Shown here: positions 1-64,000 of the stretch, one piece after another
How the letters are laid out: every line of letters starts with the position of its first letter
Numbering within the stretch: the stretch's first letter is position 1
NCBI RefSeq assembly: GCF_014697025.1
Contig: NZ_JACJRC010000001.1
Span: forward strand, 248,001-312,000
DNA: 64,000 nt
Direction of reading: 5' to 3'
Source of the DNA: Alkalinema sp. FACHB-956
Lineage (GTDB): Bacteria > Cyanobacteriota > Cyanobacteriia > Leptolyngbyales > Leptolyngbyaceae
Made by a program: the position numbers and the translations under genes
The notes under the pieces: generated by a model
The model's input: the letters and a program-made list of their open reading frames with translations, nothing else
Database searches by the model: none
Told to the model about the DNA's origin: nothing

Positions 1-450
1 AATCAGTCGAAAGCAATGGGATTGGAATCATTAGATGAATGCTATGCTTGACGGCTCAGGAAGCTAATTCCAATGAGGATTCACCAAGATTTTTATCCTC
101 TTCATCGCTACTGTTGGCGATGCTCCCATCCTCCCCTAGGATTCCTAGGAAATCTGTTAGGCTGTCGTTGATTGGGCCGTCTGTTTACGGAATCTATTGC
201 CTGGGCTGTTGTTGACTGGGTTATATCGTGTCCATGAGAAGTAGCGATTGCGACCCTCGATCGAGTCAGGCGTACTACCAGGTTTTATCGTCTTAGTTTC
301 CAGCTTACCCTAGGTGATTGTGAAAGGAAGGGTCTTGTGTAGTTTGTTACAGTTCTCGACAAGAGTATGGGATTGTTCAACTTTTGGCTGCATCTTGTAA
401 TATTGCGCCATCACTTTTTTGGCGCGATCCCGACTGAGCAAATTGCCAAC
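1..450. other. Intergenic, no gene seen
   Basis: No open frame with coding character and no tRNA or obvious structured RNA was found here on either strand. It lies downstream of the minus-strand run that ends at 589 and is followed by that run's terminator. Confidence 0.5.
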
Positions 451-480
451 AAAAAACCTTAGTCGTGATTGCGACTAAGG
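451..480 (-). terminator. Rho-independent terminator
   Basis: A perfect 9-bp stem (457-465 with 472-480, loop of 6) is preceded on the plus strand by six A, so on the minus strand the hairpin is followed by a T-run. It is placed to end the minus-strand run kinase-crr6-secreted protein, 109 nt after the last stop codon. Confidence 0.75.
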
Positions 481-588
481 CCAGAAAATCGTTTTATGGC
501 TGAAAAACTTGAGAGTTCTGGTGAATTGAGTCATTAGGCAAAGAAAATCGCTGATCCCCAACGCTTTCCTAGAACTTTCTCAACGGCT

Positions 589-1083
589 CTACAGTAGATC
601 AATTCGTCCATCATTACGAATGTAGAGGGCTTTGTCTCCTGGTTTCTGGGCCGCAAAGGTAAGCTCTACCCGCAAAACATCCAATCTAGGCTGAGAGAGC
701 TTTGCTTTTAGAGGGGTTTCATTTTTTTCCCAAAAGACCACTGAAGCATTGGGTTCTGTACTACCACCCCGCTGAAAGGCGATTCGGCCCCCCCCAGCCA
801 AAACGACGGGACGCGCCCCTTGAACTTTTTCGATAAATAAGGGACGTCCTGTGCGGTTCCAAACTTGGACTTGAATGCGTTTACCGGGCGTGAATTGCAG
901 CGGTTTGGGAGGACAGCGGTTTGCACAGGTTCCAACTTCCTCGGCTTGGGCTGAAGTTTCCGGAGTGATCCCCATCCCTTGCGGGCCGAGGCTGGGGAGT
1001 AACAGGAGCCCGATCGCGATACCGATCCCCCGTAAACCAGAGATTCTCCGTAACCCGATTCCCCGTAGACCATATTTTGTCAT
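589..1083 (-). CDS. Secreted protein, unknown function
   Basis: Family not recognised. The N-terminus is Arg/Gly-rich, followed by a hydrophobic stretch (residues 21-32) and a plausible signal-peptidase site after TSAQA (residues 43-47), so the mature protein would be about 117 aa and exported. The mature part opens with a close Cys pair (CANRC) that could form a disulfide and otherwise reads as beta-rich. It is the last gene of a three-gene minus-strand run, 37 nt after crr6, with a terminator beyond its stop. The first 20 residues repeat an RGIG/GLR pattern, so translation could begin later (for example Met37), but that would remove the export signal; the long start is preferred. Confidence 0.6.
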   Translation of the reverse strand: MTKYGLRGIGLRRISGLRGIGIAIGLLLLPSLGPQGMGITPETSAQAEEVGTCANRCPPKPLQFTPGKRIQVQVWNRTGRPLFIEKVQGARPVVLAGGGRIAFQRGGSTEPNASVVFWEKNETPLKAKLSQPRLDVLRVELTFAAQKPGDKALYIRNDGRIDLL

Positions 1084-1120
1084 CTGTGCCCTCCTGCGTT
1101 ATTCACCGCAATTGATTGCT

Positions 1121-1606
1121 TCATCCGTCACCCAACAGATCAAAAAATCCATCCTCAAGCTCATAGCCTAAAACCTTCGCCATCGCTTTAATCCGCGATC
1201 GCCCCTCAATCCCCTCCGATCGCATCCAACGCAGAAGCGTAAAGGTCTTGTGCATGACGAAAATTTCCAGGGCTTCGGGGTTGAACTGAATTCCGTCCTT
1301 GGGGTGAAACTGATGGGGGACTAGCATGGCGGTATAGCGAGCAAGTTCTCCTGATCGCCAATCGAGTAGAAAGGGCAACCAAGGATAGCAAGCATCGAGA
1401 CGAATAAACCAAAGCCGCACCTCGGGAATCTCTGACCATTCACGGGGATCCCCCGGTTCTCGATCGACCGCAATGGTAAAGGAAAGCTGCTGTTCATAAT
1501 TCAGAATGTCATCCCGCAGCGAATCCAGAAGTTGTTCCGCTTCGGAAATATCAATCCGATTGATTTGGTCGGTAGTCAGCGTAATTGAAACAGGCATAAC
1601 CATCAT
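1121..1606 (-). CDS. crr6: CRR6-type NDH-1 assembly factor
   Basis: Matches from memory the CRR6/DUF1817 family of cyanobacteria and chloroplasts, which in plants is needed to mature the NdhI subunit of the photosynthetic NDH-1 complex. The family core is visible: EVRLWFIRLDACYPWLPFLL around residues 63-82, then a GELARYTAMLVPHQF segment and NPEALEIFVMHK. Length (161 aa) is normal for the family. Met1, Met2 and Met4 are all possible starts; MPVSITLT (Met4) resembles relatives best. It lies 15 nt after the DICT histidine kinase and probably shares its transcript. The role is inferred from the family. Confidence 0.8.
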   Translation of the reverse strand: MMVMPVSITLTTDQINRIDISEAEQLLDSLRDDILNYEQQLSFTIAVDREPGDPREWSEIPEVRLWFIRLDACYPWLPFLLDWRSGELARYTAMLVPHQFHPKDGIQFNPEALEIFVMHKTFTLLRWMRSEGIEGRSRIKAMAKVLGYELEDGFFDLLGDG

Positions 1607-1621
1607 GACAACGTGCAGAAA

Positions 1622-3184
1622 CTATTCTGACGCTTTCTCGGCATCTCGATACTGGTAAGTCGGCAAAAGAACATTGAAAATTGAGCCATCATTGGGACGA
1701 CTTTTCACGGAGATCGATCCACCACAGCGTAGTAGGAGCTGTTGTACGATCGTTAATCCCAGTCCCGCCCCACCGGGATCGTCCATGGCAATTTGGCGAA
1801 CGCGATAAAACCGATCGAAGATTTTTGGAATTTCCTGAACCGGGATCCCTACACCAGTATCCTTGAACTCCAGTTGAATGTAATCGCCCTGTTGCTTGGC
1901 TCTGACCCACACTTGACCGCCACGGGGGGTGAACTTGATCCCGTTATGCAGCAAACTAACGACAATCTGACGCAACCAAGGGTTTAAGCAAGCGATCGCG
2001 GGCAAGCCCTCGGGAATGGTATAGGCTAACCGAACTCCTTTTTCTTCTGCCAGCGGTTGGTAGGTACTGACCACTCCAGGCACCACATCCGACAGCGTGA
2101 TGGGTTGTAAGGTCTGCCGCTCCGCCATTTGGTCTAAACTGACGAGATCTAGCAAACTGCCAATCAACGAACTTTGGCGATCGCACTCTTTCACCAGCAA
2201 ATCCATATAGCGCTGGCGTTGAGGGGGTTTAATGTTCGGCGAATTGAGCAAGGTTAACGCCGTTTTCATATTGGTCAGGGGAGTACGCAACTCCTGTCCC
2301 ACATTGCTGATAAATTCGTCCTTCGCCCGAACGGTATTAATCAATTCTTCATTTTGAATCTGGAGGACTTCTACAATTTCGGCCTGCTTGCGATAGGTGT
2401 TAGAGCGCTGCCAGAGCTCTTCCTGACGATGCAGATGCTTCCCTAGCAACTGATTGATTAACTGAGGAGATGAGGTTGGCAGGGGTTGCTGTATTCCATA
2501 GCTATGCCACTGATCCACAATTTGCGACAGCGTATAGGGAGCCTCCGGAGAGAGGTGGTCAGTGACTTCAAAACTGGACGATCGTACTAAGGATTCCAGC
2601 CGGAGTAACAATTGCTGAATTCGAGACGGATCTAGGGTATGAACCAAAGAAAGTTGATTCCGTTTTTCCGTCGGTTCAATGGGCGGTTCTGCAACCTCGT
2701 TCTCCACTTCACTTAGTTCACTGCCCCGCTTCAATCGGCTCCGTTGAGCACACACCCCATTACAAAACTGGCTAGACCATACGATAAAGAAAAATTCTCG
2801 GCGAAGGAGCATATCCCCAGCTAAGTGCAGTGTCACTAAGCGATCCTGGGGCGTTGCATGGGAGCGGTAGCTGTCAACCACTAGTGGATTCAGGACTTCT
2901 TGAACCGCTGTCTGTTCATCACTGGTTTCTTCTAGCGTATTTCGAAACAGAAACAGACTTCGAGGCCCCCCTGCCAGGGCAATGCAGCGATCGATTTCAC
3001 CCTGCCAAGACTCGCCCCGTGGCAGCTTTGCCCAAATCACCACCGGCGTTTCCAAGGCCATCAGCAGATCGACCTGATTTGCAATGAACCCTTTAAACGT
3101 ATTCGGACTCACCTGAATCGGCGAAATATCAGTCTTGACCAAAAAATCATGGGGGGACAGCTCGAAGGCAAGGGATGCGTTCAT
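1622..3184 (-). CDS. DICT-domain histidine kinase, H-box His replaced by Gln
   Basis: Residues about 1-155 form a DICT-type sensory domain, a module in cyanobacterial signalling proteins. A linker and coiled segment (about 245-290) leads to a HisKA dimerisation helix and a HATPase domain. ATP-binding motifs are intact: N box LLHNGIKFTP (Asn414), G1 DTGVGIP (442-448) and G2 GAGLGL (472-477). The H box reads GQELRTPL instead of the usual HELRTPL, so the phospho-acceptor His is Gln297 (codon CAG). The protein may therefore bind ATP without autophosphorylating in the normal way. It is the first gene of the run with crr6 and a secreted protein. No response regulator is adjacent. Confidence 0.85.
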   Translation of the reverse strand: MNASLAFELSPHDFLVKTDISPIQVSPNTFKGFIANQVDLLMALETPVVIWAKLPRGESWQGEIDRCIALAGGPRSLFLFRNTLEETSDEQTAVQEVLNPLVVDSYRSHATPQDRLVTLHLAGDMLLRREFFFIVWSSQFCNGVCAQRSRLKRGSELSEVENEVAEPPIEPTEKRNQLSLVHTLDPSRIQQLLLRLESLVRSSSFEVTDHLSPEAPYTLSQIVDQWHSYGIQQPLPTSSPQLINQLLGKHLHRQEELWQRSNTYRKQAEIVEVLQIQNEELINTVRAKDEFISNVGQELRTPLTNMKTALTLLNSPNIKPPQRQRYMDLLVKECDRQSSLIGSLLDLVSLDQMAERQTLQPITLSDVVPGVVSTYQPLAEEKGVRLAYTIPEGLPAIACLNPWLRQIVVSLLHNGIKFTPRGGQVWVRAKQQGDYIQLEFKDTGVGIPVQEIPKIFDRFYRVRQIAMDDPGGAGLGLTIVQQLLLRCGGSISVKSRPNDGSIFNVLLPTYQYRDAEKASE

Positions 3185-3644
3185 AAAAGTTGCAGTATCA
3201 AGGGTCTCATCTGGCAGGTAGTCAACAGGGCAAAGTTTAAGGAACTGAGCCAGGATTCAGTGAAGACTCAGTATTGATCTAGCCACAATTTTAAAAAATG
3301 GCATCACTTTATGAAAAAAATCGTAGAAAAAAATTCCCTAGCATCGATTGAAGTGAATCAAAATGATGCAAGTTCAAACGGTGAAATTGACCCAACGGGG
3401 TAACAGTACAGTACCAGTAGAGCCATTAATCGTCTGTGATCTCACCATGCTCTAATCAAATAGGCTCCATACATCACGCACCTAGATGATACTCACTTAG
3501 CTGGTAACCCACTGACTCTGGGATCCACCGATCTGGCGCGCAATTACAGCATCAAGTCAGTAAATAAAGGTCAAAAAATAAGGGCAGTCAGTATCACAGC
3601 ACCCTAATGGCACCTTTGCATTAAGCCCAGCATTAAGCGCAACA
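3185..3644. other. Intergenic, upstream of kinase
   Basis: AT-rich stretch between two minus-strand genes. It should contain the promoter of the DICT kinase, but I could not pick a convincing -35/-10 pair. No gene seen. Confidence 0.4.
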
Positions 3645-4709
3645 TTAAGCTCCCATCCGCTGAGCATACTGGTTAGCTTTCAAAAAGTCCCCTAATTGAT
3701 AGCATGTCCGTTTGAGATCTTCGAATGCTTGCTTTTGGAGCCTAGGATCCTGTAAGGCTTGAGTCACTGCAAGACGCTGTTCGTAGCAATCAAGCGCCTT
3801 AGTAAATTGTCCAATTCCTTCATAAAAAACCGCCAAGCTTCTCAGGGCCTGTTCTTCAGCCGGGTAATCATTCAGGGATTTGGCCAGGTTCATTCGTTCC
3901 TGGTTGTATTGAATCGCGAGATCGTAATCGCCCATGGAATAGCAGGCAGTTCCTAGGTTTTTCAGCACTTGACCTTCTAGTCGCCGATCGCCAATGCGAC
4001 GGGCTAAGGCTAGTCGATCTTGGTAATACCCGATCGCTTGCTGGTGGTTCCCCATCGCATAGTGGGCATTCCCTAGGTTCTTGAGGATTTGGGCTTCAGT
4101 ATTGACCTCTTGTAGCTCTTGGGCAATTTCTAAAGCTTGCTCTTCGTAAGCAATGGCTTGGTGATAATCGCCCACCGCTTTATGGGCCAGTCCTAGATTA
4201 TTCAATGCAGCCATCTCGCCTCGCCGATCGTGGAGGTTGCGGGCGGTTTCTAGGCTTCGCTCTTGATAGTCGATCGCTTGCTGATAGTCTTCCAGATGGC
4301 GATAGGCGTTCCCCATCGTCCCCAGGACTTTAACCGTACTGAGGTAATTTTCGATCTGCTGGGCAAGACTCAAGCTGCGTTTGGAATAATCGATCGACAT
4401 CGGATAATCACCCAGGTTATAGCAGGACAATCCCAAAGCTGCTAGGGTTCGCTCTTGACCCGCTACATCATTCAATTCCCAATAAAGAGCCTGTGCTTGT
4501 TTCAGGAATGTTATAGCTTGTTGATCTTGACGACTCTGTTGATGCTCAATTCCCTGCTTGAGCAATTGATCAGCTTCTGCCTTACGCAAGTTATGGCTTG
4601 CAGTATCCAGTTCAACGGCGTCCAGCCACGACTCTGGCAAAAGGGTTTCTCGCCCAACCAATGCTCCATGCAAGACCTGCTGGCCAGCATCTTGTCTGCG
4701 ATTGTTCAT
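3645..4709 (-). CDS. TPR repeat protein
   Basis: A 354-aa soluble protein consisting mostly of tetratricopeptide repeats of about 40 residues (Pins/LGN or TPR_12 type). At least six repeats run from about residue 60 to the end, each with the A-helix pattern ALxxLGxAxxxLGDYxxAIxYxExxLxxA. There is no signal peptide, membrane segment or catalytic domain. Such proteins are scaffolds; the partner cannot be told from sequence. It is transcribed alone, with gaps of more than 150 nt on each side. The repeats are diverged from each other, unlike the near-identical LRRs at 29.6-30.8 kb. Confidence 0.8.
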   Translation of the reverse strand: MNNRRQDAGQQVLHGALVGRETLLPESWLDAVELDTASHNLRKAEADQLLKQGIEHQQSRQDQQAITFLKQAQALYWELNDVAGQERTLAALGLSCYNLGDYPMSIDYSKRSLSLAQQIENYLSTVKVLGTMGNAYRHLEDYQQAIDYQERSLETARNLHDRRGEMAALNNLGLAHKAVGDYHQAIAYEEQALEIAQELQEVNTEAQILKNLGNAHYAMGNHQQAIGYYQDRLALARRIGDRRLEGQVLKNLGTACYSMGDYDLAIQYNQERMNLAKSLNDYPAEEQALRSLAVFYEGIGQFTKALDCYEQRLAVTQALQDPRLQKQAFEDLKRTCYQLGDFLKANQYAQRMGA

Positions 4710-4875
4710 GTTGGAAGTCTCCCTATCTGAACAGCCTAAGATATCCTCAGGAAGCGACCCCCTGCGGTATCACACCCATGGTTCAGACCCTAGCGCTTTT
4801 CCGAGTTGTAAGACTCCGTAGGAATTCGGAATTTATTATGGCGACAAAATAGCTCTATTACCAGCAACCGGAATT

Positions 4876-5754
4876 TTACCAACCATGGTGACTGAGCCAG
4901 TTCAAAATCTGTTGATTGACAATTTCCGGGCGATCGTCATGGGGGCAGTGACCAGTCCGCGCAATCGCTTGAAATTCAACTTGAGCGGTCTGTTGCTGAT
5001 AGAGAGTTGATCCTTGAATGGGTGTCCAAGGATCCTCCTCTCCCCAGAGAACTAGCAAGGGAACTGTGATCTGGGGTAATAGATCCCTTGGATGAGGCCC
5101 TGCGGGGGCACTCAAAATAGATGCAAAAACCTTTTGAGCACCAGGGTCACAACTAGGGCGATAAATCAACTCCACCAGCTCTTCAGTAACCGCTTCGGGA
5201 TTGCGATACACCTGCCGGAGACTATTGCGAATGCGGTGTTTTTTGCGAACTTGGTTAAACAAGAATGCGCCAACTAGGTCTGAGCTAGCGAGCTTGGCAA
5301 AGCTACCTAGAATCAGCCGCAGGGGCAGATTTAGCTCATCGGGACGATGGTTCAGCCCTCCGGCAGGATTGAGGAGTACCCCTCCTCGGCTCAGTTCCGG
5401 GGAATCTGCTAACACCATCAGGGTCAGGAGTCCCCCGATCGAATTCCCCACAAAGACCGCTGGAGTTTGAACTAAGTCACGGCAAAAATCCTGAACCAGT
5501 GACCGCCACAATTCCATGGAGTAATCCAAGGCAGGTTTATCCGATGCACCAAACCCTAGGAGATCCAGCGCAAAAACCTGGTACCCAGCACTGGCCAGCA
5601 CTGGAATGTTATTACGCCAATGGCCGATCGATGCACCAAAGCCATGGAGTAGAACAAGCGGCTGGCCCTGACCCACAACGGTGTATTGAATCTGATGACC
5701 TTGCCAGTGCCAAGTCTGGCACTCATAGGAGCGGTTTAAGGGAGCAACTGTCAC
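4876..5754 (-). CDS. Alpha/beta-fold hydrolase
   Basis: Canonical alpha/beta hydrolase of 292 aa. Visible elements are the oxyanion-loop motif LLHGFGASIGHW, the nucleophile elbow GNSIGG (Ser), the acid in GEEDPWTP (Asp) and the catalytic His in RTGHCPHDDRPE near the C-terminus. The overall look resembles the plant/cyanobacterial group that includes pheophytinase- and dephytylase-like enzymes, but substrate cannot be assigned. No signal peptide is seen, so it is probably cytosolic or thylakoid-associated. The gene stands alone between the TPR protein and the tRNA-Gly pair. Confidence 0.8.
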   Translation of the reverse strand: MTVAPLNRSYECQTWHWQGHQIQYTVVGQGQPLVLLHGFGASIGHWRNNIPVLASAGYQVFALDLLGFGASDKPALDYSMELWRSLVQDFCRDLVQTPAVFVGNSIGGLLTLMVLADSPELSRGGVLLNPAGGLNHRPDELNLPLRLILGSFAKLASSDLVGAFLFNQVRKKHRIRNSLRQVYRNPEAVTEELVELIYRPSCDPGAQKVFASILSAPAGPHPRDLLPQITVPLLVLWGEEDPWTPIQGSTLYQQQTAQVEFQAIARTGHCPHDDRPEIVNQQILNWLSHHGW

Positions 5755-5992
5755 GATCGGGAGCCAATGAATAGATTTCTCAACTTTTCGTTTGTAATCA
5801 ATTCGCCCAGAAAAGTTTACAAAGCGTAATCAGATCATAGCGTGAATTTTACGCCCTGATTTTATCCATCCCGTGCTCAGGCCATTCCGTGCTCAGTGAG
5901 TCCCCTAAGCCAACCATCGCGTTGCCCCACGGGATTTCACCGATTCCATCCCATACTGACCCACCTATCCAAAATCACCCAGCTAAAAATGC

Positions 5993-6031
5993 TTGACAAA
6001 CTTAAGAAAAGCTGAGACTATAAAAAACGTC
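5993..6031 (+). promoter_or_regulatory. tRNA-Gly promoter, copy 1
   Basis: TTGACA at 5993-5998 and TATAAA at 6019-6024, 20 nt apart, which is longer than ideal. The tRNA begins 7 nt after TATAAA, so the transcript probably starts almost at the tRNA 5' end. The same promoter precedes the second copy. Confidence 0.5.
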
Positions 6032-6103
6032 GCGGGTGTAGCTCAGTGGTAGAGCGTCACCTTGCCAAGGTGAATGTCGCGCGTTCGAATCGCGTCACCC
6101 GCT
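6032..6103 (+). tRNA. tRNA-Gly(GCC), copy 1
   Basis: A 72-nt tRNA. The 7-bp acceptor stem GCGGGTG/CACCCGC, the D-arm GCTCAGTGGTAGAGC, the anticodon loop TTGCCAA with anticodon GCC, and the T-arm with GTTCGAAT are all present; the discriminator base is T and no CCA is encoded. It is identical to the copy 395 bp downstream. Confidence 0.95.
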
Positions 6104-6426
6104 TTCTTGGCATACTTACAATACATTAAATGTAAAGGTTTTAGGTCTGTAAATGAATCAGCAGACATAGAACCTTTTCTAAATTATTTAAGGTTTACGG
6201 CACCGTTGGTTTCGTGTTTTCGGGGGTTGTCCTTAAGCAAAATGGCTTCGGCAGCGCGATCGCGCCCGCAAGTAACGTTAGCTCGCGATCGTGTCATCTG
6301 TTTGCCTGCCATGAATCTGTTTGCCTGCCATTAGAATCTAGTCCTTCTCTACTGACCTCCTTTTTTTCAACAATCATTCAAAAAACATTGACAAACTTAA
6401 GAAAAGCTGAGACTATAAAAAACGTC
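6104..6426. other. Spacer between tRNA-Gly copies
   Basis: No gene is supported. It contains a short direct repeat (CTGTTTGCCTGCCAT at 6299 and 6318) and several CGATCG sites. Its last 39 bases are the copied promoter of the second tRNA. Confidence 0.4.
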
Positions 6427-6510
6427 GCGGGTGTAGCTCAGTGGTAGAGCGTCACCTTGCCAAGGTGAATGTCGCGCGTTCGAATCGCGTCACCCGCTTT
6501 CTTGGCATAC
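6388..6510 (+). repeat. 123-bp direct repeat, copy 2 (tRNA-Gly unit)
   Basis: Second copy of the block at 5993-6115, including promoter, tRNA and 3' flank. Confidence 0.9.
6427..6498 (+). tRNA. tRNA-Gly(GCC), copy 2
   Basis: Identical to the tRNA at 6032-6103, with the same TTGACA/TATAAA promoter upstream (6388-6426). Anticodon GCC. Both copies look functional. Confidence 0.95.
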
Positions 6511-6934
6511 CCCATTGTTAATCTGTGATGGGGTTTTAGGTTTATATTTTTGACATCATCATTTCCCTCTACTGCTCATATCTTTTGACAGGGGATCCTC
6601 TTGGATTCAGGATGCCAGCGCGATCGACCCTCTACTTGAAACGGATGTTAAGCCAATATTGCTTTTCTTGATGCTCCTTGGCGATCATCGTTAATATTTC
6701 AGGTAGAAGGTGTCGGAAAATTCGGACGGTTCACCGTGTACTCAAGTCACCGTGTGCTCAAGTCACCGTGTGCTTAAGAATCTCCTAGATAGATCCCTAG
6801 ACATAGAATCCCTAGATCTATCCCTAGACCTAGGGCAACTGTAGCGATAGGGTGACTATCAAGACATCCTGGCTCGTAACCGACGAGCGCATAACTTCGG
6901 TGCTGTGATGCTAACTAGAAGGCTAGGTTAACCT
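6499..6934. other. Intergenic with short tandem repeat
   Basis: No gene seen. A 16-bp unit beginning TCACCGTGT is repeated three times in tandem at 6731-6778 with one or two differences, followed by a degenerate run of CCCTAGA-like words to about 6835. Confidence 0.5.
6731..6778. repeat. 16-bp tandem repeat x3
   Basis: Three adjoining 16-bp units starting at 6731, 6747 and 6763, differing at one or two positions. Intergenic. Confidence 0.85.
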
Positions 6935-7342
6935 GTGTACTCACAGAAGCCCTCAAAAATTGAATTAACAGAAGAATATCCCTGTCCTTGCCGTCGTCGG
7001 GCAAAACTAGTACCGATTACGCTAACTGAAGCCTTTGGCTGTGAACACTGTCAAAATATTTTTGTGGTTGCGCCTGAGGGCGATCAAATTGAACAGTTGT
7101 CAGGACTGTATACGGCTCGACGATCGTGGCGCTGGACAGGAGAACAATGGGCCCTGATTTATCCCGGAAGGGACAGTTACTTGATCACAGTGGCCAGCCT
7201 CCTAGGCGTGTTGCTCCTAGCTTGGATCCTCGTGATTCGCTACTTACCGGCGTCGATCGTGACCTTATTTTGCATTGTTAGTGCTTTCCTATTAATGGTG
7301 GTGCTGCCTGCTGTGAGAAGCTGGTTTAGTAACCGACGATAG
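6935..7342 (+). CDS. Small membrane protein with Cys motif, unknown function
   Basis: A 135-aa protein of the kind conserved in cyanobacteria but without known function. The N-terminal 80 residues contain CPCRRR and CEHC, spaced as a small zinc ribbon. Two hydrophobic segments follow (about 88-104 and 108-127), ending in a basic tail, so it is probably an inner or thylakoid membrane protein with a cytosolic zinc-ribbon head. It starts with GTG; no better start lies upstream. The gene ends 26 nt before the ProA-like gene and may be cotranscribed with it. Confidence 0.65.
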   Translation: MYSQKPSKIELTEEYPCPCRRRAKLVPITLTEAFGCEHCQNIFVVAPEGDQIEQLSGLYTARRSWRWTGEQWALIYPGRDSYLITVASLLGVLLLAWILVIRYLPASIVTLFCIVSAFLLMVVLPAVRSWFSNRR

Positions 7343-7368
7343 GAAAAGATTGCCTTGGTGAGTATGCA

Positions 7369-8589
7369 ATGACCCCCGACATCGCCCTTCAGACAGCCCA
7401 GCAGGCTTCAATTTCCCTAACGGCTGCCCCCATTGTCTTGCGGAACCAGGCTATCCAAGCGATCAGCCAAGCCTTGCGGGCCCATCAAAATGACATTCTA
7501 GAAGCGAATACTCTCGATTTAGAAGCCAGTCGGGAAATGGCCGTTTCTCCCTTACTGTTGGACTGGCTCCGATTAACGCCAGAGCGATTGGAAGGGCTCA
7601 TTCGGATGCTCCAGATGATTTCCTATGCTTCGGATCCATTGGCTTCAGAAGGATTGGCAACCTTGGGGAAAACCCAGCGTTATCGGATTAAAGTGCCTTT
7701 GGGCGTAGTTGCATTAGTGTATGAATCTTTACCCCATTTAGCGGTTTTGGCGACGGGGATGTGCCTCAAAACCGGGAATAGCCTCATTTTGCGAGGTGGT
7801 ACTGAAGCCAGCCATACTAACTGGGCACTGGCGCAAGTCCTGCAATCCGCTATTGCCTCCACTGGACTTCCAGAAAATAGTGTGATTTTGCTTCAAGGTA
7901 ATGAGGGTGGATCAATTCGCGATCTGGTTACCCAGGATCGGAGGGTTCAACTGGTGATTCCCTACGGGCGACCTAGTTGGGTTGCCCAAGTGGTGCAACA
8001 GGCAACCGTTCCCACCATTACTACGGCCATGGGAAATTGCTATCTTTATTGGACGGCATCTGGCACCGTGGAAATGGTACGGGACATCATTTTAGACAGT
8101 CATATCGGTGAACCCGACGCCATCAATGCGATCGAAAAAGTTCTTGTGTCTCGGCAGCATAGCCTACCTTCATTGATTCGCTTATGGGATAGCTTGCGCG
8201 ATCGGGGATACGTAGTCCGGGGCGATGACGCCATGCGCCAGGAAGCGCCGGATTTAGATGCCATGGATGCCAGTGAATGGAAACAATCCTATTTGAGAAA
8301 AATTGTGGCCTTTAAACCCGTTGAAAACTTGGATGAAGCCATTGCCTTTATTAATCAACAAAGTAGCCATCATGCCACTGTTATTGCTACAGATTCTTAC
8401 TCTGCCAGTGAACAATTTCTTCGCACCATAGATAGTGCCTCCATTTACGTCAACGCCTCTCCTCGATTTTGTCGGTGTAATGCCGATGGCCAAATTGCGC
8501 TAGGAATGTCGAATCAGAAAGGGCTACACCGAGGCGCGATTACCTTCGCATCTTTAACCACCAGTCAAACGATCTACCGAGGTGGTTAG
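7369..8589 (+). CDS. ProA-like protein lacking the catalytic Cys
   Basis: Homologous throughout to gamma-glutamyl phosphate reductase (ProA, aldehyde-dehydrogenase superfamily), which makes glutamate semialdehyde for proline synthesis. Family landmarks are visible: KVPLGVVALVYESLP (about 108-122), LKTGNSLILRGGTEA (133-147) and TVPTITTAMGNCY (213-225). In true ProA the catalytic cysteine sits in QRPSVCNA; here the aligned stretch reads GEPDAINA, with Ile252 (codon ATC) in place of Cys. The C-terminal NASPRF segment also departs from the usual NASTRF. The length, 406 aa, is close to normal. It is probably a paralogue that no longer does the redox step, so I give no proA symbol. A canonical proA would be expected elsewhere in the genome. 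Confidence 0.8.
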   Translation: MTPDIALQTAQQASISLTAAPIVLRNQAIQAISQALRAHQNDILEANTLDLEASREMAVSPLLLDWLRLTPERLEGLIRMLQMISYASDPLASEGLATLGKTQRYRIKVPLGVVALVYESLPHLAVLATGMCLKTGNSLILRGGTEASHTNWALAQVLQSAIASTGLPENSVILLQGNEGGSIRDLVTQDRRVQLVIPYGRPSWVAQVVQQATVPTITTAMGNCYLYWTASGTVEMVRDIILDSHIGEPDAINAIEKVLVSRQHSLPSLIRLWDSLRDRGYVVRGDDAMRQEAPDLDAMDASEWKQSYLRKIVAFKPVENLDEAIAFINQQSSHHATVIATDSYSASEQFLRTIDSASIYVNASPRFCRCNADGQIALGMSNQKGLHRGAITFASLTTSQTIYRGG

Positions 8590-8670
8590 CCCAGTTGAGG
8601 CGGTTAGCCAAACTATTGCGCTGGTCATCCAGGTGATCGGCAAGCGGTCTGAGTTTATCCCCCAAAAGAC

Positions 8671-8711
8671 AAACAACCTGGATGGAATCAAGGTTCTCAT
8701 CCAGGCTGTTT
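8671..8711. terminator. Bidirectional terminator-like hairpin
   Basis: A 14-bp stem with one mismatch (8671-8684 with 8698-8711, loop 13) lies between the convergent ProA-like and desaturase genes. AAA/TTT at its base gives weak T-runs on both strands. Confidence 0.6.
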
Positions 8712-8802
8712 AATTCAACCTACATCAAGGGTGCGCTCACATTGGTGGAATGCCAGGGACGGGGAAACCACCGATGTGACTCATTATGAATGTGACTTGT
8801 TA

Positions 8803-9621
8803 CTATTTGGTTTCCGCTAGCTTAACCTTCGTTGCGAGACCCAGCGCTTGCAGCGTACGGATCATCATCCAAGTGAAGTCAATTTCCCACCATTTCAACC
8901 CATGGCGGGCAGAGTATTGGAAAGCGTGGTGGTTGTTGTGCCAGCCTTCACCATAGGTCAACAGCGCTACCCACCAGCAGTTGGTGGAGTTGTCCCCGGC
9001 TTCATAGGTTCGGTAGCCAAATTTATGGGTTGCACTGTTCACAAACCAGGTGCAGTGGTAAACAAAAACCAGCCGAACAAAAATTCCCCACAGAACAAAG
9101 GGTAGCCCCCCGATCGCGTATAGCAGAACACCCAAGGCAATCTGAATAGGGAAGAAGTAGTTATCAAAGAACCGATAAACGGGATCGTCTGCAATATCTT
9201 TGGTGAACTTGGGGACTTCTTTGAGCGCAGGGACTTCATGGAACATCCAACCCATGTGGCTCCACCAGAAGCCTTTATTAGAATCATGGTGATCTACAGA
9301 CTGATCGGAGTACAGGTGATGGTGGCGGTGTAAGCCAATCCACCAAACGGGGCCGCCCTGCATTGCCAAAGTGCCACAGAAAACGAAGAAGTATTCCAAC
9401 CACTTGGGGACTTGGAAACTACGGTGCGCAACCAACCGGTGCCATCCCAGAGTAATACCCAATCCCCCCGTCACCCAGTGCAAAAACAGTGCCAACCCTA
9501 CACCCTGCCAGCTAAAGTTTCCTGGCAAAAATGCGAAGAGTGCTCCGAGGTGGATGATGGAAATAATGGCCACAAAGTGCCACGAAATTCGGAGTTTTTT
9601 TTCAGTTGCGATCGTCGTCAT
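8803..9621 (-). CDS. desC: Acyl-lipid delta-9 desaturase
   Basis: Membrane di-iron fatty acid desaturase of the stearoyl-type family (272 aa, the usual size for cyanobacterial DesC). The three histidine boxes that bind the iron pair are present: HRLVAH (61-66), HRHHH (98-102) and HNNHH (228-232). About four transmembrane helices are seen (residues about 15-34, 40-58, 73-90 and 160-195 as a hairpin). It introduces the first double bond at position 9 of acyl chains on membrane lipids using ferredoxin electrons; this is family knowledge. Position specificity cannot be proved from sequence. Monocistronic, divergent from the Met gamma-lyase-like gene. Confidence 0.9.
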   Translation of the reverse strand: MTTIATEKKLRISWHFVAIISIIHLGALFAFLPGNFSWQGVGLALFLHWVTGGLGITLGWHRLVAHRSFQVPKWLEYFFVFCGTLAMQGGPVWWIGLHRHHHLYSDQSVDHHDSNKGFWWSHMGWMFHEVPALKEVPKFTKDIADDPVYRFFDNYFFPIQIALGVLLYAIGGLPFVLWGIFVRLVFVYHCTWFVNSATHKFGYRTYEAGDNSTNCWWVALLTYGEGWHNNHHAFQYSARHGLKWWEIDFTWMMIRTLQALGLATKVKLAETK

Positions 9622-9779
9622 TCCCTCAATCTCGATAGGATTATCAGCCCAATCTGCGCGACAATAAGCTCCGCACCAGCTTAAATTCGGTTGGTATCGG
9701 GTACATGGGTTCAGGTGTCGAGTGCTGGTTACAGGCTCACGCTCCTAGGATCCCCCTTTAGATTGTAGTCGGCGGATGG

Positions 9780-11021
9780 ATGATTCGAATGAATAGCGTG
9801 GAACTAGTTCAGCAAGCAGAGCAGGCACTGTTAGAAATTTTTTCTGGTATTGATGCGCAGGTCAAGCAAAATCTTCAACGGGTGCTGAATGCCTTTCGCA
9901 ATCACCGCGTGGGAACCCACCACTTCGCCAGTGTGTCCGGCTATGGTCATAGTGATTTGGGGCGGGAAGTCCTCGATCGGGTGTTTGCGGAGGTGGTTGG
10001 TGCCGAATCAGCAGCGGTACGAGTCCAGTTTGTTTCGGGAACCCATGCGATCGCGTCTTGCTTGTATGGGGTACTGCGACCGGGGGATGAGCTGCTATCG
10101 GTGGTGGGTGCCCCCTACGATACGTTGGAAGAGGTGATCGGTACTCGTGAAGAAGGGCAAGGCTCGCTGGCTGAGTTTGGAATTACTTATCGTCAGTTAG
10201 ATTTAACCCCAGAGGGACTTATTGATTGGGTCGCCTTGGAAACGGCGATTCGACCGGAAACCCGCATGGTGACGATTCAGCGCTCCTGTGGCTATGCATG
10301 GAGGCCCAGCTTATCGATCGCGGATATTGAGAAAATCTGCGCGATCGTCAAACGGCAGAACCCTAACACGGTTTGTTTTGTGGATAACTGCTACGGCGAG
10401 TTTATTGAAACCCAGGAACCGACGATGGTGGGGGCGGATCTGATGGCGGGCTCGCTGATTAAAAATCCGGGGGGAACGATCGTGACGGCTGGAGGGTACG
10501 TGGCGGGTCGATCGGACTTGGTGGAAATGGCTTGCTGTCGGTTAACGGCTCCGGGGGTGGGTAGCCACGGGGGCGCAACGTTTGACCAAAATCGCTTGCT
10601 ATTCCAGGGCTTATTCCTAGGGCCGCAAATGGTGGGGGAGGCCAAAAAAGGCAACCATCTGGTGGCCTATGTGATGGATCGGTTGGGGTATCCGGTGAAT
10701 CCGGCTCCGATGGATCCCCGTCGAGATGTAATTCAGGCGATTAAACTGGGTTCGCCAGAAAAAATCATTGCATTCTGTAAGGCCATCCAAGCTTGGTCTC
10801 CGATCGGGTCTTATTTGGATCCCATCCCCGCAGAGATGCCCGGTTACGAAAGCCAGTTGGTGATGGCGGGCGGGACGTTTATTGACGGCAGCACGTCGGA
10901 ATTTTCAGCGGATGGGCCATTGCGGGAACCCTACGTCGTATTTTGCCAAGGCGGTACCCACTGGACCCATGTGGCGATCGCGCTGGAAGCGGCAGTAGAT
11001 GCAATTGGTAAAGCAAATTAA
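9780..11021 (+). CDS. Met gamma-lyase-like PLP enzyme (aluminium-resistance family)
   Basis: PLP-dependent aminotransferase-fold protein of the Met_gamma_lyase/'aluminium resistance protein' family, common in cyanobacteria and Firmicutes. The probable Schiff-base lysine is in GSLIKNPGGT (about residue 225), preceded by FVDNCYGEF, which carries the PLP-contacting Asp. The 413-aa length is typical. The family is usually annotated as methionine gamma-lyase or cystathionine-beta-lyase-like, but the substrate is not established. MIRMNSVEL could start at Met1 or Met4. It is transcribed divergently from desC. Confidence 0.85.
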   Translation: MIRMNSVELVQQAEQALLEIFSGIDAQVKQNLQRVLNAFRNHRVGTHHFASVSGYGHSDLGREVLDRVFAEVVGAESAAVRVQFVSGTHAIASCLYGVLRPGDELLSVVGAPYDTLEEVIGTREEGQGSLAEFGITYRQLDLTPEGLIDWVALETAIRPETRMVTIQRSCGYAWRPSLSIADIEKICAIVKRQNPNTVCFVDNCYGEFIETQEPTMVGADLMAGSLIKNPGGTIVTAGGYVAGRSDLVEMACCRLTAPGVGSHGGATFDQNRLLFQGLFLGPQMVGEAKKGNHLVAYVMDRLGYPVNPAPMDPRRDVIQAIKLGSPEKIIAFCKAIQAWSPIGSYLDPIPAEMPGYESQLVMAGGTFIDGSTSEFSADGPLREPYVVFCQGGTHWTHVAIALEAAVDAIGKAN

Positions 11022-11158
11022 CCGATCGTTACAGTCAACTAAGACAGTCAACCAAGTAATCCGATCTGATTACCATTTGAGTAAATTAAAGAAACGAAGA
11101 CGATGGGTGCAATGTTCTTGTTGTTTCAATGCTGATCCCAATTTATTGACTCACGCCA

Positions 11159-11659
11159 ATGCTGAAAGTCATTTTAATCACAACAGGTTTAGTAGGAAGC
11201 GGACTTTGGCTCAGTAGTGGACTGTGGTTGAAGCGGGGCCAGTCATTGGATCGCCAACCAGGCAGCCCTCAAGCAGTGAAATCTAAGCCCGTGAGTCAGA
11301 AAATGGATGAGCCAAAATACTGTGAGCTATCAACTGACGATCGTGCATCCTGGGAAAACTGTCTTGGTAAATTGGTCAAAGTAACGGGCAATCCACCCAA
11401 AGTGGTTATGCAACACGTTCTCCGGGCTGGAAATCCTCTAGGTGGTACACCATTAAACCAGTCGTATATGGATGCTTTGAACTATCAATTTGTACTGCTA
11501 TCCAAAGAACCGATCGCCTGCCAAGGCCCTTTTGAAGTGGAGGGAGTGCTTAAACGGTTTACCCTCAACCAAGCTGCTGGAACCAAGGGTAGTTATGCCA
11601 ACTATGACATCCATGTCACTCGCTTCCAATGCCTTGGACAAAACACCCCTTCGCACTAA
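11159..11659 (+). CDS. Exported or membrane-anchored protein, unknown function
   Basis: Not recognised. A hydrophobic N-terminal segment (residues 3-24) acts as signal anchor or signal peptide. A Pro/Ser/Lys linker follows, then a compact domain from about residue 50 with three Cys (CELSTDD, ENCLGK, ACQGPFE) and a late one (FQCLG), suggesting disulfides in the periplasm or lumen. The C-terminal half (YQFVLLSKEPIACQGPFEVEGVL) looks like an OB-type beta barrel, but this is only an impression. It follows the Met gamma-lyase-like gene by 137 nt and converges with nurA. Confidence 0.55.
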   Translation: MLKVILITTGLVGSGLWLSSGLWLKRGQSLDRQPGSPQAVKSKPVSQKMDEPKYCELSTDDRASWENCLGKLVKVTGNPPKVVMQHVLRAGNPLGGTPLNQSYMDALNYQFVLLSKEPIACQGPFEVEGVLKRFTLNQAAGTKGSYANYDIHVTRFQCLGQNTPSH

Positions 11660-11686
11660 GAATCCCCAAAAATTTCAGACAATCGC

Positions 11687-12886
11687 TTAACGACGGCGGG
11701 CTTTACTCACCATTTTGCGGGAGAGGCGTAACTTCAAATCCTCTTTTTCAGCCCAGTCTTGCAAGATGCGATAGAAGGTTTGCCGATCGTTGGCCTGAAC
11801 CACCGCCACCTGATCCGCAGTTTCAATCACGTAGGGATAGCCACCCCCGATCGCGACCTCGGCCCGCACCCAGTCAATCACCTGATCCGCTCGCCCTGCC
11901 TCATAGACCCACAGGGGGAGTTCTAACCGCGCCGGTAAACTATCCCGATTGGTTTTGAGATAACAGAACGTTACATTCTGCATTTGCTCCCCATAGGCTT
12001 CCAAAATCCCCGATCGCTGACAGAGAAAGAGGGGAGAGCGATCGCCCCATTGCCAAGCGATCGCTGGACCCGGATTGTTAACAGGCTCAATATAGCTCAA
12101 CAGTTTTGCATCATGGATTGCTTTATTGTCTGGCAAAGAAAACAAAGACTGCAACATAGATGCTATATCACGGGCAGTAGTTGTATCAATGAAAGCAACA
12201 ACGGGAACTCGATAATATTCACTGGCTTCCAGCAACCGTTTCACACAACTGACGTAAACCTGGGTGGTTTCTTCATCAAAGGCTTCAGCAAAACTGACGA
12301 CAAAAGAACCATCAAAAAACGCCAGGGCGTTTTCTACGCCTTCATGCTCTTCCAGATAATCAATAATTCGTTGGGTTTCCATGGCGAACCGTTGCATATT
12401 CACCTTACGATCGGCCAGTTCGCCCAGCTTCTCCACCCGCAAATCCTGAGGGGTCATCACATAGCATTCAATATCTTTGAAATATTCACCCTGCGCGGTG
12501 TGCAGGTTTTCAAACCAGCCAATTTGAACTAAGGCGATGGGAACGGATAAATCTTTGCCGGGATAGATCTGAGACCCATCAACGGCGAAAGTCGAAACAT
12601 TCGTTAGTTGCTCCCGGACCCAGGTGTTACTCTCTTCCCGATTGTTCCAACTAAGGCCAAAGGGCATGATCCAACTGGTGTTCGCTTCGAGCGGTTCCAG
12701 GGGAAAGGCTCCACAATGGCGCTTTTTGGCCAACCGCTGTTGCAGTTCTGCCGTGGAGAGTTGCATAACTTCCCGTAACGCCCGTTTATAGAGTTCCAAT
12801 TGCTTAAATGTTGTTTCATCGAAGGCCGTAAACTCCGATCGCTTGGCGTTGAGCTGGTTAAGAATTTGGCTGGGTTTGAGTGGCAT
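11687..12886 (-). CDS. nurA: NurA-domain nuclease
   Basis: Belongs to the NurA family of RNase-H-like 5'-3' nucleases that in archaea work with the HerA translocase to resect DNA double-strand breaks. The first metal-site aspartate is visible in FAVDGSQIYPGKD (about residues 99-111), with later acidic motifs FFDGSF (191-196) and FIDTTTARD (229-237). The 399-aa length and the lead-in match cyanobacterial members of the family. No herA-like ATPase lies nearby, so partnership is unproven. The gene is monocistronic and converges with the exported protein on its 3' side (27 nt gap). Confidence 0.8.
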   Translation of the reverse strand: MPLKPSQILNQLNAKRSEFTAFDETTFKQLELYKRALREVMQLSTAELQQRLAKKRHCGAFPLEPLEANTSWIMPFGLSWNNREESNTWVREQLTNVSTFAVDGSQIYPGKDLSVPIALVQIGWFENLHTAQGEYFKDIECYVMTPQDLRVEKLGELADRKVNMQRFAMETQRIIDYLEEHEGVENALAFFDGSFVVSFAEAFDEETTQVYVSCVKRLLEASEYYRVPVVAFIDTTTARDIASMLQSLFSLPDNKAIHDAKLLSYIEPVNNPGPAIAWQWGDRSPLFLCQRSGILEAYGEQMQNVTFCYLKTNRDSLPARLELPLWVYEAGRADQVIDWVRAEVAIGGGYPYVIETADQVAVVQANDRQTFYRILQDWAEKEDLKLRLSRKMVSKARRR

Positions 12887-13139
12887 GGCAACTGGAACCT
12901 ATTGGAGTTATGGGGACAGTGCATTTCCCATGACCCACCATACCCTTGAATTTACTAGAGTTCAAGTGTATTAATTTAGGGCGAAGGCATCTGGTGCAAT
13001 GGACTGGTGCAATGGGAAAATTGGCCCTAAGCCGCAGGATCGGACAAGGTAGAAACTTGCTTTCGATGCATTGGATACTTTACGGTTTGAAAGAAATAGG
13101 GTTAAATCTTGGGGTCGAAACAGCCCCTGGGAGGTGGTG

Positions 13140-13322
13140 ATGAGTCAAGCCAATATGCAAGTCTGCTCAATCTGCGGGGTCAAAATCCAGAAATTAATCG
13201 GCCAGGATATGGTATTTTTCTCCACAGGCGCAAAATCAACGCGGGAAGTACTGTATCAACGGGTTTGCCAGCATGTAAAAGATCGACCCGGCTGTATTAA
13301 CAAGGAAGGACGGGCAAGTTAG
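13140..13322 (+). CDS. Small CxxC protein, unknown function
   Basis: A 60-aa protein starting at an ATG preceded by GGGAGG (13129-13134), a good ribosome site that decides against the longer upstream frame. It contains CSICG (residues 9-13) and two later cysteines (VCQHVK and PGCIN), a likely single zinc site. It resembles a small protein family I associate with cyanobacteria, function unknown. It converges with the zinc-ribbon protein downstream (24-nt gap). Confidence 0.6.
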   Translation: MSQANMQVCSICGVKIQKLIGQDMVFFSTGAKSTREVLYQRVCQHVKDRPGCINKEGRAS

Positions 13323-13345
13323 AACGATCGGGGCTACGCTGTTCT

Positions 13346-13702
13346 CTACCTTCGCTGCCAAAGAGCCAACAGTAAACTGAGGAGAATTAACGCCCCGATC
13401 GCGACCCAACCAGGATTTTGCCGAAACCAGGCTAGGCTAAAGGGGACAGGAGCCTTAGGTCTGGTAGGGGGTAGCGGTTGGTGAATATCTCGGTAGAGGG
13501 TGCATTCTCGGGCGGTGGGTCGCTTGGTATAGGTACAGGTGTTATCTAGGTGATAGGTGCAAGTTTCACAAAGGGGGGTATCACCAATGGCGTGGAACAG
13601 ATCAATTCCTTCATGGCCAAAGGCTTTGAGCGTGGCTCCGCAGTGGGAGCATTGCACCTCTTTGGCACGGATTAATTGATGACATCTGGGACAATAGCGC
13701 AT
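13346..13702 (-). CDS. Zinc-ribbon membrane protein, unknown function
   Basis: A 118-aa protein opening with a zinc ribbon (CPRCHQ...CSHCG, residues 3-24). A second cysteine cluster (CETCTYHLDNTCTY...ECTLY) follows, with a Pro-rich linker and one C-terminal transmembrane helix (GWVAIGALILLSLLLALW). The architecture is that of a tail-anchored metal-binding protein seen in cyanobacteria; function unknown. The ATG at 13702 is chosen because the zinc ribbon begins there; a TTG start at 13741, overlapping the stop of the upstream gene by 4 nt, is possible and would support translational coupling. Confidence 0.65.
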   Translation of the reverse strand: MRYCPRCHQLIRAKEVQCSHCGATLKAFGHEGIDLFHAIGDTPLCETCTYHLDNTCTYTKRPTARECTLYRDIHQPLPPTRPKAPVPFSLAWFRQNPGWVAIGALILLSLLLALWQRR

Positions 13703-13737
13703 AGAGGACCTTATATCTATTGAACGGAAGGAGTCAG

Positions 13738-14070
13738 TCAATTCAATCGCAGGTCAGACGGGGAAAGGGTTTCAGCAACTAAATGGTACTCTCCAGTTTC
13801 TACCAATGGAAAGGCTTGCCCCATGGCCATCACAAAGGTTCGATCGATCGACTCTAATTGTTCGATCGGAATCGCTTTCCATTGTTCCCGGGTGGCCCAT
13901 TGTATGACCAAAATTATTTCCGTGGGATCTTGGGAATTAGTCCAGACTTGCTTCCCCACAAACCCCGCACAGTTGGCTAATGCTGTGGTCCAAATCGCTG
14001 CATCCTGTTCAATATAACGATCGTGGAGTTCGATCGGCACTTTCACCTTAAGCCATTCAATCACCATCAC
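13738..14070 (-). CDS. TIGR03792-family protein
   Basis: A 110-aa protein recognised as the small cyanobacterial family TIGR03792, which has an antibiotic-monooxygenase-like (ferredoxin-fold) shape. Signature stretches are VIEWLKVKVP at the start, AIWTTALANCAGFVGKQVW (about 24-42) and EIILVIQWATREQWKAIP (51-68). No catalytic residues are known for this family and no function is assigned. It is the upstream partner of the zinc-ribbon membrane protein, nearly overlapping it, so the two are probably cotranscribed. Confidence 0.7.
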   Translation of the reverse strand: MMVIEWLKVKVPIELHDRYIEQDAAIWTTALANCAGFVGKQVWTNSQDPTEIILVIQWATREQWKAIPIEQLESIDRTFVMAMGQAFPLVETGEYHLVAETLSPSDLRLN

Positions 14071-14218
14071 CTATCTCCATTATCATCATGACTAATCTCT
14101 ATTTTCTAATTGATTGCCAAAAGTTCGGTTTCTCTTCGGTTCCCGACTAGAAAACCGCATTTCCGTCCTTTCTAGGCTTTGACACAATAGAACAAACGGC
14201 ACCGACAGGTGAGACTAA

Positions 14219-14542
14219 ATGGATAACAACAACTGGCTAACGCAACTTCTGTTGCTGGGCGTGGGAACAACCTCCCTTGCCGCAGAAAAACTCAAAGAAG
14301 TGGGTGATCAATGGGTGCGAGAAGGCAAGCTCAATCCAGATCAAGCGACTGGCTTTATCAATGACTTGTTGAAGCAACTCCAGACCAACCCAGGTGATCT
14401 TGAAGCCCAATTTCAACGGCAAATTAAGAACATCATGCAAGATATGGGGGTGGCTCGGCAATCAGAAGTTGATGAGCTGCGGGGGAGAATCGATCGCCTA
14501 GAGCGGCAGGTTCGAGATCTCGAGAACAAGAGTTGGCGTTAG
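14219..14542 (+). CDS. Phasin-like coiled-coil protein
   Basis: A 107-aa helical protein. A hydrophobic start (WLTQLLLLGVGTTSLAAEKL) is followed by amphipathic helix and a C-terminal heptad coiled coil (VDELRGRIDRLERQVRDLENK, of which 88-104 is the core). This is the layout of the 'phasin family' proteins of cyanobacteria, named for similarity to polyhydroxyalkanoate granule-surface proteins. Whether this strain makes such granules cannot be judged here, so the name is structural only. No neighbours with polymer-synthesis function are present. Confidence 0.6.
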   Translation: MDNNNWLTQLLLLGVGTTSLAAEKLKEVGDQWVREGKLNPDQATGFINDLLKQLQTNPGDLEAQFQRQIKNIMQDMGVARQSEVDELRGRIDRLERQVRDLENKSWR

Positions 14543-14756
14543 TGAGAATTCCGTTTACTTTGGTCATCACCCTGTGCGGCGTAAATTGAAGTGTGCTCTA
14601 GAGGGATGTATCCAGGAGTGGCTGCTGGCCACTTGTTGAGTTCCGGCTCGTGTATGAGCTCCGGCTCGCTTGACTGTTGCCCACGGAGGCGACCAGTTAG
14701 TGTAACAATGAATAACCGAGACACAATTCAGGAGCCTTCTCTAGGAGCTTTCCCCC

Positions 14757-15311
14757 ATGAAAGAGATTCTGATTAGCTTGGGTTTAGTTGTTGCCTGCGC
14801 AGTCGTTTTGTTAGTGGCACAGTTAACCGGAAGTAAAGATGAGGCGATCGCGGCTAATCTTGCACCTAGGCAATCCATGGCGGATATGGTTGCAGATGTG
14901 GTGATTGCCGAAGCCTCTAAATTAAATCCCTCCATTTCAGAAACTACCACTGAGACGAAACCAATGGATGAAAAAATTATTACGACTGATTCTGGCCTCC
15001 AGTATGTCGAGATTGTAGAAGGCACCGGGGCACAACCCCAAGCAGGCCAAAAGGTCTATGTGCACTACACCGGGACTCTGACCGATGGCACTAAGTTCGA
15101 TAGCTCCCGCGATCGCAATCAACCTTTTGCCTTTAGCCTAGGAGCGGGTCAGGTGATTAAGGGTTGGGACGAAGGATTGTCCACGATGAAGGTCGGTGGC
15201 AAGCGTAAACTCATCATCCCGCCCGAATTGGGTTATGGATCCCGTGGCATTGGCCCTATCCCTCCGAATGCTACGCTGGTCTTTGAGGTGGAACTTCTGA
15301 AAATTGGTTAA
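14757..15311 (+). CDS. FKBP-type peptidyl-prolyl isomerase, membrane-anchored
   Basis: The N-terminal hydrophobic segment (residues 4-22) is a signal anchor, followed by a low-complexity linker to about residue 78. A complete FKBP domain of about 105 aa follows, with [33 protein letters not shown] and [10 protein letters not shown], including the pocket Tyr, Asp, Phe and Trp positions. It should catalyse cis-trans isomerisation of prolyl bonds in the periplasm or thylakoid lumen. The ATG follows GGAGCTTTCCCCC at a workable distance. A strong terminator follows the stop by 40 nt, so the gene is probably alone on its transcript. Confidence 0.9.
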
Positions 15312-15351
15312 TGAGTGACTAATTTCTGACCACAAAACTAGGATTGAATCA

Positions 15352-15383
15352 CGGGAGTCTGCTTTGGCGACTCTCGTTTTTTT
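15352..15383 (+). terminator. Rho-independent terminator of FKBP gene
   Basis: An 8-bp stem (15352-15359 with 15369-15376) is followed by seven T. Confidence 0.85.
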
Positions 15384-15684
15384 ATGCCGATCGTTCTATC
15401 TGAAGTGATGGCGAGCAGTAATGGTGAGCAGTGATAGTGGGGCTCGATCGCTCACCGGCGTAGGGTTCGAGCGTCTCTCAGCATTGCCCGACAATCGGCC
15501 TGGAACACCCTCTATCGTAGTTTCTGTAATAGTTTCAATATATGAAATTCGCTTGACTTCTTTCAAGCAAAACCTCTAGGCTGACCAAGAGAATCTAAAG
15601 AAAATCTTAAGATTTGAGAATGACTGAAACAGCTATTCATTAATTGAATCGGTAAAAGCTGGATCCATTTAGAGGCACCATGCT
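15384..15684. other. Intergenic upstream of LabA-like gene
   Basis: No gene seen. It should hold the promoter of the NYN-domain gene; TTGACTT at about 15553 is a possible -35 but no clear -10 pairs with it. Confidence 0.35.
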
Positions 15685-16272
15685 ATGCAAATTGTATCGA
15701 AGCGGGGCAATGATGTAGGTAATATGTATTCATCTTCCATGTCTTGGATGCCCAAAGTACAAGATCAGCCCTGGGGTTGGGATCAGGACGATCGTGTGGC
15801 AATTTTCATTGATGGCTCTAACTTGTTCTATGCGGCTTTGCAGTTAGACATTGAGATTGACTATGCCAAATTATTGTGCTGCTTGTTGAAGGGGCGTCGT
15901 CTACTGCGGGCGTATTTTTATACGGGCGTGGATCTGAGCAACGAAAAACAACAGGGATTTTTGCTGTGGATGCGGCGCAATGGGTATCGGGTCGTAACGA
16001 AGGAGCTAGTGCAGTTGCCCGATGGATCTAAGAAGGCTAACTTGGATGTCGAAATTGCGGTGGATATGATTACGCTGGCGGAACATTGCAGTACGGTGGT
16101 GCTTCTGAGCGGCGATGGTGACCTAGCCTATGCGGTGAATTCGGTGAGCTATCGGGGGACGCAAATCGAGTTGGTCAGCCTGCGAACCATGACGAGTGAT
16201 AGTTTGATCAACGTCGCCGATCGCTACATTGACTTAGAAACGATTAAACACGACATCCGTAAAACGAAGTAA
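15685..16272 (+). CDS. LabA-like NYN-domain protein
   Basis: NYN-domain (PIN-like fold) protein close to LabA/LalA of Synechococcus, which act in the circadian output pathway. Conserved acidic positions of the metal pocket are visible: AIFIDGSNLFYAAL (about 39-52), KKANLDVEIAVDM (112-124) and LLSGDGDLAYAV (134-145). The block YTGVDLSNEKQQGFLLWMRRNGYRV is also shared with LabA from memory. The start could be the ATG at 15685 or at 15724; the extra N-terminus is not conserved in relatives I recall. Nuclease activity is possible by fold but unproven. Paralogues exist, so I give no symbol. Confidence 0.8.
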   Translation: MQIVSKRGNDVGNMYSSSMSWMPKVQDQPWGWDQDDRVAIFIDGSNLFYAALQLDIEIDYAKLLCCLLKGRRLLRAYFYTGVDLSNEKQQGFLLWMRRNGYRVVTKELVQLPDGSKKANLDVEIAVDMITLAEHCSTVVLLSGDGDLAYAVNSVSYRGTQIELVSLRTMTSDSLINVADRYIDLETIKHDIRKTK

Positions 16273-16320
16273 CTGATACGTGCAGGGCTTGCATGTTGTT
16301 AACTTAGATATTGGCAACTT

Positions 16321-16362
16321 ACATGTTGATAGCTTATACATGTTGATAGCTTATACATGTTA
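16321..16362. repeat. 17-bp tandem repeat x2.5
   Basis: ACATGTTGATAGCTTAT occurs at 16321-16337 and 16338-16354, with a partial third copy after it. Intergenic, between the convergent LabA-like and hpnB genes. Confidence 0.85.
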
Positions 16363-16432
16363 GTAGCGCACCTGTTAACAGCTTAAACAATTAGAAAAGG
16401 TAACGTATTAATCAACAGGTTAATCAATAGAA

Positions 16433-17599
16433 TTAGTACGTTCTACCTTTCCATTGTCCTCCTTTGCCTTGCCAATGTTGCATCGCAGAATCGATCGTCA
16501 TTAAGGTATACAAAAACGCGATCGCGGGAAGACTCAAACTCCACGTTGGGTTGCATTGATAAAATCGAACCGTTGGAAAATACGCGATCGTCATTAATAG
16601 GTAGGGCAATAGACTCACGATCGCAACTATTGCACTCCCCGACAGCAGCCCAATGATCATTCCTGTAATGGGTACAAGATACACAAAAAACATCCCTATC
16701 AACGTTCCCAGCAAGAGTAACGGGGAATAGTTTAATTGTGTATAGGCAGTCCGAGCAACCATTGTCCAAATTGTCTTCAACGTATCATACGGACGGAGAC
16801 TATATGTCGTGTTGGTCAGCCCCAACCAGATACGATGGGTTCCTGTTTTTTTAATGGTTTGACCCAGCGTGCAGTCATCAATGAGTGCATTATGAATCGC
16901 GGCAATGCCACCAATTCGTTCGATCGCTTGACGTTTTACCAAAATACAACCGCCTGCTGCGGCCCCCAGCCTATGGTTAGGGTGATTTACCCAGGCAAAG
17001 GGATAGAGCTTCGCAAAGAAAAAGACAAAGGCAGGAATGAGCAGTTTTTCCCAAAAACTTTTACAGCGTAGCTTTACCATGAGGGAAACCAATTCCCGAT
17101 CGTCGGTTATGGCATGGGCTACCAATTGCTTGAGATTATCCGGTGCATGTTCAATATCCGCATCGGTAAGAAGCAAATAATCAGGGTTATGGTGCGCGAT
17201 CGCGTGATTAACGCCCTGTTCCAAGGCCCATAATTTACCCGTCCAACCTTTGGGCAAAGGGGCTGCGGCAATGACTTGTAATTGCTCGGTTTTATCCACC
17301 GTTTCTGCAATTTGCCGCGCCACATCTGCGGTACCGTCTTCGCTATGATCATCGACCAATACGATCGTCAATTGAGTCGCATCGTAATTCTGGGTCAGGA
17401 GCGATCGTAGGGAAATGGGTAAAACGTCGGCTTCGTTACGTGCTGGAATCACGACTGCAATGGATGGTGCACGATCGAAGCGATGGGAGGAGCGATCGGG
17501 CAATTGCTGGTTCGTACGCCAAAACTGGCCCCGAAAACAGAGGAGATAGATCCAAATGACCAGTGATATTAGACTGATTCCGATCCAAATAAACTCCAT
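16433..17599 (-). CDS. hpnB: HpnB-type glycosyltransferase
   Basis: Family-2 glycosyltransferase of the hopene-associated HpnB type. An N-terminal membrane helix (residues 4-22) precedes a GT-A domain with VVIPARNEADVLP, LVDDHSEDGT and DYLLLTDADIEH (the metal-binding DxD region, about 141-152). A later IDDCTLGQ motif supplies the probable base, and three C-terminal helices (about 295-365) anchor it. The 388-aa length matches HpnB. The family is linked by genomic context to hopanoid lipid modification, but its reaction is not firmly known. No hopanoid genes lie in this window. Probable start ATG at 17599, without a strong ribosome site. Confidence 0.75.
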   Translation of the reverse strand: MEFIWIGISLISLVIWIYLLCFRGQFWRTNQQLPDRSSHRFDRAPSIAVVIPARNEADVLPISLRSLLTQNYDATQLTIVLVDDHSEDGTADVARQIAETVDKTEQLQVIAAAPLPKGWTGKLWALEQGVNHAIAHHNPDYLLLTDADIEHAPDNLKQLVAHAITDDRELVSLMVKLRCKSFWEKLLIPAFVFFFAKLYPFAWVNHPNHRLGAAAGGCILVKRQAIERIGGIAAIHNALIDDCTLGQTIKKTGTHRIWLGLTNTTYSLRPYDTLKTIWTMVARTAYTQLNYSPLLLLGTLIGMFFVYLVPITGMIIGLLSGSAIVAIVSLLPYLLMTIAYFPTVRFYQCNPTWSLSLPAIAFLYTLMTIDSAMQHWQGKGGQWKGRTY

Positions 17600-17620
17600 A
17601 CTGCTTTCCCCACGCCACAG

Positions 17621-17661
17621 GATCTAATAGTATTCGCGATCTAGATCTAATAGTATTCGCG
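17621..17661. repeat. 18-bp direct repeat x2
   Basis: GATCTAATAGTATTCGCG occurs at 17621-17638 and 17644-17661, upstream of hpnB. Confidence 0.8.
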
Positions 17662-17774
17662 CTCCTAGCAATCGATCGTCAGCAATGGCTCAAGCGATTG
17701 ACACAAACGATTTACACTAGTCATCGATCGCGCTTGAGTCATCGATCGTTCTTACCCATACCCCTTGTCCACAC

Positions 17775-17800
17775 AAAAGGGCACGGTTAACCATGCCCTT
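17775..17800 (-). terminator. Terminator of msrA
   Basis: A 10-bp stem with one mismatch (17777-17786 with 17791-17800, loop TTAA), followed on the minus strand by TTTT. It lies 25 nt past the msrA stop. Confidence 0.75.
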
Positions 17801-17825
17801 CACTCCGTTCAAGCAATCTGCCAGT

Positions 17826-18476
17826 CTACAAAACCCCAACAGGGCAAGAAACCCCAGTTCCCCCTAACCCACAATAACCACCAGGATTTTTCGCTAAATA
17901 CTGCTGATGATAATTCTCAGCATAGTAAAACTCCGGTGCCTCCAGAATTTCTGTGGTGATCTTGCCATAGCCTGCTTTTGCTAATTCCGCTTGATAGCGA
18001 TCGCGGCTTTCTTCCGCCACTTTGCGCTGTTCATCGGAATAGACGTAAATCCCCGATCGATACTGGGTACCTACATCATTCCCTTGGCGCATTCCCTGGG
18101 TCGGGTCATGGCTTTCCCAAAAGACCCGCACCAAGTCTCCATAGTTAATCACCTTGGGATCATAAACCACGAAGACAACTTCGTTATGCCCCGTCATCCC
18201 ACTGCAAACTTCCTGATAGGTTGGATTGGGAGTATACCCAGCCGCATAACCCACCGCTGTGGTGTAAACCCCTTCCTGTTGCCAAAACTTGCGTTCCGCA
18301 CCCCAGAAACAGCCGAGACCAAAAATTGCCATCTCCATTCCAGCGGGAAAGGGCGGCTTCAGGGGATTGCCGTTAACAAAGTGCTGTGCCGGAACTGGCA
18401 TTTGTTCAGCCCGTCCAGGCAATGCACTCTCTTTTGAGGGCATCGTCGCTTTTTTGCCAAATCCAAACAGCACCAT
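17826..18476 (-). CDS. msrA: Peptide-methionine (S)-S-oxide reductase
   Basis: MsrA, which repairs oxidised methionine (S-sulfoxide) in proteins. The catalytic motif GCFWGAE (about residues 54-60) is intact, as are the family blocks [24 protein letters not shown] and [13 protein letters not shown]-terminal cysteines for thioredoxin recycling are present ([16 protein letters not shown]). The 216-aa length includes a 45-residue N-terminal lead, common in cyanobacterial MsrA. It should be cytosolic, as no signal peptide is seen. Divergent from the K+ channel gene, followed by its own terminator. Confidence 0.95.
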
Positions 18477-18562
18477 AGGATTTTCTTTGATACAGTTCTT
18501 TACGTTTGTCCTGCTTACTATTCTACTTCATCGTTCTTCGAGCCGCTTTGGCCTTTCCCAGA

Positions 18563-19630
18563 ATGGAACCCCCGGTTAAACGCATCGTCACAGGTTTTTT
18601 AGTATTCTGTGCAACGCTGATTACCGCGATCGCGGGCTATCGCATTGGTGGTTGCACTTGGCTGAATTCCACCTACATGGTTGTCATCACTGTATTTGGG
18701 GTGGGTTACGGCGAAGTTTGCCCCATCAACACTCCAGCGCTCAAAATTTTTACAATTTTTGTCATTATTTCTGGCACCTCTTCGGCGGTGTATATCGTGG
18801 GGGGATTTATTCAGATGATTACTGAAGGCGAACTACAGGACGTTTTAGGGCAACGGCGCATGGTACGCGGAATTGAAATGTTGGAACACCATGCCATTAT
18901 TTGTGGATTCGGGCGAATTGGACAAATCTTGGCACGGCGGTTGGAGGAAGCTCGCATTGCCTTTGTTGTGATTGATAACGATCCCGAACGGACAGAAATT
19001 GCCGAATCCCTAGGCTATCTAGTTAAAACGGGCAATGCAGCCAATGAAGAGATTTTGCGGGCAGTGGGCATCGAGCGGGCACACGTTCTTGCGTCGGTAT
19101 TGCCGGATGATGCCACCAATGTCTTCATTACCCTCACCGCCCGCGAACTGAATCCGGAACTGCGCATTTTGGCTCGAGGAGAAATTCCTTCCACCGAAAA
19201 GAAACTGCGCCTAGCCGGAGCCGATCAGGTCATCCTCCCCGCATCCATTAGTGCAGCACGGATTGCCCATATGATTACCCATCCAGCCACCCTGGACTTT
19301 TTGGATGAAGGAGATGGGCGTAATACGCTGAATGAGTTACTCTCCAAGGTGGATGTACAGGTGGATGAGGTAGCCATCTCGCCCAATTCTCCCCTGCTGG
19401 GGAGCACGGTGGGGACCTTGGAAGCACGGGGTAAAGGCACATTCATCATCGTGGCTCTACGCAAAGCCAATGGCCAAATGATCATTCACCCTCGCCGATC
19501 GCTCATTTTGGAACGGGAAGATATTCTCATCGTGATGGGGCACCGAGGCGATTTGCCCAAACTGGTGCAGCGCTATATCGTCAAACGTAAGTTTAATGAT
19601 TCCGACTATGGCCAACCCGAAACGCTGTAG
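18563..19630 (+). CDS. Potassium channel with RCK (TrkA-N/TrkA-C) domains
   Basis: Two-helix K+ channel subunit. TM1 lies at about 6-24 and a pore with selectivity filter FGVGYGE at about 45-51, where the usual TVGYG is varied to GVGYG. TM2 (IFTIFVIISGTSSAVYIVGG) is followed by an RCK domain beginning HHAIICGFGRIGQILAR, a Rossmann nucleotide-binding loop, and a C-terminal TrkA-C domain (about 265-345). Tetramers would gate K+ in response to a cytosolic ligand. The ATG at 18563 (MEPPVKR) is chosen over one at 18506 because relatives start there. Monocistronic, with a 17-bp tandem repeat after the stop. Confidence 0.85.
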   Translation: MEPPVKRIVTGFLVFCATLITAIAGYRIGGCTWLNSTYMVVITVFGVGYGEVCPINTPALKIFTIFVIISGTSSAVYIVGGFIQMITEGELQDVLGQRRMVRGIEMLEHHAIICGFGRIGQILARRLEEARIAFVVIDNDPERTEIAESLGYLVKTGNAANEEILRAVGIERAHVLASVLPDDATNVFITLTARELNPELRILARGEIPSTEKKLRLAGADQVILPASISAARIAHMITHPATLDFLDEGDGRNTLNELLSKVDVQVDEVAISPNSPLLGSTVGTLEARGKGTFIIVALRKANGQMIIHPRRSLILEREDILIVMGHRGDLPKLVQRYIVKRKFNDSDYGQPETL

Positions 19631-19637
19631 TTCCATT

Positions 19638-19694
19638 CGTGCAATCGTCCCATGCGTGCAATTGTCCCATGCGTGCAATTGTCCCATCCGTGCA
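19638..19694. repeat. 17-bp tandem repeat x3.4
   Basis: Three adjoining units beginning CGTGCAAT at 19638, 19655 and 19672, with one or two changes, and a partial fourth. Lies between the convergent K+ channel and bisphosphate nucleotidase genes. Confidence 0.9.
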
Positions 19695-19738
19695 ACCAAG
19701 CTTAAGAATCTGATAATCTTGGCTCCTGCTCCTCCTTC

Positions 19739-20794
19739 CTAGTGGCCTTGAGTATTGCCTGAGCTTCTGGAGAGGGCTGAGATGACCCGATCGTGATCCA
19801 CTCCCAAACTGGCAATAATCCCAGCGTTATCCATCAGTTGGGGACTGTGCCCAAAGTTCAAGGGTTTACCGTGCATGTCCGTCACCGTTCCCCCTGCGGC
19901 TTCAATCAGCAGACTACCCGCCGCATGATCCCAAATATTTTCCCGATAGTCCGGGCGAGCAACCCAGGGTAATCGCATGTAGAGCGCCGCTTGTCCCCCC
20001 ACAATCGCCACATATTTCGCCTGACTATCCATGGCAAGAGGCGATTCTAGACAGCCTGCTTGGCGGGCCACCTGTCGTTGCAAATCAGGATTGCCATGGC
20101 CAGCTTCAACACTTTCCGCAAGACGCACAAGCCCCTGGGAGGGCGGTGTCCAGGGCTGAGTTCTCCCCGTCTGTAGGCAGGTGGTTTCAACCCCATGACC
20201 TCGGATGGCACTCATAATCAGGCCGTGGGGCAATCCAGGGAGGGTGAGCGCTGGACAGCCCAAAATCCCAAGCTGGACAGTCCCTGACTCAATCAACGCT
20301 ACGGCGATCGCGTATTGGTCACCGCGTACAAACCCTTTGGTTCCATCGATCGGGTCGATCGTCCAAAAACGACTCTTAGAATCGCTGTCCACGTTGCCTT
20401 GGCCAAGGTCGATCCAGTCACAAACTTTTTTAGGCGTTGCTGAGGGAACTTGCCCCTGAACCCACATCGTCACTTGCTGAAGTAGGTGGGCATAGTCGGG
20501 TTGACGAAGCAGGCTAGCCGATTCTTCCGCCACGATCGCATCCTGGGGAAACGCTGAAGCGATGCTCTGGCAGAGAAGGGCTTGGGCCGCAAAGTCCGCC
20601 ACCGTCACCGGGCTAGCATCCCCTTTGCCAAGAACCTGCATTGCTTTTTGGACACGAATGGCCTGACAAACCTGAGCTGTTGCCCGCACTGCCGCGATCG
20701 CGATCTGTTTTTCCTGGACTAGAGCCATATCAACGTTACCTGCTTCTACGAGATCTCTGCTAGGTAACTTAACTGACCAATGTTCACCCGACAA
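19739..20794 (-). CDS. 3'(2'),5'-bisphosphate nucleotidase
   Basis: Member of the Li+-sensitive inositol monophosphatase superfamily, HAL2/CysQ type, which hydrolyses PAP and PAPS from sulfate assimilation. Metal-binding motifs are present: AEESASL for the first Glu, WTIDPIDGTKGFVRGDQYA (about 144-162) for the DPIDGT loop, and ENIWDHAAG (about 285-293) for the C-terminal Asp. The HAL2-like 'DPIDGTKGF' form favours bisphosphate nucleotidase over inositol phosphatase. Relatives usually begin close to MALVQEKQIAI, so the ATG at 20728 (residue 23) may be the true start. It is transcribed alone. Confidence 0.85.
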   Translation of the reverse strand: MSGEHWSVKLPSRDLVEAGNVDMALVQEKQIAIAAVRATAQVCQAIRVQKAMQVLGKGDASPVTVADFAAQALLCQSIASAFPQDAIVAEESASLLRQPDYAHLLQQVTMWVQGQVPSATPKKVCDWIDLGQGNVDSDSKSRFWTIDPIDGTKGFVRGDQYAIAVALIESGTVQLGILGCPALTLPGLPHGLIMSAIRGHGVETTCLQTGRTQPWTPPSQGLVRLAESVEAGHGNPDLQRQVARQAGCLESPLAMDSQAKYVAIVGGQAALYMRLPWVARPDYRENIWDHAAGSLLIEAAGGTVTDMHGKPLNFGHSPQLMDNAGIIASLGVDHDRVISALSRSSGNTQGH

Positions 20795-21074
20795 TCATGA
20801 TTGCCTGGTATCCAGCATAGTTTGCTGAAAAAGACCGTACTCCTACAGAAAAAGGGGCTTCGTGAAGCAGTTTGATACCAACTCAATAATGGGTAATCGA
20901 TCCTGGATATCCGTAAAATTATCGCTTGATATCCCTTGAATTAAGCATCCGATAAAGAACTTGAGGGGACTCTAGGCAACGCCCAATCTTCTGAGTTACA
21001 AGTGTAAAAAGATACCGCTAAGACAAGCAGGCATCGCTCAAAGCCTACCGCTAGCTACACTCAGTTGATTTGAC

Positions 21075-21887
21075 ATGAACAAGAAATTCTTCACCGGTTT
21101 ATTCGTTGTAACGGCTTCTTTAGCAGGAATGACGGTTCAGGCGTCCTCTGCATCCGCCAATTCTGTGTGGGATATGCCTCAGCCCCAAATTCTGAGTAAG
21201 TCTCAAACAGGCTTCAACGATGCTCCGTTCCAAAAGTATGTGCAACAAGAAGGATTAGCCATTCAAAACAGCGGTCAATTTAAGCTTGATCCTACTAAAC
21301 TCTCCCTGAAATACGACTACAACGTTTCCACCTATTTCATCAACGAGGGTGCAGGCTACCGGAACCAGTTGGCTTTCAGTTCCACAGGTACCACCGCCAC
21401 CCAAGGCGTGATCTTCAAAGACATTTCCTGCTCGGGGGCAGGTTGTGCTGGATCTTGGGGCGGTAACGCACTGAAATTTGGGGATGGGGTCAGACTGGGT
21501 ACGATCAAAGGTGGCAGTCAACTGGACTTCTCTCTACGGGCCGATGGCTTGAATCGGGGCAATGATGCCTACATCTTCGGTACCAAGGATGCGGCCAACC
21601 CAGATAAGTTGCAGCACGTCGTTGCCTACGCAATTAAGGATACAGGCTACCTGCTGATGGGCTTCGAAGATCTGTACGGAACGGGTCGGTCTAGACAGGG
21701 CAAATTTGCTGAAGTCTCTGACCGTGACTTTAATGACACTATCTTCGTCGTTGATGTGGGCAAGAAAAACGTCGATGCGTTCCTGGGTAAGGATGTTCCA
21801 GAACCTTCTGTTGTGTTGTCTCTGCTGGGGCTGACGGCTGCTGGCGCGCTGAAGGGTCGTCGTCGTCAATCCGAGCAAGCTGAATAA
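21075..21887 (+). CDS. DUF4114 PEP-CTERM exported protein
   Basis: Exported protein of 270 aa. A signal peptide (residues 1-28, cleavage after ASA) is followed by a domain ending in the DUF4114 signature DRDFNDTIFVVDV (about 215-227). A PEP-CTERM sorting signal closes the protein: VPEPS, a hydrophobic helix and a basic tail GRRRQ. Such proteins are exported and then processed by an exosortase; many belong to extracellular matrices or sheaths. Two Cys (CSGAGC) could form a disulfide. It has its own terminator 73 nt downstream and is probably monocistronic. Confidence 0.85.
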   Translation: MNKKFFTGLFVVTASLAGMTVQASSASANSVWDMPQPQILSKSQTGFNDAPFQKYVQQEGLAIQNSGQFKLDPTKLSLKYDYNVSTYFINEGAGYRNQLAFSSTGTTATQGVIFKDISCSGAGCAGSWGGNALKFGDGVRLGTIKGGSQLDFSLRADGLNRGNDAYIFGTKDAANPDKLQHVVAYAIKDTGYLLMGFEDLYGTGRSRQGKFAEVSDRDFNDTIFVVDVGKKNVDAFLGKDVPEPSVVLSLLGLTAAGALKGRRRQSEQAE

Positions 21888-21907
21888 TTTCTTGGAAGAC
21901 TACTACA

Positions 21908-21954
21908 CCGTTTAAGTTTTATACCGTTTAAGTTTTGTACCGTTTAAGTCATGT
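21908..21954. repeat. 16-bp tandem repeat x2.7
   Basis: Units beginning CCGTTTAAGT at 21908, 21924 and 21940, between the PEP-CTERM gene and its terminator. Confidence 0.85.
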
Positions 21955-21960
21955 GCTTGC

Positions 21961-21998
21961 GGGGAGCGATCGTGCAGATCGCTCCCCGTTTGTGTTTT
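21961..21998 (+). terminator. Rho-independent terminator
   Basis: A perfect 11-bp stem (21961-21971 with 21977-21987) is followed by GTTTGTGTTTT. It ends the PEP-CTERM gene. Confidence 0.8.
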
Positions 21999-22028
21999 CA
22001 CAAGTTAAACAGGCCAATTTAGTATGCT

Positions 22029-22073
22029 GGGCAAGTTGGGCAAGTTGGGCAAGTTGGGCAAGTTGGGCAAGTT
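22029..22073. repeat. 9-bp tandem repeat x5
   Basis: GGGCAAGTT is repeated five times without error, then degenerates to about 22109. It lies immediately upstream of the MIF-like gene. Nine is a multiple of three, and a plus-strand frame through it (Gly-Lys-Leu) reads in phase into that gene. Confidence 0.95.
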
Positions 22074-22128
22074 GGGCGTGCTGGGCAAGTTTGATATGCT
22101 GGGCAAGATCGATCGCGAGGAAGTAAAC

Positions 22129-22479
22129 ATGCCCCTCATCCAAGTAAAAACCTCTGCCACACCTGACAATCCCCAGGTCACGGGATTACTGAAACACCTC
22201 TCTGCTAGCCTTGCCAAACACACTGGTAAGCCAGAGTCCTATGTGATGACGGCGCTGGAAGGGGGACAACCTATGACCTTTGGCGGAACAACCGATCCCA
22301 CCTGTTACGTGGAAGTGAAAAGTATTGGTTCCATGACACCACAACAAACCAAAGCCATGAGCCAAGATTTTTGTGCCCAGATTGAGCAAGCACTGGGGGT
22401 TCCCGCCAATCGGATTTACATTGAATTCAATGATGCCAAGGGCACTATGTGGGGCTGGAATGGCGGAACGTTTGGTTGA
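22129..22479 (+). CDS. MIF/phenylpyruvate tautomerase family protein
   Basis: A 116-aa protein of the macrophage-migration-inhibitory-factor fold. After Met removal the N-terminus is Pro (MPLIQVKT), the catalytic base of the tautomerase superfamily. Other family signs are KPESYVMTAL, PCYVEVKSIG-like strand TCYVEVKSIG and NRIYIEFNDAKGTMWGWNGGTFG at the C-terminus. It would tautomerise phenylpyruvate or similar enols as a trimer; the natural substrate in cyanobacteria is unknown. The ATG at 22129 is chosen because the catalytic Pro must follow it; GAGGAAG precedes it. A longer in-phase start at 22024 would add 35 residues made from the 9-bp repeat and block the Pro. Confidence 0.85.
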   Translation: MPLIQVKTSATPDNPQVTGLLKHLSASLAKHTGKPESYVMTALEGGQPMTFGGTTDPTCYVEVKSIGSMTPQQTKAMSQDFCAQIEQALGVPANRIYIEFNDAKGTMWGWNGGTFG

Positions 22480-22482
22480 GTT

Positions 22483-23064
22483 CTAGCGAAAAAATAACCC
22501 GACCCCGCGATAAAAGTGAAAACGCCCATAGCCCAAAAACTGGCCGTGGGCCTTTTCGCCTTGAGGATAGGCTGTGACACCGAATAAATAAACCCCTTCA
22601 GAAAAAGGATTCCGATCGGGATCGAGGACGATCGTGACCATCTGTCCGGGAGCCAGGGCTGGATCAAACTCGATCGTCACGGTTCTGGCAGCGCGATCAA
22701 CGTCGGCGTTCGCGATCGTAAACCGTTGCCCTAGCTGACGGGGTTGCCCTGCAAAGGCCGAGATATGTTGGGTTGAAAAGTGGACGCGATCGATCCCCTC
22801 TGCCTGGGTAATAGTAACTTTTTGTAGAGGTTCCCCTGCGGTGGCCGGAAGCGAGATCGTGAAGTAATAGGTTGCCGTCCAATCGTTAGCGATCGTACTG
22901 GTGGTAATAGCATCAACCAAACTGGGCGGTTGCTTAAAGTACACCATACCATCTTGCAGTTGCACCGCTGAGATCGGCCTTGTACTGCTGCCAACCCCAA
23001 CCAAGCCCAGCAGTCCTCCAAGGAGTGCGATCGTTGTGAGGCGGGTGAAATAGTGAGGACTCAT
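22483..23064 (-). CDS. DUF2808 exported protein
   Basis: A 193-aa protein of the cyanobacterial DUF2808 family. It has a signal peptide (hydrophobic residues 10-26, cleavage near residues 32-34) and a beta-rich domain containing ATYYFTISLPATAGEPLQKVTI and a VTIEFDPALAPGQMVTIVLDP segment, ending GYGRFHFYRG. The family is widespread in cyanobacteria and of unknown function, probably periplasmic. It converges with the MIF-like gene with only 3 nt between stop codons, so the two must share termination signals or read into each other. Confidence 0.75.
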   Translation of the reverse strand: MSPHYFTRLTTIALLGGLLGLVGVGSSTRPISAVQLQDGMVYFKQPPSLVDAITTSTIANDWTATYYFTISLPATAGEPLQKVTITQAEGIDRVHFSTQHISAFAGQPRQLGQRFTIANADVDRAARTVTIEFDPALAPGQMVTIVLDPDRNPFSEGVYLFGVTAYPQGEKAHGQFLGYGRFHFYRGVGLFFR

Positions 23065-23477
23065 GGGAAAGTTATACTTCTGTTAAAGTCGGTTTGACTT
23101 TGTTAAAAAAGGCGTTCGCTCATCTAAGAAGATGATAGCTTAACTAGTAAGGCATTTAAGAGAGGTATTGGACTCTTCAAGGCTCTCTTAGCAAAGATGA
23201 ACTTTTTCAAGAAATGACTTCAGAATCGAGCTAATTTTTGAATTCAGCTAGGTCTGCAAGATCTTTTTTGGATGTTCACTTTTGTTTTCTTTCGATCGCT
23301 ATCCTGTGAAGTTCAAAATTAGTCCATTTCCAGTCTTCACACCAACCTTTATACACTAGTGAAGTACATCTCATGAAGTACATCTAGTGCAGTACACACT
23401 AGTGCAGTACACAATGGTTGAAGGAGTGGTAGAAAGAGTTGTCTTGTTTAACTGTCGAGCGTTGACTGTCGTGAAAG
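23065..23477. other. Intergenic, possible small RNA region
   Basis: No protein gene is supported. It contains a perfect 8-bp hairpin (TAAGAGAG with CTCTCTTA, about 23156-23190), degenerate repeats of CTAGTGCAGTACA at 23355-23413, and ends at a good plus-strand terminator with no gene upstream of it. Confidence 0.4.
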
Positions 23478-23502
23478 CGGGTTTCATCATGAGACCCGTT
23501 TT
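23478..23502 (+). terminator. Orphan rho-independent terminator
   Basis: A 9-bp stem (23478-23486 with 23490-23498, one G-T pair) is followed by TTTT. No plus-strand gene lies in the 1 kb before it, so it may end an unannotated small RNA. Confidence 0.6.
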
Positions 23503-23639
23503 CCATGGGTGAAGGCGTTGTATCCAGTCAGGGCAAAGCATGGCCCAGCATAGCCAAGTATGATTTTTAGCTTAGTTTTCTGAGCATTTTAGACTATTTT
23601 TGTTAGTCTAAAAGTAAGGTAATTCGATAACAATTTTGA

Positions 23640-23843
23640 TTGATTAGGAGCGATCGAGAAATTGTTAAATTAGCTCAAAAATCAGAAACCCTGGGGAGAA
23701 ATCGTTTCTTGTATTCGTTTCTTGTACTGTTTTTATACTTGTTGCTTGCACTATTGATTGAACGGATGCTTGATGGAATGGATGCTCGCTCAATCTTTGA
23801 CGATTCTCACCCCGAGTTTTCACGTTTTACGTTTCACATTTGA
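23640..23843 (+). CDS. Doubtful small membrane ORF
   Basis: A 67-codon frame starting at TTG. It has one convincing transmembrane helix (residues about 25-43) followed by an acidic tail. No family is recognised, the start codon is weak and no good ribosome site precedes it. A perfect 10-bp inverted repeat (TTTTAGACTA with TAGTCTAAAA, 23587-23613) sits 27 nt upstream and could be an operator. It may be real because it ends 49 nt before the DUF4149 gene. Confidence 0.2.
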   Translation: MIRSDREIVKLAQKSETLGRNRFLYSFLVLFLYLLLALLIERMLDGMDARSIFDDSHPEFSRFTFHI

Positions 23844-23892
23844 CCGAGTTACTGATAACCGAGTTACCTTTTGAATTCTAAAAGTAGGTGAG

Positions 23893-24423
23893 ATGATGCT
23901 CAGTCAACCGAGAGGAAACTCAACATCTTCCGTGTTACGCCCCCTATCTTGGTCGGTTTCGTCCTGGCATTTATTCATCATTGGGACGCTGGCACTGTGG
24001 CTCAGTGGCAGTTTGCTCCTGGACTTTCTGGTAATCCCCAGTCTGTACTGGTCTGGCATGATGAGCCAGAGTGAATTTGCAACGGCGGGATACGCCTTGT
24101 TTGGGATCTTTAATCGCTTAGAAGTCCTCTGTGGCGCGATCGTCTTGAGTGGATTTCTTTGGAAACAGAAGCTGCCCCCAGTGGAACGGGAAGCCGTTCT
24201 ACGCAACATTCCCCTGGCACTGACGACGGTGATCATTGCCCTGATGTTTACCTATGTTCTATCGCCGCAAATGAGTGCCATGGGCCTCAACCTTCAGGAT
24301 GGCAGTGAAGCCCTGGTACCCGCAGCAATGAACCAGTTCCATTTACTGTACTGGGGGTTGGAAATTGTCAAATTAGGCTGCTTGGGTCTATTACTGCAAC
24401 GGAGTTTCCGACTGACCCACTAG
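23893..24423 (+). CDS. DUF4149 membrane protein
   Basis: A 176-aa integral membrane protein with four transmembrane helices (about 27-50, 64-90, 107-125 and 150-168), the layout of DUF4149. Family features visible are LWLSGSLLLDFLVIPSLY in helix 1 and FNRLEVLCG in helix 2. Function unknown. The start is MMLSQPRG, either Met. The last 33 nt overlap the 3' end of the convergent exporter gene on the other strand, so the two coding regions share sequence. Confidence 0.75.
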   Translation: MMLSQPRGNSTSSVLRPLSWSVSSWHLFIIGTLALWLSGSLLLDFLVIPSLYWSGMMSQSEFATAGYALFGIFNRLEVLCGAIVLSGFLWKQKLPPVEREAVLRNIPLALTTVIIALMFTYVLSPQMSAMGLNLQDGSEALVPAAMNQFHLLYWGLEIVKLGCLGLLLQRSFRLTH

Positions 24424-24723
24424 TTCGGGTTCGTTGGAGACCTCGGCCTCGTTATTGCTAAAGAAAAGAAGTCGCACCGCCATGACTGCAAACCCGATCG
24501 CAGCAATTAGCTTTGTCCAACGGGTCGGCAACACTTGAGCGGTGCCTTCCCCCACTAAAACGCCAATCAAACTGGCGAGAACCAAGGCCGCTACAGCCCC
24601 GAAAAAGACTGCTTTAGCGGATTTTGCATTGCCACTCAGGGCGATCGCAGCGAGCTGGCTTTTATCGCCCAGTTCTGCTAGAAAAACGGTAATAAAGCTG
24701 AGGCTGAGTAAGTGCCAATGCAT
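24391..24723 (-). CDS. UPF0016/GDT1 half-size cation exporter, second subunit
   Basis: A 110-aa membrane protein with three helices and the family motif FLAELGDKSQLAAIAL (about residues 14-29). This ExGDK/R-T/S acidic motif lines the ion path of TMEM165/GDT1/UPF0016 proteins. Full-length members have two such repeats; this is one. It starts 3 nt after the stop of the other half (24727-25116), so the pair is an operon and most likely a heterodimer. Cyanobacterial relatives (Mnx, and split Hmx1/Hmx2-type proteins) export Mn2+ and possibly Ca2+ from the cytosol; substrate here is inferred. Its 3' end overlaps the DUF4149 gene. Confidence 0.85.
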   Translation of the reverse strand: MHWHLLSLSFITVFLAELGDKSQLAAIALSGNAKSAKAVFFGAVAALVLASLIGVLVGEGTAQVLPTRWTKLIAAIGFAVMAVRLLFFSNNEAEVSNEPELVGQSETPLQ

Positions 24724-24726
24724 GGT

Positions 24727-25116
24727 TTACATCCCTGCGATATCAATAAAGAGCAATGTTGCAACGACGGCAAGAATGCCCCCTGTGGCCAATTCCAAGG
24801 TGCGTGGGGTTAACCGTTTCGTCAGCCAACGACCGATGAGAACACCGACAAGACTAGTGGCAATGAGGGCGGACGCTGCGCCTGCAAAAACGACCCAAGG
24901 CTGGTGCGATTGAGCACTCATCAGCAGGGTGGCCACTTGGGTTTTGTCGCCCAGTTCTGCTAGAAAAATTGTGACAAACGTGGACAGAAAGCAATTGAAA
25001 ACGCCCGGTGCAGCGGTTGAAGTGGGAACTGCTGTGGTGTTACGCGACTGATCGTCAAGGGTGGGTTTGGGCGGTGCAAGGTTTAAGGGTGTCATGCCGC
25101 TGGAATATGCTTTCAT
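24727..25116 (-). CDS. UPF0016/GDT1 half-size cation exporter, first subunit
   Basis: A 129-aa partner of the exporter at 24391-24723. A 30-residue cytosolic lead is followed by three helices carrying FLAELGDKTQVATLLM, the second copy of the acidic ExGDK motif. Two complementary half-proteins are needed to make the inverted-repeat fold of this exchanger family. The ATG at 25116 is preferred over one at 25146 because a TATAAAT box (25128-25134, minus strand) lies only 11 nt upstream of it, inside the longer frame. No manganese riboswitch (yybP-ykoY) was seen ahead of it. Confidence 0.8.
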   Translation of the reverse strand: MKAYSSGMTPLNLAPPKPTLDDQSRNTTAVPTSTAAPGVFNCFLSTFVTIFLAELGDKTQVATLLMSAQSHQPWVVFAGAASALIATSLVGVLIGRWLTKRLTPRTLELATGGILAVVATLLFIDIAGM

Positions 25117-25274
25117 TTTCTTTTCATATTTATAGCACAGATTCACAGCGGCCTTGTATCACGAGCCTATTGCCGATCGATCCGTATATCGATCGGCCTG
25201 TAATCGATCGGCTATATAGATCGCGCTTTTCCTAGGGTGACTCGTGCCTGGGATGACTTGTAACTTACGGGGGC

Positions 25275-25625
25275 TTAGATGCCAACCGCCCGATCGAAGC
25301 TCAGCATCTCTAGACTACGATCGCCGTAGACCGCTTCAATTTGCTCTCGGCAACAGTCGATCGCGAAGTCGTTGAGCTCATCGGCAGGGACGCCAAACAT
25401 CTGTTCAAAGGTATCTGGGGTGACGCGGCAGAAGGAAGGACGTTTCTCGTAGATGGAACATTCGCGGGTGGTGTGGTCGAAGTGAATGCACCAGCCATCT
25501 TCGCCCACCATGCTGAGGTAGAGCATCAATTCTTCTGGTGTGAGGTAATCCTCTAGATCGGGTCGATCGTTAGGATCCAGTTGGCAGCACGCCCCACAGT
25601 TTTTGATGCATTGCCAGGTAGCCAT
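25275..25625 (-). CDS. YkgJ-family cysteine-cluster protein
   Basis: A 116-aa protein of the YkgJ (UPF0153) zinc/iron-cluster family. Cysteines are arranged as CIKNCGACC at the N-terminus, then WCIHFDHTTRECSIYEKRPSFCRV (about residues 46-67) and DCC near residue 91. Such clusters bind Zn2+ or a 2Fe-2S centre. The biochemical role is unknown in bacteria. It is monocistronic, on the minus strand, divergent from psb30. Confidence 0.8.
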   Translation of the reverse strand: MATWQCIKNCGACCQLDPNDRPDLEDYLTPEELMLYLSMVGEDGWCIHFDHTTRECSIYEKRPSFCRVTPDTFEQMFGVPADELNDFAIDCCREQIEAVYGDRSLEMLSFDRAVGI

Positions 25626-25980
25626 GGGCAGGAGGGAGAAAATCGTAAAAAGACAAGGCTTTATTGTCCAGGGTTATGGGGCGAAAGTCTATGGGTATTC
25701 CTGGAAAGCGATCGAAGAATCAGCCCATTGCAGACCACAACTCGCCCGTCCTTGTAAAGAAACCCTGATTCGATCGCAACAGGGGGCCACAGAATATGAG
25801 AAACTAAGGGCACGAAAGTTTACGCGATCCAGTACAACCCGATTTCAGGACAGCCTGAGAATTGAGTTTTTTGGAGTTTTGTAAACTTCTTTAAGGTTGA
25901 TGCCTTCGACCTATAAAATATGCGTTATTGCAGCTAAGACTTCGAGGTTTCTTGGGCTAGTTTGGGAGGATCACGGATCA
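25626..25980. other. Intergenic with probable psb30 promoter
   Basis: No gene is supported. A TATAAAAT sequence at 25912-25919, about 60 nt before the psb30 ATG, is the best -10 candidate; a -35 is not clear. Confidence 0.4.
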
Positions 25981-26100
25981 ATGGACTTCTTGAGTGCAAT
26001 TAACTTTACGGTTATTTTCCAGTTGTTAACTCTGTTTCTCATTGTTGTAGCAGGGCCGGTTATCGTGTTTCTGCTGTTTCTACGTGGTGGCGATCTGTAA
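25981..26100 (+). CDS. psb30: Photosystem II protein Psb30 (Ycf12)
   Basis: A 39-codon gene for the small photosystem II subunit Psb30/Ycf12, a single-helix protein at the edge of the reaction-centre core near cytochrome b559 and PsbJ. It reads MDFLSAINFTVIFQ, then a helix with the family's hallmark AGP (IVVAGPVIVFLLF) and ends LRGGDL, matching the chloroplast ycf12 pattern (VIxQL...GPxVIxLL...RxGNL). The start is the ATG after GGGAGG (25965-25970); longer in-frame extensions upstream are not coding. A terminator follows at 26188, inside the end of the convergent gene. Confidence 0.9.
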   Translation: MDFLSAINFTVIFQLLTLFLIVVAGPVIVFLLFLRGGDL

Positions 26101-26187
26101 GTCAGGCCATCACTTCGGTAGCCCGTCCATCGATTGGTAGGCATTACTGAATCTATCCAAAAGTTTGTAAGAGAGAGTAGCTCTAGA

Positions 26188-26216
26188 GCCTAACCCTGTT
26201 TGGGGTTGGGCTTTTT
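26188..26216 (+). terminator. Terminator of psb30, inside neighbour's 3' end
   Basis: A 9-bp stem (26188-26196 with 26203-26211) is followed by five T. On the other strand the same bases encode the last codons (PNPKQG and stop) of the hydrolase gene. Confidence 0.75.
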
Positions 26217-27065
26217 CATTGGGGACAAGCGGTGACGGGTTGAGATGGCGGGCAGTTGCTGTTGGAAGGTTTGGATCCCTTGCCAGTACTGAGGACCGCC
26301 GATGCCACTCACATCGTTGTGGTCGGCTCCAGCGATCGGGAGGAAGGTTTTAGGTTGGTTGGCGGCGGTGTAGAGGGTTTGGCCGTGGTGGAAGGGAATG
26401 ACGCTGTCCTGGGTGCCGTGAATAACTAGAACCGGGCAGCGGACTTGGGGCAGGCGATCGCGGTTGGGAAATTTGTCAAAGGGGAGTAACGGGAAGGGCA
26501 CAATGACTCGGAAGATACTGGTGAAGGCACTTTCCAGGATGAGGCCAGCGACGGGTTTTTGGGTGGCGAGGTGAACGGAGGGGCCGCTACCGATCGATCG
26601 ACCCATTAGGATAATGTTTTGGGGTGGGGTTTTGAGGTGGGTGGTGAGGTAGTTGTAGGCGGTTTGAATGTCTTCGTAGGCAGCGGTTTCGGAGGGGGTG
26701 CCTTGGCTGGTGCCGTAACCTCGGTAGTCGTAGGCAAAGATGCGTAAGCCGAGTTGATTGAGGCGGGCGAGGTGGGGCTGAATGGTGCCGAGGTCTTCGC
26801 CGTTGCCGTGGCTGTAGAGCAGGGTGTATTGTGCGGTGGGATGGTTCAGGTAGAGGGCGGAGATTTGCTGTTGGTTGGGGGTAGAGAGTTTGAGAATTTC
26901 GGGGGTGTCGGTGTAGCTGGGGGCGGGGGCAGGAAACATTTGTCGATCGCTGAGGAAGTAGGCATAGGCGGCGATCGTGCCGTAGATCAGTGGGGGAATG
27001 CGTAAAATGCGCCACCATGACCAATGGCCAATAATCCAGGATTTCCAATCGGGGTTATGGGACAT
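26190..27065 (-). CDS. Alpha/beta hydrolase, BEM46-like
   Basis: A 291-aa alpha/beta hydrolase with an N-terminal membrane segment (about 23-39), like the BEM46/ABHD13/YfhR group. Visible are the lead strand YTLLYSHGNGEDLG, the block IFAYDYRGYGTSQG and the nucleophile elbow GRSIGSG (Ser about 155). An acid lies in VIHGTQDSVIP and a His in GADHNDV. The active site probably faces the cytosol or periplasm from a membrane anchor. Substrate is unknown. The C-terminus carries 17 residues of basic tail whose DNA also forms the psb30 terminator. Confidence 0.8.
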   Translation of the reverse strand: MSHNPDWKSWIIGHWSWWRILRIPPLIYGTIAAYAYFLSDRQMFPAPAPSYTDTPEILKLSTPNQQQISALYLNHPTAQYTLLYSHGNGEDLGTIQPHLARLNQLGLRIFAYDYRGYGTSQGTPSETAAYEDIQTAYNYLTTHLKTPPQNIILMGRSIGSGPSVHLATQKPVAGLILESAFTSIFRVIVPFPLLPFDKFPNRDRLPQVRCPVLVIHGTQDSVIPFHHGQTLYTAANQPKTFLPIAGADHNDVSGIGGPQYWQGIQTFQQQLPAISTRHRLSPMKKPNPKQG

Positions 27066-27236
27066 GGGGGACTAGGGAGGGTGACTTGATGAACTGTCAA
27101 GATTCTAAATCTCGCCGTGACCATTCGCGTGTTTGCATCTAATATTGAATGGTTTCAATCGGTTCAGGTAGGTCGATCGGATGCGCTATTTTTTCTTAGG
27201 TTTCGACTACCGTAATGAGAATGGCTAAACGATCGA

Positions 27237-27374
27237 ATGCAGGGGTACCGGGAGCTGTATCAAATAGCGGTTCAATGTCTTTCAAGGCTGCCTGATTATC
27301 TACTGGTGAAATATACCAATCAGGCGTTGGCTAAGGAATTACTTGCGTTTTATCAAATGGTTGTGCGATCGTAG
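27237..27374 (+). pseudogene. Relic of GT4 gene 3' end
   Basis: The last 71 bases (27304-27374) match the end of the glycosyltransferase gene at 58225-59391 (58220-58290, inverted) at 67 of 71 positions by my alignment. They keep its frame: VKYTNQALAKELLAFYQ, then a stop. The preceding codons from ATG 27237 are open but unrelated. I see a truncated duplicate, not a working gene, though a 45-codon frame remains. Confidence 0.8.
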
Positions 27375-27443
27375 CTTGTTTTTCCACCTTGTTTTTCACC
27401 TTAGGGCTGCTGACGCGCTGCTGCGCTAGAAAAAAGAGGGGGA

Positions 27444-30400
27444 TCAAATTTGGGGTAGGAATTTGACAAGCTGTTCGCCAAATTGGTGTTTGAGGTCATT
27501 GATATCTACATAGTTTTGATAAAAATGCCCCATGTCAGAGAGTTTCTGCTTGAAGTTAAGTAGAGTCATAATTTCTGGTGTGATGCGACTCATGTTGATG
27601 GGTGCATCTTTAAAATAGGTATAAATTAAGGGCCGATCGCTATTCTTAAATGTTTCCAGTGCTGTAATAAATTCTTCTTCGGTGTATTGCCCAACTTTTG
27701 TATAGAACAGGCTAACAAATACGTCACAGTCTGCGATCGCTTTGTTATATTCGTCTTGCGATCGCGTCTTAGACATGGCATCAAGAAAGTTTTCCCAAAT
27801 CACGAGCTTTAAGCGAATGCCCCGATCTAAGTAGTAATCATTCTGACGACTAATGAAGATCTCGAACTGTTCTCGATCGGTCTTTAGTTCGGATGAGGAT
27901 GCTAGAAAAATTTTAATGGTTCGCATAGTGGGTGGATGGGTTTCAGGTGGGGTGGGTTCTGGGCCTTTTTTGTCGGGGAGGGTGGCTAGAATTTGCTGGA
28001 CTTCAAAGCCTTCTAGGAGTAGGTTTAGGGAAACGTCGGCTTCACTAATTTCGCATTCGATCGTTGGTTTTTTGCCGGATTCTTGGCGTTCTTTTAGACG
28101 GGAATATTTGAAAAAGTGGGGGTGGTTGCTGTCTTTGCATTGGTGGCATTGGCAGGGAATCATTTTGTTGTACTGCAAGCGATGGTAGGACTGGCTGATG
28201 CTGTCTAGTTCATCGACGATGACGGCTCGAAATTCGGCGATGCTGGGGCCACGTAAGCGGAGGGAAATTTGGCGGAGGTTCAGGTCTTCTTTGATTTCTG
28301 CCCAGGTGTTGCCTCGGCGGATGATCATGCCGTTGCGCCAGACCCAATCGTGGTTGGGGATGTAGCGATAGAGGGTGACTGCGAATTGCCAGAAAATGCC
28401 CTTTGGCATGAAGGCGTCGTAGCGAAATTGCATGTGGCTGTTGTGGGTTTCGTCCCAGTCGTAGGGGGGGGTGTTTTCGGGGAGGAGTTGGGGGGCGACG
28501 AGTTGGCCAGAGCTATCAATTTCGTAGACTAGACGAAAGTTTTTCATCAGTTCGATCAGGACATCGTGGGTGTGCCGATCGTGGGAGTTGTTCCAGATGT
28601 GGGTGCAGTCTTGGCGGCTGAAGCGTCCGGCTTTGGCTTTGATGGTGTCGTTGTCGAAGATGCGATAGACGGCGTTGGTGGCCCAGGTGGGTTTGAGGAT
28701 GACCCGATCGCGCAGGTGGGGGTTGTCGGCGTAGTGGAGCAGAATGCCGAGGTCGTGGAAGTAGCTGAGGAGGGTGTCGATGTTTTGACTAGTGGTGATG
28801 TCGTGGGTCTGACAGAGTTCGTCGAACTGGGTGCGGTAGATGTAGTCGCGGGGGTCGTCTTCGATCGCTTGGCGGACATCGACCCAGCGGGCGGGGACGG
28901 CTTCTCCGATGTGGGGGAGGGTTTGGGCGCAGTGTTCGATCTGGCCAATTAGGTTGTGGATGGTTTTGAGGCGCTGCTCGGCTTTGGCGCGATCGGATTC
29001 TTCGTGGGTTTTGAAGTTAATGGGGATGATGGCTTTGATGCTGTCGGGGTAGCGGCTGAGCAGGTCAGCGCGATTGAGGCTGCGTTGAATGTCGCCTTTT
29101 TCGTTGAGGACGATGATCAGGGGGCTGTCGCCTGCAAAGCGTTCGAGGATGTTGAGCCAGTAGTTGAAGTCGGTGTCGTCTTTGCGGTTGTCGGCGACGA
29201 GGATGTAGAGGGAACGTTTGGACAGAAAGAAGCGATGGGTGGCGTGGTAGATTTCTTGGCCGCCAAAGTCCCAGATGTTGAGATGGAAGTTGGGGGCTTC
29301 TGGGTTGTCCGATCGATCGTGCTTACGGCAGGGGAAGGAATGGGTTTGAACTTGGATGCCGCGCGTGCGATCGTCAATGTGGGGCAGGGGGCAGTTGGGG
29401 TCAAGGAGTTTATGGGCCAGGGTGGTTTTGCCTGCTTCGCCTTCACCGACGATCAGCAGTTTGGCTTCATAGAGATAATCTTTCCCTTGGGCTGCAAGCT
29501 GGGCATAGTAGTTCAGAATGGCAGCATTGCCCTGTCGAGCGATCTCCAGAGGCGGCTTTTCGATCGGGTTATTGTAGAGATTAATGCAATCGAAGACAAA
29601 CTGGTGAGCCATTTCGATCTCCAGCCTACCACTTGCGAGCCATTGCGGAATTTCTTTGATGCTATTATTACTTAAATCAAGCGATATTAGTCCTGTTACC
29701 TTATCTAAAAATAAACAATCAGTAACACCATTGTTACTTAAATCAAGCGAAATTAGTTCTGTTAAAGCTTCTAAAAATGAAAAATCAGTGATGTTATTGC
29801 CACTTAAATTAAGCGATGTTAGTCCTGTTAGTTTACCTAAGAATAAACAATTAGTGATGTTGTTATCACTTAAATCAAGAGACGTCAGCCTTGTTAGAAC
29901 TTCTAAAAATGAAAAATCAACGATGCCATTACCTCTTAAATTAAGCGACGTCAGTCCTGTTAGTACTTCTAGAAATGAACAGCCACTTATGATAGTGTAA
30001 CTTAAATCAAGTGACCTTAATTCTGTTAAAGCTTCTAAAAATGAAAAATCAGTGATGTTATTGCCACTTAAATCAAGTGATGTCAGTCCCGTCAACTTAC
30101 CTAAAAATGAAAAATCAGTGATGTTATTGCCACTTAAATCAAGTGATGTCAGTCCCGTCAACTTACCTAAAAATGAAAAATCATCGATATAGTTGTTGCT
30201 TAAATCAAGCGATGTCAGTTGTGTTAGCGTTTCTAAAAATGAAAAATCATCAATGTCACTACTACCTAAATTGAGAGACGTTAGTTGTGTTAGCGCTTCT
30301 AAAAATGAAAAATCATCGATGTAATTATTACTTAAATCAAGCGATGTCAGTCCTGTTAGCTTACCTAAAAATGAAAAATCGTCGATGTCATTGCCACCCA

Positions 30401-31076
30401 GATTAAGCGATATCAGTCCTGTTAGCTCACCTAAAAAGGAACAATCGGTGACACTATTATTACTTAAATCAAGTGATAATAGTCCTGTTAACTCACCTAA
30501 AAATAAAAAATCATCGACAATGTAATTATTACTTAAATCAAGCGATATTAGTCGCGTCAACTTACCTAAAAATGAAAAATCATCGATATAGTTGTTGCTT
30601 AAATCAAGCGACGTCAGTTCTGTTAGCGCTTCTAAAAATGAAAAATCATCAATGTCACTACCACCTAAATTGAGCGACGTCAGTTGTGCTAGCGCTTCTA
30701 AAAATGAAAAATCATCGATGTAATTATTACTTAAATCAAGCGATGTCAGTCCTGTTAGCTCACCTAAAAATAAGAAGCTGGATAGATTGACCTGACGCAA
30801 ATGTAAATGCCTGACGTGGCTGAACCACTGAAAAGGAAAGTCAAATAATAGTTGACTGGTCACAGGTGCCAGAAACAGCCCACTAACCGTACCGTCCTTA
30901 GCAACAGCATAGGTGTCTCGCTTAATTAAGTCCTGACTCGCCCAATCCCTCGTATTTTTCGCTTGGATATGCCTTTCAAATCGGTCTTCTGGGATTTCTT
31001 CCAGGGGACGACCCAGCAGGTCTCCCAGTTGGCGAATCAGGTCGAGGTCAGACATGGACTCAGGCATTCCATTCAA
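27444..31076 (-). CDS. LRR-Roc-COR (Roco) protein with C-terminal effector-like domain
   Basis: A 1210-aa multidomain protein. N-terminal 85 residues lead into about 18 leucine-rich repeats of 22 residues (88-490, consensus LTSLDLSNNxIxDFSFLxxLTx, the SDS22/internalin type). A Roc GTPase follows, with P-loop GEGEAGKTT (544-552), switch DFGGQE (603-608) and guanine-specificity LNEKGD (657-662). A COR dimerisation region (about 715-1000) contains CQCHQC. The C-terminus (1052-1210) is an extra domain with FLASSSELKTDREQFE and DEYNKAIADCDVFVSLFYTKVG, resembling DUF4062/TIR-like domains found at the ends of bacterial NLR-like and Roco proteins. Roco proteins are GTP-gated dimer switches; the end domain is probably the output. 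Transcribed alone. No partner gene is adjacent. Confidence 0.85.
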   Translation of the reverse strand: MNGMPESMSDLDLIRQLGDLLGRPLEEIPEDRFERHIQAKNTRDWASQDLIKRDTYAVAKDGTVSGLFLAPVTSQLLFDFPFQWFSHVRHLHLRQVNLSSFLFLGELTGLTSLDLSNNYIDDFSFLEALAQLTSLNLGGSDIDDFSFLEALTELTSLDLSNNYIDDFSFLGKLTRLISLDLSNNYIVDDFLFLGELTGLLSLDLSNNSVTDCSFLGELTGLISLNLGGNDIDDFSFLGKLTGLTSLDLSNNYIDDFSFLEALTQLTSLNLGSSDIDDFSFLETLTQLTSLDLSNNYIDDFSFLGKLTGLTSLDLSGNNITDFSFLGKLTGLTSLDLSGNNITDFSFLEALTELRSLDLSYTIISGCSFLEVLTGLTSLNLRGNGIVDFSFLEVLTRLTSLDLSDNNITNCLFLGKLTGLTSLNLSGNNITDFSFLEALTELISLDLSNNGVTDCLFLDKVTGLISLDLSNNSIKEIPQWLASGRLEIEMAHQFVFDCINLYNNPIEKPPLEIARQGNAAILNYYAQLAAQGKDYLYEAKLLIVGEGEAGKTTLAHKLLDPNCPLPHIDDRTRGIQVQTHSFPCRKHDRSDNPEAPNFHLNIWDFGGQEIYHATHRFFLSKRSLYILVADNRKDDTDFNYWLNILERFAGDSPLIIVLNEKGDIQRSLNRADLLSRYPDSIKAIIPINFKTHEESDRAKAEQRLKTIHNLIGQIEHCAQTLPHIGEAVPARWVDVRQAIEDDPRDYIYRTQFDELCQTHDITTSQNIDTLLSYFHDLGILLHYADNPHLRDRVILKPTWATNAVYRIFDNDTIKAKAGRFSRQDCTHIWNNSHDRHTHDVLIELMKNFRLVYEIDSSGQLVAPQLLPENTPPYDWDETHNSHMQFRYDAFMPKGIFWQFAVTLYRYIPNHDWVWRNGMIIRRGNTWAEIKEDLNLRQISLRLRGPSIAEFRAVIVDELDSISQSYHRLQYNKMIPCQCHQCKDSNHPHFFKYSRLKERQESGKKPTIECEISEADVSLNLLLEGFEVQQILATLPDKKGPEPTPPETHPPTMRTIKIFLASSSELKTDREQFEIFISRQNDYYLDRGIRLKLVIWENFLDAMSKTRSQDEYNKAIADCDVFVSLFYTKVGQYTEEEFITALETFKNSDRPLIYTYFKDAPINMSRITPEIMTLLNFKQKLSDMGHFYQNYVDINDLKHQFGEQLVKFLPQI
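29609..30815 (-). repeat. 66-bp LRR-coding DNA repeats, about 18 units
   Basis: The LRR region consists of near-identical 66-bp units (one is 69 bp). Many differ by a few bases only, for example those around 30057-30190. This is strong recent amplification or gene conversion inside the coding sequence. Confidence 0.9.
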
Positions 31077-31173
31077 GGAGGTCGCGGTGGGCCATTGCTT
31101 AGGCGCAGGCTTTTTTCTCGATCAATCAGTATAACGTAGCCCACCCAAAGCGATCCGATCCCCCCTGGCTCCA

Positions 31174-31294
31174 GATCCCCCCTACCCCCCCTTCAAAAGG
31201 GGGGAACCGGAAAAGGAGAGGAAATTGATGGAATTGTGGTGAAATCTACAAGATTCTCCAAAGTCCCCCTTTTTAAGGGGGATTTAGGGGGATC
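31174..31294. mobile_element. MITE-like palindromic element 1
   Basis: 121 bp bounded by GATC. The left end GATCCCCCCTACCCCCCCTT and the right end AAGGGGGATTTAGGGGGATC are imperfect inverted repeats of each other, and each contains a small hairpin of C-run/G-run. No coding capacity. Confidence 0.7.
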
Positions 31295-31321
31295 GAACGA
31301 TTTAGGGGAACCGGAAAAGGC

Positions 31322-31440
31322 GATCCCCCCTGACCCCCCTTAAAAAAGGGAACTAGAAAAGGGGAGAAAAACGGTGATATTCGTTTAAAATTTAACCATT
31401 CTCTCAAAGTCCCCCTTTTGAAGGGGGATTTAGGGGGATC
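31322..31440. mobile_element. MITE-like palindromic element 2
   Basis: 119 bp, same ends and orientation as element 1, 28 bp after it. Both are followed by the same 18 bases (GAACGATTTAGGGGAACC at 31295 and 31441), so the two may have arisen by tandem duplication. Confidence 0.7.
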
Positions 31441-31505
31441 GAACGATTTAGGGGAACCTAAACAAATTTAAGGGGGAATCTGCCGAATTTAGTACGATCT
31501 CCCCA

Positions 31506-31718
31506 CTAAGCCCGATCGCGTTCCATCACACTCACATAACGCCAACTCGAACCCGGCACCGGAACCGGCGGACTCCAACGCACCCGATCGCTAAACCGCA
31601 GCACATACAACTGATTAATCGTAGACTGCACATCCTGCTGCGTCCCCAACAGGTACACATGCAAAGGCTTGCGATCGTCCTCGATCACCCGATCGAGTTC
31701 CGCAAAATTAATCACCAT
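31506..31718 (-). CDS. Small conserved protein, unknown function
   Basis: A 70-aa acidic-to-neutral protein (MVINFAELDRVIEDD...). The ATG at 31718 is preceded on the minus strand by AGGAGAA seven bases upstream, a strong ribosome site, so longer readings from 31841 are rejected. It has a strand-helix-strand feel (PLHVYLLGTQQDVQSTINQLYVL) and no cysteines or membrane segment. Family not recognised. A hairpin with a T-run sits in its leader (31755-31796), so expression may be controlled by attenuation, or a separate small RNA ends there. Confidence 0.6.
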   Translation of the reverse strand: MVINFAELDRVIEDDRKPLHVYLLGTQQDVQSTINQLYVLRFSDRVRWSPPVPVPGSSWRYVSVMERDRA

Positions 31719-32193
31719 GGGACTTCTCCTAAACTTGTAGCGGGAAGAAATCCCAAAAATTAAAGCCACCCTCTTGCGCAGGACAAATAGGGTGGCCCGA
31801 TCGAATGTTACAATCCGTGTCAGACCGCCCAGCTGCCACATTCAGCTTGGGGGTTTAGCTACCCTCTGTTGGTTGCAACAACGTTGGGTAGCGCCTTAAT
31901 TTCTGGGGTCCAGCCAAATCAATCGAGTACTGACACGGTTGTAATTGGCCTTGGAACATAAGCCTACGGACAAACCAGGGGAAAAGTCAACTATATTTCA
32001 AAAAATTGCAATCCCGTCATATTCAGCAACATATTCCCCACTCTCTCACACCCCTCCAACAACCCAGAGAAAAACAAACAACCCTCGATCGAACACAAAC
32101 CCCAACAATCAAACTGACAGCAAGCCAACATCACGCGATCGACCATAGAACCAAAACAGCAATATTAAATGGATTCGTCTACGCTGTAGATTC
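31719..32193. other. Intergenic, possible structured RNA on minus strand
   Basis: No protein gene is supported; frames here are low-complexity. The first 180 bases hold three hairpins, described separately. Confidence 0.4.
31755..31900 (-). ncRNA. Candidate structured RNA or 5' leader
   Basis: Read on the minus strand from about 31900: a hairpin closed by a perfect 7-bp stem GCTACCC/GGGTAGC (31858-31892) comes first, then a 5-bp hairpin AGCTG/CAGCT (about 31838-31855). Last is an 8-bp perfect stem GCCACCCT/AGGGTGGC (31765-31796) followed by TTTAATTTTT, a terminator. It is either a free small RNA or a leader with an attenuator for the 70-aa gene 37 nt further on. No known family recognised. 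Confidence 0.35.
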
Positions 32194-32425
32194 GATCCCC
32201 CCTAACCCCCCTTAAAAAAGGGGGAACCGGAAAAGTGGAGAAAATTGATGATATTACTGAAAAATTCAACCATTCTCTCAAAGTCCCCCTTAATAAGGGG
32301 GATTTAGGGGGTCTCAAAGTCCCCCTTTTTAAGGGGGATTTAGGGGGTCTCAAAGTCCCCCTTTTTAAGGGGGATTTAGGGGGATCTCTCAAAGTCCCCC
32401 TTTTTAAGGGGGATTTAGGGGGATC
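32194..32425. mobile_element. MITE-like element 3 with four tandem right ends
   Basis: Same left end as elements 1 and 2, starting GATCCCCCCTAACCCCCC. The right-end palindrome (CTCAAAGTCCCCCTT...AAGGGGGATTTAGGGGG) is repeated four times in tandem between about 32276 and 32425. Confidence 0.75.
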
Positions 32426-32434
32426 TCTTCTCAA

Positions 32435-33886
32435 CTAATCACCACTAGCAATCACAGCCGTAATATTCTCCTTCGCATTACTGCGAAACTCCTGCACATT
32501 TACCCGCGACAACAACACGACTGCGGCCATCATGCAACCCGCCTGCGCCACAAACACCAACCCATAAGCCAACAACGATCGCGCTCCATCCGCCACAAAA
32601 ATCCGACCCCCAATATCCAACAGCGAACCCCCCACGATCGTCGAAAGACCCCGCGCCAACGCCTGCGCCAAACCCCAAGCCCCAATGAAGGTACCCGCCG
32701 TTTCCGCAGCCGTTAAATCCAACATTAACGTAATCGCTCCCGTCGTCGTTGTCCCAGACGCCAAACCAAACAGGAACAGACAAATTTTCAACGTCCCAGG
32801 ATTCGCTGTCGTTCCCGCAAAAATAATCCCTAACAACGTCAGCGCCACGGCTTGGCAACCCAATTGCGCCGTCTTCTTCTTACCTATCCGAGGTGAAATG
32901 ATAAACCCCGAAATCAGAATTCCAATCACCGTTCCAACGCCATAGGGCACATTTAATAAAGCCGTTTCTCCCGCTTGCAGTTTAAAAATATCACCCCCAA
33001 ACGGTTCCAGCACCGCATCCTGCAAAAACAATCCCAACGTCATCGCAATCAAAAACGTAAAGAAAAACCGAGTTTGCCGACTCGCAGTCAGGATATGCCA
33101 AGCCCGATCGAGGCCCATTTTCTCCTCCGCGATCTGCCGTGCAGGACTGTGCAAAAAGCGGGAATATTTCTTTTCAACGCCCCAAGTGGAAATCACCGCC
33201 AGCGACACCACCACCCAAGGCACAATCAAAAACAAGCGATTAATACTGGCCTGCAACACTTCGATCGTTGGATCATTCCCCAACTTTTTCAACAAAACCC
33301 CAATCGTAATACCCCCCGCGATCGTCCCCATCAACAGCATGGCCCAGTCGATCGCCACCACCTTCGATCGTTGATCCTCATCGGTAATATCCACCAACAA
33401 CGTCGCAAAGGGCGTCGAACTCGCACTAATGGCAATGCCATACAAGCCAAACAAAAACGTAGAAAGCGCAATCCAAACCGTAGCCGCTTCCCAACCGCCG
33501 GGGGATTTCAAACTCAGGCCCATCTGCCACAGCGGTTGCACGGCTAAAAACGCAATCACCGCAAAACTGACAGCCCCCAGAATCACATAACCCGTGCGAT
33601 GTAACCCAAACAGCGGGCGCGTATCCGACAGTTGCCCAAACCAAATTCGACTCGGCGCAACAAACAACGTCACAGCTAAGACAATACTCGCGATCGTACC
33701 GGGCACGCCCAGTTCCTTGATCAGAATGCGATTCAGCAAACCGAACAACAGTACAGACATCATGCCCAAACCCATTTGGAACAACCCCAAACGAATCATT
33801 GTCAAAAGCGTGATGCGTGGCAGCGGAGCCGCAGGTGAAGCCATAGAAGATTCTGAAAAATTGCTCTCCATAAGGATTTCAGGCAA
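32435..33886 (-). CDS. PUCC/BCD-family MFS transporter
   Basis: A 483-aa membrane protein with about 12 helices. It belongs to the PUCC/BCD branch of the major facilitator superfamily, named after light-harvesting assembly proteins of purple bacteria and found with chlorophyll biosynthesis in cyanobacteria. Visible family features are TMIRLGLFQMGLGMMSVLLFGLLNRI at the first helix and FGQLSDTRPLFGLHRTGYV, the loop 2-3 MFS motif. ITDEDQRSKVVAIDWAMLLMGTIAGGI lies in the middle. The substrate is unknown, perhaps chlorophyll-related. The first 20 residues are Ser/Ala-rich. Several Met codons precede helix 1, so the start is uncertain within 15 residues. Confidence 0.8.
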   Translation of the reverse strand: MPEILMESNFSESSMASPAAPLPRITLLTMIRLGLFQMGLGMMSVLLFGLLNRILIKELGVPGTIASIVLAVTLFVAPSRIWFGQLSDTRPLFGLHRTGYVILGAVSFAVIAFLAVQPLWQMGLSLKSPGGWEAATVWIALSTFLFGLYGIAISASSTPFATLLVDITDEDQRSKVVAIDWAMLLMGTIAGGITIGVLLKKLGNDPTIEVLQASINRLFLIVPWVVVSLAVISTWGVEKKYSRFLHSPARQIAEEKMGLDRAWHILTASRQTRFFFTFLIAMTLGLFLQDAVLEPFGGDIFKLQAGETALLNVPYGVGTVIGILISGFIISPRIGKKKTAQLGCQAVALTLLGIIFAGTTANPGTLKICLFLFGLASGTTTTGAITLMLDLTAAETAGTFIGAWGLAQALARGLSTIVGGSLLDIGGRIFVADGARSLLAYGLVFVAQAGCMMAAVVLLSRVNVQEFRSNAKENITAVIASGD

Positions 33887-34053
33887 CAGAATAGAACGTA
33901 TTGAGCGATATATCCACGATACAAGATTGCGGCAAAGGCCCAGCGTCTCCCCTGCCTAGAAGGAAAGCCCGTAGTCACGATCGACTAGTCACGATCGACT
34001 TTATAAATCGTTACACTATTAGGGTTCTTCATATAACCCATCTCCTAACCCCC

Positions 34054-35019
34054 ATGACCACTCAACCCATGACAACCCTAACCCTCACTCCCACCCTGCC
34101 CCCCATCGCCCCCCTCGGCATTGGCACTTGGGCCTGGGGCGACTCCCTCTTCTGGAGCTACGGCAAAGACTACGGAGCCGAACAGGTAGAAACCGCCTTT
34201 TTCGCCGCGATCGAAGCTGGGATCACCCTCTTCGACACCGCAGAAGTCTACGGCCTGGGTGAATCGGAACGCCTGCTAGGCAAATTCCTCCAGCAAACCC
34301 GCCAACCCATCCTGCTGGCCACCAAATACATGCCCCTGCCCTGGCGCTTCAGCCCCAACCAAGTGCGGGACGCCGTCAAAGCCAGCTTGGATCGCCTACA
34401 GCGCGATCGCATTGACCTCTACCAAATCCACCAACCCGTCAGCTTTCTAATCAGCCAACAGACCCTGCTGGACACCCTAGCAGCAGAAGTCCAAGCCGGT
34501 CGCATCACCGCCCTCGGGGTCAGCAACTACTCCGCAACGCAAATGCGCCAAGCCCACAAAATTCTCGCCGATCGCGGCATCCCCCTAGCCGTCAACCAAG
34601 TGCCCTACTCCCTCCTCGATCGCAAAATCGAAACCAGTGGCGTCATGGAAACCGCCAAGGAACTGGGGGTGACCATCCTGGCCTACAGTCCCCTCGCTCA
34701 GGGCTTGCTCACGGGCAAGTACAGCCCCGAAACCGCCCAGAACCCCGTCATGGGTGCCCGTCGGCTGGATCCGCGATTTAATCCCCAAGGACTGCAAAAA
34801 ATTCAGCCCCTAGTGAAACTTTTACAGAAAATTGGTGAAAACTACGATTGCACCCCCGCTCAAGTCGCTCTCAACTGGTTGATGGCACAAGGGTCTGTGG
34901 TGCCAATCCCTGGAGCCAAAACCGCCAATCAAGCCCAGCAAAATGCTGGAGCCTTAGGCTGGGCACTCACACCGGAGGAAATTACGCAGATCGATCTGAT
35001 GACCCGATCGTGGCGATAG
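34054..35019 (+). CDS. Aldo/keto reductase
   Basis: A 321-aa NADPH-dependent oxidoreductase with the AKR TIM-barrel. The catalytic tetrad is visible: Asp in TLFDTAEVYG, Tyr in the same motif, Lys in LATKYMPLPW and His in LYQIHQP. Cofactor-binding motifs AYSPLAQGLLTGKY and VVPIPGAKTANQAQQN follow. The family reduces aldehydes and ketones, but the substrate is unknown. The start is set at ATG 34054 (MTTQPMTT); ATG 34069 is equally possible. A longer frame from 33901 has no coding character. Confidence 0.85.
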   Translation: MTTQPMTTLTLTPTLPPIAPLGIGTWAWGDSLFWSYGKDYGAEQVETAFFAAIEAGITLFDTAEVYGLGESERLLGKFLQQTRQPILLATKYMPLPWRFSPNQVRDAVKASLDRLQRDRIDLYQIHQPVSFLISQQTLLDTLAAEVQAGRITALGVSNYSATQMRQAHKILADRGIPLAVNQVPYSLLDRKIETSGVMETAKELGVTILAYSPLAQGLLTGKYSPETAQNPVMGARRLDPRFNPQGLQKIQPLVKLLQKIGENYDCTPAQVALNWLMAQGSVVPIPGAKTANQAQQNAGALGWALTPEEITQIDLMTRSWR

Positions 35020-35159
35020 ATCCCGGATTGGAGACAATGCAGTGTGAATTTGACTAAAAAGCACTGTCTGATCAGGGCTACAAGAGTGGTATAAATTGGT
35101 TCATCGAAAAAATCCATTGCGGATTGTAAAGTCACACATCAGCGATCCAGGAAAAACCT

Positions 35160-35546
35160 ATGGGGACGGTATTAGTCGTTGACGATAGCGCTACAGCTCG
35201 GGAAATGCTGGTGGCTGAACTCCGCAGATGCGGCTTTCAAGTGGGCATGGCCGTGGATGGCGCGGATGCTAAGGACAAGATCCAAGCCAATCCCCCGATG
35301 CTGGTCATTACTGACTTGATCATGCCAAATGTCAATGGCTATGAACTCTGTCGTTGGATCAAAAATAATCCCGGCACAGAAAAAGTCCCTGTGATCATGT
35401 GCAGTACTAAAAGCGAAGATTTCGATCGCTATTGGGGCATGAAGCAAGGAGCCGATGCCTATATCACCAAGCCCTATCAGCCCAAGGACATGATCAACGC
35501 GGTTAAGTATCTGCTAGAAGAGTCCGGGGTCTATAGCGAAGAATAA
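35160..35546 (+). CDS. CheY-like response regulator (PilH type)
   Basis: A single-domain receiver of 128 aa. The acidic pocket is VVDDSA (Asp8, Asp9), the phospho-acceptor is in LVITDLIMPN (Asp52), Thr/Ser is in MCSTKSED and the Lys is in YITKPYQP (about 104). The tail block EDFDRYWGMKQGADAYITKP is typical of the PilH/PixH regulators of type IV pilus chemotaxis systems in cyanobacteria. No histidine kinase or CheA neighbour is present, so it probably serves a pathway encoded elsewhere. Confidence 0.85.
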   Translation: MGTVLVVDDSATAREMLVAELRRCGFQVGMAVDGADAKDKIQANPPMLVITDLIMPNVNGYELCRWIKNNPGTEKVPVIMCSTKSEDFDRYWGMKQGADAYITKPYQPKDMINAVKYLLEESGVYSEE

Positions 35547-35590
35547 TCGATCACTTATCTAAAACTTATCTAATCTAAAACTTATCTAAA

Positions 35591-35675
<85 letters not shown>

Positions 35676-36040
35676 AAGCGGCTCCTAATTATATTAACCT
35701 AGGTCCCCCCAAACCGTGCAAGCAAAACTGGGTAACTCATCCAGTCAAACGATCGTTCCCCCCTTCGAATCTTCCCTCCCTGACCTGCCCCACCCGCGAT
35801 CGACACCACTGCTGGGGCAGGTTCAAAAACTTCCAGGCTAAGAAATTCAGGCTAAGAAATTCAGGCTAAGAAATTTCAGGCTAAGAAGTTCTAACTTGGG
35901 AACCCTTTTTAGGAAATCTAGGTTTAATAAAGGGTAGGGCTAGGTAACGTTGGGCTATTCCAACCCGATCGAGGGTTTCAATGCCCACTAGATCTGTCCT
36001 GATTTTGGTTTGATTTTGACTCGATCGTGGCTGAATTGCT
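35676..36040. other. Intergenic with 14-bp tandem repeat
   Basis: No gene is supported. Contains the repeat at 35834-35890. Confidence 0.45.
35834..35890. repeat. 14-bp tandem repeat x4
   Basis: CAGGCTAAGAAATT at 35834, 35848 and 35862, with a fourth copy at 35877 carrying one change and one extra base between. Confidence 0.9.
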
Positions 36041-36778
36041 ATGCACCCTCTCTGTCCCGACTGCCAACCCCAATCGCTTGACCTCTTTGGCCTGCAAGCC
36101 CAGAAAAAACAACGCCAACTCACGATCGCGATCGGTCTGATTGGCGGATTCGCCTTGGTGGAAGCGCTGATTGGCTGGAGTAGCCACAGTTTGGCGCTGG
36201 TGGCCGAAGCGGGGCATTTGGTTGCCGATTGCGCGGCTTTGGGGTTAGCACTCCTAGCAACTGTCATCGGGCGCTCCTCTCGGAAGGTAGGCTGGATCGG
36301 TAGCCATCAGTTAACCGTGCGCAAGCCCCAAAGCGCAGAAACCTGGGCAGCCTTTGCCAATGGATTTGGTTTGGTACTGATTGCGCTATGGATTACCTGG
36401 GAAGCTGCCCACCACCTCCAGCAGCCCTCGGCGGAGATCGAAAGTTTGCCGATGCTGATGACGGCGATCGCGGGGGTTGTGGTGAATAGCATTAACGTTG
36501 CACTGTTGCACAAAGACAGTCAGCATGACCTCAATTTGAAAGGGGCTTTTCTGCATGTACTGGCGGATATGCTGGGGTCGATCGGGGTCATCGTCGCGGC
36601 GATCGCGGTGGCGGTGCTGCATTGGCTCTGGGCCGACTGTGCCATCAGTTTTGTGATCGCGGGGTTGATTAGTCTCTCAGCCATTCCCTTAATTTGGCAA
36701 AGCGGACGGCAACTCTGGCTGCAAAATCAGCCAGCTCAGGTGATTAAGCAAGATCGTTCACCTCACGATCCAGCCTAG
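36041..36778 (+). CDS. Cation diffusion facilitator transporter
   Basis: CDF-family metal exporter of 245 aa, with an N-terminal CPDC motif and about six membrane helices. Metal-site residues are in helix 2 (ALVAEAGHLVAD: Glu replacing the usual first Asp, His, Asp) and helix 5 (HVLADMLGS: His and Asp). It has no long cytosolic C-terminal domain, so it is a short CDF of the kind that exports Zn2+ or related ions. The substrate is inferred only at family level. Its stop lies 36 nt before the first Rpn gene. Confidence 0.8.
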   Translation: MHPLCPDCQPQSLDLFGLQAQKKQRQLTIAIGLIGGFALVEALIGWSSHSLALVAEAGHLVADCAALGLALLATVIGRSSRKVGWIGSHQLTVRKPQSAETWAAFANGFGLVLIALWITWEAAHHLQQPSAEIESLPMLMTAIAGVVVNSINVALLHKDSQHDLNLKGAFLHVLADMLGSIGVIVAAIAVAVLHWLWADCAISFVIAGLISLSAIPLIWQSGRQLWLQNQPAQVIKQDRSPHDPA

Positions 36779-36814
36779 GAAATCGATCGGGTGTCATTGT
36801 AGTAAAATTGAACT

Positions 36815-37618
36815 ATGTTTGACAACCTTTCTAAATTCCTGATTCAGCAATATTCCCAGGACTTTGCGGCTTGGTTGCTAGGGGAGCCGATCGCCCTAAC
36901 CGAACTGCAACCCACCGAACTGTCGATCGAGCCGATTCGAGCGGATTCTGTAATTTTATTGAAATCGCAACAGGTGATTGTCCACTGTGAATTTCAAACC
37001 AACCCTGATCGGGATTTACCCTTTCGCATGGCGGATTATGCGTTACGGATTTATCGCAAATATCCCGATCGAAAGTTAGTGCAAGTGGTGGTTTATTTAC
37101 GGGAAACCACTTCAGAGTGGGTTTATGTAACACAATTTGAAGGCAATCAGTTCCGCCATGAGTTCCAAGTGGTGCGGCTGTGGGAGCAGTCGCCGGAAGT
37201 GTTTTTGCAACGGCCTGGATTGTTGCCCTATGCGGTGTTGACGCAAACGAACGATCGTGAAGCAGTCCTACGGGAAGTGGCGCGGCGCTTGGATGAGATT
37301 CCCGATCGGAGGGAACGGAGTAATTTGACGGTGAGCAGTGCGGTGATGGCTGGGTTATCATTGGAGAAGACGGTGATTCAACGAATTCTCAGGAGGGAAG
37401 TGATGCGGGAATCGGTGATTTATCAAGAGTGGGAAACGGAACTCAAGGCGGAAGGCCGAGCGGAAGGTCGGATGGAAGGACAGGAAGAGGAGCGGCAGAT
37501 CCTGGCGATGAAGATGTTGCAGGAAGGCTTATCCCTGGAGACGATCGCGCGGATTACCGAATATTCGATCGAACAATTGGAATCCATACAGGCTCAGATT
37601 AATTCAGCCGATCGCTGA
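36815..37618 (+). CDS. Rpn-family PD-(D/E)XK nuclease, copy 1
   Basis: A 267-aa protein of the Rpn (recombination-promoting nuclease/putative transposase, PD-(D/E)XK) family. Likely catalytic residues are Asp44 in RADSVILL and Glu59/Gln61 in HCEFQT. The C-terminal third is helical with AEGRAEGRMEGQ repeats, ending LEGLSLETIA-type helix and IEQLESIQAQIN. It is near-identical to the gene at 44192, including 15 nt of upstream sequence (TGTAGTAAAATTG). A consensus AGGAGG and ATG occur in phase inside the gene (37391-37405), as in E. coli rpn genes where an internal small protein inhibits the full-length toxin. A stretch of repeats of its own 3' end follows. Confidence 0.85.
   Translation: MFDNLSKFLIQQYSQDFAAWLLGEPIALTELQPTELSIEPIRADSVILLKSQQVIVHCEFQTNPDRDLPFRMADYALRIYRKYPDRKLVQVVVYLRETTSEWVYVTQFEGNQFRHEFQVVRLWEQSPEVFLQRPGLLPYAVLTQTNDREAVLREVARRLDEIPDRRERSNLTVSSAVMAGLSLEKTVIQRILRREVMRESVIYQEWETELKAEGRAEGRMEGQEEERQILAMKMLQEGLSLETIARITEYSIEQLESIQAQINSADR
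37391..37396 (+). promoter_or_regulatory. Internal Shine-Dalgarno in Rpn copy 1
   Basis: AGGAGG, six bases before an in-phase ATG (37403). The full match to the 16S tail inside a coding sequence is unusual and is conserved in copy 2 at 44768-44773. Confidence 0.55.
37403..37618 (+). CDS. Putative internal small Rpn protein (RpnS-like), copy 1
   Basis: In-phase internal frame of 71 codons (residues 197-267 of the Rpn protein), starting MRESVIYQEWE after AGGAGG. It would contain only the helical EGR-repeat tail without the nuclease core. By analogy with E. coli Rpn proteins, whose internally initiated small form binds and inhibits the toxic large form, this could be an antitoxin. The start signal is seen; the product and its function are inference. 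Confidence 0.4.
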   Translation: MRESVIYQEWETELKAEGRAEGRMEGQEEERQILAMKMLQEGLSLETIARITEYSIEQLESIQAQINSADR

Positions 37619-38060
37619 AGAAAATGGTCGATCGAACCACCGGATATTCAATGCTTCCGAAGATTTAGCCAAGATTCAGCCGATCGCTGAAGGTAAAGGT
37701 CGATCGAACATCTCCACAAAGAACGATCGCGCGGATTACGGAATATTCGATCGAACAATTGGAATCCATACAGGCTCAGATTAATTCAGCCGATCGCTGA
37801 AGTCAACGGTCGATCGAACCTCTCTACAACAAACGATCGCGCGGATTACAAACTATTCGATCGAACACCTGGAAGTAATACAAGAGCAGAGTAATTCAGC
37901 CGATCGCTGAAGGTAAAGGTCGATCGAACATCTCCACAAAGAACGATCGTGCTGATTACAGAATATTCGCTAGAACAACTGCAAGCCATGCAGGCACAGA
38001 TTAATTGCGCTGATTCCTAAAGATAAAGGTCGATCGAACATCTCCACAACGAACGCTCAT
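37541..38060 (+). repeat. Array of Rpn 3'-end copies (110-bp units)
   Basis: The last 78 bases of the Rpn gene (37541-37618) recur at 37723-37800, 37833-37910 and 37943-38020. Each retains the frame of the C-terminal 25 codons and a stop (TGA, TGA, TAA). Units are joined by a 32-bp linker with GGTCGATCGAAC and TCTCCACAA, giving a period of 110 bp. A decayed unit lies between the gene and the first full copy. Divergence increases along the array. Confidence 0.9.
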
Positions 38061-38065
38061 GTTTT

Positions 38066-38803
38066 TTACGGATAGATTTGCGTCCATTGGGGGGGAGTTT
38101 CACATTTGGGGCGCTGATCCCATAGAGCTTTTTGTAATATCAGTTTGCCATTTGCAAAACTATATGTGTATTTTCGTGGTTTTAATCTTGCTTTGACAAA
38201 TAGTCGATAATTACAAGGAATCTCGAAACTCAGCTCACGAGTTTGTGGATCAAATTGAGGCCAATTACGGAAATAATGAGTCGAATTGGATAAATTTTCT
38301 GGCTCAGGTTGATCGAGTTGTAACGGAATTGGATTAATTCCATCTCGATCGTTGTAATGGAAAACAACAGTATTGGGTGTCAACCAAGTAGTATTAAAAC
38401 TACATTTTACAACAACTAAAGAATCATGCTGAGTTACTTGATAAGGACCCCAGAAATCAAATAAACCTTGAGCTTCAATCGATCTACTAAAGTCACAAGC
38501 CTTACCCATTTCCTTGAATTGATGTGTTTGACTGAGTAAAATTTCCAACCCAGGTCGTTGAGGAATCATTCTTTTCAGGTTATATATAACTCGTTCTTCC
38601 CAGTTCATTGCTGCCCATGATTGTTCTTCTTCTGTTAAAGCTGGGGGGGGGTATTCAGAAAATTTAGCAGGCTCTGGCGAAGCTGTTTTGAGTGTAGCTG
38701 TATTCTGGGAAAAGGCTTGACAAGCTGTACTGCTCATACCTAAAAATAATACAGTTAGCCAAAAATTTATGACTCGGATTGCAGATAATTGAGTATTCAT
38801 CAT
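38066..38803 (-). CDS. Exported protein, possible lipoprotein and immunity partner
   Basis: A 245-aa protein, family not recognised. It has an N-terminal signal sequence (hydrophobic 12-23) ending in SSTAC at Cys28, which could be a weak lipobox. Four further Cys (KACDF, VKCSF, IPCNY, PKCET) suggest a disulfide-bonded periplasmic fold. The gene starts 16 nt after the stop of the 1621-aa protein and is surely cotranscribed. Because that protein ends in a lysozyme-like domain, the partner could be an immunity or inhibitor protein; this rests on gene order alone. GC content is low (about 37% in a 60-base sample at 38461). Confidence 0.6.
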   Translation of the reverse strand: MMNTQLSAIRVINFWLTVLFLGMSSTACQAFSQNTATLKTASPEPAKFSEYPPPALTEEEQSWAAMNWEERVIYNLKRMIPQRPGLEILLSQTHQFKEMGKACDFSRSIEAQGLFDFWGPYQVTQHDSLVVVKCSFNTTWLTPNTVVFHYNDRDGINPIPLQLDQPEPENLSNSTHYFRNWPQFDPQTRELSFEIPCNYRLFVKARLKPRKYTYSFANGKLILQKALWDQRPKCETPPQWTQIYP

Positions 38804-38819
38804 CGATTCCTCCTAATAG

Positions 38820-41800
38820 TTAATATTTAAAAACAAATACACTCTTACGTAATGCTTTAGCATAGGCAACCCCAAACTGCTGAATTTCCTGTTTTGCAGA
38901 TGGATCATAGTCATTTACCAACTCTCCTAATGCTGTGTAGGATTCTGGAGACCCATCCCACTGATATCGCGAATGATGAACAGTCTCTCCTGGTTGCCAA
39001 ATAATAATTTTGTATCCCCGAGGATCTGGACTAGTTCCTCGATCCTTATATTGAAAGCTACCTTGCCAATCAGGATTTGGTTTTTCTGAACCATCTCCAA
39101 ATACCCAATCCATTGCTGATTTTGTAGTAGCTCGTCCAGCGACAAAATAGTCAACCAGTGTAAAGGCCGCCCATTGATCTTGCTCCAAAATCTCTGGATT
39201 AGCAATAAAGTCAAGATTGCGTAGCCCTGGTACTCCTTTAATTCCTAATGTACCTTCTCGTGCCCGATCGGTTAAGTCTTGATAGCGGATGCGCCCGGTC
39301 ACTTGAACAAATCCCCGCCCCTTGTAGCGGATATGATCTCCCTCAACTTGGTTCATTAAATCAACCCGCCATTTATAACCGTCTTCTTTGCCGGGATATT
39401 CCAATGTGGTTCTAAAACGATCTCCTTCATGGGCACCGATCGCTAAAATGGCTGCCATCTTTTCATACATTATATTCAATTCTGCTTCATTGCTAGTCAG
39501 TTTAAAAATACCTTGTTCAATAAACTCATCAAGAACTAACTCCAGACGATTTTTGACAGTTTCAGTAGTGGCGCTACTATCCCATGCTGTCCGTGTAACC
39601 TCTGCCAATAATTCCACACTCAAAGAATAGACAATACCAGGCAGAGGTGTTGCTTCTAGAGGGGGCTCCAACAGAGGAGACCAGGCTAGACTGTTCGCTA
39701 GCTGAGAAGTTAGATTGGTGACTTGGGAAGAAGCCGTACAAATATTCTGACGACTGTTAAGTGTACTGACCTTCAAGAAGAAATCATCGGGATCATAGAC
39801 GAATAAATCATTATTATCTTGAGCAACAATATAGGCACTTCCCCACTCCAATAAACGATCAACAAATAGAGTATTGTCTAATTGATTCGCCCAAGCTGAA
39901 TCATTGACATTGGTTAGCACAATTGCAAGTTTTTGCAAGTACTCTAGCGCATATTGACGCTTTTCGGGTTGAAAGGTCTTCAGAAATTGCTGAAGTGCTT
40001 GAGGATTGGGAGTAGAATCTGGCAATTTGAGCCAGCGACTCATAAAGAAATGGAAGTCATCGGTTGGGTTGACATAGGTACTTCTCTCGGCCAATGTTAC
40101 GTAGGCTCCACCGAAGTTGAGCAAAGAACTCATCACCTGAGCATTTAAGAGTTGCTGAGCTAATGTTGCATCATTGATAGCAGCCGTCGATCGAATTAAA
40201 CGTTCTGCAAAGTTTAGAGCTTGAGTGGAACGGTCTACTGTAGGGAGGTTATTTGCCAGCATCCCCAACCCCGCCGCTGCGATGCGGATATCCCCCTGCT
40301 CCAGCAACGTCTCGACCCAATTGGCAATCTCAGTACCATTCGTCGCCTCCACCGTCGGATGCACCTGCACCAAACTGTAACCCAAATTCAACAACGCCTC
40401 AACAAACTCCACCGTCTGCACCGCATCCCGCCACTGCGCTACCTGCATCCCCGCCTGCACCAAACTCCGACTCATGCGCCACAGTTGCAAGTCATACCAG
40501 TCTCCATCGCCATTGCCCAAGCCATTCAACATTTGCACCACATTGCCCACAATCCCCGCCGCCTTGGTATTGCCATGCAGGATTGTCCGAATCGTATTGC
40601 CATCACTCAAACCACTGTCCGCCATATCCCACAGCTGATCTAACCAACCAAAGGTTCCAGTCAAACCCGTTCCCTGGGGCTTCAATAAACCATAGCTACG
40701 GGCCAGTTCCCGCGCCGCTTGCTGAATTTGATTCGTCTGTTGTGCCCCAAACCAATGGGTCTGGAGATGTGCCGCTCCCACCACCGTTTCCACTAGCGTT
40801 TGGAAGGTCAATAACCGAACTGATTCGGGATTCGTTACCAATTCTTTGGCTAAGGCCAAGCCAATTTGATTCAAATTCGCTGAGGAATACTTTGCTTTGA
40901 CTAAACTGCCTTGGAAAAACTGATCTAACCAAGCCCCCGTAAAGGCGGCTCCTCCCTCATAGCCAAAGCCAATGCGATCATCGGCATCGCCCTGGAGATA
41001 GGCTCCGGCTTCGATGAGCAAGTTGATACGATTTTTGAGCGCTGCTTTCTTGGCTTGGTTCCCAGCACTATCCGTCGGAATGGCGGCAAGGGCAGTCGTC
41101 AGGATGGAGCGTAGACGACTACGATAGGTGTTGCTGCTACCAGGGTTGCCATTGGCCGGGAACCACTGTGGATCGTTGAGAACCCCTTCTGGGGTGTTGT
41201 AGGGACTGCGAGACCACTGTCCACCATACCAGTAGCCCCAATAGCCATCAGCCCCCCAACCATACTGGGCCAGACCACTGCCTCCGCTCTGGCCACCACT
41301 CCCCCCCAGGGGCGGTGCAACCAGGTTATCTCCACTGGTATTGGGGTCATTGGGGTCTGTGCTCCCGGTCCACAGGTCGGTATCTGCCCAGGTGAAGGGT
41401 TTGGGGACGGAGAAGCTGTATTGCTCGGTTTGCAAGTTGCCTGCTCGATCGAGGCTGCGGAGGGTGAGGGTATGGCTACCTTGCTGGCTGGGATCGTTCC
41501 AATTGAGGAGGTCACTGACGGATTTGCTCCATTGACCATTGTTGCCCGTCCAAGTTTGGGGCGTTTGGTTGTCGAGTTGGTAGGTGACGTTGGCTAAACC
41601 CACCCCTAGATCAGTAATCGTGGCTTGGATTTGGTCGCTACTTTGCCAGGTGATGCCGTTGAGAATGCCGGAGATGACTTGGTTTGGAGCCACAGTATCA
41701 ATGGTAATCGCCAAGGCATTGCCCGTAGTGCTATAGCCCCAAGGATTGGTGACCTGGGCCGTCAAGCCATAGCTACCATCCGCCAACTCCGCTAATTGCA

Positions 41801-43685
41801 GTTGCCATTGCCCATTAGCCCCAATCCGCGTCTGCCCCAACACCTGCTGCGTCTGATCCCGAACCGTCACCACAGAACCCGCCTGACCCGTGCCCTGCAC
41901 CGTCACCGAAGCCTGATTCGTAATCCCATCACTATTGCTAATCCCCGTATCCGAAGCCAAGGCCAACTGCATCCCACTACCAAAGGACACTTGGCTGGGC
42001 ATCGTCGTCCAATCCAACTGGTAGGCCATCTGGGCATTCGTCTCATTGTGAAACACCCGAACCCCATAGGTTCCCGCTGCCAAAGACCGCTGAATCACCT
42101 CATCCAGCCCCAGCCCCAGCGTCGAACTCGCCAACACCTGTCCCGCACTGTCGAGCAACTGCAACTCCGCATTCCCCGTCAAATCATGCAACCATAGCCC
42201 GATCGGAGTTGCCGCACTCAACGAAAACCGATAGAAATCATCCCGATCCCAACCATTCAGCGTCCCCACCTGCCGCCCAGAACCATTCAGCGTGCCCAGC
42301 CCCGTCGCCAGCGCCCAGGTATCCCCCGCCTCATCCCAAACCACAGGCCGCACCGCCGTCCCGATCGCCTTAATCTGTCCACCCTGACTGGGGTTGACCA
42401 CCGTCCCGCCCATCGGCGTTTGCGTCCCATTCATCTGCCAAATCACCAAATCCCCCGTACTTTGGTGCTGCCACAGGGCATCCGTCTTGCCATCCCCACT
42501 AAAATCATCAATCCCCACCAACTGCCACCCAAAATCTGCCACTACCCCCTGCCAAATCAGCGATGACTGCACCTTCCAACCATCCATCGCCCACACCGCA
42601 ATCTGCCCCTGACTGTTGCGCCACAGCAGATCCGCCTTACCATCGCCCGTAAAGTCCCCCGCTCCTTCGATCTTCCAGCCTGTACTCGCGGGAATTTGTA
42701 ACGCCGTAAACTGGCCTTGGCCATTCATCTGACCTACCACATGGGTCTTATTGCCATCGATCGCAAAACCCGTCATTCCCCACAAATGCAGATCCCCCGT
42801 CTGCTGGTGTCGCCAGAGCAAATCCCCCGTGCGATCGCCATTGAAATCCGCCACTTTTTCCAACGTCCAAGCATTACCAACCAGGCTTTGCGCCAAGAGC
42901 TTATCACTAACCCGATTAGCTCCATTCATCTTCCAGAGGTAGACATCACCACTGGTGGGATTGTGCCAAACCACATCGGCCTTCCCATCCAGGTCAATAT
43001 CCGCCACCCCCTTAACCTGCCAATCCGCCGTCACCACTACATTATTGAGAAATAGCGCTTCAGTGTAAGTACCATTGGCCATCAACCACACAGCCATCTT
43101 ACCCGTGCTGCGTTCCCGCCACAGGATATCCTCATTGATATCGCCATTAAAATCTCCAATTCCCTCGATCGTCCATTCCCCTCCAACGGGCGTAGGAATT
43201 TGCTTAGAGCCGATATACTGCAAACCCTCAAACTGCCAATAGCCCAAGGTGAAATTCGTGAGATTGCGCCATAGAATATCCGTTTGTTGTTTCGTCTGCG
43301 TTGCGATTCTGAGGTCATACCCTGTGGAAACACTATCTACGCTATTAACAACGACATAATAGGTACCCGCTTCCAGCAGTTCTACTTGAATTGTTTCATT
43401 GCCAATCCCATCTCGGCTCGATTGCCAAAACTGATCCGCAGAATCAACAATCCCACTTTGATTAACATCAATCCCAATGCCGACATTGACATTGCCGCTT
43501 AGATTAGATAGGGATAGATTCAGACTGCTACGACTACTGAGATTCCAGCGATAGACATCCTGCCGATTGGTCGCCGACAAACTCTCCTGTTGCAGCGTTG
43601 GTACACCATTGACAATATTCAAATTTTGCGCAGCAGAAAGAGACAGACCCAGGAAAGCGTCAGTAGGCGTCGGCATAGCAATCAC
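38820..43685 (-). CDS. Giant FG-GAP/Ig protein with GH19 chitinase/lysozyme-like C-terminus
   Basis: A 1621-aa multidomain protein without a classical signal peptide. In order: a PPC-like beta domain (about 10-125), five FG-GAP/VCBS-like repeats ending in W (about 130-445: DxNGDxxxDxLWR...VWLM), a second PPC-like domain (about 450-565), bacterial Ig-like domains (about 580-765), a Gly/Trp-rich linker and a long helical region (about 850-1400). The C-terminal domain has AHEGDRF (Glu1420, probable acid) and YKGRGFVQVTGR (1454-1465), the GH19 chitinase/endolysin signature. It probably binds a surface and cleaves peptidoglycan or chitin. DNA for the last 470 residues is much lower in GC than the rest. 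First gene of a two-gene operon. Confidence 0.75.
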   Translation of the reverse strand: MIAMPTPTDAFLGLSLSAAQNLNIVNGVPTLQQESLSATNRQDVYRWNLSSRSSLNLSLSNLSGNVNVGIGIDVNQSGIVDSADQFWQSSRDGIGNETIQVELLEAGTYYVVVNSVDSVSTGYDLRIATQTKQQTDILWRNLTNFTLGYWQFEGLQYIGSKQIPTPVGGEWTIEGIGDFNGDINEDILWRERSTGKMAVWLMANGTYTEALFLNNVVVTADWQVKGVADIDLDGKADVVWHNPTSGDVYLWKMNGANRVSDKLLAQSLVGNAWTLEKVADFNGDRTGDLLWRHQQTGDLHLWGMTGFAIDGNKTHVVGQMNGQGQFTALQIPASTGWKIEGAGDFTGDGKADLLWRNSQGQIAVWAMDGWKVQSSLIWQGVVADFGWQLVGIDDFSGDGKTDALWQHQSTGDLVIWQMNGTQTPMGGTVVNPSQGGQIKAIGTAVRPVVWDEAGDTWALATGLGTLNGSGRQVGTLNGWDRDDFYRFSLSAATPIGLWLHDLTGNAELQLLDSAGQVLASSTLGLGLDEVIQRSLAAGTYGVRVFHNETNAQMAYQLDWTTMPSQVSFGSGMQLALASDTGISNSDGITNQASVTVQGTGQAGSVVTVRDQTQQVLGQTRIGANGQWQLQLAELADGSYGLTAQVTNPWGYSTTGNALAITIDTVAPNQVISGILNGITWQSSDQIQATITDLGVGLANVTYQLDNQTPQTWTGNNGQWSKSVSDLLNWNDPSQQGSHTLTLRSLDRAGNLQTEQYSFSVPKPFTWADTDLWTGSTDPNDPNTSGDNLVAPPLGGSGGQSGGSGLAQYGWGADGYWGYWYGGQWSRSPYNTPEGVLNDPQWFPANGNPGSSNTYRSRLRSILTTALAAIPTDSAGNQAKKAALKNRINLLIEAGAYLQGDADDRIGFGYEGGAAFTGAWLDQFFQGSLVKAKYSSANLNQIGLALAKELVTNPESVRLLTFQTLVETVVGAAHLQTHWFGAQQTNQIQQAARELARSYGLLKPQGTGLTGTFGWLDQLWDMADSGLSDGNTIRTILHGNTKAAGIVGNVVQMLNGLGNGDGDWYDLQLWRMSRSLVQAGMQVAQWRDAVQTVEFVEALLNLGYSLVQVHPTVEATNGTEIANWVETLLEQGDIRIAAAGLGMLANNLPTVDRSTQALNFAERLIRSTAAINDATLAQQLLNAQVMSSLLNFGGAYVTLAERSTYVNPTDDFHFFMSRWLKLPDSTPNPQALQQFLKTFQPEKRQYALEYLQKLAIVLTNVNDSAWANQLDNTLFVDRLLEWGSAYIVAQDNNDLFVYDPDDFFLKVSTLNSRQNICTASSQVTNLTSQLANSLAWSPLLEPPLEATPLPGIVYSLSVELLAEVTRTAWDSSATTETVKNRLELVLDEFIEQGIFKLTSNEAELNIMYEKMAAILAIGAHEGDRFRTTLEYPGKEDGYKWRVDLMNQVEGDHIRYKGRGFVQVTGRIRYQDLTDRAREGTLGIKGVPGLRNLDFIANPEILEQDQWAAFTLVDYFVAGRATTKSAMDWVFGDGSEKPNPDWQGSFQYKDRGTSPDPRGYKIIIWQPGETVHHSRYQWDGSPESYTALGELVNDYDPSAKQEIQQFGVAYAKALRKSVFVFKY

Positions 43686-44191
43686 GAACCTTTAAATTTG
43701 CAAGCAACAACAGAAAACAACGACAGTGGAAAAACTACACTCGATCGAGCAACCTCGATCGGCACTGCAAAGTGAATTGGGACATTAAATACATCCCAAC
43801 TACCGAGTACGAAAGCCTATGACTTTTGCATCCAGCATTAGCCATACACAGGGTGCTAGAGCAATACTCAAGAAATGTTAATTAGTCCAAAATTTCCAAA
43901 AGATTGGCATCAAAAATCAACGTTCACTAAAACGCTAAAATCAATGATTCTGAGCGGAGATGACCCAAAGGAAATGAGTGAGCAAATTATTATTGCAAAT
44001 CTACAAAAAACTATGAAATATGCATAGGGCGATGCACTAGGGGGCAGTCATAGTTTTGTAGATAGCTACCTCGTTTGCGGTACGTCCGTAAATATACCAG
44101 GTTTATCCTAGATGTGAAAAGTCACCATGCAAATATTTTTTGTAAAGATTGCATGAAGCTGAAGTCTGACTAGATGTAGTAAAATTGCACT
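43686..44191. other. Intergenic between giant protein and Rpn copy 2
   Basis: AT-rich, no gene seen. It must hold the promoter of the minus-strand operon and of the second Rpn gene. The 15 bases before the Rpn ATG match those before Rpn copy 1. Confidence 0.4.
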
Positions 44192-45031
44192 ATGTTTGAC
44201 AACCTTTCTAAATTCCTGATTCAGCAATATTCCCAGGACTTTGCGGCTTGGTTGCTAGGGGAACCGATCGCGTTAACCGAACTGCAACCCACTGAATTGT
44301 CGATCGAACCGATTCGAGCGGATTCTGTAATTTTATTGAAATCGCAACAGGTGATTGTCCATTGTGAATTTCAAACCAATCCCGATCAGGATTTGCCGTT
44401 TCGCATGGCGGATTATGCGTTACGGATTTATCGCAAATATCCCGATCGAAAGTTAGTGCAAGTGGTGGTTTATTTACGGGAAACGACTTCGGATTGGGTC
44501 TACGTGACGCAGTTTGCAGGGAATCAACTTCGCCATGAGTTTCAAGTGGTGCGGTTGTGGGAGCAGTTGCCGGAAGTGTTTTTGCAACGGCCTGGATTGT
44601 TGCCCTATGCGGTGTTAACGCAAACGAACGATCGGGAAGCCTTGTTACGGGAAGTGGCGCGGCGGTTGGATGAGATTCCCGATCGGGCCCAGCGCAGCAA
44701 TCTGACCGTGAGTAGTGCTGTGATAGCTGGGCTATCATTGGAGAAGGCGGTGATTCAGCGAATTCTCAGGAGGGAAGTGATGCGGGAATCGGTGATTTAT
44801 CAAGAGTGGGAAACGGTACTCAAGGCAGAAGGCCGCGCGGAAGGTCGATTAGAAGGTCGGATGGAAGGTCGGATGGAAGGCCGGATGGAAGGTCGCGCGG
44901 AAGGGCTGGAAGAGGAACGGCGGATCCTGGCGATGAAGATGTTGCAGGAAGGCTTATCCCTGGAGACGATCTCGCGGATTACGGAATATTCGATCGAACA
45001 ATTGGAAGCAATGCAAGAACAGATTAATTGA
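44192..45031 (+). CDS. Rpn-family PD-(D/E)XK nuclease, copy 2
   Basis: A 279-aa near-identical paralogue of the gene at 36815, in the same orientation 7.4 kb away. The catalytic set (Asp44, Glu59, Gln61) is intact. It differs mainly in the tail, where EGR units are expanded (EGRLEGRMEGRMEGRMEGRAEG, given here as key pattern) by four 12-base repeats at about 44845-44905, so repeat number varies between copies. The internal AGGAGG-ATG is also present (44768-44782). The two genes bracket the giant-protein operon. Confidence 0.85.
   Translation: MFDNLSKFLIQQYSQDFAAWLLGEPIALTELQPTELSIEPIRADSVILLKSQQVIVHCEFQTNPDQDLPFRMADYALRIYRKYPDRKLVQVVVYLRETTSDWVYVTQFAGNQLRHEFQVVRLWEQLPEVFLQRPGLLPYAVLTQTNDREALLREVARRLDEIPDRAQRSNLTVSSAVIAGLSLEKAVIQRILRREVMRESVIYQEWETVLKAEGRAEGRLEGRMEGRMEGRMEGRAEGLEEERRILAMKMLQEGLSLETISRITEYSIEQLEAMQEQIN
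44768..44773 (+). promoter_or_regulatory. Internal Shine-Dalgarno in Rpn copy 2
   Basis: AGGAGG six bases before the in-phase ATG at 44780; same position as in copy 1. Confidence 0.55.
44780..45031 (+). CDS. Putative internal small Rpn protein (RpnS-like), copy 2
   Basis: In-phase internal frame of 83 codons (residues 197-279 of copy 2), starting MRESVIYQEWE. It carries the expanded EGR repeats and helical tail. It differs from the copy 1 counterpart mostly by repeat number, as expected for a rapidly varying specificity region. Inference only, as for copy 1. Confidence 0.4.
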   Translation: MRESVIYQEWETVLKAEGRAEGRLEGRMEGRMEGRMEGRAEGLEEERRILAMKMLQEGLSLETISRITEYSIEQLEAMQEQIN

Positions 45032-45131
45032 GCTGATTATTAAAGGGAACGCGCGATCGAACATCTTCCAAAGAAGTAATTGGATATTAGAAATTTAGCA
45101 AATAAAATTAATTTGGTTCATTAAACACGAG

Positions 45132-45515
45132 CTAACTAAATGTGAATGGATCAGTAAATAGGTTGGCTTTATTAAAATTATTCTCTGTAACACCAAACGG
45201 GAATGAAGATGTCCATAGTTCGTATAGCAAATGTCCTTCTAATAAGGTTAACACTACTACACTTCCTAGAATCATGGGTCGTCTCCAAGCTGGCTTAAAC
45301 TGATAGACCACAGCACTAATAAATAGAGCCTTAACTAAGCCAAAGACTACACCTATAGCCGTAATGCCTACTAAATCTCTGATTGATGGAACCCACATGG
45401 GACTAAATCTTGCCATCAAGAAGATTAACAGATGAATAATTGCAGAGCTAGGAATGCATAACCACAAAGCAAATTGTAAGGCTTGCCGACGATCCAGTGG
45501 AGGTGGAAACATCAA
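45132..45515 (-). CDS. Small membrane protein, unknown function
   Basis: A 127-aa protein with three or four hydrophobic helices (about 16-36, 45-68 and 80-100) and a polar C-terminus. Family not recognised. It sits between two copies of the Rpn 3'-end repeat (the Rpn gene end at 45031 and a unit at about 45580), on the opposite strand, and is AT-rich like the 38-40 kb cargo. It may have been inserted into the repeat. Confidence 0.5.
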   Translation of the reverse strand: MMFPPPLDRRQALQFALWLCIPSSAIIHLLIFLMARFSPMWVPSIRDLVGITAIGVVFGLVKALFISAVVYQFKPAWRRPMILGSVVVLTLLEGHLLYELWTSSFPFGVTENNFNKANLFTDPFTFS

Positions 45516-45579
45516 TTAATTCCTCTTGTAAAATGAATATGAACCAATCTAATTAATTCAAAATGATTTCTCCTTGTTC

Positions 45580-45722
45580 AGCGGATGACGGAATATTCGA
45601 TCGAACAATTGGAAGCAATGCAAGAACAGATTAATTGAGCTGATTATTCAAGGGAACGCGCGATCGAACATCTCCACAACGAACGATCGCCCGGATGACG
45701 GAATATTCGATCGAACGGTGAG
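45580..45722 (+). repeat. Rpn 3'-end repeat, detached copies
   Basis: Starting at about 45580 the sequence again matches the Rpn copy 2 tail (GAATATTCGATCGAACAATT, then the codons for EAMQEQIN and TGA) and its downstream linker. A second, truncated unit runs from about 45685 to 45718. Confidence 0.85.
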
Positions 45723-45768
45723 AATTGACTTGAACCAGATCAATAACCCTCCAGATCAGTGACCCATC

Positions 45769-46398
45769 TCAAAATGAGGAGCCGGGTTGTTGGAGAAAGG
45801 CAATTTCTTCAGCCGTACTGTCCCGCCCCAGGATTGCATTACGGTGGGGAAACCGCCCAAACTGTTCAATCACTGCCCGGTGTCGCAGGGCATAATCGTA
45901 GGTATTCTCCAAATCTGAATCTCCCACAAATTGCTGAAACTTAGCCACCGCAAAGCTCTGATGGGCCAGGTTTTCGCTATGTTCAAACGGAAAAAAGAAA
46001 AACTGGCGCAACACTGGCGGTAATGCCTCATCAAAGCCTAAGTCGATCGCGTGACTGGCCACAAACAACGCGAGGCTATCCGCTGCAAACGCCTGGGCTT
46101 GCCCCCGAAACATATTGCGAGAAAACTGATCCAGCAAAATCACCAAGGCCAAACAAGCCTCCGGTTGCTCCATCCAGGCATCCAATTGATGGGCGATCGC
46201 CTTCTCGTAGAGATCCAAAAATCGCTCCCGAATGGCATGGTCAAAATTTGGATCCTTTTGGAACCACTCCGATCGCGGCTTCAGATCCACCACATCTCGC
46301 CACCCTGCCCCAAACCAAAACTCCAAAACCTGATTGGCCCGTACGATCGCACCCATCGCCTTGTCCTCCTCCCAAAACAACGCCTCTGACTGTCCCAC
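45769..46398 (-). CDS. DUF924 family protein
   Basis: A 209-aa (195 aa if Met15 is the start) all-helical protein of the DUF924 family, TPR-like in fold. Characteristic stretches are VLEFWFGAGW, LDQFSRNMFRGQAQAFAAD (about 89-107), FFFPFEHSENLAHQ and a final HRAVIEQFGRFPHRNAILGR. It is widespread in bacteria and function is unknown. MGAIVRANQ (start 46356) fits relatives better than the longer N-terminus. Monocistronic. Confidence 0.8.
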   Translation of the reverse strand: MGQSEALFWEEDKAMGAIVRANQVLEFWFGAGWRDVVDLKPRSEWFQKDPNFDHAIRERFLDLYEKAIAHQLDAWMEQPEACLALVILLDQFSRNMFRGQAQAFAADSLALFVASHAIDLGFDEALPPVLRQFFFFPFEHSENLAHQSFAVAKFQQFVGDSDLENTYDYALRHRAVIEQFGRFPHRNAILGRDSTAEEIAFLQQPGSSF

Positions 46399-46568
46399 TG
46401 CGCGGCCTCTGTTCTCAACCCTGAGCAGATGGGCGGCAACATCCTAACCCTAGTCACTTGCCGCCGCCACAACCGCCCCCTCGGAAAAAGTTGATGGTTT
46501 AACACCAGAAACATAGTGAACAATGGGGACTGAGCTACAAACAATCATCTTCCCATCCCTGTACCCCA

Positions 46569-48467
46569 ATGACGATCGATCCGCCCGCCCAGAGTCCTGC
46601 GACCCAACCCTCTCCCCGCCTCTCGGTGATGGTCAATCAGATCCAACCCTCCCCAGAAACGATCGTGCTGATTTTGGCTGTCGTCGTGGGGACTGGCGCA
46701 GGCATGGGCGTCGTCACCTTTCGCTACCTGATCGACCTGATCCATCACCTCCTATTTGCCGATGTTATGGGCAAAATTGGCAGTTGGGGATCCTGGACCT
46801 TGGCCATGATGCCCGCGATCGGCGGCCTCATCATTGGCGGGATGCGGTGGCGCTGGAAAGACTTTGGCCCTAGCGTGTCCGCCCTCATTAGCTCCGTCCA
46901 AAGCAGCCAGGAAATTTCCCCCGTGCGACCAGTCACCAAAATGGTGGCAGCGGCAATCTCCTTGGGCTCCGGGGCATCCCTCGGCCCGGAAGGCCCCAGC
47001 GTCGAAATCGGGGCAAACCTAGGGGTGTTACTGGGACAGGCACTCCAAGTCTCCCAAGAACGGCAACGGTTACTCCTCGGAGCTGGAGCCGCAGCAGGGC
47101 TGGCCGCAGGATTTAACGCCCCGATCGCGGGGGTCTTTTTTGCCCTGGAAGTCGTCCTGGGCACCACCTTTGCCACCTCTGCCGCCAGTGTCGTGTTGCT
47201 CTCCGCCGTCGTATCTTCCCTGATTGCCCAGATTGGCCTCGGTTCCCAGCCTGCCTTCGATCTGCCCTCCTACGAAGTCCGTAGCCCCTTAGAACTCCCG
47301 CTCTACATTGGCCTCGGCCTCTGTGCTAGCCTAGTCGCGATCGCCTATACGCAATTGAATCGCTTCTCCCAGCGCGCCTTTCAGGGCAAGGTGGAACGGC
47401 TGCAAATGCTCGCGAAAATTCCTCGGGAAATTCAGCCGATTTTGGGAGCCACCTGTGTCGGATTGGTTGCCCTGAAATTGCCCCAGGTGCTGGGCATTGG
47501 TTACGAGACGATCGAGGCTATGCTGCGGGATGTGCAATTTTCGATCGGGCTATTGCTGGTGCTGCTGGTGAGCAAACTGGTGTTAACGGCACTGTGCCTG
47601 GGCAGTGGTTTGGTGGGTGGCGTCTTTGCCCCGGCGATGTTTCTGGGGGCCACCTTGGGAACTGCCTACGGTCAAGCCTTGCCCAAGCTGTTACCCATGT
47701 TTGCCGATAACATCGCTGCCCCCCCAGCCTACGCCATGGTGGGAATGGCCGCCGTTCTCGCCACCAGTGCCAGAGCGCCCCTGACAGCCATTTTGCTGCT
47801 GTTTGAACTGACTCGCGACTATCGCATTGTCCTTCCCCTGATGGCAGCGGTGGGATTGAGCGTCTGGCTGATGGATCGCTTTAAGGCCAAGCAGGACAAA
47901 AAAATCAAACAAGAAGTCAAGGAGCCAGAAACCGCTGCAACCCCGACCCCAGCGGAAGTGATTACGGAAGTGATTGCTGAACCCGCTACCCCCGATCAAC
48001 AAACCCTGTTGTTGCAACGGCTGCGGGTGAAAGATTTGATGCAGTCGCACTTTTTAAGCCTGCCCGCTTCCCTGCCAATTCCCGAAGCAGGGCTGGCGCT
48101 CACCCGACACCAATCCCATAGCGCCTTGGTCATGGAGGGTTCCGCACTGCTGGGCATTCTGACCCTGCAAGACATTAACCGCGCCTTGACCCGCCATAGC
48201 AGCAGCCCCGAGGACATTGCAGCCCTGGCCAATCAACCGATCGCCAGTATTTGTACCGCAAAAATTCTCTCCGCTTCCCCCGATGAAACCGTCAGCGAAG
48301 CCCTCGATCGCATGGCAGCGCGCGGACTGCGACAGTTGCCCGTCCTAGATCCGGACAATCCCGATCGGGTCATCGGCATGATTGACCATGACCAAGTGCT
48401 GTTGGCCGGCAGTCTGGCGCTAACCCAGGAATATCTAGCGCCCTATCTCGCCCCCTCTACGGTCTAG
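46569..48467 (+). CDS. ClC chloride channel/transporter with CBS pair
   Basis: A 632-aa ClC-family protein. About 18 intramembrane helices (30-440) are followed by a charged linker and a CBS pair (about 485-625). The gating-glutamate motif is GPEGP (139-143) and the second filter motif is GGVFAPAMFLG (about 355-365). The first filter motif, normally GSGIPE, is replaced by FGPSVS near residue 100, so the ion pathway is atypical. CBS domains probably sense nucleotides. It may be a Cl- channel or Cl-/H+ exchanger; Glu at the gate supports either. Several Met/Val starts are possible upstream of helix 1. Confidence 0.85.
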   Translation: MTIDPPAQSPATQPSPRLSVMVNQIQPSPETIVLILAVVVGTGAGMGVVTFRYLIDLIHHLLFADVMGKIGSWGSWTLAMMPAIGGLIIGGMRWRWKDFGPSVSALISSVQSSQEISPVRPVTKMVAAAISLGSGASLGPEGPSVEIGANLGVLLGQALQVSQERQRLLLGAGAAAGLAAGFNAPIAGVFFALEVVLGTTFATSAASVVLLSAVVSSLIAQIGLGSQPAFDLPSYEVRSPLELPLYIGLGLCASLVAIAYTQLNRFSQRAFQGKVERLQMLAKIPREIQPILGATCVGLVALKLPQVLGIGYETIEAMLRDVQFSIGLLLVLLVSKLVLTALCLGSGLVGGVFAPAMFLGATLGTAYGQALPKLLPMFADNIAAPPAYAMVGMAAVLATSARAPLTAILLLFELTRDYRIVLPLMAAVGLSVWLMDRFKAKQDKKIKQEVKEPETAATPTPAEVITEVIAEPATPDQQTLLLQRLRVKDLMQSHFLSLPASLPIPEAGLALTRHQSHSALVMEGSALLGILTLQDINRALTRHSSSPEDIAALANQPIASICTAKILSASPDETVSEALDRMAARGLRQLPVLDPDNPDRVIGMIDHDQVLLAGSLALTQEYLAPYLAPSTV

Positions 48468-48633
48468 ACTTTTCCAACTTGCTACTCCCCCCGCCCCAGT
48501 CCCAGAACGCAAGCGCAAAAAATCGTGCAATTTTCAGACGGGCGAGTATCCTGTAGCAGTCCAATGGATTGCCAGGGTGACTTGCTGGTTTGACTCGCTG
48601 AGTTGACTCGCGATCGGGATTGAGCAATTTTGG

Positions 48634-50814
48634 GTGATGCACATGGAAAACGCCACATTCACATCTCAGTTAACAGCCATCTTTCACAACTCGTTAGCCG
48701 GGAAGGCACCCCATCGGTTTGGAGTATTCCTGTCCCTAGGGCTGGGTCTGGGCACGATCGCTGCACCTGCTGCTTTGGCGACCCCCTTGGATGGCTGGAA
48801 ATACGACCCCAGCACCAATCAACTGGAATTCGTCATCACCGATGGCATTCAGCCGCGTCACTTTTTGATGGCGCAACCCGCGCGGATTATTGTCGATCTG
48901 CCCGATACCCAAATCGGCTCCGCCCCCGCCCAGCAAACCTTTACCACTGGAGCCATTCGGCAGATTACGGTGAACCAATTGCAGCCGAATCTCACCCGAC
49001 TGATCCTCGAAATGTCTCCGGATGCGGTGTTCGCCCGTGGACAGGTGGCGATCGAACGGCTGGGAGATGGCGATCGCAATCTGAGCGATCGTTGGCGAGT
49101 GCAACCCCTGTTGGCCCAGTCCTCCTTGGCGAAACCGATCGCAGTCAAGTCCCCTACCCAGCCTATTCCCGATCGGTTGTCTTTTGCAGCTCCATCGGTG
49201 GCTGGTTCTAATGCGTCTTCTAGTACGTCTGCAAGCCTCGATCGCTTCAATCGCAGCAATGAACCCGTAACGCCCCCCAGCCCCGCCGATTATCCCCCCG
49301 GCATGGCTACGATCGTGCAGCCTGCTGACCTGAATTCAGCGAACTTAACGAATCCCGCTACGCCAGCTAAACCCCAAGCTACAGCAACGGTCACACCAAC
49401 GACGGCCACGCCAACGCCCCGGATAGAATTGCCCAAGGCGATCGTGACGGTTCCAGCGCCTAAAGCTCCGACAGGAACCGCCGCGATTCCAGCCACCATC
49501 AAAACGCCTGTCAAAACGCCTGTTAAAACGCCTGTCAAAACGCCTGTTAAAACGCCTACAGCACTTCCTACGGCTCCCATCTCCCAACCCACTGTCAGCC
49601 CAGCGACCGCTCCCACGACCCCGGCGATCGCCGATCCCACGACTCCACCGCCCCCCCGCTTGGAACCCACTACGCTAACCCAATTAGCCCCGCCCCCTAA
49701 TGCAAGTCCAGCGGCGGCCCCTGGTTCCACCCTACCGCCCGCCCCGCCTGCAATCCTGGCCTCAAATCCCACTGCGAACCTTCCAGATACCCTACCACCA
49801 GCGGAATCTACCCAAACCGTTCCCAGCGCGCCAACAGTGTCTGTGCCGCCGTTGCCGCCGTTGCCAACCACGATCGTGCAACCTTCTGCGTTACCCAACA
49901 ATCAGCCCCCCGCGTCCCTCCAGCCCCAAAAGGTCGCGATTCCTGTACCTGCACCCAGTGCGCCAAAAGCAAACCCCATTCCGGGACAGTGGCCGGCCCA
50001 CATTCCCAAACCCAATGCGCTCCCACCTGAGCCTGCGCTGAGCCCTGCGATCGCGCCAGCCCAACCCGTGGCGCAGCCGATGGTTCCACCCCCGTCGATC
50101 GCGCCTCCCGTCATTCTGCAACCGGCGGCAACCATGCCCCAACCCGCGATCGCGCCTTCCCAGATCGAATTTGGTCAGCCCTTACCCAATGCTGCCCAAA
50201 GTGCAGCCCCAGGATTACCCCAAGGAACCGTACCCATCGCGATGCCTCAAGCGGTCCCCATGGGAAGTTTTCCCGCGATCGTCAACCCCAGCGCCAATGG
50301 GCTAGTCTTGCCTGTAGGAACGGCTCTAGCAGTCCGTTACACCGGCATTAGCAATCTCACCTTGCAGAAAAATGAAGCCCGCCAGGAAATTCTCGTCTTA
50401 CAAAGTCCCATCATCGATCGCATTGGGAAACCGATCGCGCCGGAAGGAAGTCTAGTCCTAGGTCGCTTTGAAAGCAGTGCTGCGGGGAGTCGTTTTATTG
50501 CACAAACGATCTCCATTCAAGGCCAAAACTTTCCCCTGTCTGCGGAATCCAATGCCTTGGGCGGCGTCCGTCAGCCCTCTGAAAAGAATTTGCTACAAAA
50601 CTCGGGAATTGGCGCACTGGCGGGGATTATCGTCGGGGGGCTATCCGGTGGTAACTTTATTGGCGGAGCTGCTGCTGGGGCTGCCATTACCTATGCTACG
50701 GCTCCTAAATCAACGACTATCCAACCGGGTCAAGTCTTGGAAATTCGGCTCAATCAAGACTTTGTTATTCCAACCAGAAATACAGTGAGTCAAGTGCCAG
50801 CAATCAGCCAGTAA
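48634..50814 (+). CDS. AMIN-domain protein with Pro-rich centre and TrbI-like end
   Basis: A 726-aa exported protein. The signal sequence lies within residues 25-48 (cleavage after ALA). An AMIN domain (about 50-145), which binds peptidoglycan or pilus secretin regions, is followed by a long low-complexity Pro/Thr/Ala stretch (about 170-560) that includes five KTPV units. The C-terminal domain (about 565-725) resembles the VirB10/TrbI-type beta barrel with a Gly-rich hydrophobic loop (GALAGIIVGGLSGG). This may be an envelope-spanning protein. The start is GTG 48634 or ATG 48637/48643. Confidence 0.75.
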   Translation: MMHMENATFTSQLTAIFHNSLAGKAPHRFGVFLSLGLGLGTIAAPAALATPLDGWKYDPSTNQLEFVITDGIQPRHFLMAQPARIIVDLPDTQIGSAPAQQTFTTGAIRQITVNQLQPNLTRLILEMSPDAVFARGQVAIERLGDGDRNLSDRWRVQPLLAQSSLAKPIAVKSPTQPIPDRLSFAAPSVAGSNASSSTSASLDRFNRSNEPVTPPSPADYPPGMATIVQPADLNSANLTNPATPAKPQATATVTPTTATPTPRIELPKAIVTVPAPKAPTGTAAIPATIKTPVKTPVKTPVKTPVKTPTALPTAPISQPTVSPATAPTTPAIADPTTPPPPRLEPTTLTQLAPPPNASPAAAPGSTLPPAPPAILASNPTANLPDTLPPAESTQTVPSAPTVSVPPLPPLPTTIVQPSALPNNQPPASLQPQKVAIPVPAPSAPKANPIPGQWPAHIPKPNALPPEPALSPAIAPAQPVAQPMVPPPSIAPPVILQPAATMPQPAIAPSQIEFGQPLPNAAQSAAPGLPQGTVPIAMPQAVPMGSFPAIVNPSANGLVLPVGTALAVRYTGISNLTLQKNEARQEILVLQSPIIDRIGKPIAPEGSLVLGRFESSAAGSRFIAQTISIQGQNFPLSAESNALGGVRQPSEKNLLQNSGIGALAGIIVGGLSGGNFIGGAAAGAAITYATAPKSTTIQPGQVLEIRLNQDFVIPTRNTVSQVPAISQ

Positions 50815-50821
50815 ACGGTAA

Positions 50822-50885
50822 AACTCACAAAATTATTCCAACTCACAAAACTATTCCAATCCACAAAACTATTCCAATTCACAAC
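50822..50885. repeat. 18-19 bp tandem repeat x3.5
   Basis: Units of the pattern ACTCACAAAACTATTCCA lie in tandem between the AMIN gene and the stop of the hybrid kinase gene. Confidence 0.85.
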
Positions 50886-50906
50886 GTGCTAACTCACACA
50901 GAGGAC

Positions 50907-53900
50907 TCATGACTGAGATTGGTAAATGATCACGCGATTTCGACCCTGCTGCTTGGCTGCGTACAATGCTGCATCTGCTTGTTGAATTAACTGCTCCGGA
51001 GTCAGATTCTGTGCCGGAACAATTGCCGTTACCCCCAAGCTCAGACTAACGCACTCACTTACTTCCGATTGGGCATGGGGCAGTTTGAGATAGGCAATAT
51101 TCAGACGAATCGTTTCAGCAATTTGAAACGCACCTTCGATCGTGGTATTGGGCAAAATGATGGCAAATTCCTCCCCCCCATAGCGGGCAACTAAATCCGT
51201 CGATCGCTTAACGGAGGCTTGAATGGTCTGGGCTACGGTTTGCAAACAGGTATCTCCTCCCTGATGGCCATAGTGATCGTTATAGCGTTTGAAGTAATCG
51301 ACATCGCAGAGAATTAGCCCCAGGGAGCGCTGATCCCGCAGGAGGTGTTGCCATTCCCGCTGCAAGTAGTGATCAAACGCCCGCCGATTGGCCACCTGCG
51401 TTAAACCATCTAAGGTCGCTAACCGTTGTAACTCTTCATTGGCTGCCGCAAGGGCGGCTGTGCGCTCCATAACCTTTTGCTCTAGGATTTGGGCCTGTTC
51501 TTTCTGAAACGCATATAAGCGAGCATTTTCGATCGAAATGGCTGCTTGGGCACACAGCACTTTAACAATGTCCGATCGCGCAACGGTAAAAGTCGCCCGC
51601 GAAAGCTTATTTTCTAAATAAACCACCCCTAAAAAGTTGCCCTGATGAATCAAAGGTGTCGCTAAAATTGACTTGGGTTCTACTGTTTGGATATAGGGGT
51701 CTTGGCTGAATTGACTATGGTAGTTAGTCAGATCGTCTAGAACAATGGTTTCCTGGGTATGCGCCACATAGTTGACGATCGAAAGTGCGATTTGATGGGC
51801 CAAGTCAACCGAACGGGATGGCTTCTCTAGATTGTGTATGCTCAGATCCAACGATCGCGATGTTGCAGCATACCAGCCCGTTTCCGACTCCAGTAATAAC
51901 ACCCCCCGATCGGCTCCAGTATTTTCTAAAATGGTTGCCATGAATTTTTCGAGTAAGCGATCGAGGACAATTTCCTGCGACAATGCCTGCGATGATTTCA
52001 TCACTGTCATTAAATCTAATTGGGAAGAATGACTATTTACACTGTCTCGCAACGGATTCAGGGAAGTTTGTAAGTAATCACCAGAATGATCTGTATTCTG
52101 TCCTAAAATACCCACCAATAATTGAGAATATTTGATTTCTAAATGCTTGACTTTTGCGGTTGCTCCCCAGCGTTTAAACCAATAGCAAGCTTCTTGAAAA
52201 TACCATTGCGCAATTTTCACCTGGTTTAATTCTAAATAGAACCCAGTTGCTAACTCACAGGCGATTGCCACCTCCTGTAAAAAGCCTTGCTTGCGGGCTG
52301 CATCAATTGCCCGATCGTAATATCCCATGGCCTTTAAGGGTTGACGTTGAACCCGGCAGCATTCGGCTTCAATCAGCCACACTTTATGCTGATAATCGGA
52401 GGGCACATACTTGGCCCGGTGTTGTAATTGTTTCTGGGCAGTCCGAATGCGTCGCATCCATTGGAATCGTTGCAGGGGATGAATTTCTGACCACTGTGCC
52501 AAGCAGGTTAACGCCTCGAAAAAATGCCGCCCCGATCGCATCAGGCGACCGAGCGCCCCTTGTTGCAAAGGCTTCAGGTGTGTGAGGTGCTGTTGTGCCA
52601 GTTCATACTCGCCAAACAAATACGCTAGGAATAACTTTTGATAGTGAAAGTTAAACTGAGATGATGGATCGACAAAGACCTGAGCCTCCGGATTGGTTTC
52701 GTCATACCGCACGCCTGCAAATTGCACGGCTTGCTCAGGGGAGGGCAGTTGTAAATTGAGCAAAGTTTGCCAAACTAACCGAAATACCATTAAAGTTCGC
52801 GGTTGACGTAGGCTTTGCATCATCGGGTAATAGATTTCACAGTCCTGCAGCAGCTGATTCAGCTCTTGTCCCACCCAAACCCCGTAGCTCACTCGAAAAA
52901 ATAAGCAAGCCGCCGCATATTCAAAATCGCCCACTTCGATCGCGCGATAGTGCAGTTCCAAAAGGGGATCTAGGAGGCACCGAGCGGGTTCTTTCCAGTG
53001 ACGGATAAAACTTTGAAAGACCATCCCCAACCGAACTTCAGTGCGTCGATTCTCCAATTTATGAGTCAGCGCGATCGCTTGTTGGGCAATCCGATATCCC
53101 AATTCCACCTTGCCCATCACATTACATAGCATCAATCCAAAGGCTCCATATTGCAACGGAGAGGAAGGGGCTGCCCCGTGCTGCAAGGAAAGTTGGATAC
53201 CCTGAATCGTATTCCACAGAAGTAGATTGCGGCTTGATACGTATAGTGAACCCCCCAAGCTATCCATGATTTGGGTGATCGCCCGAGCGGTTGGGTCAGT
53301 CATGATTGGCAATTCAGCAATCCGTTGCCACGATCGTTTTAATACCCGCTGGAGCCGCAGCAGATCGGGCAGGAGCGTCATCATCCGAACCTGCCGCTGA
53401 ACCTTCAGTCCAAATTGTTGAAAACGCTCAATGCCGTAAAGAATCGCCTGTTCCGTTTGCTGCCGCGCAACATAGGATTGAATACGGATCTCGTGGGCAT
53501 TCATCTGATCTAACAGTGAAGTTGTATTGTTCAAAATTTCATCTAAATAATGCTCCATAACTGTGAATTTGCCACATAACAAAGCCGCATCAGCCGCCGC
53601 TTCCAACAGCATTAAAACCAGTCGATATTGGCATTGCCAAGACTGCTGTTCTAAATATCCTAAACCTGTTACAAAGTAATCAAGGGCAATGTCATAGGCA
53701 TTGGCATCTCTAGCTTTGCGACCTGCTTTCAGATTCAATTCCGCTAAATGCTGTTTGACCGCGCGATCGTACAGCATCACCGGCCCCTGATTCAGGTGAT
53801 TGACCAGATCAAACAGGCGATCGGCCTGCGCTTGAAGGGTACTGTGGTTGAGGAAGGCTTGCCCAATTCGCCAATGGAATTGTTGTTTCTGCGCCGTGGG

Positions 53901-55970
53901 AATTAATAAATCAACGGCCTGTTGAATGCGATCGTGGGCAAATCGATATTGCAACGGCACCCCCGCCAGGGTATCCGTGCTCGCTCCGTAGCGATAATCT
54001 GGCACAATAAATCCCTGACCCAAGGCAGGCCAGAGTTGAGTCGCGATCGTTTGCACAGCGTCCTGCTCCAGCAGAGCTAGCGTTGCCAGATCAAAGTAAT
54101 TGCCCAAACAGGCTGCCATTTGGAGTAACCGTTGAGCCGAAGGCGGCAGTTTTTGAATTTGATCAATTAACAAATCAACGACATTATTGGTAATTTGTTC
54201 ACTCTGAATTCGTTCAACATCCCATTGCCAAGCCCGTTGCGAATAATCAAAATGAATTAATTTTTCCGCGTACAACGTTTTCAGAAATTCACCAATAAAA
54301 AAAGGATTGCCTTGGGTTTTTGTCAGAATGAGTTCTGCCAGGGGAGCCGCTTGGGTGATTTCGCAGTACAACGTATCAGCCACCATGTGCTCTACGGATT
54401 CTAACGCCAACGGAACAAGTTCGATCGCCCCAATCGCCACTCCCCGACCGGTCAGTTTGTTCAATGTTTGCAGGAGGGGATGGGCTTCATCCACCTCTCG
54501 ATCGCGATAGGCTCCCACAATCATCAAGCCTTCAAATGCGCTATCTAAAAAGGTGAATTCTAACCATTGTAAAGTCGCATTATCAGCCCATTGCAAATCA
54601 TCCAGAAACAACACTAACGGATGATCCGTTTGACAAAATATCCTCAAAAACTCCTGAAAGACACGATTAAAACGATTTTGAGCTTCTTGGGAGGGTAAGG
54701 GGAGAATGTCCGGCTGTGGCCCAATTAACCATTCCACTTCAGGAATCGCTTGAATAATCACCTGTCCGTTATTGCCCACAGCGTCTAAAATCTGCGATCG
54801 CCATTTCTGCAAAGTGATCTCATCAGAACTGAGTAACTGCTTCATCAGCATTCGCAGCGCTTCTACGATCGCGCTATAGGGTCTCGATCGCTGCAATTGC
54901 GCAAATTTACCAGAAATCAACCGCCCTTGACGCTCAGCAATGGGTTGCGCCACTTCCTGCACGAGTCTAGATTTCCCAATGCCCGCATACCCTGAAATGA
55001 CGGTCAGTTGTGCAGATCCCCGTTGGGTTTGCGCAAAGGTGTCCAATAACTGTTCGATCGCCTGCTCCCGTCCATACAGTTTAGACGATACCTGAAACCG
55101 ATCCGATCGATCCAATTGTCCCAAGCGAAACACATGGCGCACCCCCTGGTGCCACTGTGCGAGGCAATGTTCTAAATCCGCTTGCAATCCGTAGGCACTT
55201 TGATAACGATCCTCCGGCATTTTGGCTAAAAGCTTCATCACGATCGCCGACAAACTTTGCGGAATATCAGCATTTAACTCATGGGGGGGACAGGGTTGTT
55301 GTGCTAGGTGGCAATGAATTAACTCCAAGGGCTCAAGGGTCTCAAAAGGTAACTGATGGGTCAGTAACTCATACAAAGTCACCCCCAGACTGTAGAAATC
55401 TGTGCGGCAATCAATGGCATGGTTCGTTCGTCCCGTCTGCTCCGGAGAAATGTAGGCCAGAGTACCCTCCAGCACATTATTCTGAGAAAATGTGGGTTGC
55501 GATCGCGATTGCACCACAGAAAGTCCAAAATCAATGAGTTTTAACTCACCAGTCGTCGAATTCCAGACAATATTACTGGGATTAATATCTTTATGAATGA
55601 CCTGGTGTTGGTGAATGATATCTAAGGCTTGGGCAATCTGAATCGCTAACTCCAAAACCGTTTGGACAGAAAAAGGCTGCTGCGCTTGGAAAACATTCAG
55701 CGATCGCCCCCCAAAGTCCTCCAGCACCAGAAAGCAAGTATTCTGATATGCCTGAAAGTCATAGATTTGAATGACTGGCTCAACCTGCAATTTGGATAAG
55801 ATCTCGTATTCCCGACGATAATTGGCCAAGGATTGAGGATTGGGATACTGCTGGTTCAGAACTTTCAGAATGATTGGGTGCGGCGTGTGGCTAGAATGTC
55901 CCCGATAAATTACAGAATTCAGACTTGCATAAATCTGTTCAGTTACCTCAATGCCTGGAAAATCAAACAT
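50907..55970 (-). CDS. Hybrid Ser/Thr kinase-ATPase-GAF-GGDEF protein
   Basis: A 1687-aa signalling protein. An N-terminal eukaryotic-type kinase (1-280) has catalytic loop HKDINPSN (126-133) and IDFG. An AAA/STAND-like ATPase follows, with Walker A GYAGIGKS (327-334) and a VLFLDDLQWAD Walker B. A long helical, TPR-like region extends to about 1300, then a GAF domain (about 1350-1500), a short coiled coil and a GGDEF domain with active GGEEF (1598-1602). It should phosphorylate proteins and make cyclic-di-GMP. ATG 55970 (MFDFPGIEV) is chosen as it starts directly before the kinase fold; ATG 56054 would add 28 unconserved residues. Transcribed alone. Confidence 0.9.
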   Translation of the reverse strand: MFDFPGIEVTEQIYASLNSVIYRGHSSHTPHPIILKVLNQQYPNPQSLANYRREYEILSKLQVEPVIQIYDFQAYQNTCFLVLEDFGGRSLNVFQAQQPFSVQTVLELAIQIAQALDIIHQHQVIHKDINPSNIVWNSTTGELKLIDFGLSVVQSRSQPTFSQNNVLEGTLAYISPEQTGRTNHAIDCRTDFYSLGVTLYELLTHQLPFETLEPLELIHCHLAQQPCPPHELNADIPQSLSAIVMKLLAKMPEDRYQSAYGLQADLEHCLAQWHQGVRHVFRLGQLDRSDRFQVSSKLYGREQAIEQLLDTFAQTQRGSAQLTVISGYAGIGKSRLVQEVAQPIAERQGRLISGKFAQLQRSRPYSAIVEALRMLMKQLLSSDEITLQKWRSQILDAVGNNGQVIIQAIPEVEWLIGPQPDILPLPSQEAQNRFNRVFQEFLRIFCQTDHPLVLFLDDLQWADNATLQWLEFTFLDSAFEGLMIVGAYRDREVDEAHPLLQTLNKLTGRGVAIGAIELVPLALESVEHMVADTLYCEITQAAPLAELILTKTQGNPFFIGEFLKTLYAEKLIHFDYSQRAWQWDVERIQSEQITNNVVDLLIDQIQKLPPSAQRLLQMAACLGNYFDLATLALLEQDAVQTIATQLWPALGQGFIVPDYRYGASTDTLAGVPLQYRFAHDRIQQAVDLLIPTAQKQQFHWRIGQAFLNHSTLQAQADRLFDLVNHLNQGPVMLYDRAVKQHLAELNLKAGRKARDANAYDIALDYFVTGLGYLEQQSWQCQYRLVLMLLEAAADAALLCGKFTVMEHYLDEILNNTTSLLDQMNAHEIRIQSYVARQQTEQAILYGIERFQQFGLKVQRQVRMMTLLPDLLRLQRVLKRSWQRIAELPIMTDPTARAITQIMDSLGGSLYVSSRNLLLWNTIQGIQLSLQHGAAPSSPLQYGAFGLMLCNVMGKVELGYRIAQQAIALTHKLENRRTEVRLGMVFQSFIRHWKEPARCLLDPLLELHYRAIEVGDFEYAAACLFFRVSYGVWVGQELNQLLQDCEIYYPMMQSLRQPRTLMVFRLVWQTLLNLQLPSPEQAVQFAGVRYDETNPEAQVFVDPSSQFNFHYQKLFLAYLFGEYELAQQHLTHLKPLQQGALGRLMRSGRHFFEALTCLAQWSEIHPLQRFQWMRRIRTAQKQLQHRAKYVPSDYQHKVWLIEAECCRVQRQPLKAMGYYDRAIDAARKQGFLQEVAIACELATGFYLELNQVKIAQWYFQEACYWFKRWGATAKVKHLEIKYSQLLVGILGQNTDHSGDYLQTSLNPLRDSVNSHSSQLDLMTVMKSSQALSQEIVLDRLLEKFMATILENTGADRGVLLLESETGWYAATSRSLDLSIHNLEKPSRSVDLAHQIALSIVNYVAHTQETIVLDDLTNYHSQFSQDPYIQTVEPKSILATPLIHQGNFLGVVYLENKLSRATFTVARSDIVKVLCAQAAISIENARLYAFQKEQAQILEQKVMERTAALAAANEELQRLATLDGLTQVANRRAFDHYLQREWQHLLRDQRSLGLILCDVDYFKRYNDHYGHQGGDTCLQTVAQTIQASVKRSTDLVARYGGEEFAIILPNTTIEGAFQIAETIRLNIAYLKLPHAQSEVSECVSLSLGVTAIVPAQNLTPEQLIQQADAALYAAKQQGRNRVIIYQSQS

Positions 55971-56447
55971 GTCATTAGTGAGGAATGAGTGCCAAATCAA
56001 TAAGAACAAACACGATCGTCCTTCTGGGTCTCTATCCAACCCAGCAACGCCCATAGAAAAAGATTGATGCCCCAGAAGACCCCTCTACCTGAACAAGCAT
56101 CTGGCATCTCGTCCAGTTCACGATCCCTCTAGCCTTTCTCCAGCGTACGTCCAGCATATCTCTAGCCCGTCCTCCCCAGCACCCACTCAGAACTTCCCCG
56201 TCTTACGTTCATTCCAGCCTGCCCAATCCGTTGGGCGATGTCACATCGTCTAGGCAAATCGTCTAGGCAAATCGTCTAGGCAAATCGTCTAGGTAAATCG
56301 TCTAGGCAGCCATCTAGTCAACTCCCCCCTTCCCAAAATATCGACAATTTCCATTTTGTTGCAAAGGATGATCCCAACAATCGGCCCAGCTTTTCGATAA
56401 AATTGGACTTTGTAGTATCCGCCATTACCGTTTTTCGGAAAGTCACC
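55971..56447. other. Intergenic between hybrid kinase and leuC
   Basis: No gene is supported. It contains promoters of both divergent genes and the 13-bp repeat at 56245-56309. Confidence 0.5.
56245..56309. repeat. 13-bp tandem repeat x5
   Basis: ATCGTCTAGGCAA is repeated five times (fourth and fifth units have one change each), upstream of leuC. Confidence 0.95.
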
Positions 56448-57857
56448 ATGAGTCAGAGAACGCTATTCGATAAAGTTTGGGATCTCCACACCGTCGGTAC
56501 CCTTCCCTCCGGCCAAACCCAGCTATTTATTGGGCTGCACCTGATCCATGAGGTGACTAGTCCCCAGGCATTTGCCATGCTGCGGGAACGGAATTTGCAG
56601 GTCATGTTTCCCGATCGCACCGTTGCTACCGTTGATCACATCATTCCCACGGACAACCAAGCACGCCCCTTTGCCGATCCCATGGCCGAGGCAATGCTTC
56701 AGGAATTGGAAAAAAATACTGCGGCCAATCAGATTCGCTTTTACAACACAGGATCCGGCAGGCAGGGGATTGTGCATATCATTGCACCGGAGCAAGGCTT
56801 GACCCAACCCGGCATGACGATCGCCTGCGGAGATAGCCACACTTCCACCCACGGAGCCTTTGGCGCGATCGCCTTTGGTATTGGCACGAGTCAAGTGCGG
56901 GATGTGCTGGCCTCACAAACCTTGGCCCTCGCGAAACTCAAGGTGCGCAAAGTAGAAGTCAATGGCCCCCTGCAACCGGGCGTCTATGCCAAAGATGTGG
57001 TTCTGCATATTATTCGTAAATTGGGCGTTAAGGGGGGCGTGGGCTATGCCTACGAATTTGCAGGTACCACTTTTGAAGCCATGTCCATGGAAGAACGTAT
57101 GACCGTGTGCAACATGGCGATCGAAGGCGGGGCGCGCTGTGGTTATGTCAACCCCGATCAAATCACCTACGACTACCTCAAAGGTCGAGACTTTGCGCCC
57201 AAGGGGGATACTTGGGATCAGGCAGTGGCTTGGTGGGATAGCCTACGAAGTGATGCCGATGCAGTTTACGATGATGTTGTCGTTTTCAATGCAGCGGACA
57301 TTGCGCCTACCGTTACCTGGGGCATTACACCTAGCCAAGGGATTGGAGTTGATGAATCCGTTCCCACTCCTGAAGAAATGCCCCAGGATGAGCAAGCATT
57401 GGCCCAGGAAGCCTACAGCTACATGGATCTGCAACCGGGCAAACCCTTAGCCGGAACGAAGATCGATGTTTGCTTTATCGGCAGTTGCACCAATGGCCGC
57501 ATTTCTGACCTACGGGAAGCCGCCAAAATTGCCCAAGGCCATAGCGTTGCGCCGGGGGTGAAAGCCTTTGTGGTACCGGGGTCGGAGCGGGTGAAGCAGG
57601 AGGCCGAAGCAGAAGGGCTCGATCGGGTGTTTGCCGCAGCGGGTTTTGAGTGGCGGGAACCGGGCTGCTCCATGTGCTTGGCCATGAACCCCGATCGCCT
57701 GGAGGGACGGCAAATTAGCGCTTCGTCTTCCAACCGCAATTTCAAAGGACGGCAAGGTTCGGCTTCTGGGCGGACGTTGTTGATGAGTCCGGCGATGGTG
57801 GCGGCGGCGGCCATTACGGGCAAGGTCACCGATGTTCGGGAGTTATTGCAGCAGTAA
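56448..57857 (+). CDS. leuC: 3-isopropylmalate dehydratase large subunit
   Basis: LeuC, the large subunit of isopropylmalate isomerase in leucine biosynthesis, an aconitase-family 4Fe-4S enzyme that interconverts 2- and 3-isopropylmalate. Cluster cysteines are in [10 protein letters not shown] and in [33 protein letters not shown] and [10 protein letters not shown] motifs are complete, and the 469-aa length is standard. The ATG at 56448 ([14 protein letters not shown]) matches the family start; codons upstream from 56403 are not conserved. leuD is not next to it in this window, so the small subunit is encoded elsewhere. Confidence 0.95.
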
Positions 57858-58224
57858 TCGGTAGTCATTGACCGTTATTAGATTCAGGGAACTCTGGAGA
57901 GATCGGAGCTGATTTCTCCAGTGAAAGCTAGGAGCGCTGAACTGACCCTCCTATTTAAATGATTCGTGAGGGTACAACGATCGATGTAGAAAGTCTACCG
58001 AGTGAAAAGTCTACCGAATCACCCAACGTGAATTTGATAGCTGCAATGTGTACTTTGCGAATGCCTACTGGCTCAAGATGGAGAATACCCTTTCGGGGGG
58101 TGTCGGGGGAGTAGAGTCCCCTGACATAGCAGGGGGGCGGGGAGAAGTTCCCCGATCCTCGCTGCGCAGCAGCCCCGACGATCGCGCTATATCACGAGTC
58201 CCTTAGCTTTCCATTCACCTACGA
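57858..58224. other. Intergenic after leuC, hairpin-rich
   Basis: No gene seen. It holds a 7-bp hairpin CTGGAGA/TCTCCAG (57893-57920) without a T-run, and GC-rich inverted repeats at about 58108-58131 and 58157-58170. Bases 58220-58224, with the start of the GT4 gene end, match the relic at 27304-27374. Confidence 0.45.
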
Positions 58225-59391
58225 TCACACAACTGTTTGATAAAACGCAAGCAATTCCTTAGCCAACGCCTGATTGGTATATTTCACCATCGCCCGTTGA
58301 TAGCCCCGCTGTCCCATGTCCTGGGCAAATTCTGGACGATCGATCAGTTGCATTAAGCGATCGCCCAGCGCCTCCCGATCACCCTCCGGAAACACCAACC
58401 CTGCATCCGCAATCACATTGGGAATTTCACCAGAATCAGAACCAATCACCGGAACTTGGCAAGCCATCGCTTCAATCAGCACATGGCCAAACTGCTCCTG
58501 CCAACCCACCGCTGTCAGCGTTTTGAATTGATAGGTAGTTTCCGACGGCAACACCAACGTGTCCATACTGTTGATATAGCGATAGACCTCCGCATGGGGC
58601 ACACTTTCCACCAGAATCAACCGATCGCGAATCCCCAATTCCGTCGCCGTCGTTAACAGTTCCTCCTGCAAAGGCCCACGACCCAACAGCAGCAACTTCC
58701 AAGGCCGCTGTCCCAACCCTGCTGCCGCCTGAAGCAACGTCATCAACCCTTTTTCCGGCACGAACCGCCCCACAAAACCAATCACAAAATCCGTAGGGGC
58801 AATCCCCAAGTGCGATCGCAGTTCCGGTTGGCGTTGCGGTTGGAAAATGCGATCATCAACCCCCAACTGCGGCATAATCTGCATTGCGCGATCGTAGCCC
58901 TTTTGTTTGAAAATTTCGTAACCCGCCTGATTGCCAACAACAATGCCATCAGTATTCGCTAAATTGAATTTTTCAATCAGCGAAACCGGAAATTTCAACT
59001 GATAGGGCAGATTCCACCAGGTAAAAAACAACCGTTTAGCCCGCAAATTTAGCAGGCGATCGAGCATAATCAACTGCGCATAGGCCAGGGACTTCACCCC
59101 CTGTTCCACCTGAATCACATCCGGGCGAAACTGGCGCAAGAGTGTAATCAACTCCGGCCCAAAACACAGCAAACCTTGGTTATTTTGGCTGTAGTTCAAC
59201 ACCGGAACCACCCGGAAATTGCCATCCTGCCAAGCCCGCGCCTCCACCACGTTTTTCATCACCCCACCGGGCCGCCAGCGCTTCGGTACGACGATCGTCA
59301 CTTCGATCGCCGGATCGAGCTTCGCCAACGATCGCAACTTTTCGCAGTTCAAATCCACAATATAGGAATGACTGACCACCAAAATTCGCAT
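58225..59391 (-). CDS. Glycosyltransferase family 4 (hps-type cluster)
   Basis: GT4-type retaining glycosyltransferase, 388 aa from ATG 59391 (MRILVVSHSY); a longer start at 59406 adds five residues. Two Rossmann domains are present, with GFVGRFVPEKGLMTLLQA (about 210-227) and the acid pair motif EQFGHVLIEAMACQVPVIGSD (given here as key residues Glu...Glu). It transfers a sugar from a nucleotide donor during assembly of an extracellular polysaccharide. It is downstream of a GT2 gene and an HpsL-like gene on the same strand, the order seen in hormogonium polysaccharide loci (HpsO/HpsP-like). Its last 71 bp are duplicated at 27304. Confidence 0.8.
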   Translation of the reverse strand: MRILVVSHSYIVDLNCEKLRSLAKLDPAIEVTIVVPKRWRPGGVMKNVVEARAWQDGNFRVVPVLNYSQNNQGLLCFGPELITLLRQFRPDVIQVEQGVKSLAYAQLIMLDRLLNLRAKRLFFTWWNLPYQLKFPVSLIEKFNLANTDGIVVGNQAGYEIFKQKGYDRAMQIMPQLGVDDRIFQPQRQPELRSHLGIAPTDFVIGFVGRFVPEKGLMTLLQAAAGLGQRPWKLLLLGRGPLQEELLTTATELGIRDRLILVESVPHAEVYRYINSMDTLVLPSETTYQFKTLTAVGWQEQFGHVLIEAMACQVPVIGSDSGEIPNVIADAGLVFPEGDREALGDRLMQLIDRPEFAQDMGQRGYQRAMVKYTNQALAKELLAFYQTVV

Positions 59392-59488
59392 TGCCCCTCT
59401 CCTCACTGATTTGCTGACTGATTTATCCCGGATGCGTTTCGATTAATCCAACCTGATACCAAATCGACTTGTGATTGCAAAACATAGA

Positions 59489-59573
59489 GATCCCCCTAAA
59501 TCCCCCTTAAAAAGGGGGACTTTGAAAGAATTTAACTGAATTCCCCCCTTTTTAAGGGGGGTGAGGGGGGATC
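59489..59573. mobile_element. MITE-like palindromic element 4, inverted
   Basis: 85 bp with the same GATCCCCCTAAATCCCCCTT and AAGGGGGGTGAGGGGGGATC ends, opposite orientation to elements 1-3 and with a shorter centre. It lies between the two glycosyltransferase genes. Confidence 0.7.
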
Positions 59574-59611
59574 GGATCTGTAGCATTGATAAATCAATTG
59601 GGTACGACAAA

Positions 59612-60589
59612 TTAGCTATCCAACGCGCGAGCTTTGCGCGTGTAAACCTGACCGTCATCCCAATAGGACTGGACTAACGTTTTCAAAGTCGCTAAAAACG
59701 CTAAACAAAAAAAGCCGCCGCGCGTCAGGATTTTAATCGGAGATTTGCTCTTGTAGCAGGGGGGATGGCCCAGAACGTGACAATCAAATAATTTGCTAAA
59801 AAATCGCACCGCTTGCCAGGGCGTCAGATTTTTCAAGCCCATCAAAAAGTGGTTGTGATAGAAAGTAATTTGGTACTGCATCGATCGGGTGCTGATGTCG
59901 TGACAGCCGCCGGTTTCTTCCCCCAGATGCACCAATTGCGCCGTGGGGTCGTACCAAATCTGCAAACCCGTTTTGCGGATTCTCAGACAAAAATCCGATT
60001 CCTCCCGCACCGCGCTCCCTCGAAACCGCTCATCAAACCAAATTTGGTGTTTGTAAAAAATTTCTCGGCGGTAGGACATATTGCAGCCCCGTGCACTCAA
60101 AACCCGCTGCGGCTTCACCGTATGCACCAGGTTGATGTGATACCAAGCAATTCCCGGATCCATGGCTTCCGGCGGCAAATCTTCCACTACCAAACCCGCC
60201 GCATGATCCGCCAACTTCATCCGATCTAGCACCCGTCCCGCCACCGCCCCCACCTCCGGGCGATCGTAATTCTGGGCATGGGCCGCCAAAAAGCCCGCTG
60301 GTAACTCCACATCATCATCCAAAAACAGCATGACATCGCCCTTTGCCTGCCGCACCGCATAGTTCCGCGCCCCCGGCAAACTGGCCCAATTCAGTCGGAA
60401 CCAGCGAATTTTTCCCGCAGCAGCCATCTCTTCCAGAAACGCCTGCACCTCCGGCCCATGGGTCGGCGTCTGATCGACCACCAGCACTTCAAACTGCGGA
60501 TAGTCCTGTTTCAACACATCTCGAATCGAAACCACCAGCGGTTCTTCTCGCCCATAGGTGGGGATGATGACGGAAATCAATGGCAGCAT
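59612..60589 (-). CDS. Glycosyltransferase family 2 (HpsN-like)
   Basis: A 325-aa GT2 enzyme: SVIIPTYGREEPL at the start, FEVLVVDQTPTHG, the DxD-type metal motif MLFLDDDVELP (about 92-102) and REESDFCLR, which carries the probable catalytic acid. A C-terminal hydrophobic segment may attach it to the membrane. It resembles cyanobacterial 'HpsN family' enzymes from memory, which fits its neighbours. It would add one sugar in the cytosol to a lipid-linked repeat unit. Donor and acceptor are unknown. 63 nt after the HpsL-like gene. Confidence 0.8.
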   Translation of the reverse strand: MLPLISVIIPTYGREEPLVVSIRDVLKQDYPQFEVLVVDQTPTHGPEVQAFLEEMAAAGKIRWFRLNWASLPGARNYAVRQAKGDVMLFLDDDVELPAGFLAAHAQNYDRPEVGAVAGRVLDRMKLADHAAGLVVEDLPPEAMDPGIAWYHINLVHTVKPQRVLSARGCNMSYRREIFYKHQIWFDERFRGSAVREESDFCLRIRKTGLQIWYDPTAQLVHLGEETGGCHDISTRSMQYQITFYHNHFLMGLKNLTPWQAVRFFSKLFDCHVLGHPPCYKSKSPIKILTRGGFFCLAFLATLKTLVQSYWDDGQVYTRKARALDS

Positions 60590-60652
60590 AGTTTACAGAA
60601 ATAGCTTGCAGAAAAACGGGGATGGGATGATGCTGGCAGATGCTGGAAAGGA

Positions 60653-62320
60653 CTATCTCGATCGGGGAGATGACTTACGACGTTTGCCTTTAGGTGGAGT
60701 CGCCGTTGCCTCAGCCAGTTGGGGCACTTCGGTTTTTTCCAGTTCCGGCAACTTGAGTAAGGCTCCTGCCATAAACCAGTAGTAAACTCCAACTGGATCC
60801 ACATCGAGGGGATAGTAATAGGTGTTGTAGCTGATAAACAGGATAAACACCCACAGCGCCGCCCCCATGCCCCGCAGGTTTTTATCCTTGAGTTGGCGAT
60901 AGGCGCGGAACGTGACTACCGTTAGTGTGGTCACGACCACCAGAAAGAGCAACACCCCGATCGGGCCAATCTCAAATAACAGCTTGGGATAGTAGGTTTC
61001 AATCAGCTTCGTTTCCCCAAAACTCCGGGCCGAATTGGTTGCCCGCCCCAGGCCCCGCCCCAAAACTCCGGCCAGATCACTCACGAAATCAAACTGCGAC
61101 GCAATAAATTCCGTTGGTGGAGCTGCTTCCCAGCGGCTAGAAAAGCTATCCAACCGTTCCTGTACCACCTCTGGATAGGCGGCCATGGCGATCGCGGCAA
61201 ATACCCCCAGCGTGATCCCGATCGGCAAAAAGCGCTTTAGGTTGGCCACCTGACCCGTCACGACCAGCAGCACCGCAAACACGATCGGCACGATCGCGAG
61301 GGCAATCCGTTGTCCCGACAGCACGGCCATCGCTAGGGTTCCGGCCATTGCGCCCATCCCTACCAACCGCCAGAGAAAACTGCGATCGCTAAAGGCCGTT
61401 GCAAAACTAAAAAAGGCCGCCGAAATCAGAAACCAGCCCCACTGCCAGGGGGCCACAAAGGTTCCCGGTAGGCGGATCACCCCCTGCTCCTCGTTGTACA
61501 GCAGCGAGCCTCCTACCAAACACCGCGCGCCTAGGGAGGCTTTAAACAACTCCGCACCGGATCCGACCGTGCCCTGACAGCGACCAGTTTTCAGCATCAT
61601 GTATTGGGCAAACGCCAAGCCACAGCACACCAGGGTCAACACCGCCGTAATCCGCATTAGGCGATAAAAATCCGATCGCTTATTTAAAAAATAGTAAGCA
61701 CAGGAAATCAGCGGTACGTAACCCAGAAAAACCTTCAAGCCCAAAAGCCCCATCAAAAAGGGTTTATCTCCCTTGGGGGCCAGTTGCTGGGCTCCATTGA
61801 CAAACAGCAGAACCAACAGGCAGTACCCCAGTAACAACAAGAGCGGTGTTTTCAAGCCAGTGGGCAGGATGAAAGGTAATTTTTTCCGCTGGCACAGTTG
61901 GATTGTGGCAATCAGTGCCGGGAGATAGAAAATATCCTTGGCCAATTGCAACACAGGGTTACTGCCGCCCCCGATCGAATAGGTGATCGTTCCCCCCAGG
62001 GGCAAATAAATCCAAAAGCCGTAGAGCGCCTGCCAGGGATATTTAAACGCGAGCAGCAGCACCAGCGTTCCCACCATGCCCCCCACGGCACCTTTGACAC
62101 CCCCCACGATCGCCAACAACAGCGCAACGAAGATCGAACAAACCGTCGCGATCGTCAAAAACTGCGTCAATTCTTGTTTAGCCTTAGCTGCTTTACGTTT
62201 TGCCGCCAGTTGTTCTTTCAGCGTCAGGGTCGGCTGTTCGATGGATTCCGGGCTGCTTGCGGACTGGCGTTTCGCGGCCTTGGAAGATTTGCTGGATTTT
62301 CGGGAGTTTGACTTGGCCAT
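60653..62320 (-). CDS. hpsL: HpsL-like polysaccharide polymerase/ligase-type membrane protein
   Basis: A 555-aa protein. A basic Ser/Lys-rich head (1-45) with a KEQLAAKRKAAKAKQ helix is followed by about 12 transmembrane helices in the O-antigen-ligase/polymerase pattern. Family blocks recalled for HpsL are present: FKYPWQALYGFWIYLPLGGTITYSIGGG, LMLKTGRCQGTVGSGAELFKASL-type loop and LPGTFVAPWQWGWFLISAAFF. HpsL is needed for hormogonium polysaccharide in Nostoc. ATG 62320 (MAKSNSRKS) is chosen because the longer frame from 62464 is low-quality lead sequence. First gene of the minus-strand cluster. Confidence 0.75.
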   Translation of the reverse strand: MAKSNSRKSSKSSKAAKRQSASSPESIEQPTLTLKEQLAAKRKAAKAKQELTQFLTIATVCSIFVALLLAIVGGVKGAVGGMVGTLVLLLAFKYPWQALYGFWIYLPLGGTITYSIGGGSNPVLQLAKDIFYLPALIATIQLCQRKKLPFILPTGLKTPLLLLLGYCLLVLLFVNGAQQLAPKGDKPFLMGLLGLKVFLGYVPLISCAYYFLNKRSDFYRLMRITAVLTLVCCGLAFAQYMMLKTGRCQGTVGSGAELFKASLGARCLVGGSLLYNEEQGVIRLPGTFVAPWQWGWFLISAAFFSFATAFSDRSFLWRLVGMGAMAGTLAMAVLSGQRIALAIVPIVFAVLLVVTGQVANLKRFLPIGITLGVFAAIAMAAYPEVVQERLDSFSSRWEAAPPTEFIASQFDFVSDLAGVLGRGLGRATNSARSFGETKLIETYYPKLLFEIGPIGVLLFLVVVTTLTVVTFRAYRQLKDKNLRGMGAALWVFILFISYNTYYYPLDVDPVGVYYWFMAGALLKLPELEKTEVPQLAEATATPPKGKRRKSSPRSR

Positions 62321-62592
62321 GGGCTGGGGAAGGACAAAGGGGGTACTCTCAGAATGCCCGATTTCCCCTTGATTTCCCCCTTGATTTCCCCCCCTTGATT
62401 TGCGCCCTGCTGAGAACTCAAGCCAGGAACCCCAGCGAGACACCCAAGCTAGGAACCCAAACATGGCCCAAAAACGTCGTTGCTAATCCCTCTCTCTGGC
62501 CTGAGGCTTTGATCCCGCCGACTGCCACCGATCGCCGAAGCTCTAAATTTATACCAACAATAAATATTAACTTCTCGGTACAATAGCCATCT

Positions 62593-63921
62593 ATGACGAG
62601 TCCTTCCCGCCCTGCTTCTGTCCGTTCTATTGCCGCTAGCGCCGACGCTATGCGAATTGAGGCCATCGATCGAGAGGAAACCCCTTTGACTGTTCCGTCT
62701 GTTCCCACTGCTGCTCTATTAGCTGCGCCCCAAGGCGACTTGATCGTTCCTGCATTGTCGTTGGAGTTTCCCCTCGCATTTTCGTTAATTATTCCCACCT
62801 ACAACGAAGCTAATAATATTCAGCGCTTAGTAGAAATCCTCAGTTCTACGCTGGATCAAGTGTTGCGCCACGATTATGAACTGATTGTCGTGGATGATGA
62901 TAGCCCCGATCGGACTTGGGAAAAAGCCCTCGCCCTCGCCCCCCACTATCCTCAACTACGGGTTGTCCGGCGACAGGGAGAACGGGGACTATCTACGGCA
63001 GTGATTCGCGGTTGGCAGGTGGCCCAGGGGCGGGTGTTAGGGGTGATCGATGGGGATTTGCAGCATCCGCCGGAGGTGTTGCTGGGGTTGTGGACGCAGA
63101 TGATCCAGGGAGCCAATTTAGCGGTGGCCAGTCGCCATGTCGATGGGGGGGGCATCAGTGAATGGAGCCTGTTTCGGCGAATGACTTCGCGGGGGGCACA
63201 GATCTTGGGGTTACTGATCCTGCCCCATGTCCTCGGTCGTGTGTCCGATCCGATGAGTGGGTATTTTCTGGTGCAACGATCGGCGATCGGCGATCGCGCC
63301 CTCAATCCAGCGGGCTACAAGATTTTGCTAGAGGTGATTGGACGCGGGCGCATTGGCCAGATTGCTGAGGTGGGTTATGTGTTCCAGGAACGGCAGGATG
63401 GGGAAAGCAAGGTAACTGGACAGCAGTATTGGGAATACATCCAACATCTACTGCGGTTACGCTGGGCCAAACGCGATCGCACGGCGCTGAAAAAGCTGAA
63501 CCAACGCTTTCCGATCGGCAAGTTTTTGCGCTTCGGGATCGTGGGCTTTAGTGGCTTAGCTGTGGACATGGCCGTGTTTGCGGTGCTGTTTGGGCTGCTG
63601 GGGCCAAGTCGGGCAGTCCTAGCGGCGGTACTTTCGGCGGAAGTCGCACTGATTAATAACTTCGTTTGGAATGATTTCTGGACGTTTGGCGAAATTTCTC
63701 GCGGTCAACCGGGCAAACGGCGCTGGTTGAAACGCTTACTGAAATTCAATGTCGTCTGCGGTACGGGGATTGTCTTGCAAGGCTCGCTGATGGGACTGTT
63801 TAGCACAGTACTGGGCTTGAACCCATTCCTAGCAAAGTTACTGGCGATCGCGATCGTAGTGATGTGGAACTTCTGGGTCAACCTCAAGCTCAATTGGCGC
63901 GTCACCGATGTCAAAAAGTAA
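62593..63921 (+). CDS. Polyprenol-phosphate sugar transferase fused to GtrA
   Basis: A 442-aa fusion. After a 65-residue lead comes a GT2 domain of the dolichol-phosphate mannosyltransferase (DPM1) type: SLIIPTYNEANNIQRL, LIVVDDDSPDRTWEKA, VLGVIDGDLQHPPE and SDPMSGYFLVQRSA. This is followed by a GtrA domain of four helices (about 310-430: FLRFGIVGFSGLAVDMAVF...NNFVWNDFWTF). The first makes polyprenyl-phosphate-sugar; GtrA is thought to flip it across the membrane. It is divergent from the hps genes and probably supplies donor sugar for surface polymers or protein glycosylation. Confidence 0.85.
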   Translation: MTSPSRPASVRSIAASADAMRIEAIDREETPLTVPSVPTAALLAAPQGDLIVPALSLEFPLAFSLIIPTYNEANNIQRLVEILSSTLDQVLRHDYELIVVDDDSPDRTWEKALALAPHYPQLRVVRRQGERGLSTAVIRGWQVAQGRVLGVIDGDLQHPPEVLLGLWTQMIQGANLAVASRHVDGGGISEWSLFRRMTSRGAQILGLLILPHVLGRVSDPMSGYFLVQRSAIGDRALNPAGYKILLEVIGRGRIGQIAEVGYVFQERQDGESKVTGQQYWEYIQHLLRLRWAKRDRTALKKLNQRFPIGKFLRFGIVGFSGLAVDMAVFAVLFGLLGPSRAVLAAVLSAEVALINNFVWNDFWTFGEISRGQPGKRRWLKRLLKFNVVCGTGIVLQGSLMGLFSTVLGLNPFLAKLLAIAIVVMWNFWVNLKLNWRVTDVKK

Positions 63922-64000
63922 CCCGAGCAGTAACCCGAGCCCAAGAGATTCCTCGCTAGAATACTATCTATCAAGCTATCAAGAAGACTATCGATCTGCT

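Follow-up and report, generated by a model that had tools for sequence, protein, structure and literature searches.

A cysteine-less relative of ProA in cyanobacteria: a candidate pseudoenzyme encoded beside a zinc-ribbon membrane protein

The closest described relatives of the protein considered here are the ProA proteins of known structure (1o20, 4ghk, 8zok) and the gamma-glutamyl phosphate reductase (GPR) domain of P5CS, with which it shares the same fold over its whole length. It differs from them by the absence of the nucleophile, by an Arg in place of the G5P-binding Asp, by replacement of other invariant residues and by its position in a separate clade. ALDH16A1, a mammalian pseudoenzyme of the ALDH superfamily, also retains the ALDH fold while its catalytic residues are lost; it is considered to work by contacting other proteins and is listed at the cell membrane (PMC10650815). 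It is eukaryotic and belongs to another ALDH family, whereas the present protein goes back to a biosynthetic ProA, with a zinc-ribbon gene as its partner. The trypanosome AdoMetDC prozyme is likewise a dead paralogue kept beside a live relative, but it activates this relative within a heterodimer (PMC6221367), whereas the Cys-less and the canonical ProA are distant lineages. In cyanobacteria, Synechocystis sll0461 ('proA') is probably an orthologue. It has been described as a gamma-glutamyl phosphate reductase in transcript and mutant work (PMC3859321, PMC12386471); its transcripts and those of sll0373 rise under nitrogen deprivation (PMC12386471), and its disruption is cited, at second hand, as raising PHB (PMC3859321, PMC11278661, PMC3766872).

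The window is a stretch of 64,000 nucleotides from Alkalinema sp. FACHB-956. An earlier note had read one of its genes (Table 1) as a ProA paralogue in which Ile252, within EPDAINA, replaces the catalytic cysteine, and the open reading frame, the homology with GPR/ProA, the ATC codon and the alignments to solved structures all agree with this reading. Pfam Aldedh (PF00171) matches the protein with an E value of 1e-14, placing it in the ALDH fold. By sequence, its closest solved structures are GPRs, with Thermotoga maritima 1o20 first (E 4.7e-64), and in the four alignments shown the Cys of the 'xxCN' motif of 1o20, 4ghk, 8zok and 8j0e falls over Ile252. The catalytic C598 of Drosophila P5CS, in the same 'xxCN' context, also has I252 in its place and no counterpart in the window protein.

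Table 1. Features of the locus, in positions of the window
Feature	Coordinates	Strand	Remarks
Cys-less ProA-like protein gene (ALDH/GPR fold)	7369..8589	+	406 aa; start codon ATG; I252 at nucleophile site
Former active-site motif, codons 247-256	8107..8136	+	G-EPDAINA-IE; canonical RPSVCNA or YPAACNA
Codon 252	8122..8124	+	ATC, Ile
Codons 366-369 (RFCR)	8464..8475	+	G5P-binding RFxD in canonical ProA; Asp replaced by Arg in 45/46 family members
Operon partner, zinc-ribbon membrane protein gene	6935..7342	+	135 aa
tRNA gene	6032..6103		71.9 bits
tRNA gene	6427..6498		71.9 bits

A cysteine shifted to a nearby position was looked for by sequence and none was found: the only Cys residues of the window protein are at 132, 224, 368 and 370. 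C224 is equally common in active ProAs (37/38), and C368 and C370, present in fewer than 5 of 46 family members, are no family feature. C132 occurs in 37/46 of the Cys-less family versus 12/38 canonical ProAs; family members also frequently have Cys in columns 171 and 338, where the window protein has none.

The family was examined with a hand-picked set of 46 diverse members, window protein included, and a canonical set of 38 (20 cyanobacterial ProAs, 11 from other classes of the phylum, one gene of genome G047 and six from plasmid records). Site 252 is Val in 41 members, Ile in two, Ala in two and Gln in one, and Cys in none of those examined, versus Cys in 38/38 canonical ProAs. Two further sets, which overlap and are both weighted to close relatives, gave Val 28 and Ile 1 in 29 relatives' loci, and Val 79 and Ile 1 in the best 80 of 376 encoding stretches of a named collection. 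In the cyanobacterial paralogues the site is thus conserved as Val or Ile, rarely Ala or Gln. Sequencing error as the cause of the missing Cys is ruled out, the loss being family-wide. The view of a full-length, well-kept gene devoid of its nucleophile is borne out by these counts, and because such a paralogue has been kept, a role other than that of a GPR is very likely; the note's examples, regulation of proline synthesis and NADPH binding, would be candidates for it. A very divergent member, L150 (G038, 3995-5293), has Gln at the Cys site within the motif IPIYQPLT and still adjoins a zinc-ribbon gene. Another record, L065, is titled Tatlockia sp., which is not a cyanobacterium; its Cys-less ProA shares 95% identity with the one of L052 (Chlorogloea), and the record is probably a mislabelled MAG.

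Residue by residue, the active site has been remodelled. Among positions invariant in the canonical set (38/38), R66 is replaced by W in 44 of the 46 family members, R121 by F, L or Y in all 46, R199 by Y in 44, H225 by Y in 44, K245 by H in 39 and T365 by P in 43, E307 gives way to P or A and E377 to F or A; R180 (37/38 canonical) is G in 32/46. D369, also invariant in canonical ProA, is R in 45 members and a gap in the last one, while R366 is kept in 38/46. In our alignment these two positions match D715 and R712 of Drosophila P5CS, which are reported to bind G5P (PMC11061531). On the other side, 33 canonical-conserved positions are kept in the family; positions kept include P110, G112, E119, K134, N137, G143, C224, P249, N253, E256, W304, N362, G379 and G389. 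The first six we take, from general knowledge of ALDHs, to line the cofactor side. For cofactor binding, the only residue given in the published account is R525, in the REE loop (PMC8963878), which is less conserved in GPRs (PMC11061531), so that the argument for retained cofactor binding rests on general conservation. The proposal that both substrate- and cofactor-side motifs remain is therefore only partly right: presumed cofactor-side residues are mostly kept, but substrate-side residues, D369 among them, are replaced.

The losses are accompanied by new constraints. In 27 columns, a residue found in at least 90% of the Cys-less family occurs in less than 30% of the canonical set; Y199, R201, Y225, W228, S244, H245, D250, V252, K257, P365 and R369 are each found in 39-46 of the 46 members. 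Since family-specific columns have been re-conserved, the protein is remodelled, not decayed. The gene is under purifying selection among close relatives, where dN/dS is 0.059 in the median and 0.26 at most over the 33 of 66 close pairs with dS below 1.2. A decaying pseudogene is accordingly extremely improbable: although the gene of G010 is spread over two frames and that of G226 ends early (370-aa open frame), the other full-length family matches are open among the matches listed and dN/dS is about 0.06. For the family as a whole this explanation is ruled out by conservation. What we find is an enzyme homologue that has lost catalytic residues and is conserved under selection, as expected of a pseudoenzyme.

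The same re-conservation could also be read as the mark of a new enzyme, in which the ALDH fold would carry out a thiol-independent reaction, for instance a direct NADPH-dependent reduction or an acid-base chemistry, with Y199, R201, H245, D250, K257 and R369 as candidate residues. Besides the 27 re-conserved columns, which are not relaxed, the retention of several presumed cofactor-side residues favors this possibility. However, no substrate can be put forward, the nucleophile site carries a hydrophobic residue almost without exception (V, I or A in 45/46, the Q being that of G038) and H245 is His in only 39/46, so that we hold a new enzymatic activity to be rather unlikely.

An AlphaFold2 model built from 43 family sequences has a mean pLDDT of 72.9. 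Values fall below 50 at 247-253, the former active-site loop, and in much of 333-390, so that the model depicts the pocket only at low confidence. The best matches among Foldseek's top 1000 chains are GPRs; 1o20 superposes on the model with Z 38.5 and an rmsd of 5.0 over 394 residues at 29% identity, and the 12 best structural rows are all GPR or P5CS (Z 28-38, 23-29% identity).

The partner gene was said to end 26 nt before the ProA-like gene and to encode a zinc-ribbon membrane protein, and the open reading frames confirm this position, on the same strand. The alignment displays an N-terminal zinc ribbon (CPC...CxxC); after it, two membrane helices are predicted at 80-101 and 106-134, and these are also seen by hydropathy. 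No Pfam or NCBIfam family matches the partner at E 0.001; when four copies were searched at E up to 10, two gave weak below-cut-off matches, which include DUF2396 (E 0.027, G047 copy) and DUF983 (E 1.8, L047). In the best 80 of 376 stretches the zinc-ribbon gene lies upstream on the same strand in 77 loci; of the other three, two begin at a contig end and in L094 the gene lies about 890 nt upstream. Among 386 genomes of the phylum, with family members assigned by score and by hand, 124 carry the Cys-less protein and 121 the zinc-ribbon protein, counted above 60 bits and leaving out two genomes with only a weaker relative. Both genes occur in 118 genomes and are adjacent in 115 of the 124 family-bearing ones, numbers which include related genomes and are not independent; the three non-adjacent cases are G230 and G196, where the matches overlap, and G341, with a gap of 1587 nt. 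Since the gene is upstream in 77/80 loci and adjacent in 115/124 genomes, and since the same pair exists in G047, the zinc-ribbon gene counts as a long-standing operon partner of the ProA-like gene, not as a mere neighbor.

This pairing is not obligate. Six of the 124 genomes, two of them Synechocystis-like (G127, G143), have the ProA-like gene without a zinc-ribbon match, as judged from at most 10 scored candidates per genome, and three genomes have the zinc-ribbon protein only. In genus g78 the partner seems to be decaying: G230 (C1:2285498-2285899) and G196 (C1:2234184-2234558) show zinc-ribbon frames with in-frame stops beside an open Cys-less ProA. The zinc-ribbon frame of G131 has a stop only at its extreme end (129-aa ORF). 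Many genomes encode a second, weaker zinc-ribbon relative of about 52-62 bits, as at G000:C3:59821-60081. Around the pair, ribH-like and psbZ-like genes, named by eye, lie upstream in 35/81 and 21/81 loci respectively. In the window, an Rfam search of 6000-9000 returned two tRNAs and no other known RNA element; these tRNA genes are separated by about 395 nt and have near-identical flanks, which suggests a local duplication.

Which protein then reduces glutamyl phosphate? The host genome (6.16 Mb, 59 contigs) carries ProB and a second ProA match (C6:17754-18932) with Cys (YPAACNAIET), only 31% identical to the window protein. At least one further ProA match is present in 122 of the 124 family-bearing genomes, the Cys having been read in those fetched, and ProB was found in 8/8 genomes tested. 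Family f2 comprises 57 genomes by hand count (1.6-3.7 Mb) with one ProA match each, and the one read at the site, that of G035, has Cys. Canonical ProA was not found in G103 and G329, both single-contig genomes, nor in G027, a draft estimated as 85% complete. G103 and G329 retain ProB, and within their genera canonical ProA is present in 1/2 and 4/5 genomes respectively. TIGR00300, which we take to represent the AgrE-type route, is absent from G103 and present in the other 8 of 9 genomes tested. When the canonical ProA site of G278 was compared with G103, only short pieces outside the gene appeared among the matches listed. The missing gene may have been masked or lost in assembly; alternatively, proline synthesis in these strains could rely on a residual function of the Cys-less copy.

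It is therefore necessary to consider a still-working glutamyl-phosphate reductase, acting via other residues. The window protein passes the cut-off of the curated equivalog PRK00197.1 (NCBIfam; 301 versus 289 bits), no other ProA was found in G103 and G329, and the family has its Cys-rich columns 132, 171 and 338 outside the site. Against this, the nucleophile and the G5P-binding Asp are each lost in 46/46 members, TIGR00407 is missed (262 versus 317 bits), the orthologues L173 and L150 fall below both cut-offs, and a further ProA match accompanies the Cys-less copy nearly everywhere. We judge this explanation very improbable. If a G103-type strain does make proline through the Cys-less protein, the pseudoenzyme reading falls.

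A dead copy might instead serve as a prozyme-like subunit, entering mixed oligomers with canonical ProA or ProB and activating, inhibiting or channelling. Dead paralogues that activate a live partner are known (PMC6221367), the GPR domain acts as a dimer and together with glutamate kinase in P5CS filaments (PMC8963878), and ProB is present wherever it was tested. But canonical ProA does without the paralogue in G049, G286, G417 and apparently in the 57 f2 genomes, the paralogue is found without canonical ProA in G103 and G329, the two lineages are distant, and the neighbor shared family-wide is the zinc-ribbon gene. Such a subunit appears unlikely to us.

The origin of the family is best seen in G047, a single chromosome of 4,659,019 bases which we take to be Gloeobacter violaceus. 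Its one ProA match has the Cys as well as the canonical residues that are replaced in the Cys-less family, and lies directly downstream of the zinc-ribbon gene. A FastTree phylogeny of 84 rows recovers the Cys-less family as a monophyletic group with this ProA as its sister (supports 0.999 and 0.987), and canonical cyanobacterial ProAs form a separate group. In a mixture-model tree of 58 of the 84 rows, a branch with SH-aLRT 98 has both the family and the ProA of G047 on the same side; the long branches L150, L141 and L153 make details within the family unsure. AU tests rejected the grouping of the Cys-less family with canonical cyanobacterial ProA (p 0.00285) as well as that of canonical cyanobacterial ProA, Cys-less family and G047 ProA together (p 6.9e-8). 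A recent duplicate of the host ProA is ruled out by the 31% identity and the former test (p 0.003). These trees indicate that the family comes from a ProA lineage other than that of the host's canonical enzyme. In the simplest history, the gene pair would be ancestral, a different ProA would have taken over and the old copy would have lost catalysis.

We give about even chances to the Cys-less protein being a cyanobacterial pseudoenzyme issued from an ancestral ProA, displaced, deprived of catalysis and now perhaps a membrane-linked ligand sensor. According to this model, early cyanobacteria would have had a zinc-ribbon membrane protein gene followed by an active ProA, as suggested by the G047 synteny and the tree. 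In the other cyanobacteria, glutamyl-phosphate reduction would then have passed to a second lineage of ProA, which is closer to the P5CS type. The old copy has lost its nucleophile and G5P-binding Asp and gained a new set of largely conserved residues, and purifying selection keeps it, usually with its zinc-ribbon partner. Its remodelled cleft may hold a ligand, for which NADP(H) and/or a metabolite of the glutamate family are candidates; the protein would signal through the zinc-ribbon membrane protein, or have it as an anchor, and adjust glutamate/proline or carbon/nitrogen metabolism instead of carrying out the reduction. A regulator or sensor fits best, since three things then find one explanation: the GPR fold is dead but re-conserved, its membrane zinc-ribbon partner is old, and the phenotype concerns carbon storage.

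The phenotype is that of sll0461. In G127, carB and a urtE-like ABC gene are found next to the Cys-bearing ProA, and rps4 and a phytochrome gene next to the Cys-less one (all named by eye). From the Synechocystis gene numbering (presumably sll0370 carB and sll0374 urtE; slr0469 rps4 and slr0473 cph1), sll0373 would be the canonical gene and sll0461 is probably the Cys-less copy, this context being that of a Synechocystis-like genome and not of PCC 6803 itself. One survey of 27 cyanobacterial species tabulates one gene for each (PMC11061531), so its table did not register the Cys-less copy, and the literature searched yielded no description of a Cys-less ProA. A bolder proposal, that the dead ProA and the zinc-ribbon protein form an undescribed membrane-linked module reading NADP(H) or a glutamate-family metabolite, whose loss explains the PHB of the sll0461 mutant, is possible, and we advance it only tentatively.

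Automatic annotation would name this gene proA, since the curated equivalog cut-off is passed; some cyanobacterial genes so labelled may thus not make proline. If sll0461 is the Cys-less copy, published readings based on GPR need re-examination, and the literature already contains a mutant that shows a phenotype. G047 offers a natural control, with the active version of ProA beside the same zinc-ribbon partner. The family would clearly illustrate how an ancestral enzyme of biosynthesis, once displaced, can be retained within the same pair of genes although catalysis was lost.

What the first reader, a model, noticed from the sequence alone, without database searches (positions are those of the whole stretch)
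38066..43685. Lysozyme-like giant protein followed by a small exported protein: possible effector and immunity pair
The 1621-aa protein has adhesion-type domains and a GH19-type end (AHEGDRF and YKGRGFVQVTGR). The next gene, 16 nt on, encodes an exported protein with several cysteines and no known family. Secreted wall hydrolases are often paired with a periplasmic inhibitor. The pair is bracketed by duplicated rpn genes. The immunity role is inferred from order only.
Basis: partly seen in the sequence, partly recalled or inferred. Interest (0 to 1): 0.6.

Follow-up and report, generated by a model that had tools for sequence, protein, structure and literature searches.

The report
Cyanobacterial swappable-tip toxin with wall-lysing tip
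The gene pair is most likely one member of a previously undescribed family of cyanobacterial weapons, in which a large surface-type protein carries an exchangeable toxic tip (here a cell-wall-cutting enzyme) and the next gene encodes the protein that protects the producer from its own tip.

Summary
The 1621-aa gene ends in a GH19 peptidoglycan-hydrolase domain with both catalytic Glu (E1420, E1429), and 16 nt on lies a 245-aa candidate lipoprotein with no detectable homologue. Residues ~858-1286 form a helical region shared with giant proteins in 12 of 42 genomes of the order, at the same place but with about a dozen unrelated C-terminal domains, one a known CDI toxin (RNAse_A_bac, above the Pfam cut-off). 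C-terminal classes have class-specific downstream genes (12 of 12 homologous downstream pairs also have homologous C-termini, across genera). Phormidesmis priestleyi carries a tandem array of truncated copies, each with a C-terminal domain and a small gene. In all 24 copies tested, and in the window, GC3 falls at the junction; in the window from 0.60 to 0.34 at residue ~1147, and the partner is 0.27. This is the anatomy of a polymorphic toxin system: constant backbone, exchangeable tip, cognate immunity gene. The backbone (PPC, FG-GAP, PPC, Big_13, helical region) is not among the delivery types of the standard survey as far as I could search. Delivery route and inhibition itself remain untested.

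The parts
38820..43685 (-). 1621-aa polymorphic-toxin-like protein: N-terminal PPC, FG-GAP repeats, PPC, Big_13 x2, helical shared region, GH19 C-terminus; no Sec signal peptide visible
43341..43562 (-). PPC domain 1 (residues 42-115)
   Evidence: Pfam PF04151, 58.6 bits
42366..43253 (-). FG-GAP repeats (about residues 145-440; limits approximate)
   Evidence: Pfam PF01839/PF13517
41406..41972 (-). Big_13 Ig-like domains (about residues 572-760)
   Evidence: Pfam PF19077, 76.6 bits, two stretches
39828..41114 (-). Helical region (residues 858-1286) shared with giant proteins of 11 other genomes of the order; constant part next to the variable tip
   Evidence: predicted all-helical at moderate confidence
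40356..40421 (-). Junction motif (residues 1089-1110), equivalent to DIRSAxFIRELxxFGFEVAxVNP of the relatives, where the nucleotide similarity of the long Phormidesmis copy to the others ends
40226..40262 (-). GC3 change point within the gene (residues ~1142-1153): 0.60 before, 0.34 after
   Evidence: log-likelihood ratio 47.6 against a maximum of 10.4 in shuffles
39108..39491 (-). GH19 lysozyme/endolysin domain (residues 1399-1526), catalytic Glu candidates E1420 and E1429, KGRGFVQ at 1454
38066..38803 (-). 245-aa candidate lipoprotein, proposed cognate immunity protein; GC3 0.27
   Evidence: no homologue found
45132..45515 (-). Small membrane protein homologous to the two genes that directly follow class-C toxin tips in Phormidesmis; candidate orphan immunity gene (weak: the family also occurs free-standing)
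   Evidence: phmmer E 1.6e-18 and 3e-18
36815..37618 (+). Rpn family nuclease gene 1
   Evidence: NCBIfam TIGR01784 87.1 bits
44192..45031 (+). Rpn family nuclease gene 2, 86% identical direct repeat of gene 1
37541..38058 (+). About 110-bp repeated copies of the rpn 3' end, abutting the partner's stop codon
45581..45716 (+). Further copy of the rpn 3' end, abutting the small membrane protein gene

Best explanation
The locus is one member of a polymorphic toxin family of filamentous cyanobacteria. A constant surface-type backbone (PPC, FG-GAP repeats, PPC, Ig-like domains, helical region) presents or delivers a C-terminal toxin. In this strain the tip is a GH19 peptidoglycan glycosidase that would act on the wall of a neighbouring cell. 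The adjacent 245-aa lipoprotein would sit in the producer's periplasm and block the enzyme. Tip and immunity gene move together: recombination in the helical region, at or after the DIRSAxFIREL-like motif, replaces both at once. Shown here: family membership, unrelated C-termini on one backbone, class-specific downstream genes, truncated cassettes in tandem, and the compositional break. Inferred: export, delivery into the target periplasm, peptidoglycan hydrolysis, and inhibition by the partner.
For: The helical region is shared with 12 of 42 genomes of the order and is followed by unrelated C-termini. One tip is the CdiA-CT RNAse_A_bac toxin, 32.2 bits against a cut-off of 27, with a 102-aa gene after it; another matches GHL10 above cut-off, and others eCIS_core-type metallopeptidase, CHAT and CHAP/NlpC below cut-off. 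After removing duplicates, all 12 homologous downstream pairs also have homologous C-termini; 0 of 200,000 permutations reach this. Phormidesmis priestleyi has a tandem array of truncated copies, 74-86% identical in the shared part, each with a tip and small gene. GC3 of the tip is below that of the backbone in 24 of 24 copies and the downstream gene is usually about as low; in the window the change point is at residue 1147 and the partner has 0.27. GH19 catalytic residues are kept. The compartment fits: wall and protein hydrolase tips are followed by lipoproteins or exported proteins, the RNase tip by a small cytosolic-type protein. Precedent: GH19 effector X-Tfe XAC2609 is inhibited by lipoprotein X-Tfi XAC2610 (PMC10933484).
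Against: This particular cassette is a singleton: no second GH19 tip on this backbone and no homologue of the partner were found, so partner specificity is inferred from the family rule. No signal peptide is visible at the N-terminus, so export is unexplained. Several family members are frameshifted or truncated, which could also be decay. The lipobox has Ser at -3, which is unusual. Structure prediction gave no usable model of the partner (pLDDT 45) and no fold match for the backbone.
Confidence: 0.8

Rival explanations
1. The giant protein is a housekeeping or nutritional extracellular enzyme: an adhesin-anchored chitinase or wall-remodelling lysozyme. The lipoprotein is an unrelated neighbour or a folding/secretion helper.
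For: PPC and FG-GAP domains are common in cyanobacterial secreted proteins. GH19 proteins of about 310-330 aa are standard in the relatives. The partner has no family.
Against: The same backbone carries many unrelated enzymes, including a CDI RNase, with class-specific partners. The tip and partner have foreign composition while the backbone does not. The genome already has a separate standalone GH19 gene (G000:C10).
Confidence: 0.1
2. It is a polymorphic toxin, but aimed at eukaryotic grazers, fungi or other chitin-bearing organisms rather than at bacteria; the GH19 domain acts as a chitinase and the partner is not an immunity protein.
For: GH19 enzymes include chitinases; a PHROG chitinase profile also matches (weaker). 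The delivery target is unknown.
Against: The best matches are peptidoglycan-cutting phage endolysins. Class-specific immunity-like genes would be pointless against chitin. The RNAse_A_bac tip is a CDI-type antibacterial domain.
Confidence: 0.05
3. The locus is a decaying relic: a displaced or fragmented cassette with no present function.
For: Family members in the relatives are often frameshifted or truncated. The window locus is flanked by rpn genes and repeated rpn 3' ends.
Against: The window gene is intact over 1621 codons, keeps both catalytic Glu, and the partner has a strong ribosome-binding site.
Confidence: 0.05

Closest known systems
CDI (CdiA/CdiI), Rhs and Maf polymorphic toxin systems
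   Same: Constant N-terminal part, exchangeable C-terminal toxin, immunity gene directly downstream, orphan tip-immunity cassettes in tandem, composition break at the junction; one tip here is itself a CdiA-CT RNase A domain (PMC3482391)
   Different: Backbone is PPC, FG-GAP, PPC, Big_13 and a helical region instead of filamentous haemagglutinin, RHS or MafBN; no CdiB-like partner seen next to it; junction motif is DIRSAxFIREL-like instead of VENN or DPxGL (the last two named from memory)
Xanthomonas X-Tfe XAC2609 / X-Tfi XAC2610 (also Stenotrophomonas TfcB)
   Same: GH19 peptidoglycan hydrolase effector with an adjacent periplasmic lipoprotein inhibitor (PMC10933484; TfcB: PMC11253643)
   Different: Delivered by a type IV secretion system through an XVIPCD signal on a small protein; XAC2610 has a PliI-like fold, and the partner has no significant sequence match among PDB chains
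GH19-type phage endolysins (e.g. PDB 9hnv, 9hqw)
   Same: Catalytic domain: HE, second Glu and KGRG motif
   Different: Standalone lysis enzymes without backbone or inhibitor

Membership tests
Polymorphic toxin system | Constant N-terminal region with unrelated C-terminal domains in relatives | tested here: met
Polymorphic toxin system | At least some C-terminal domains are known toxins | tested here: met
   RNAse_A_bac CdiA-CT domain above the Pfam cut-off
Polymorphic toxin system | Class-specific gene directly downstream of the toxin tip | tested here: met
   12 of 12 homologous downstream pairs match tip class; for the GH19 cassette itself not testable because it is a singleton
Polymorphic toxin system | Standalone tip-immunity cassettes near full-length genes | tested here: met
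   tandem arrays in Phormidesmis and in CSU_1_3; not in the window itself
Polymorphic toxin system | Recognisable export or trafficking domain | tested here: inconclusive
   N-terminal PPC and FG-GAP domains but no Sec signal or known trafficking domain
Polymorphic toxin system | Immunity protein neutralises the toxin | not testable with these tools
   needs experiment
GH19 peptidoglycan hydrolase | Sequence match and catalytic glutamates | tested here: met
GH19 peptidoglycan hydrolase | Cleaves peptidoglycan | not testable with these tools
   needs assay
CDI (type V two-partner) system | CdiA-type haemagglutinin backbone with CdiB | tested here: not met
   no such domain in the protein; no CdiB-like gene recognised beside it, though every neighbour was not scanned
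X-Tfe/X-Tfi pair | C-terminal XVIPCD signal for the Xanthomonas-type T4SS | tested here: not met
   the C-terminus is the toxin tip; no such Pfam or NCBIfam match

The most novel reading that the evidence does not exclude
A polymorphic toxin class not described before, confined so far to one order of filamentous cyanobacteria, with its own delivery backbone (PPC, FG-GAP propeller-like repeats, Ig-like domains, helical pre-toxin region) and a signal-peptide-less export route. Cassettes are exchanged at a conserved helical motif, and the tips include peptidoglycan hydrolases with lipoprotein inhibitors.
Probability: 0.6. Interest if true: 0.75.

Novelty: new variant of a known kind. Interest (0 to 1): 0.64.

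Why it matters
Protein weapons between cyanobacteria are little described, although mats and filaments of these organisms are dense and competitive. This family gives a concrete set of toxin-immunity pairs, many with tips and immunity proteins that match no family, and a recognisable backbone that can be used to find more. It also poses a clear question: how a giant protein without a signal peptide and with a variable C-terminus is exported. If the partner inhibits the GH19 domain it would be a new lysozyme inhibitor with no known relative.

Tried and rejected
Partner homologues by protein search in 58 relatives, 85k genomes, plasmids and PDB sequences: none. Single-sequence structure of the partner: unusable, pLDDT 45. 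Structure of helical region plus GH19 with 33 rows: moderate, pLDDT 58, no significant fold match. The alignment behind that model placed some rows loosely. A scan of 386 genomes sampled across the phylum found the family only in the window's genome, but that search scored at most the best four candidates per genome. A first permutation test was repeated after removing recent duplicates and correcting one wrongly chosen ORF. The small membrane protein at 45132-45515 was first read as a clear orphan immunity gene; the claim was weakened because relatives of it also stand alone. Class-C tip not found elsewhere in the own genome. I found no paper describing this backbone, but the library lacks most subscription journals and preprints.

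Full report
Observation. Pfam finds PPC, FG-GAP and Big_13 domains in the first 760 residues. The C-terminal part matches phage endolysins (PHROGs, E 8e-13) and solved GH19 endolysins (E 4e-9). The Glu of AHEGDRF (E1420) aligns with the Glu that is Gln in the deposited variant 9hnu, and the second Glu (E1429) is also kept in these endolysins and in the standalone GH19 proteins of relatives. The partner has no family and no relative in any collection searched. Its N-terminus looks like a lipoprotein signal, with Ser at -3, which is unusual.

The backbone is shared, the tip is not. A search with residues 796-1621 in relatives brought up not only GH19 proteins but also giant proteins matching residues ~811-1286 and nothing after. 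Aligned, they share a helical region with recurring 'FLxxLLxLGxxYAxLNP'-like units and then diverge completely. With a profile, 12 of 42 genomes of the order carry the family, several with 5-10 matches; none of the other 385 genomes sampled across the phylum did, with the limit that at most the top four candidates per genome were scored. Two carriers are named: Phormidesmis priestleyi ULC007 and the MAG Leptolyngbyaceae cyanobacterium CSU_1_3.

What the tips are. One C-terminus in Phormidesmis is the bacterial CdiA-CT RNAse A domain, above the Pfam cut-off, followed by a 102-aa gene. Others match GHL10 glycosyl hydrolase (above cut-off) and, below cut-off, eCIS_core metallopeptidase, CHAT protease and CHAP/NlpC. 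Several match nothing. In the window the tip is GH19.

Tip and next gene belong together. All tips were compared with each other and all downstream genes with each other. After removal of recent duplicates, 12 pairs of loci have homologous downstream genes, and all 12 also have homologous tips; 15 pairs have homologous tips. None of 200,000 permutations reached 12. The pairs span genera: class A in four genera, class B in two, class L in two. The three exceptions are distant class-C tips, which have other membrane-type proteins downstream. Where the tip looks like a wall or protein hydrolase the next gene encodes a lipoprotein or an exported or anchored protein; after the RNase A tip it encodes a small protein without a signal. 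The window pair follows this rule.

Cassettes and junction. Phormidesmis contig NZ_MPPI01000007.1 has a run of copies in tandem: one long copy with an RNase A tip and its partner, then shorter copies that mostly begin inside the helical region, each with a tip and a small gene. The shared parts are 74-86% identical in DNA; in the comparisons with the long copy the similarity stops within one base of the same place, right after DIRSAQFIRELVAFGFEVARVN. The corresponding place in the window protein is residues 1089-1110. The array in Phormidesmis and the single gene in genome G006 are followed by homologous glycosyltransferases (60% identity), so the same site seems to hold different cassettes.

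Composition. In the window gene GC3 is 0.60 before and 0.34 after a change point at residue 1147, with a log-likelihood ratio of 47.6 against at most 10.4 in shuffles. The partner has GC3 0.27, while ordinary genes of the window have 0.49-0.67. The same drop from backbone to tip is seen in all 24 other copies examined; these copies are not all independent.

Reading. This is a polymorphic toxin system by anatomy: constant part, exchangeable tip, cognate downstream gene, tandem cassettes, recombination junction. Its backbone does not correspond to the trafficking types listed in the survey of Zhang et al. 2012 as far as its text could be searched: it has no mention of FG-GAP, pre-peptidase or VCBS (PMC3482391). 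The nearest functional precedent for the tip is the Xanthomonas GH19 effector with its lipoprotein inhibitor (PMC10933484). The proposed mechanism is export by an unknown route, contact with a neighbour, GH19 cutting of its peptidoglycan, and protection of kin by the lipoprotein.

Limits. The GH19 cassette is a singleton, so partner specificity is by family rule. No signal peptide or secretion partner was identified. The partner could not be modelled and the helical region has no fold match at the quality reached. No assay exists. Many relatives are broken, so part of the family may be relics.

Surroundings. The pair lies between two 86% identical rpn genes in the same direction, and about 110-bp copies of the rpn 3' end abut the partner's stop and a small membrane-protein gene at 45132-45515. 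That gene is low in GC3 (0.33) and homologous to the genes after class-C tips in Phormidesmis, but its relatives also stand alone elsewhere, so 'orphan immunity gene' is only a candidate reading.

Noticed in passing
36815-37618, 44192-45031, 37541-38058, 45581-45716: Two rpn genes as direct repeats, with repeated ~110-bp pieces of their 3' ends abutting the toxin-partner unit and the small membrane gene; rpn may take part in moving these cassettes.
   Followed up: partly
45132-45515 (-): Small low-GC membrane protein, relative of genes that follow class-C toxin tips in Phormidesmis; relatives also occur free-standing.
   Followed up: partly
27444-31076 (-): Roco protein: leucine-rich repeats, Roc GTPase and COR-A/COR-B, followed by a C-terminal part without a Pfam match.
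   Followed up: no
50907-56054 (-): Large signalling fusion: Ser/Thr protein kinase, AAA_16, GAF and GGDEF.
   Followed up: no
L035/L036 (Phormidesmis priestleyi ULC007 contig): Tandem array of toxin cassettes with at least four tip classes, several tips and immunity proteins without any known family.
   Followed up: partly
L034 3289-4188: A transposase-like ORF lies inside a family copy in genome G005, separating backbone from a GHL10 tip.
   Followed up: no
L052 5058-6107: A tip with a lysozyme- or transglycosylase-like look (GVIWWE...), no Pfam match; possibly another wall-targeting tip.
   Followed up: no
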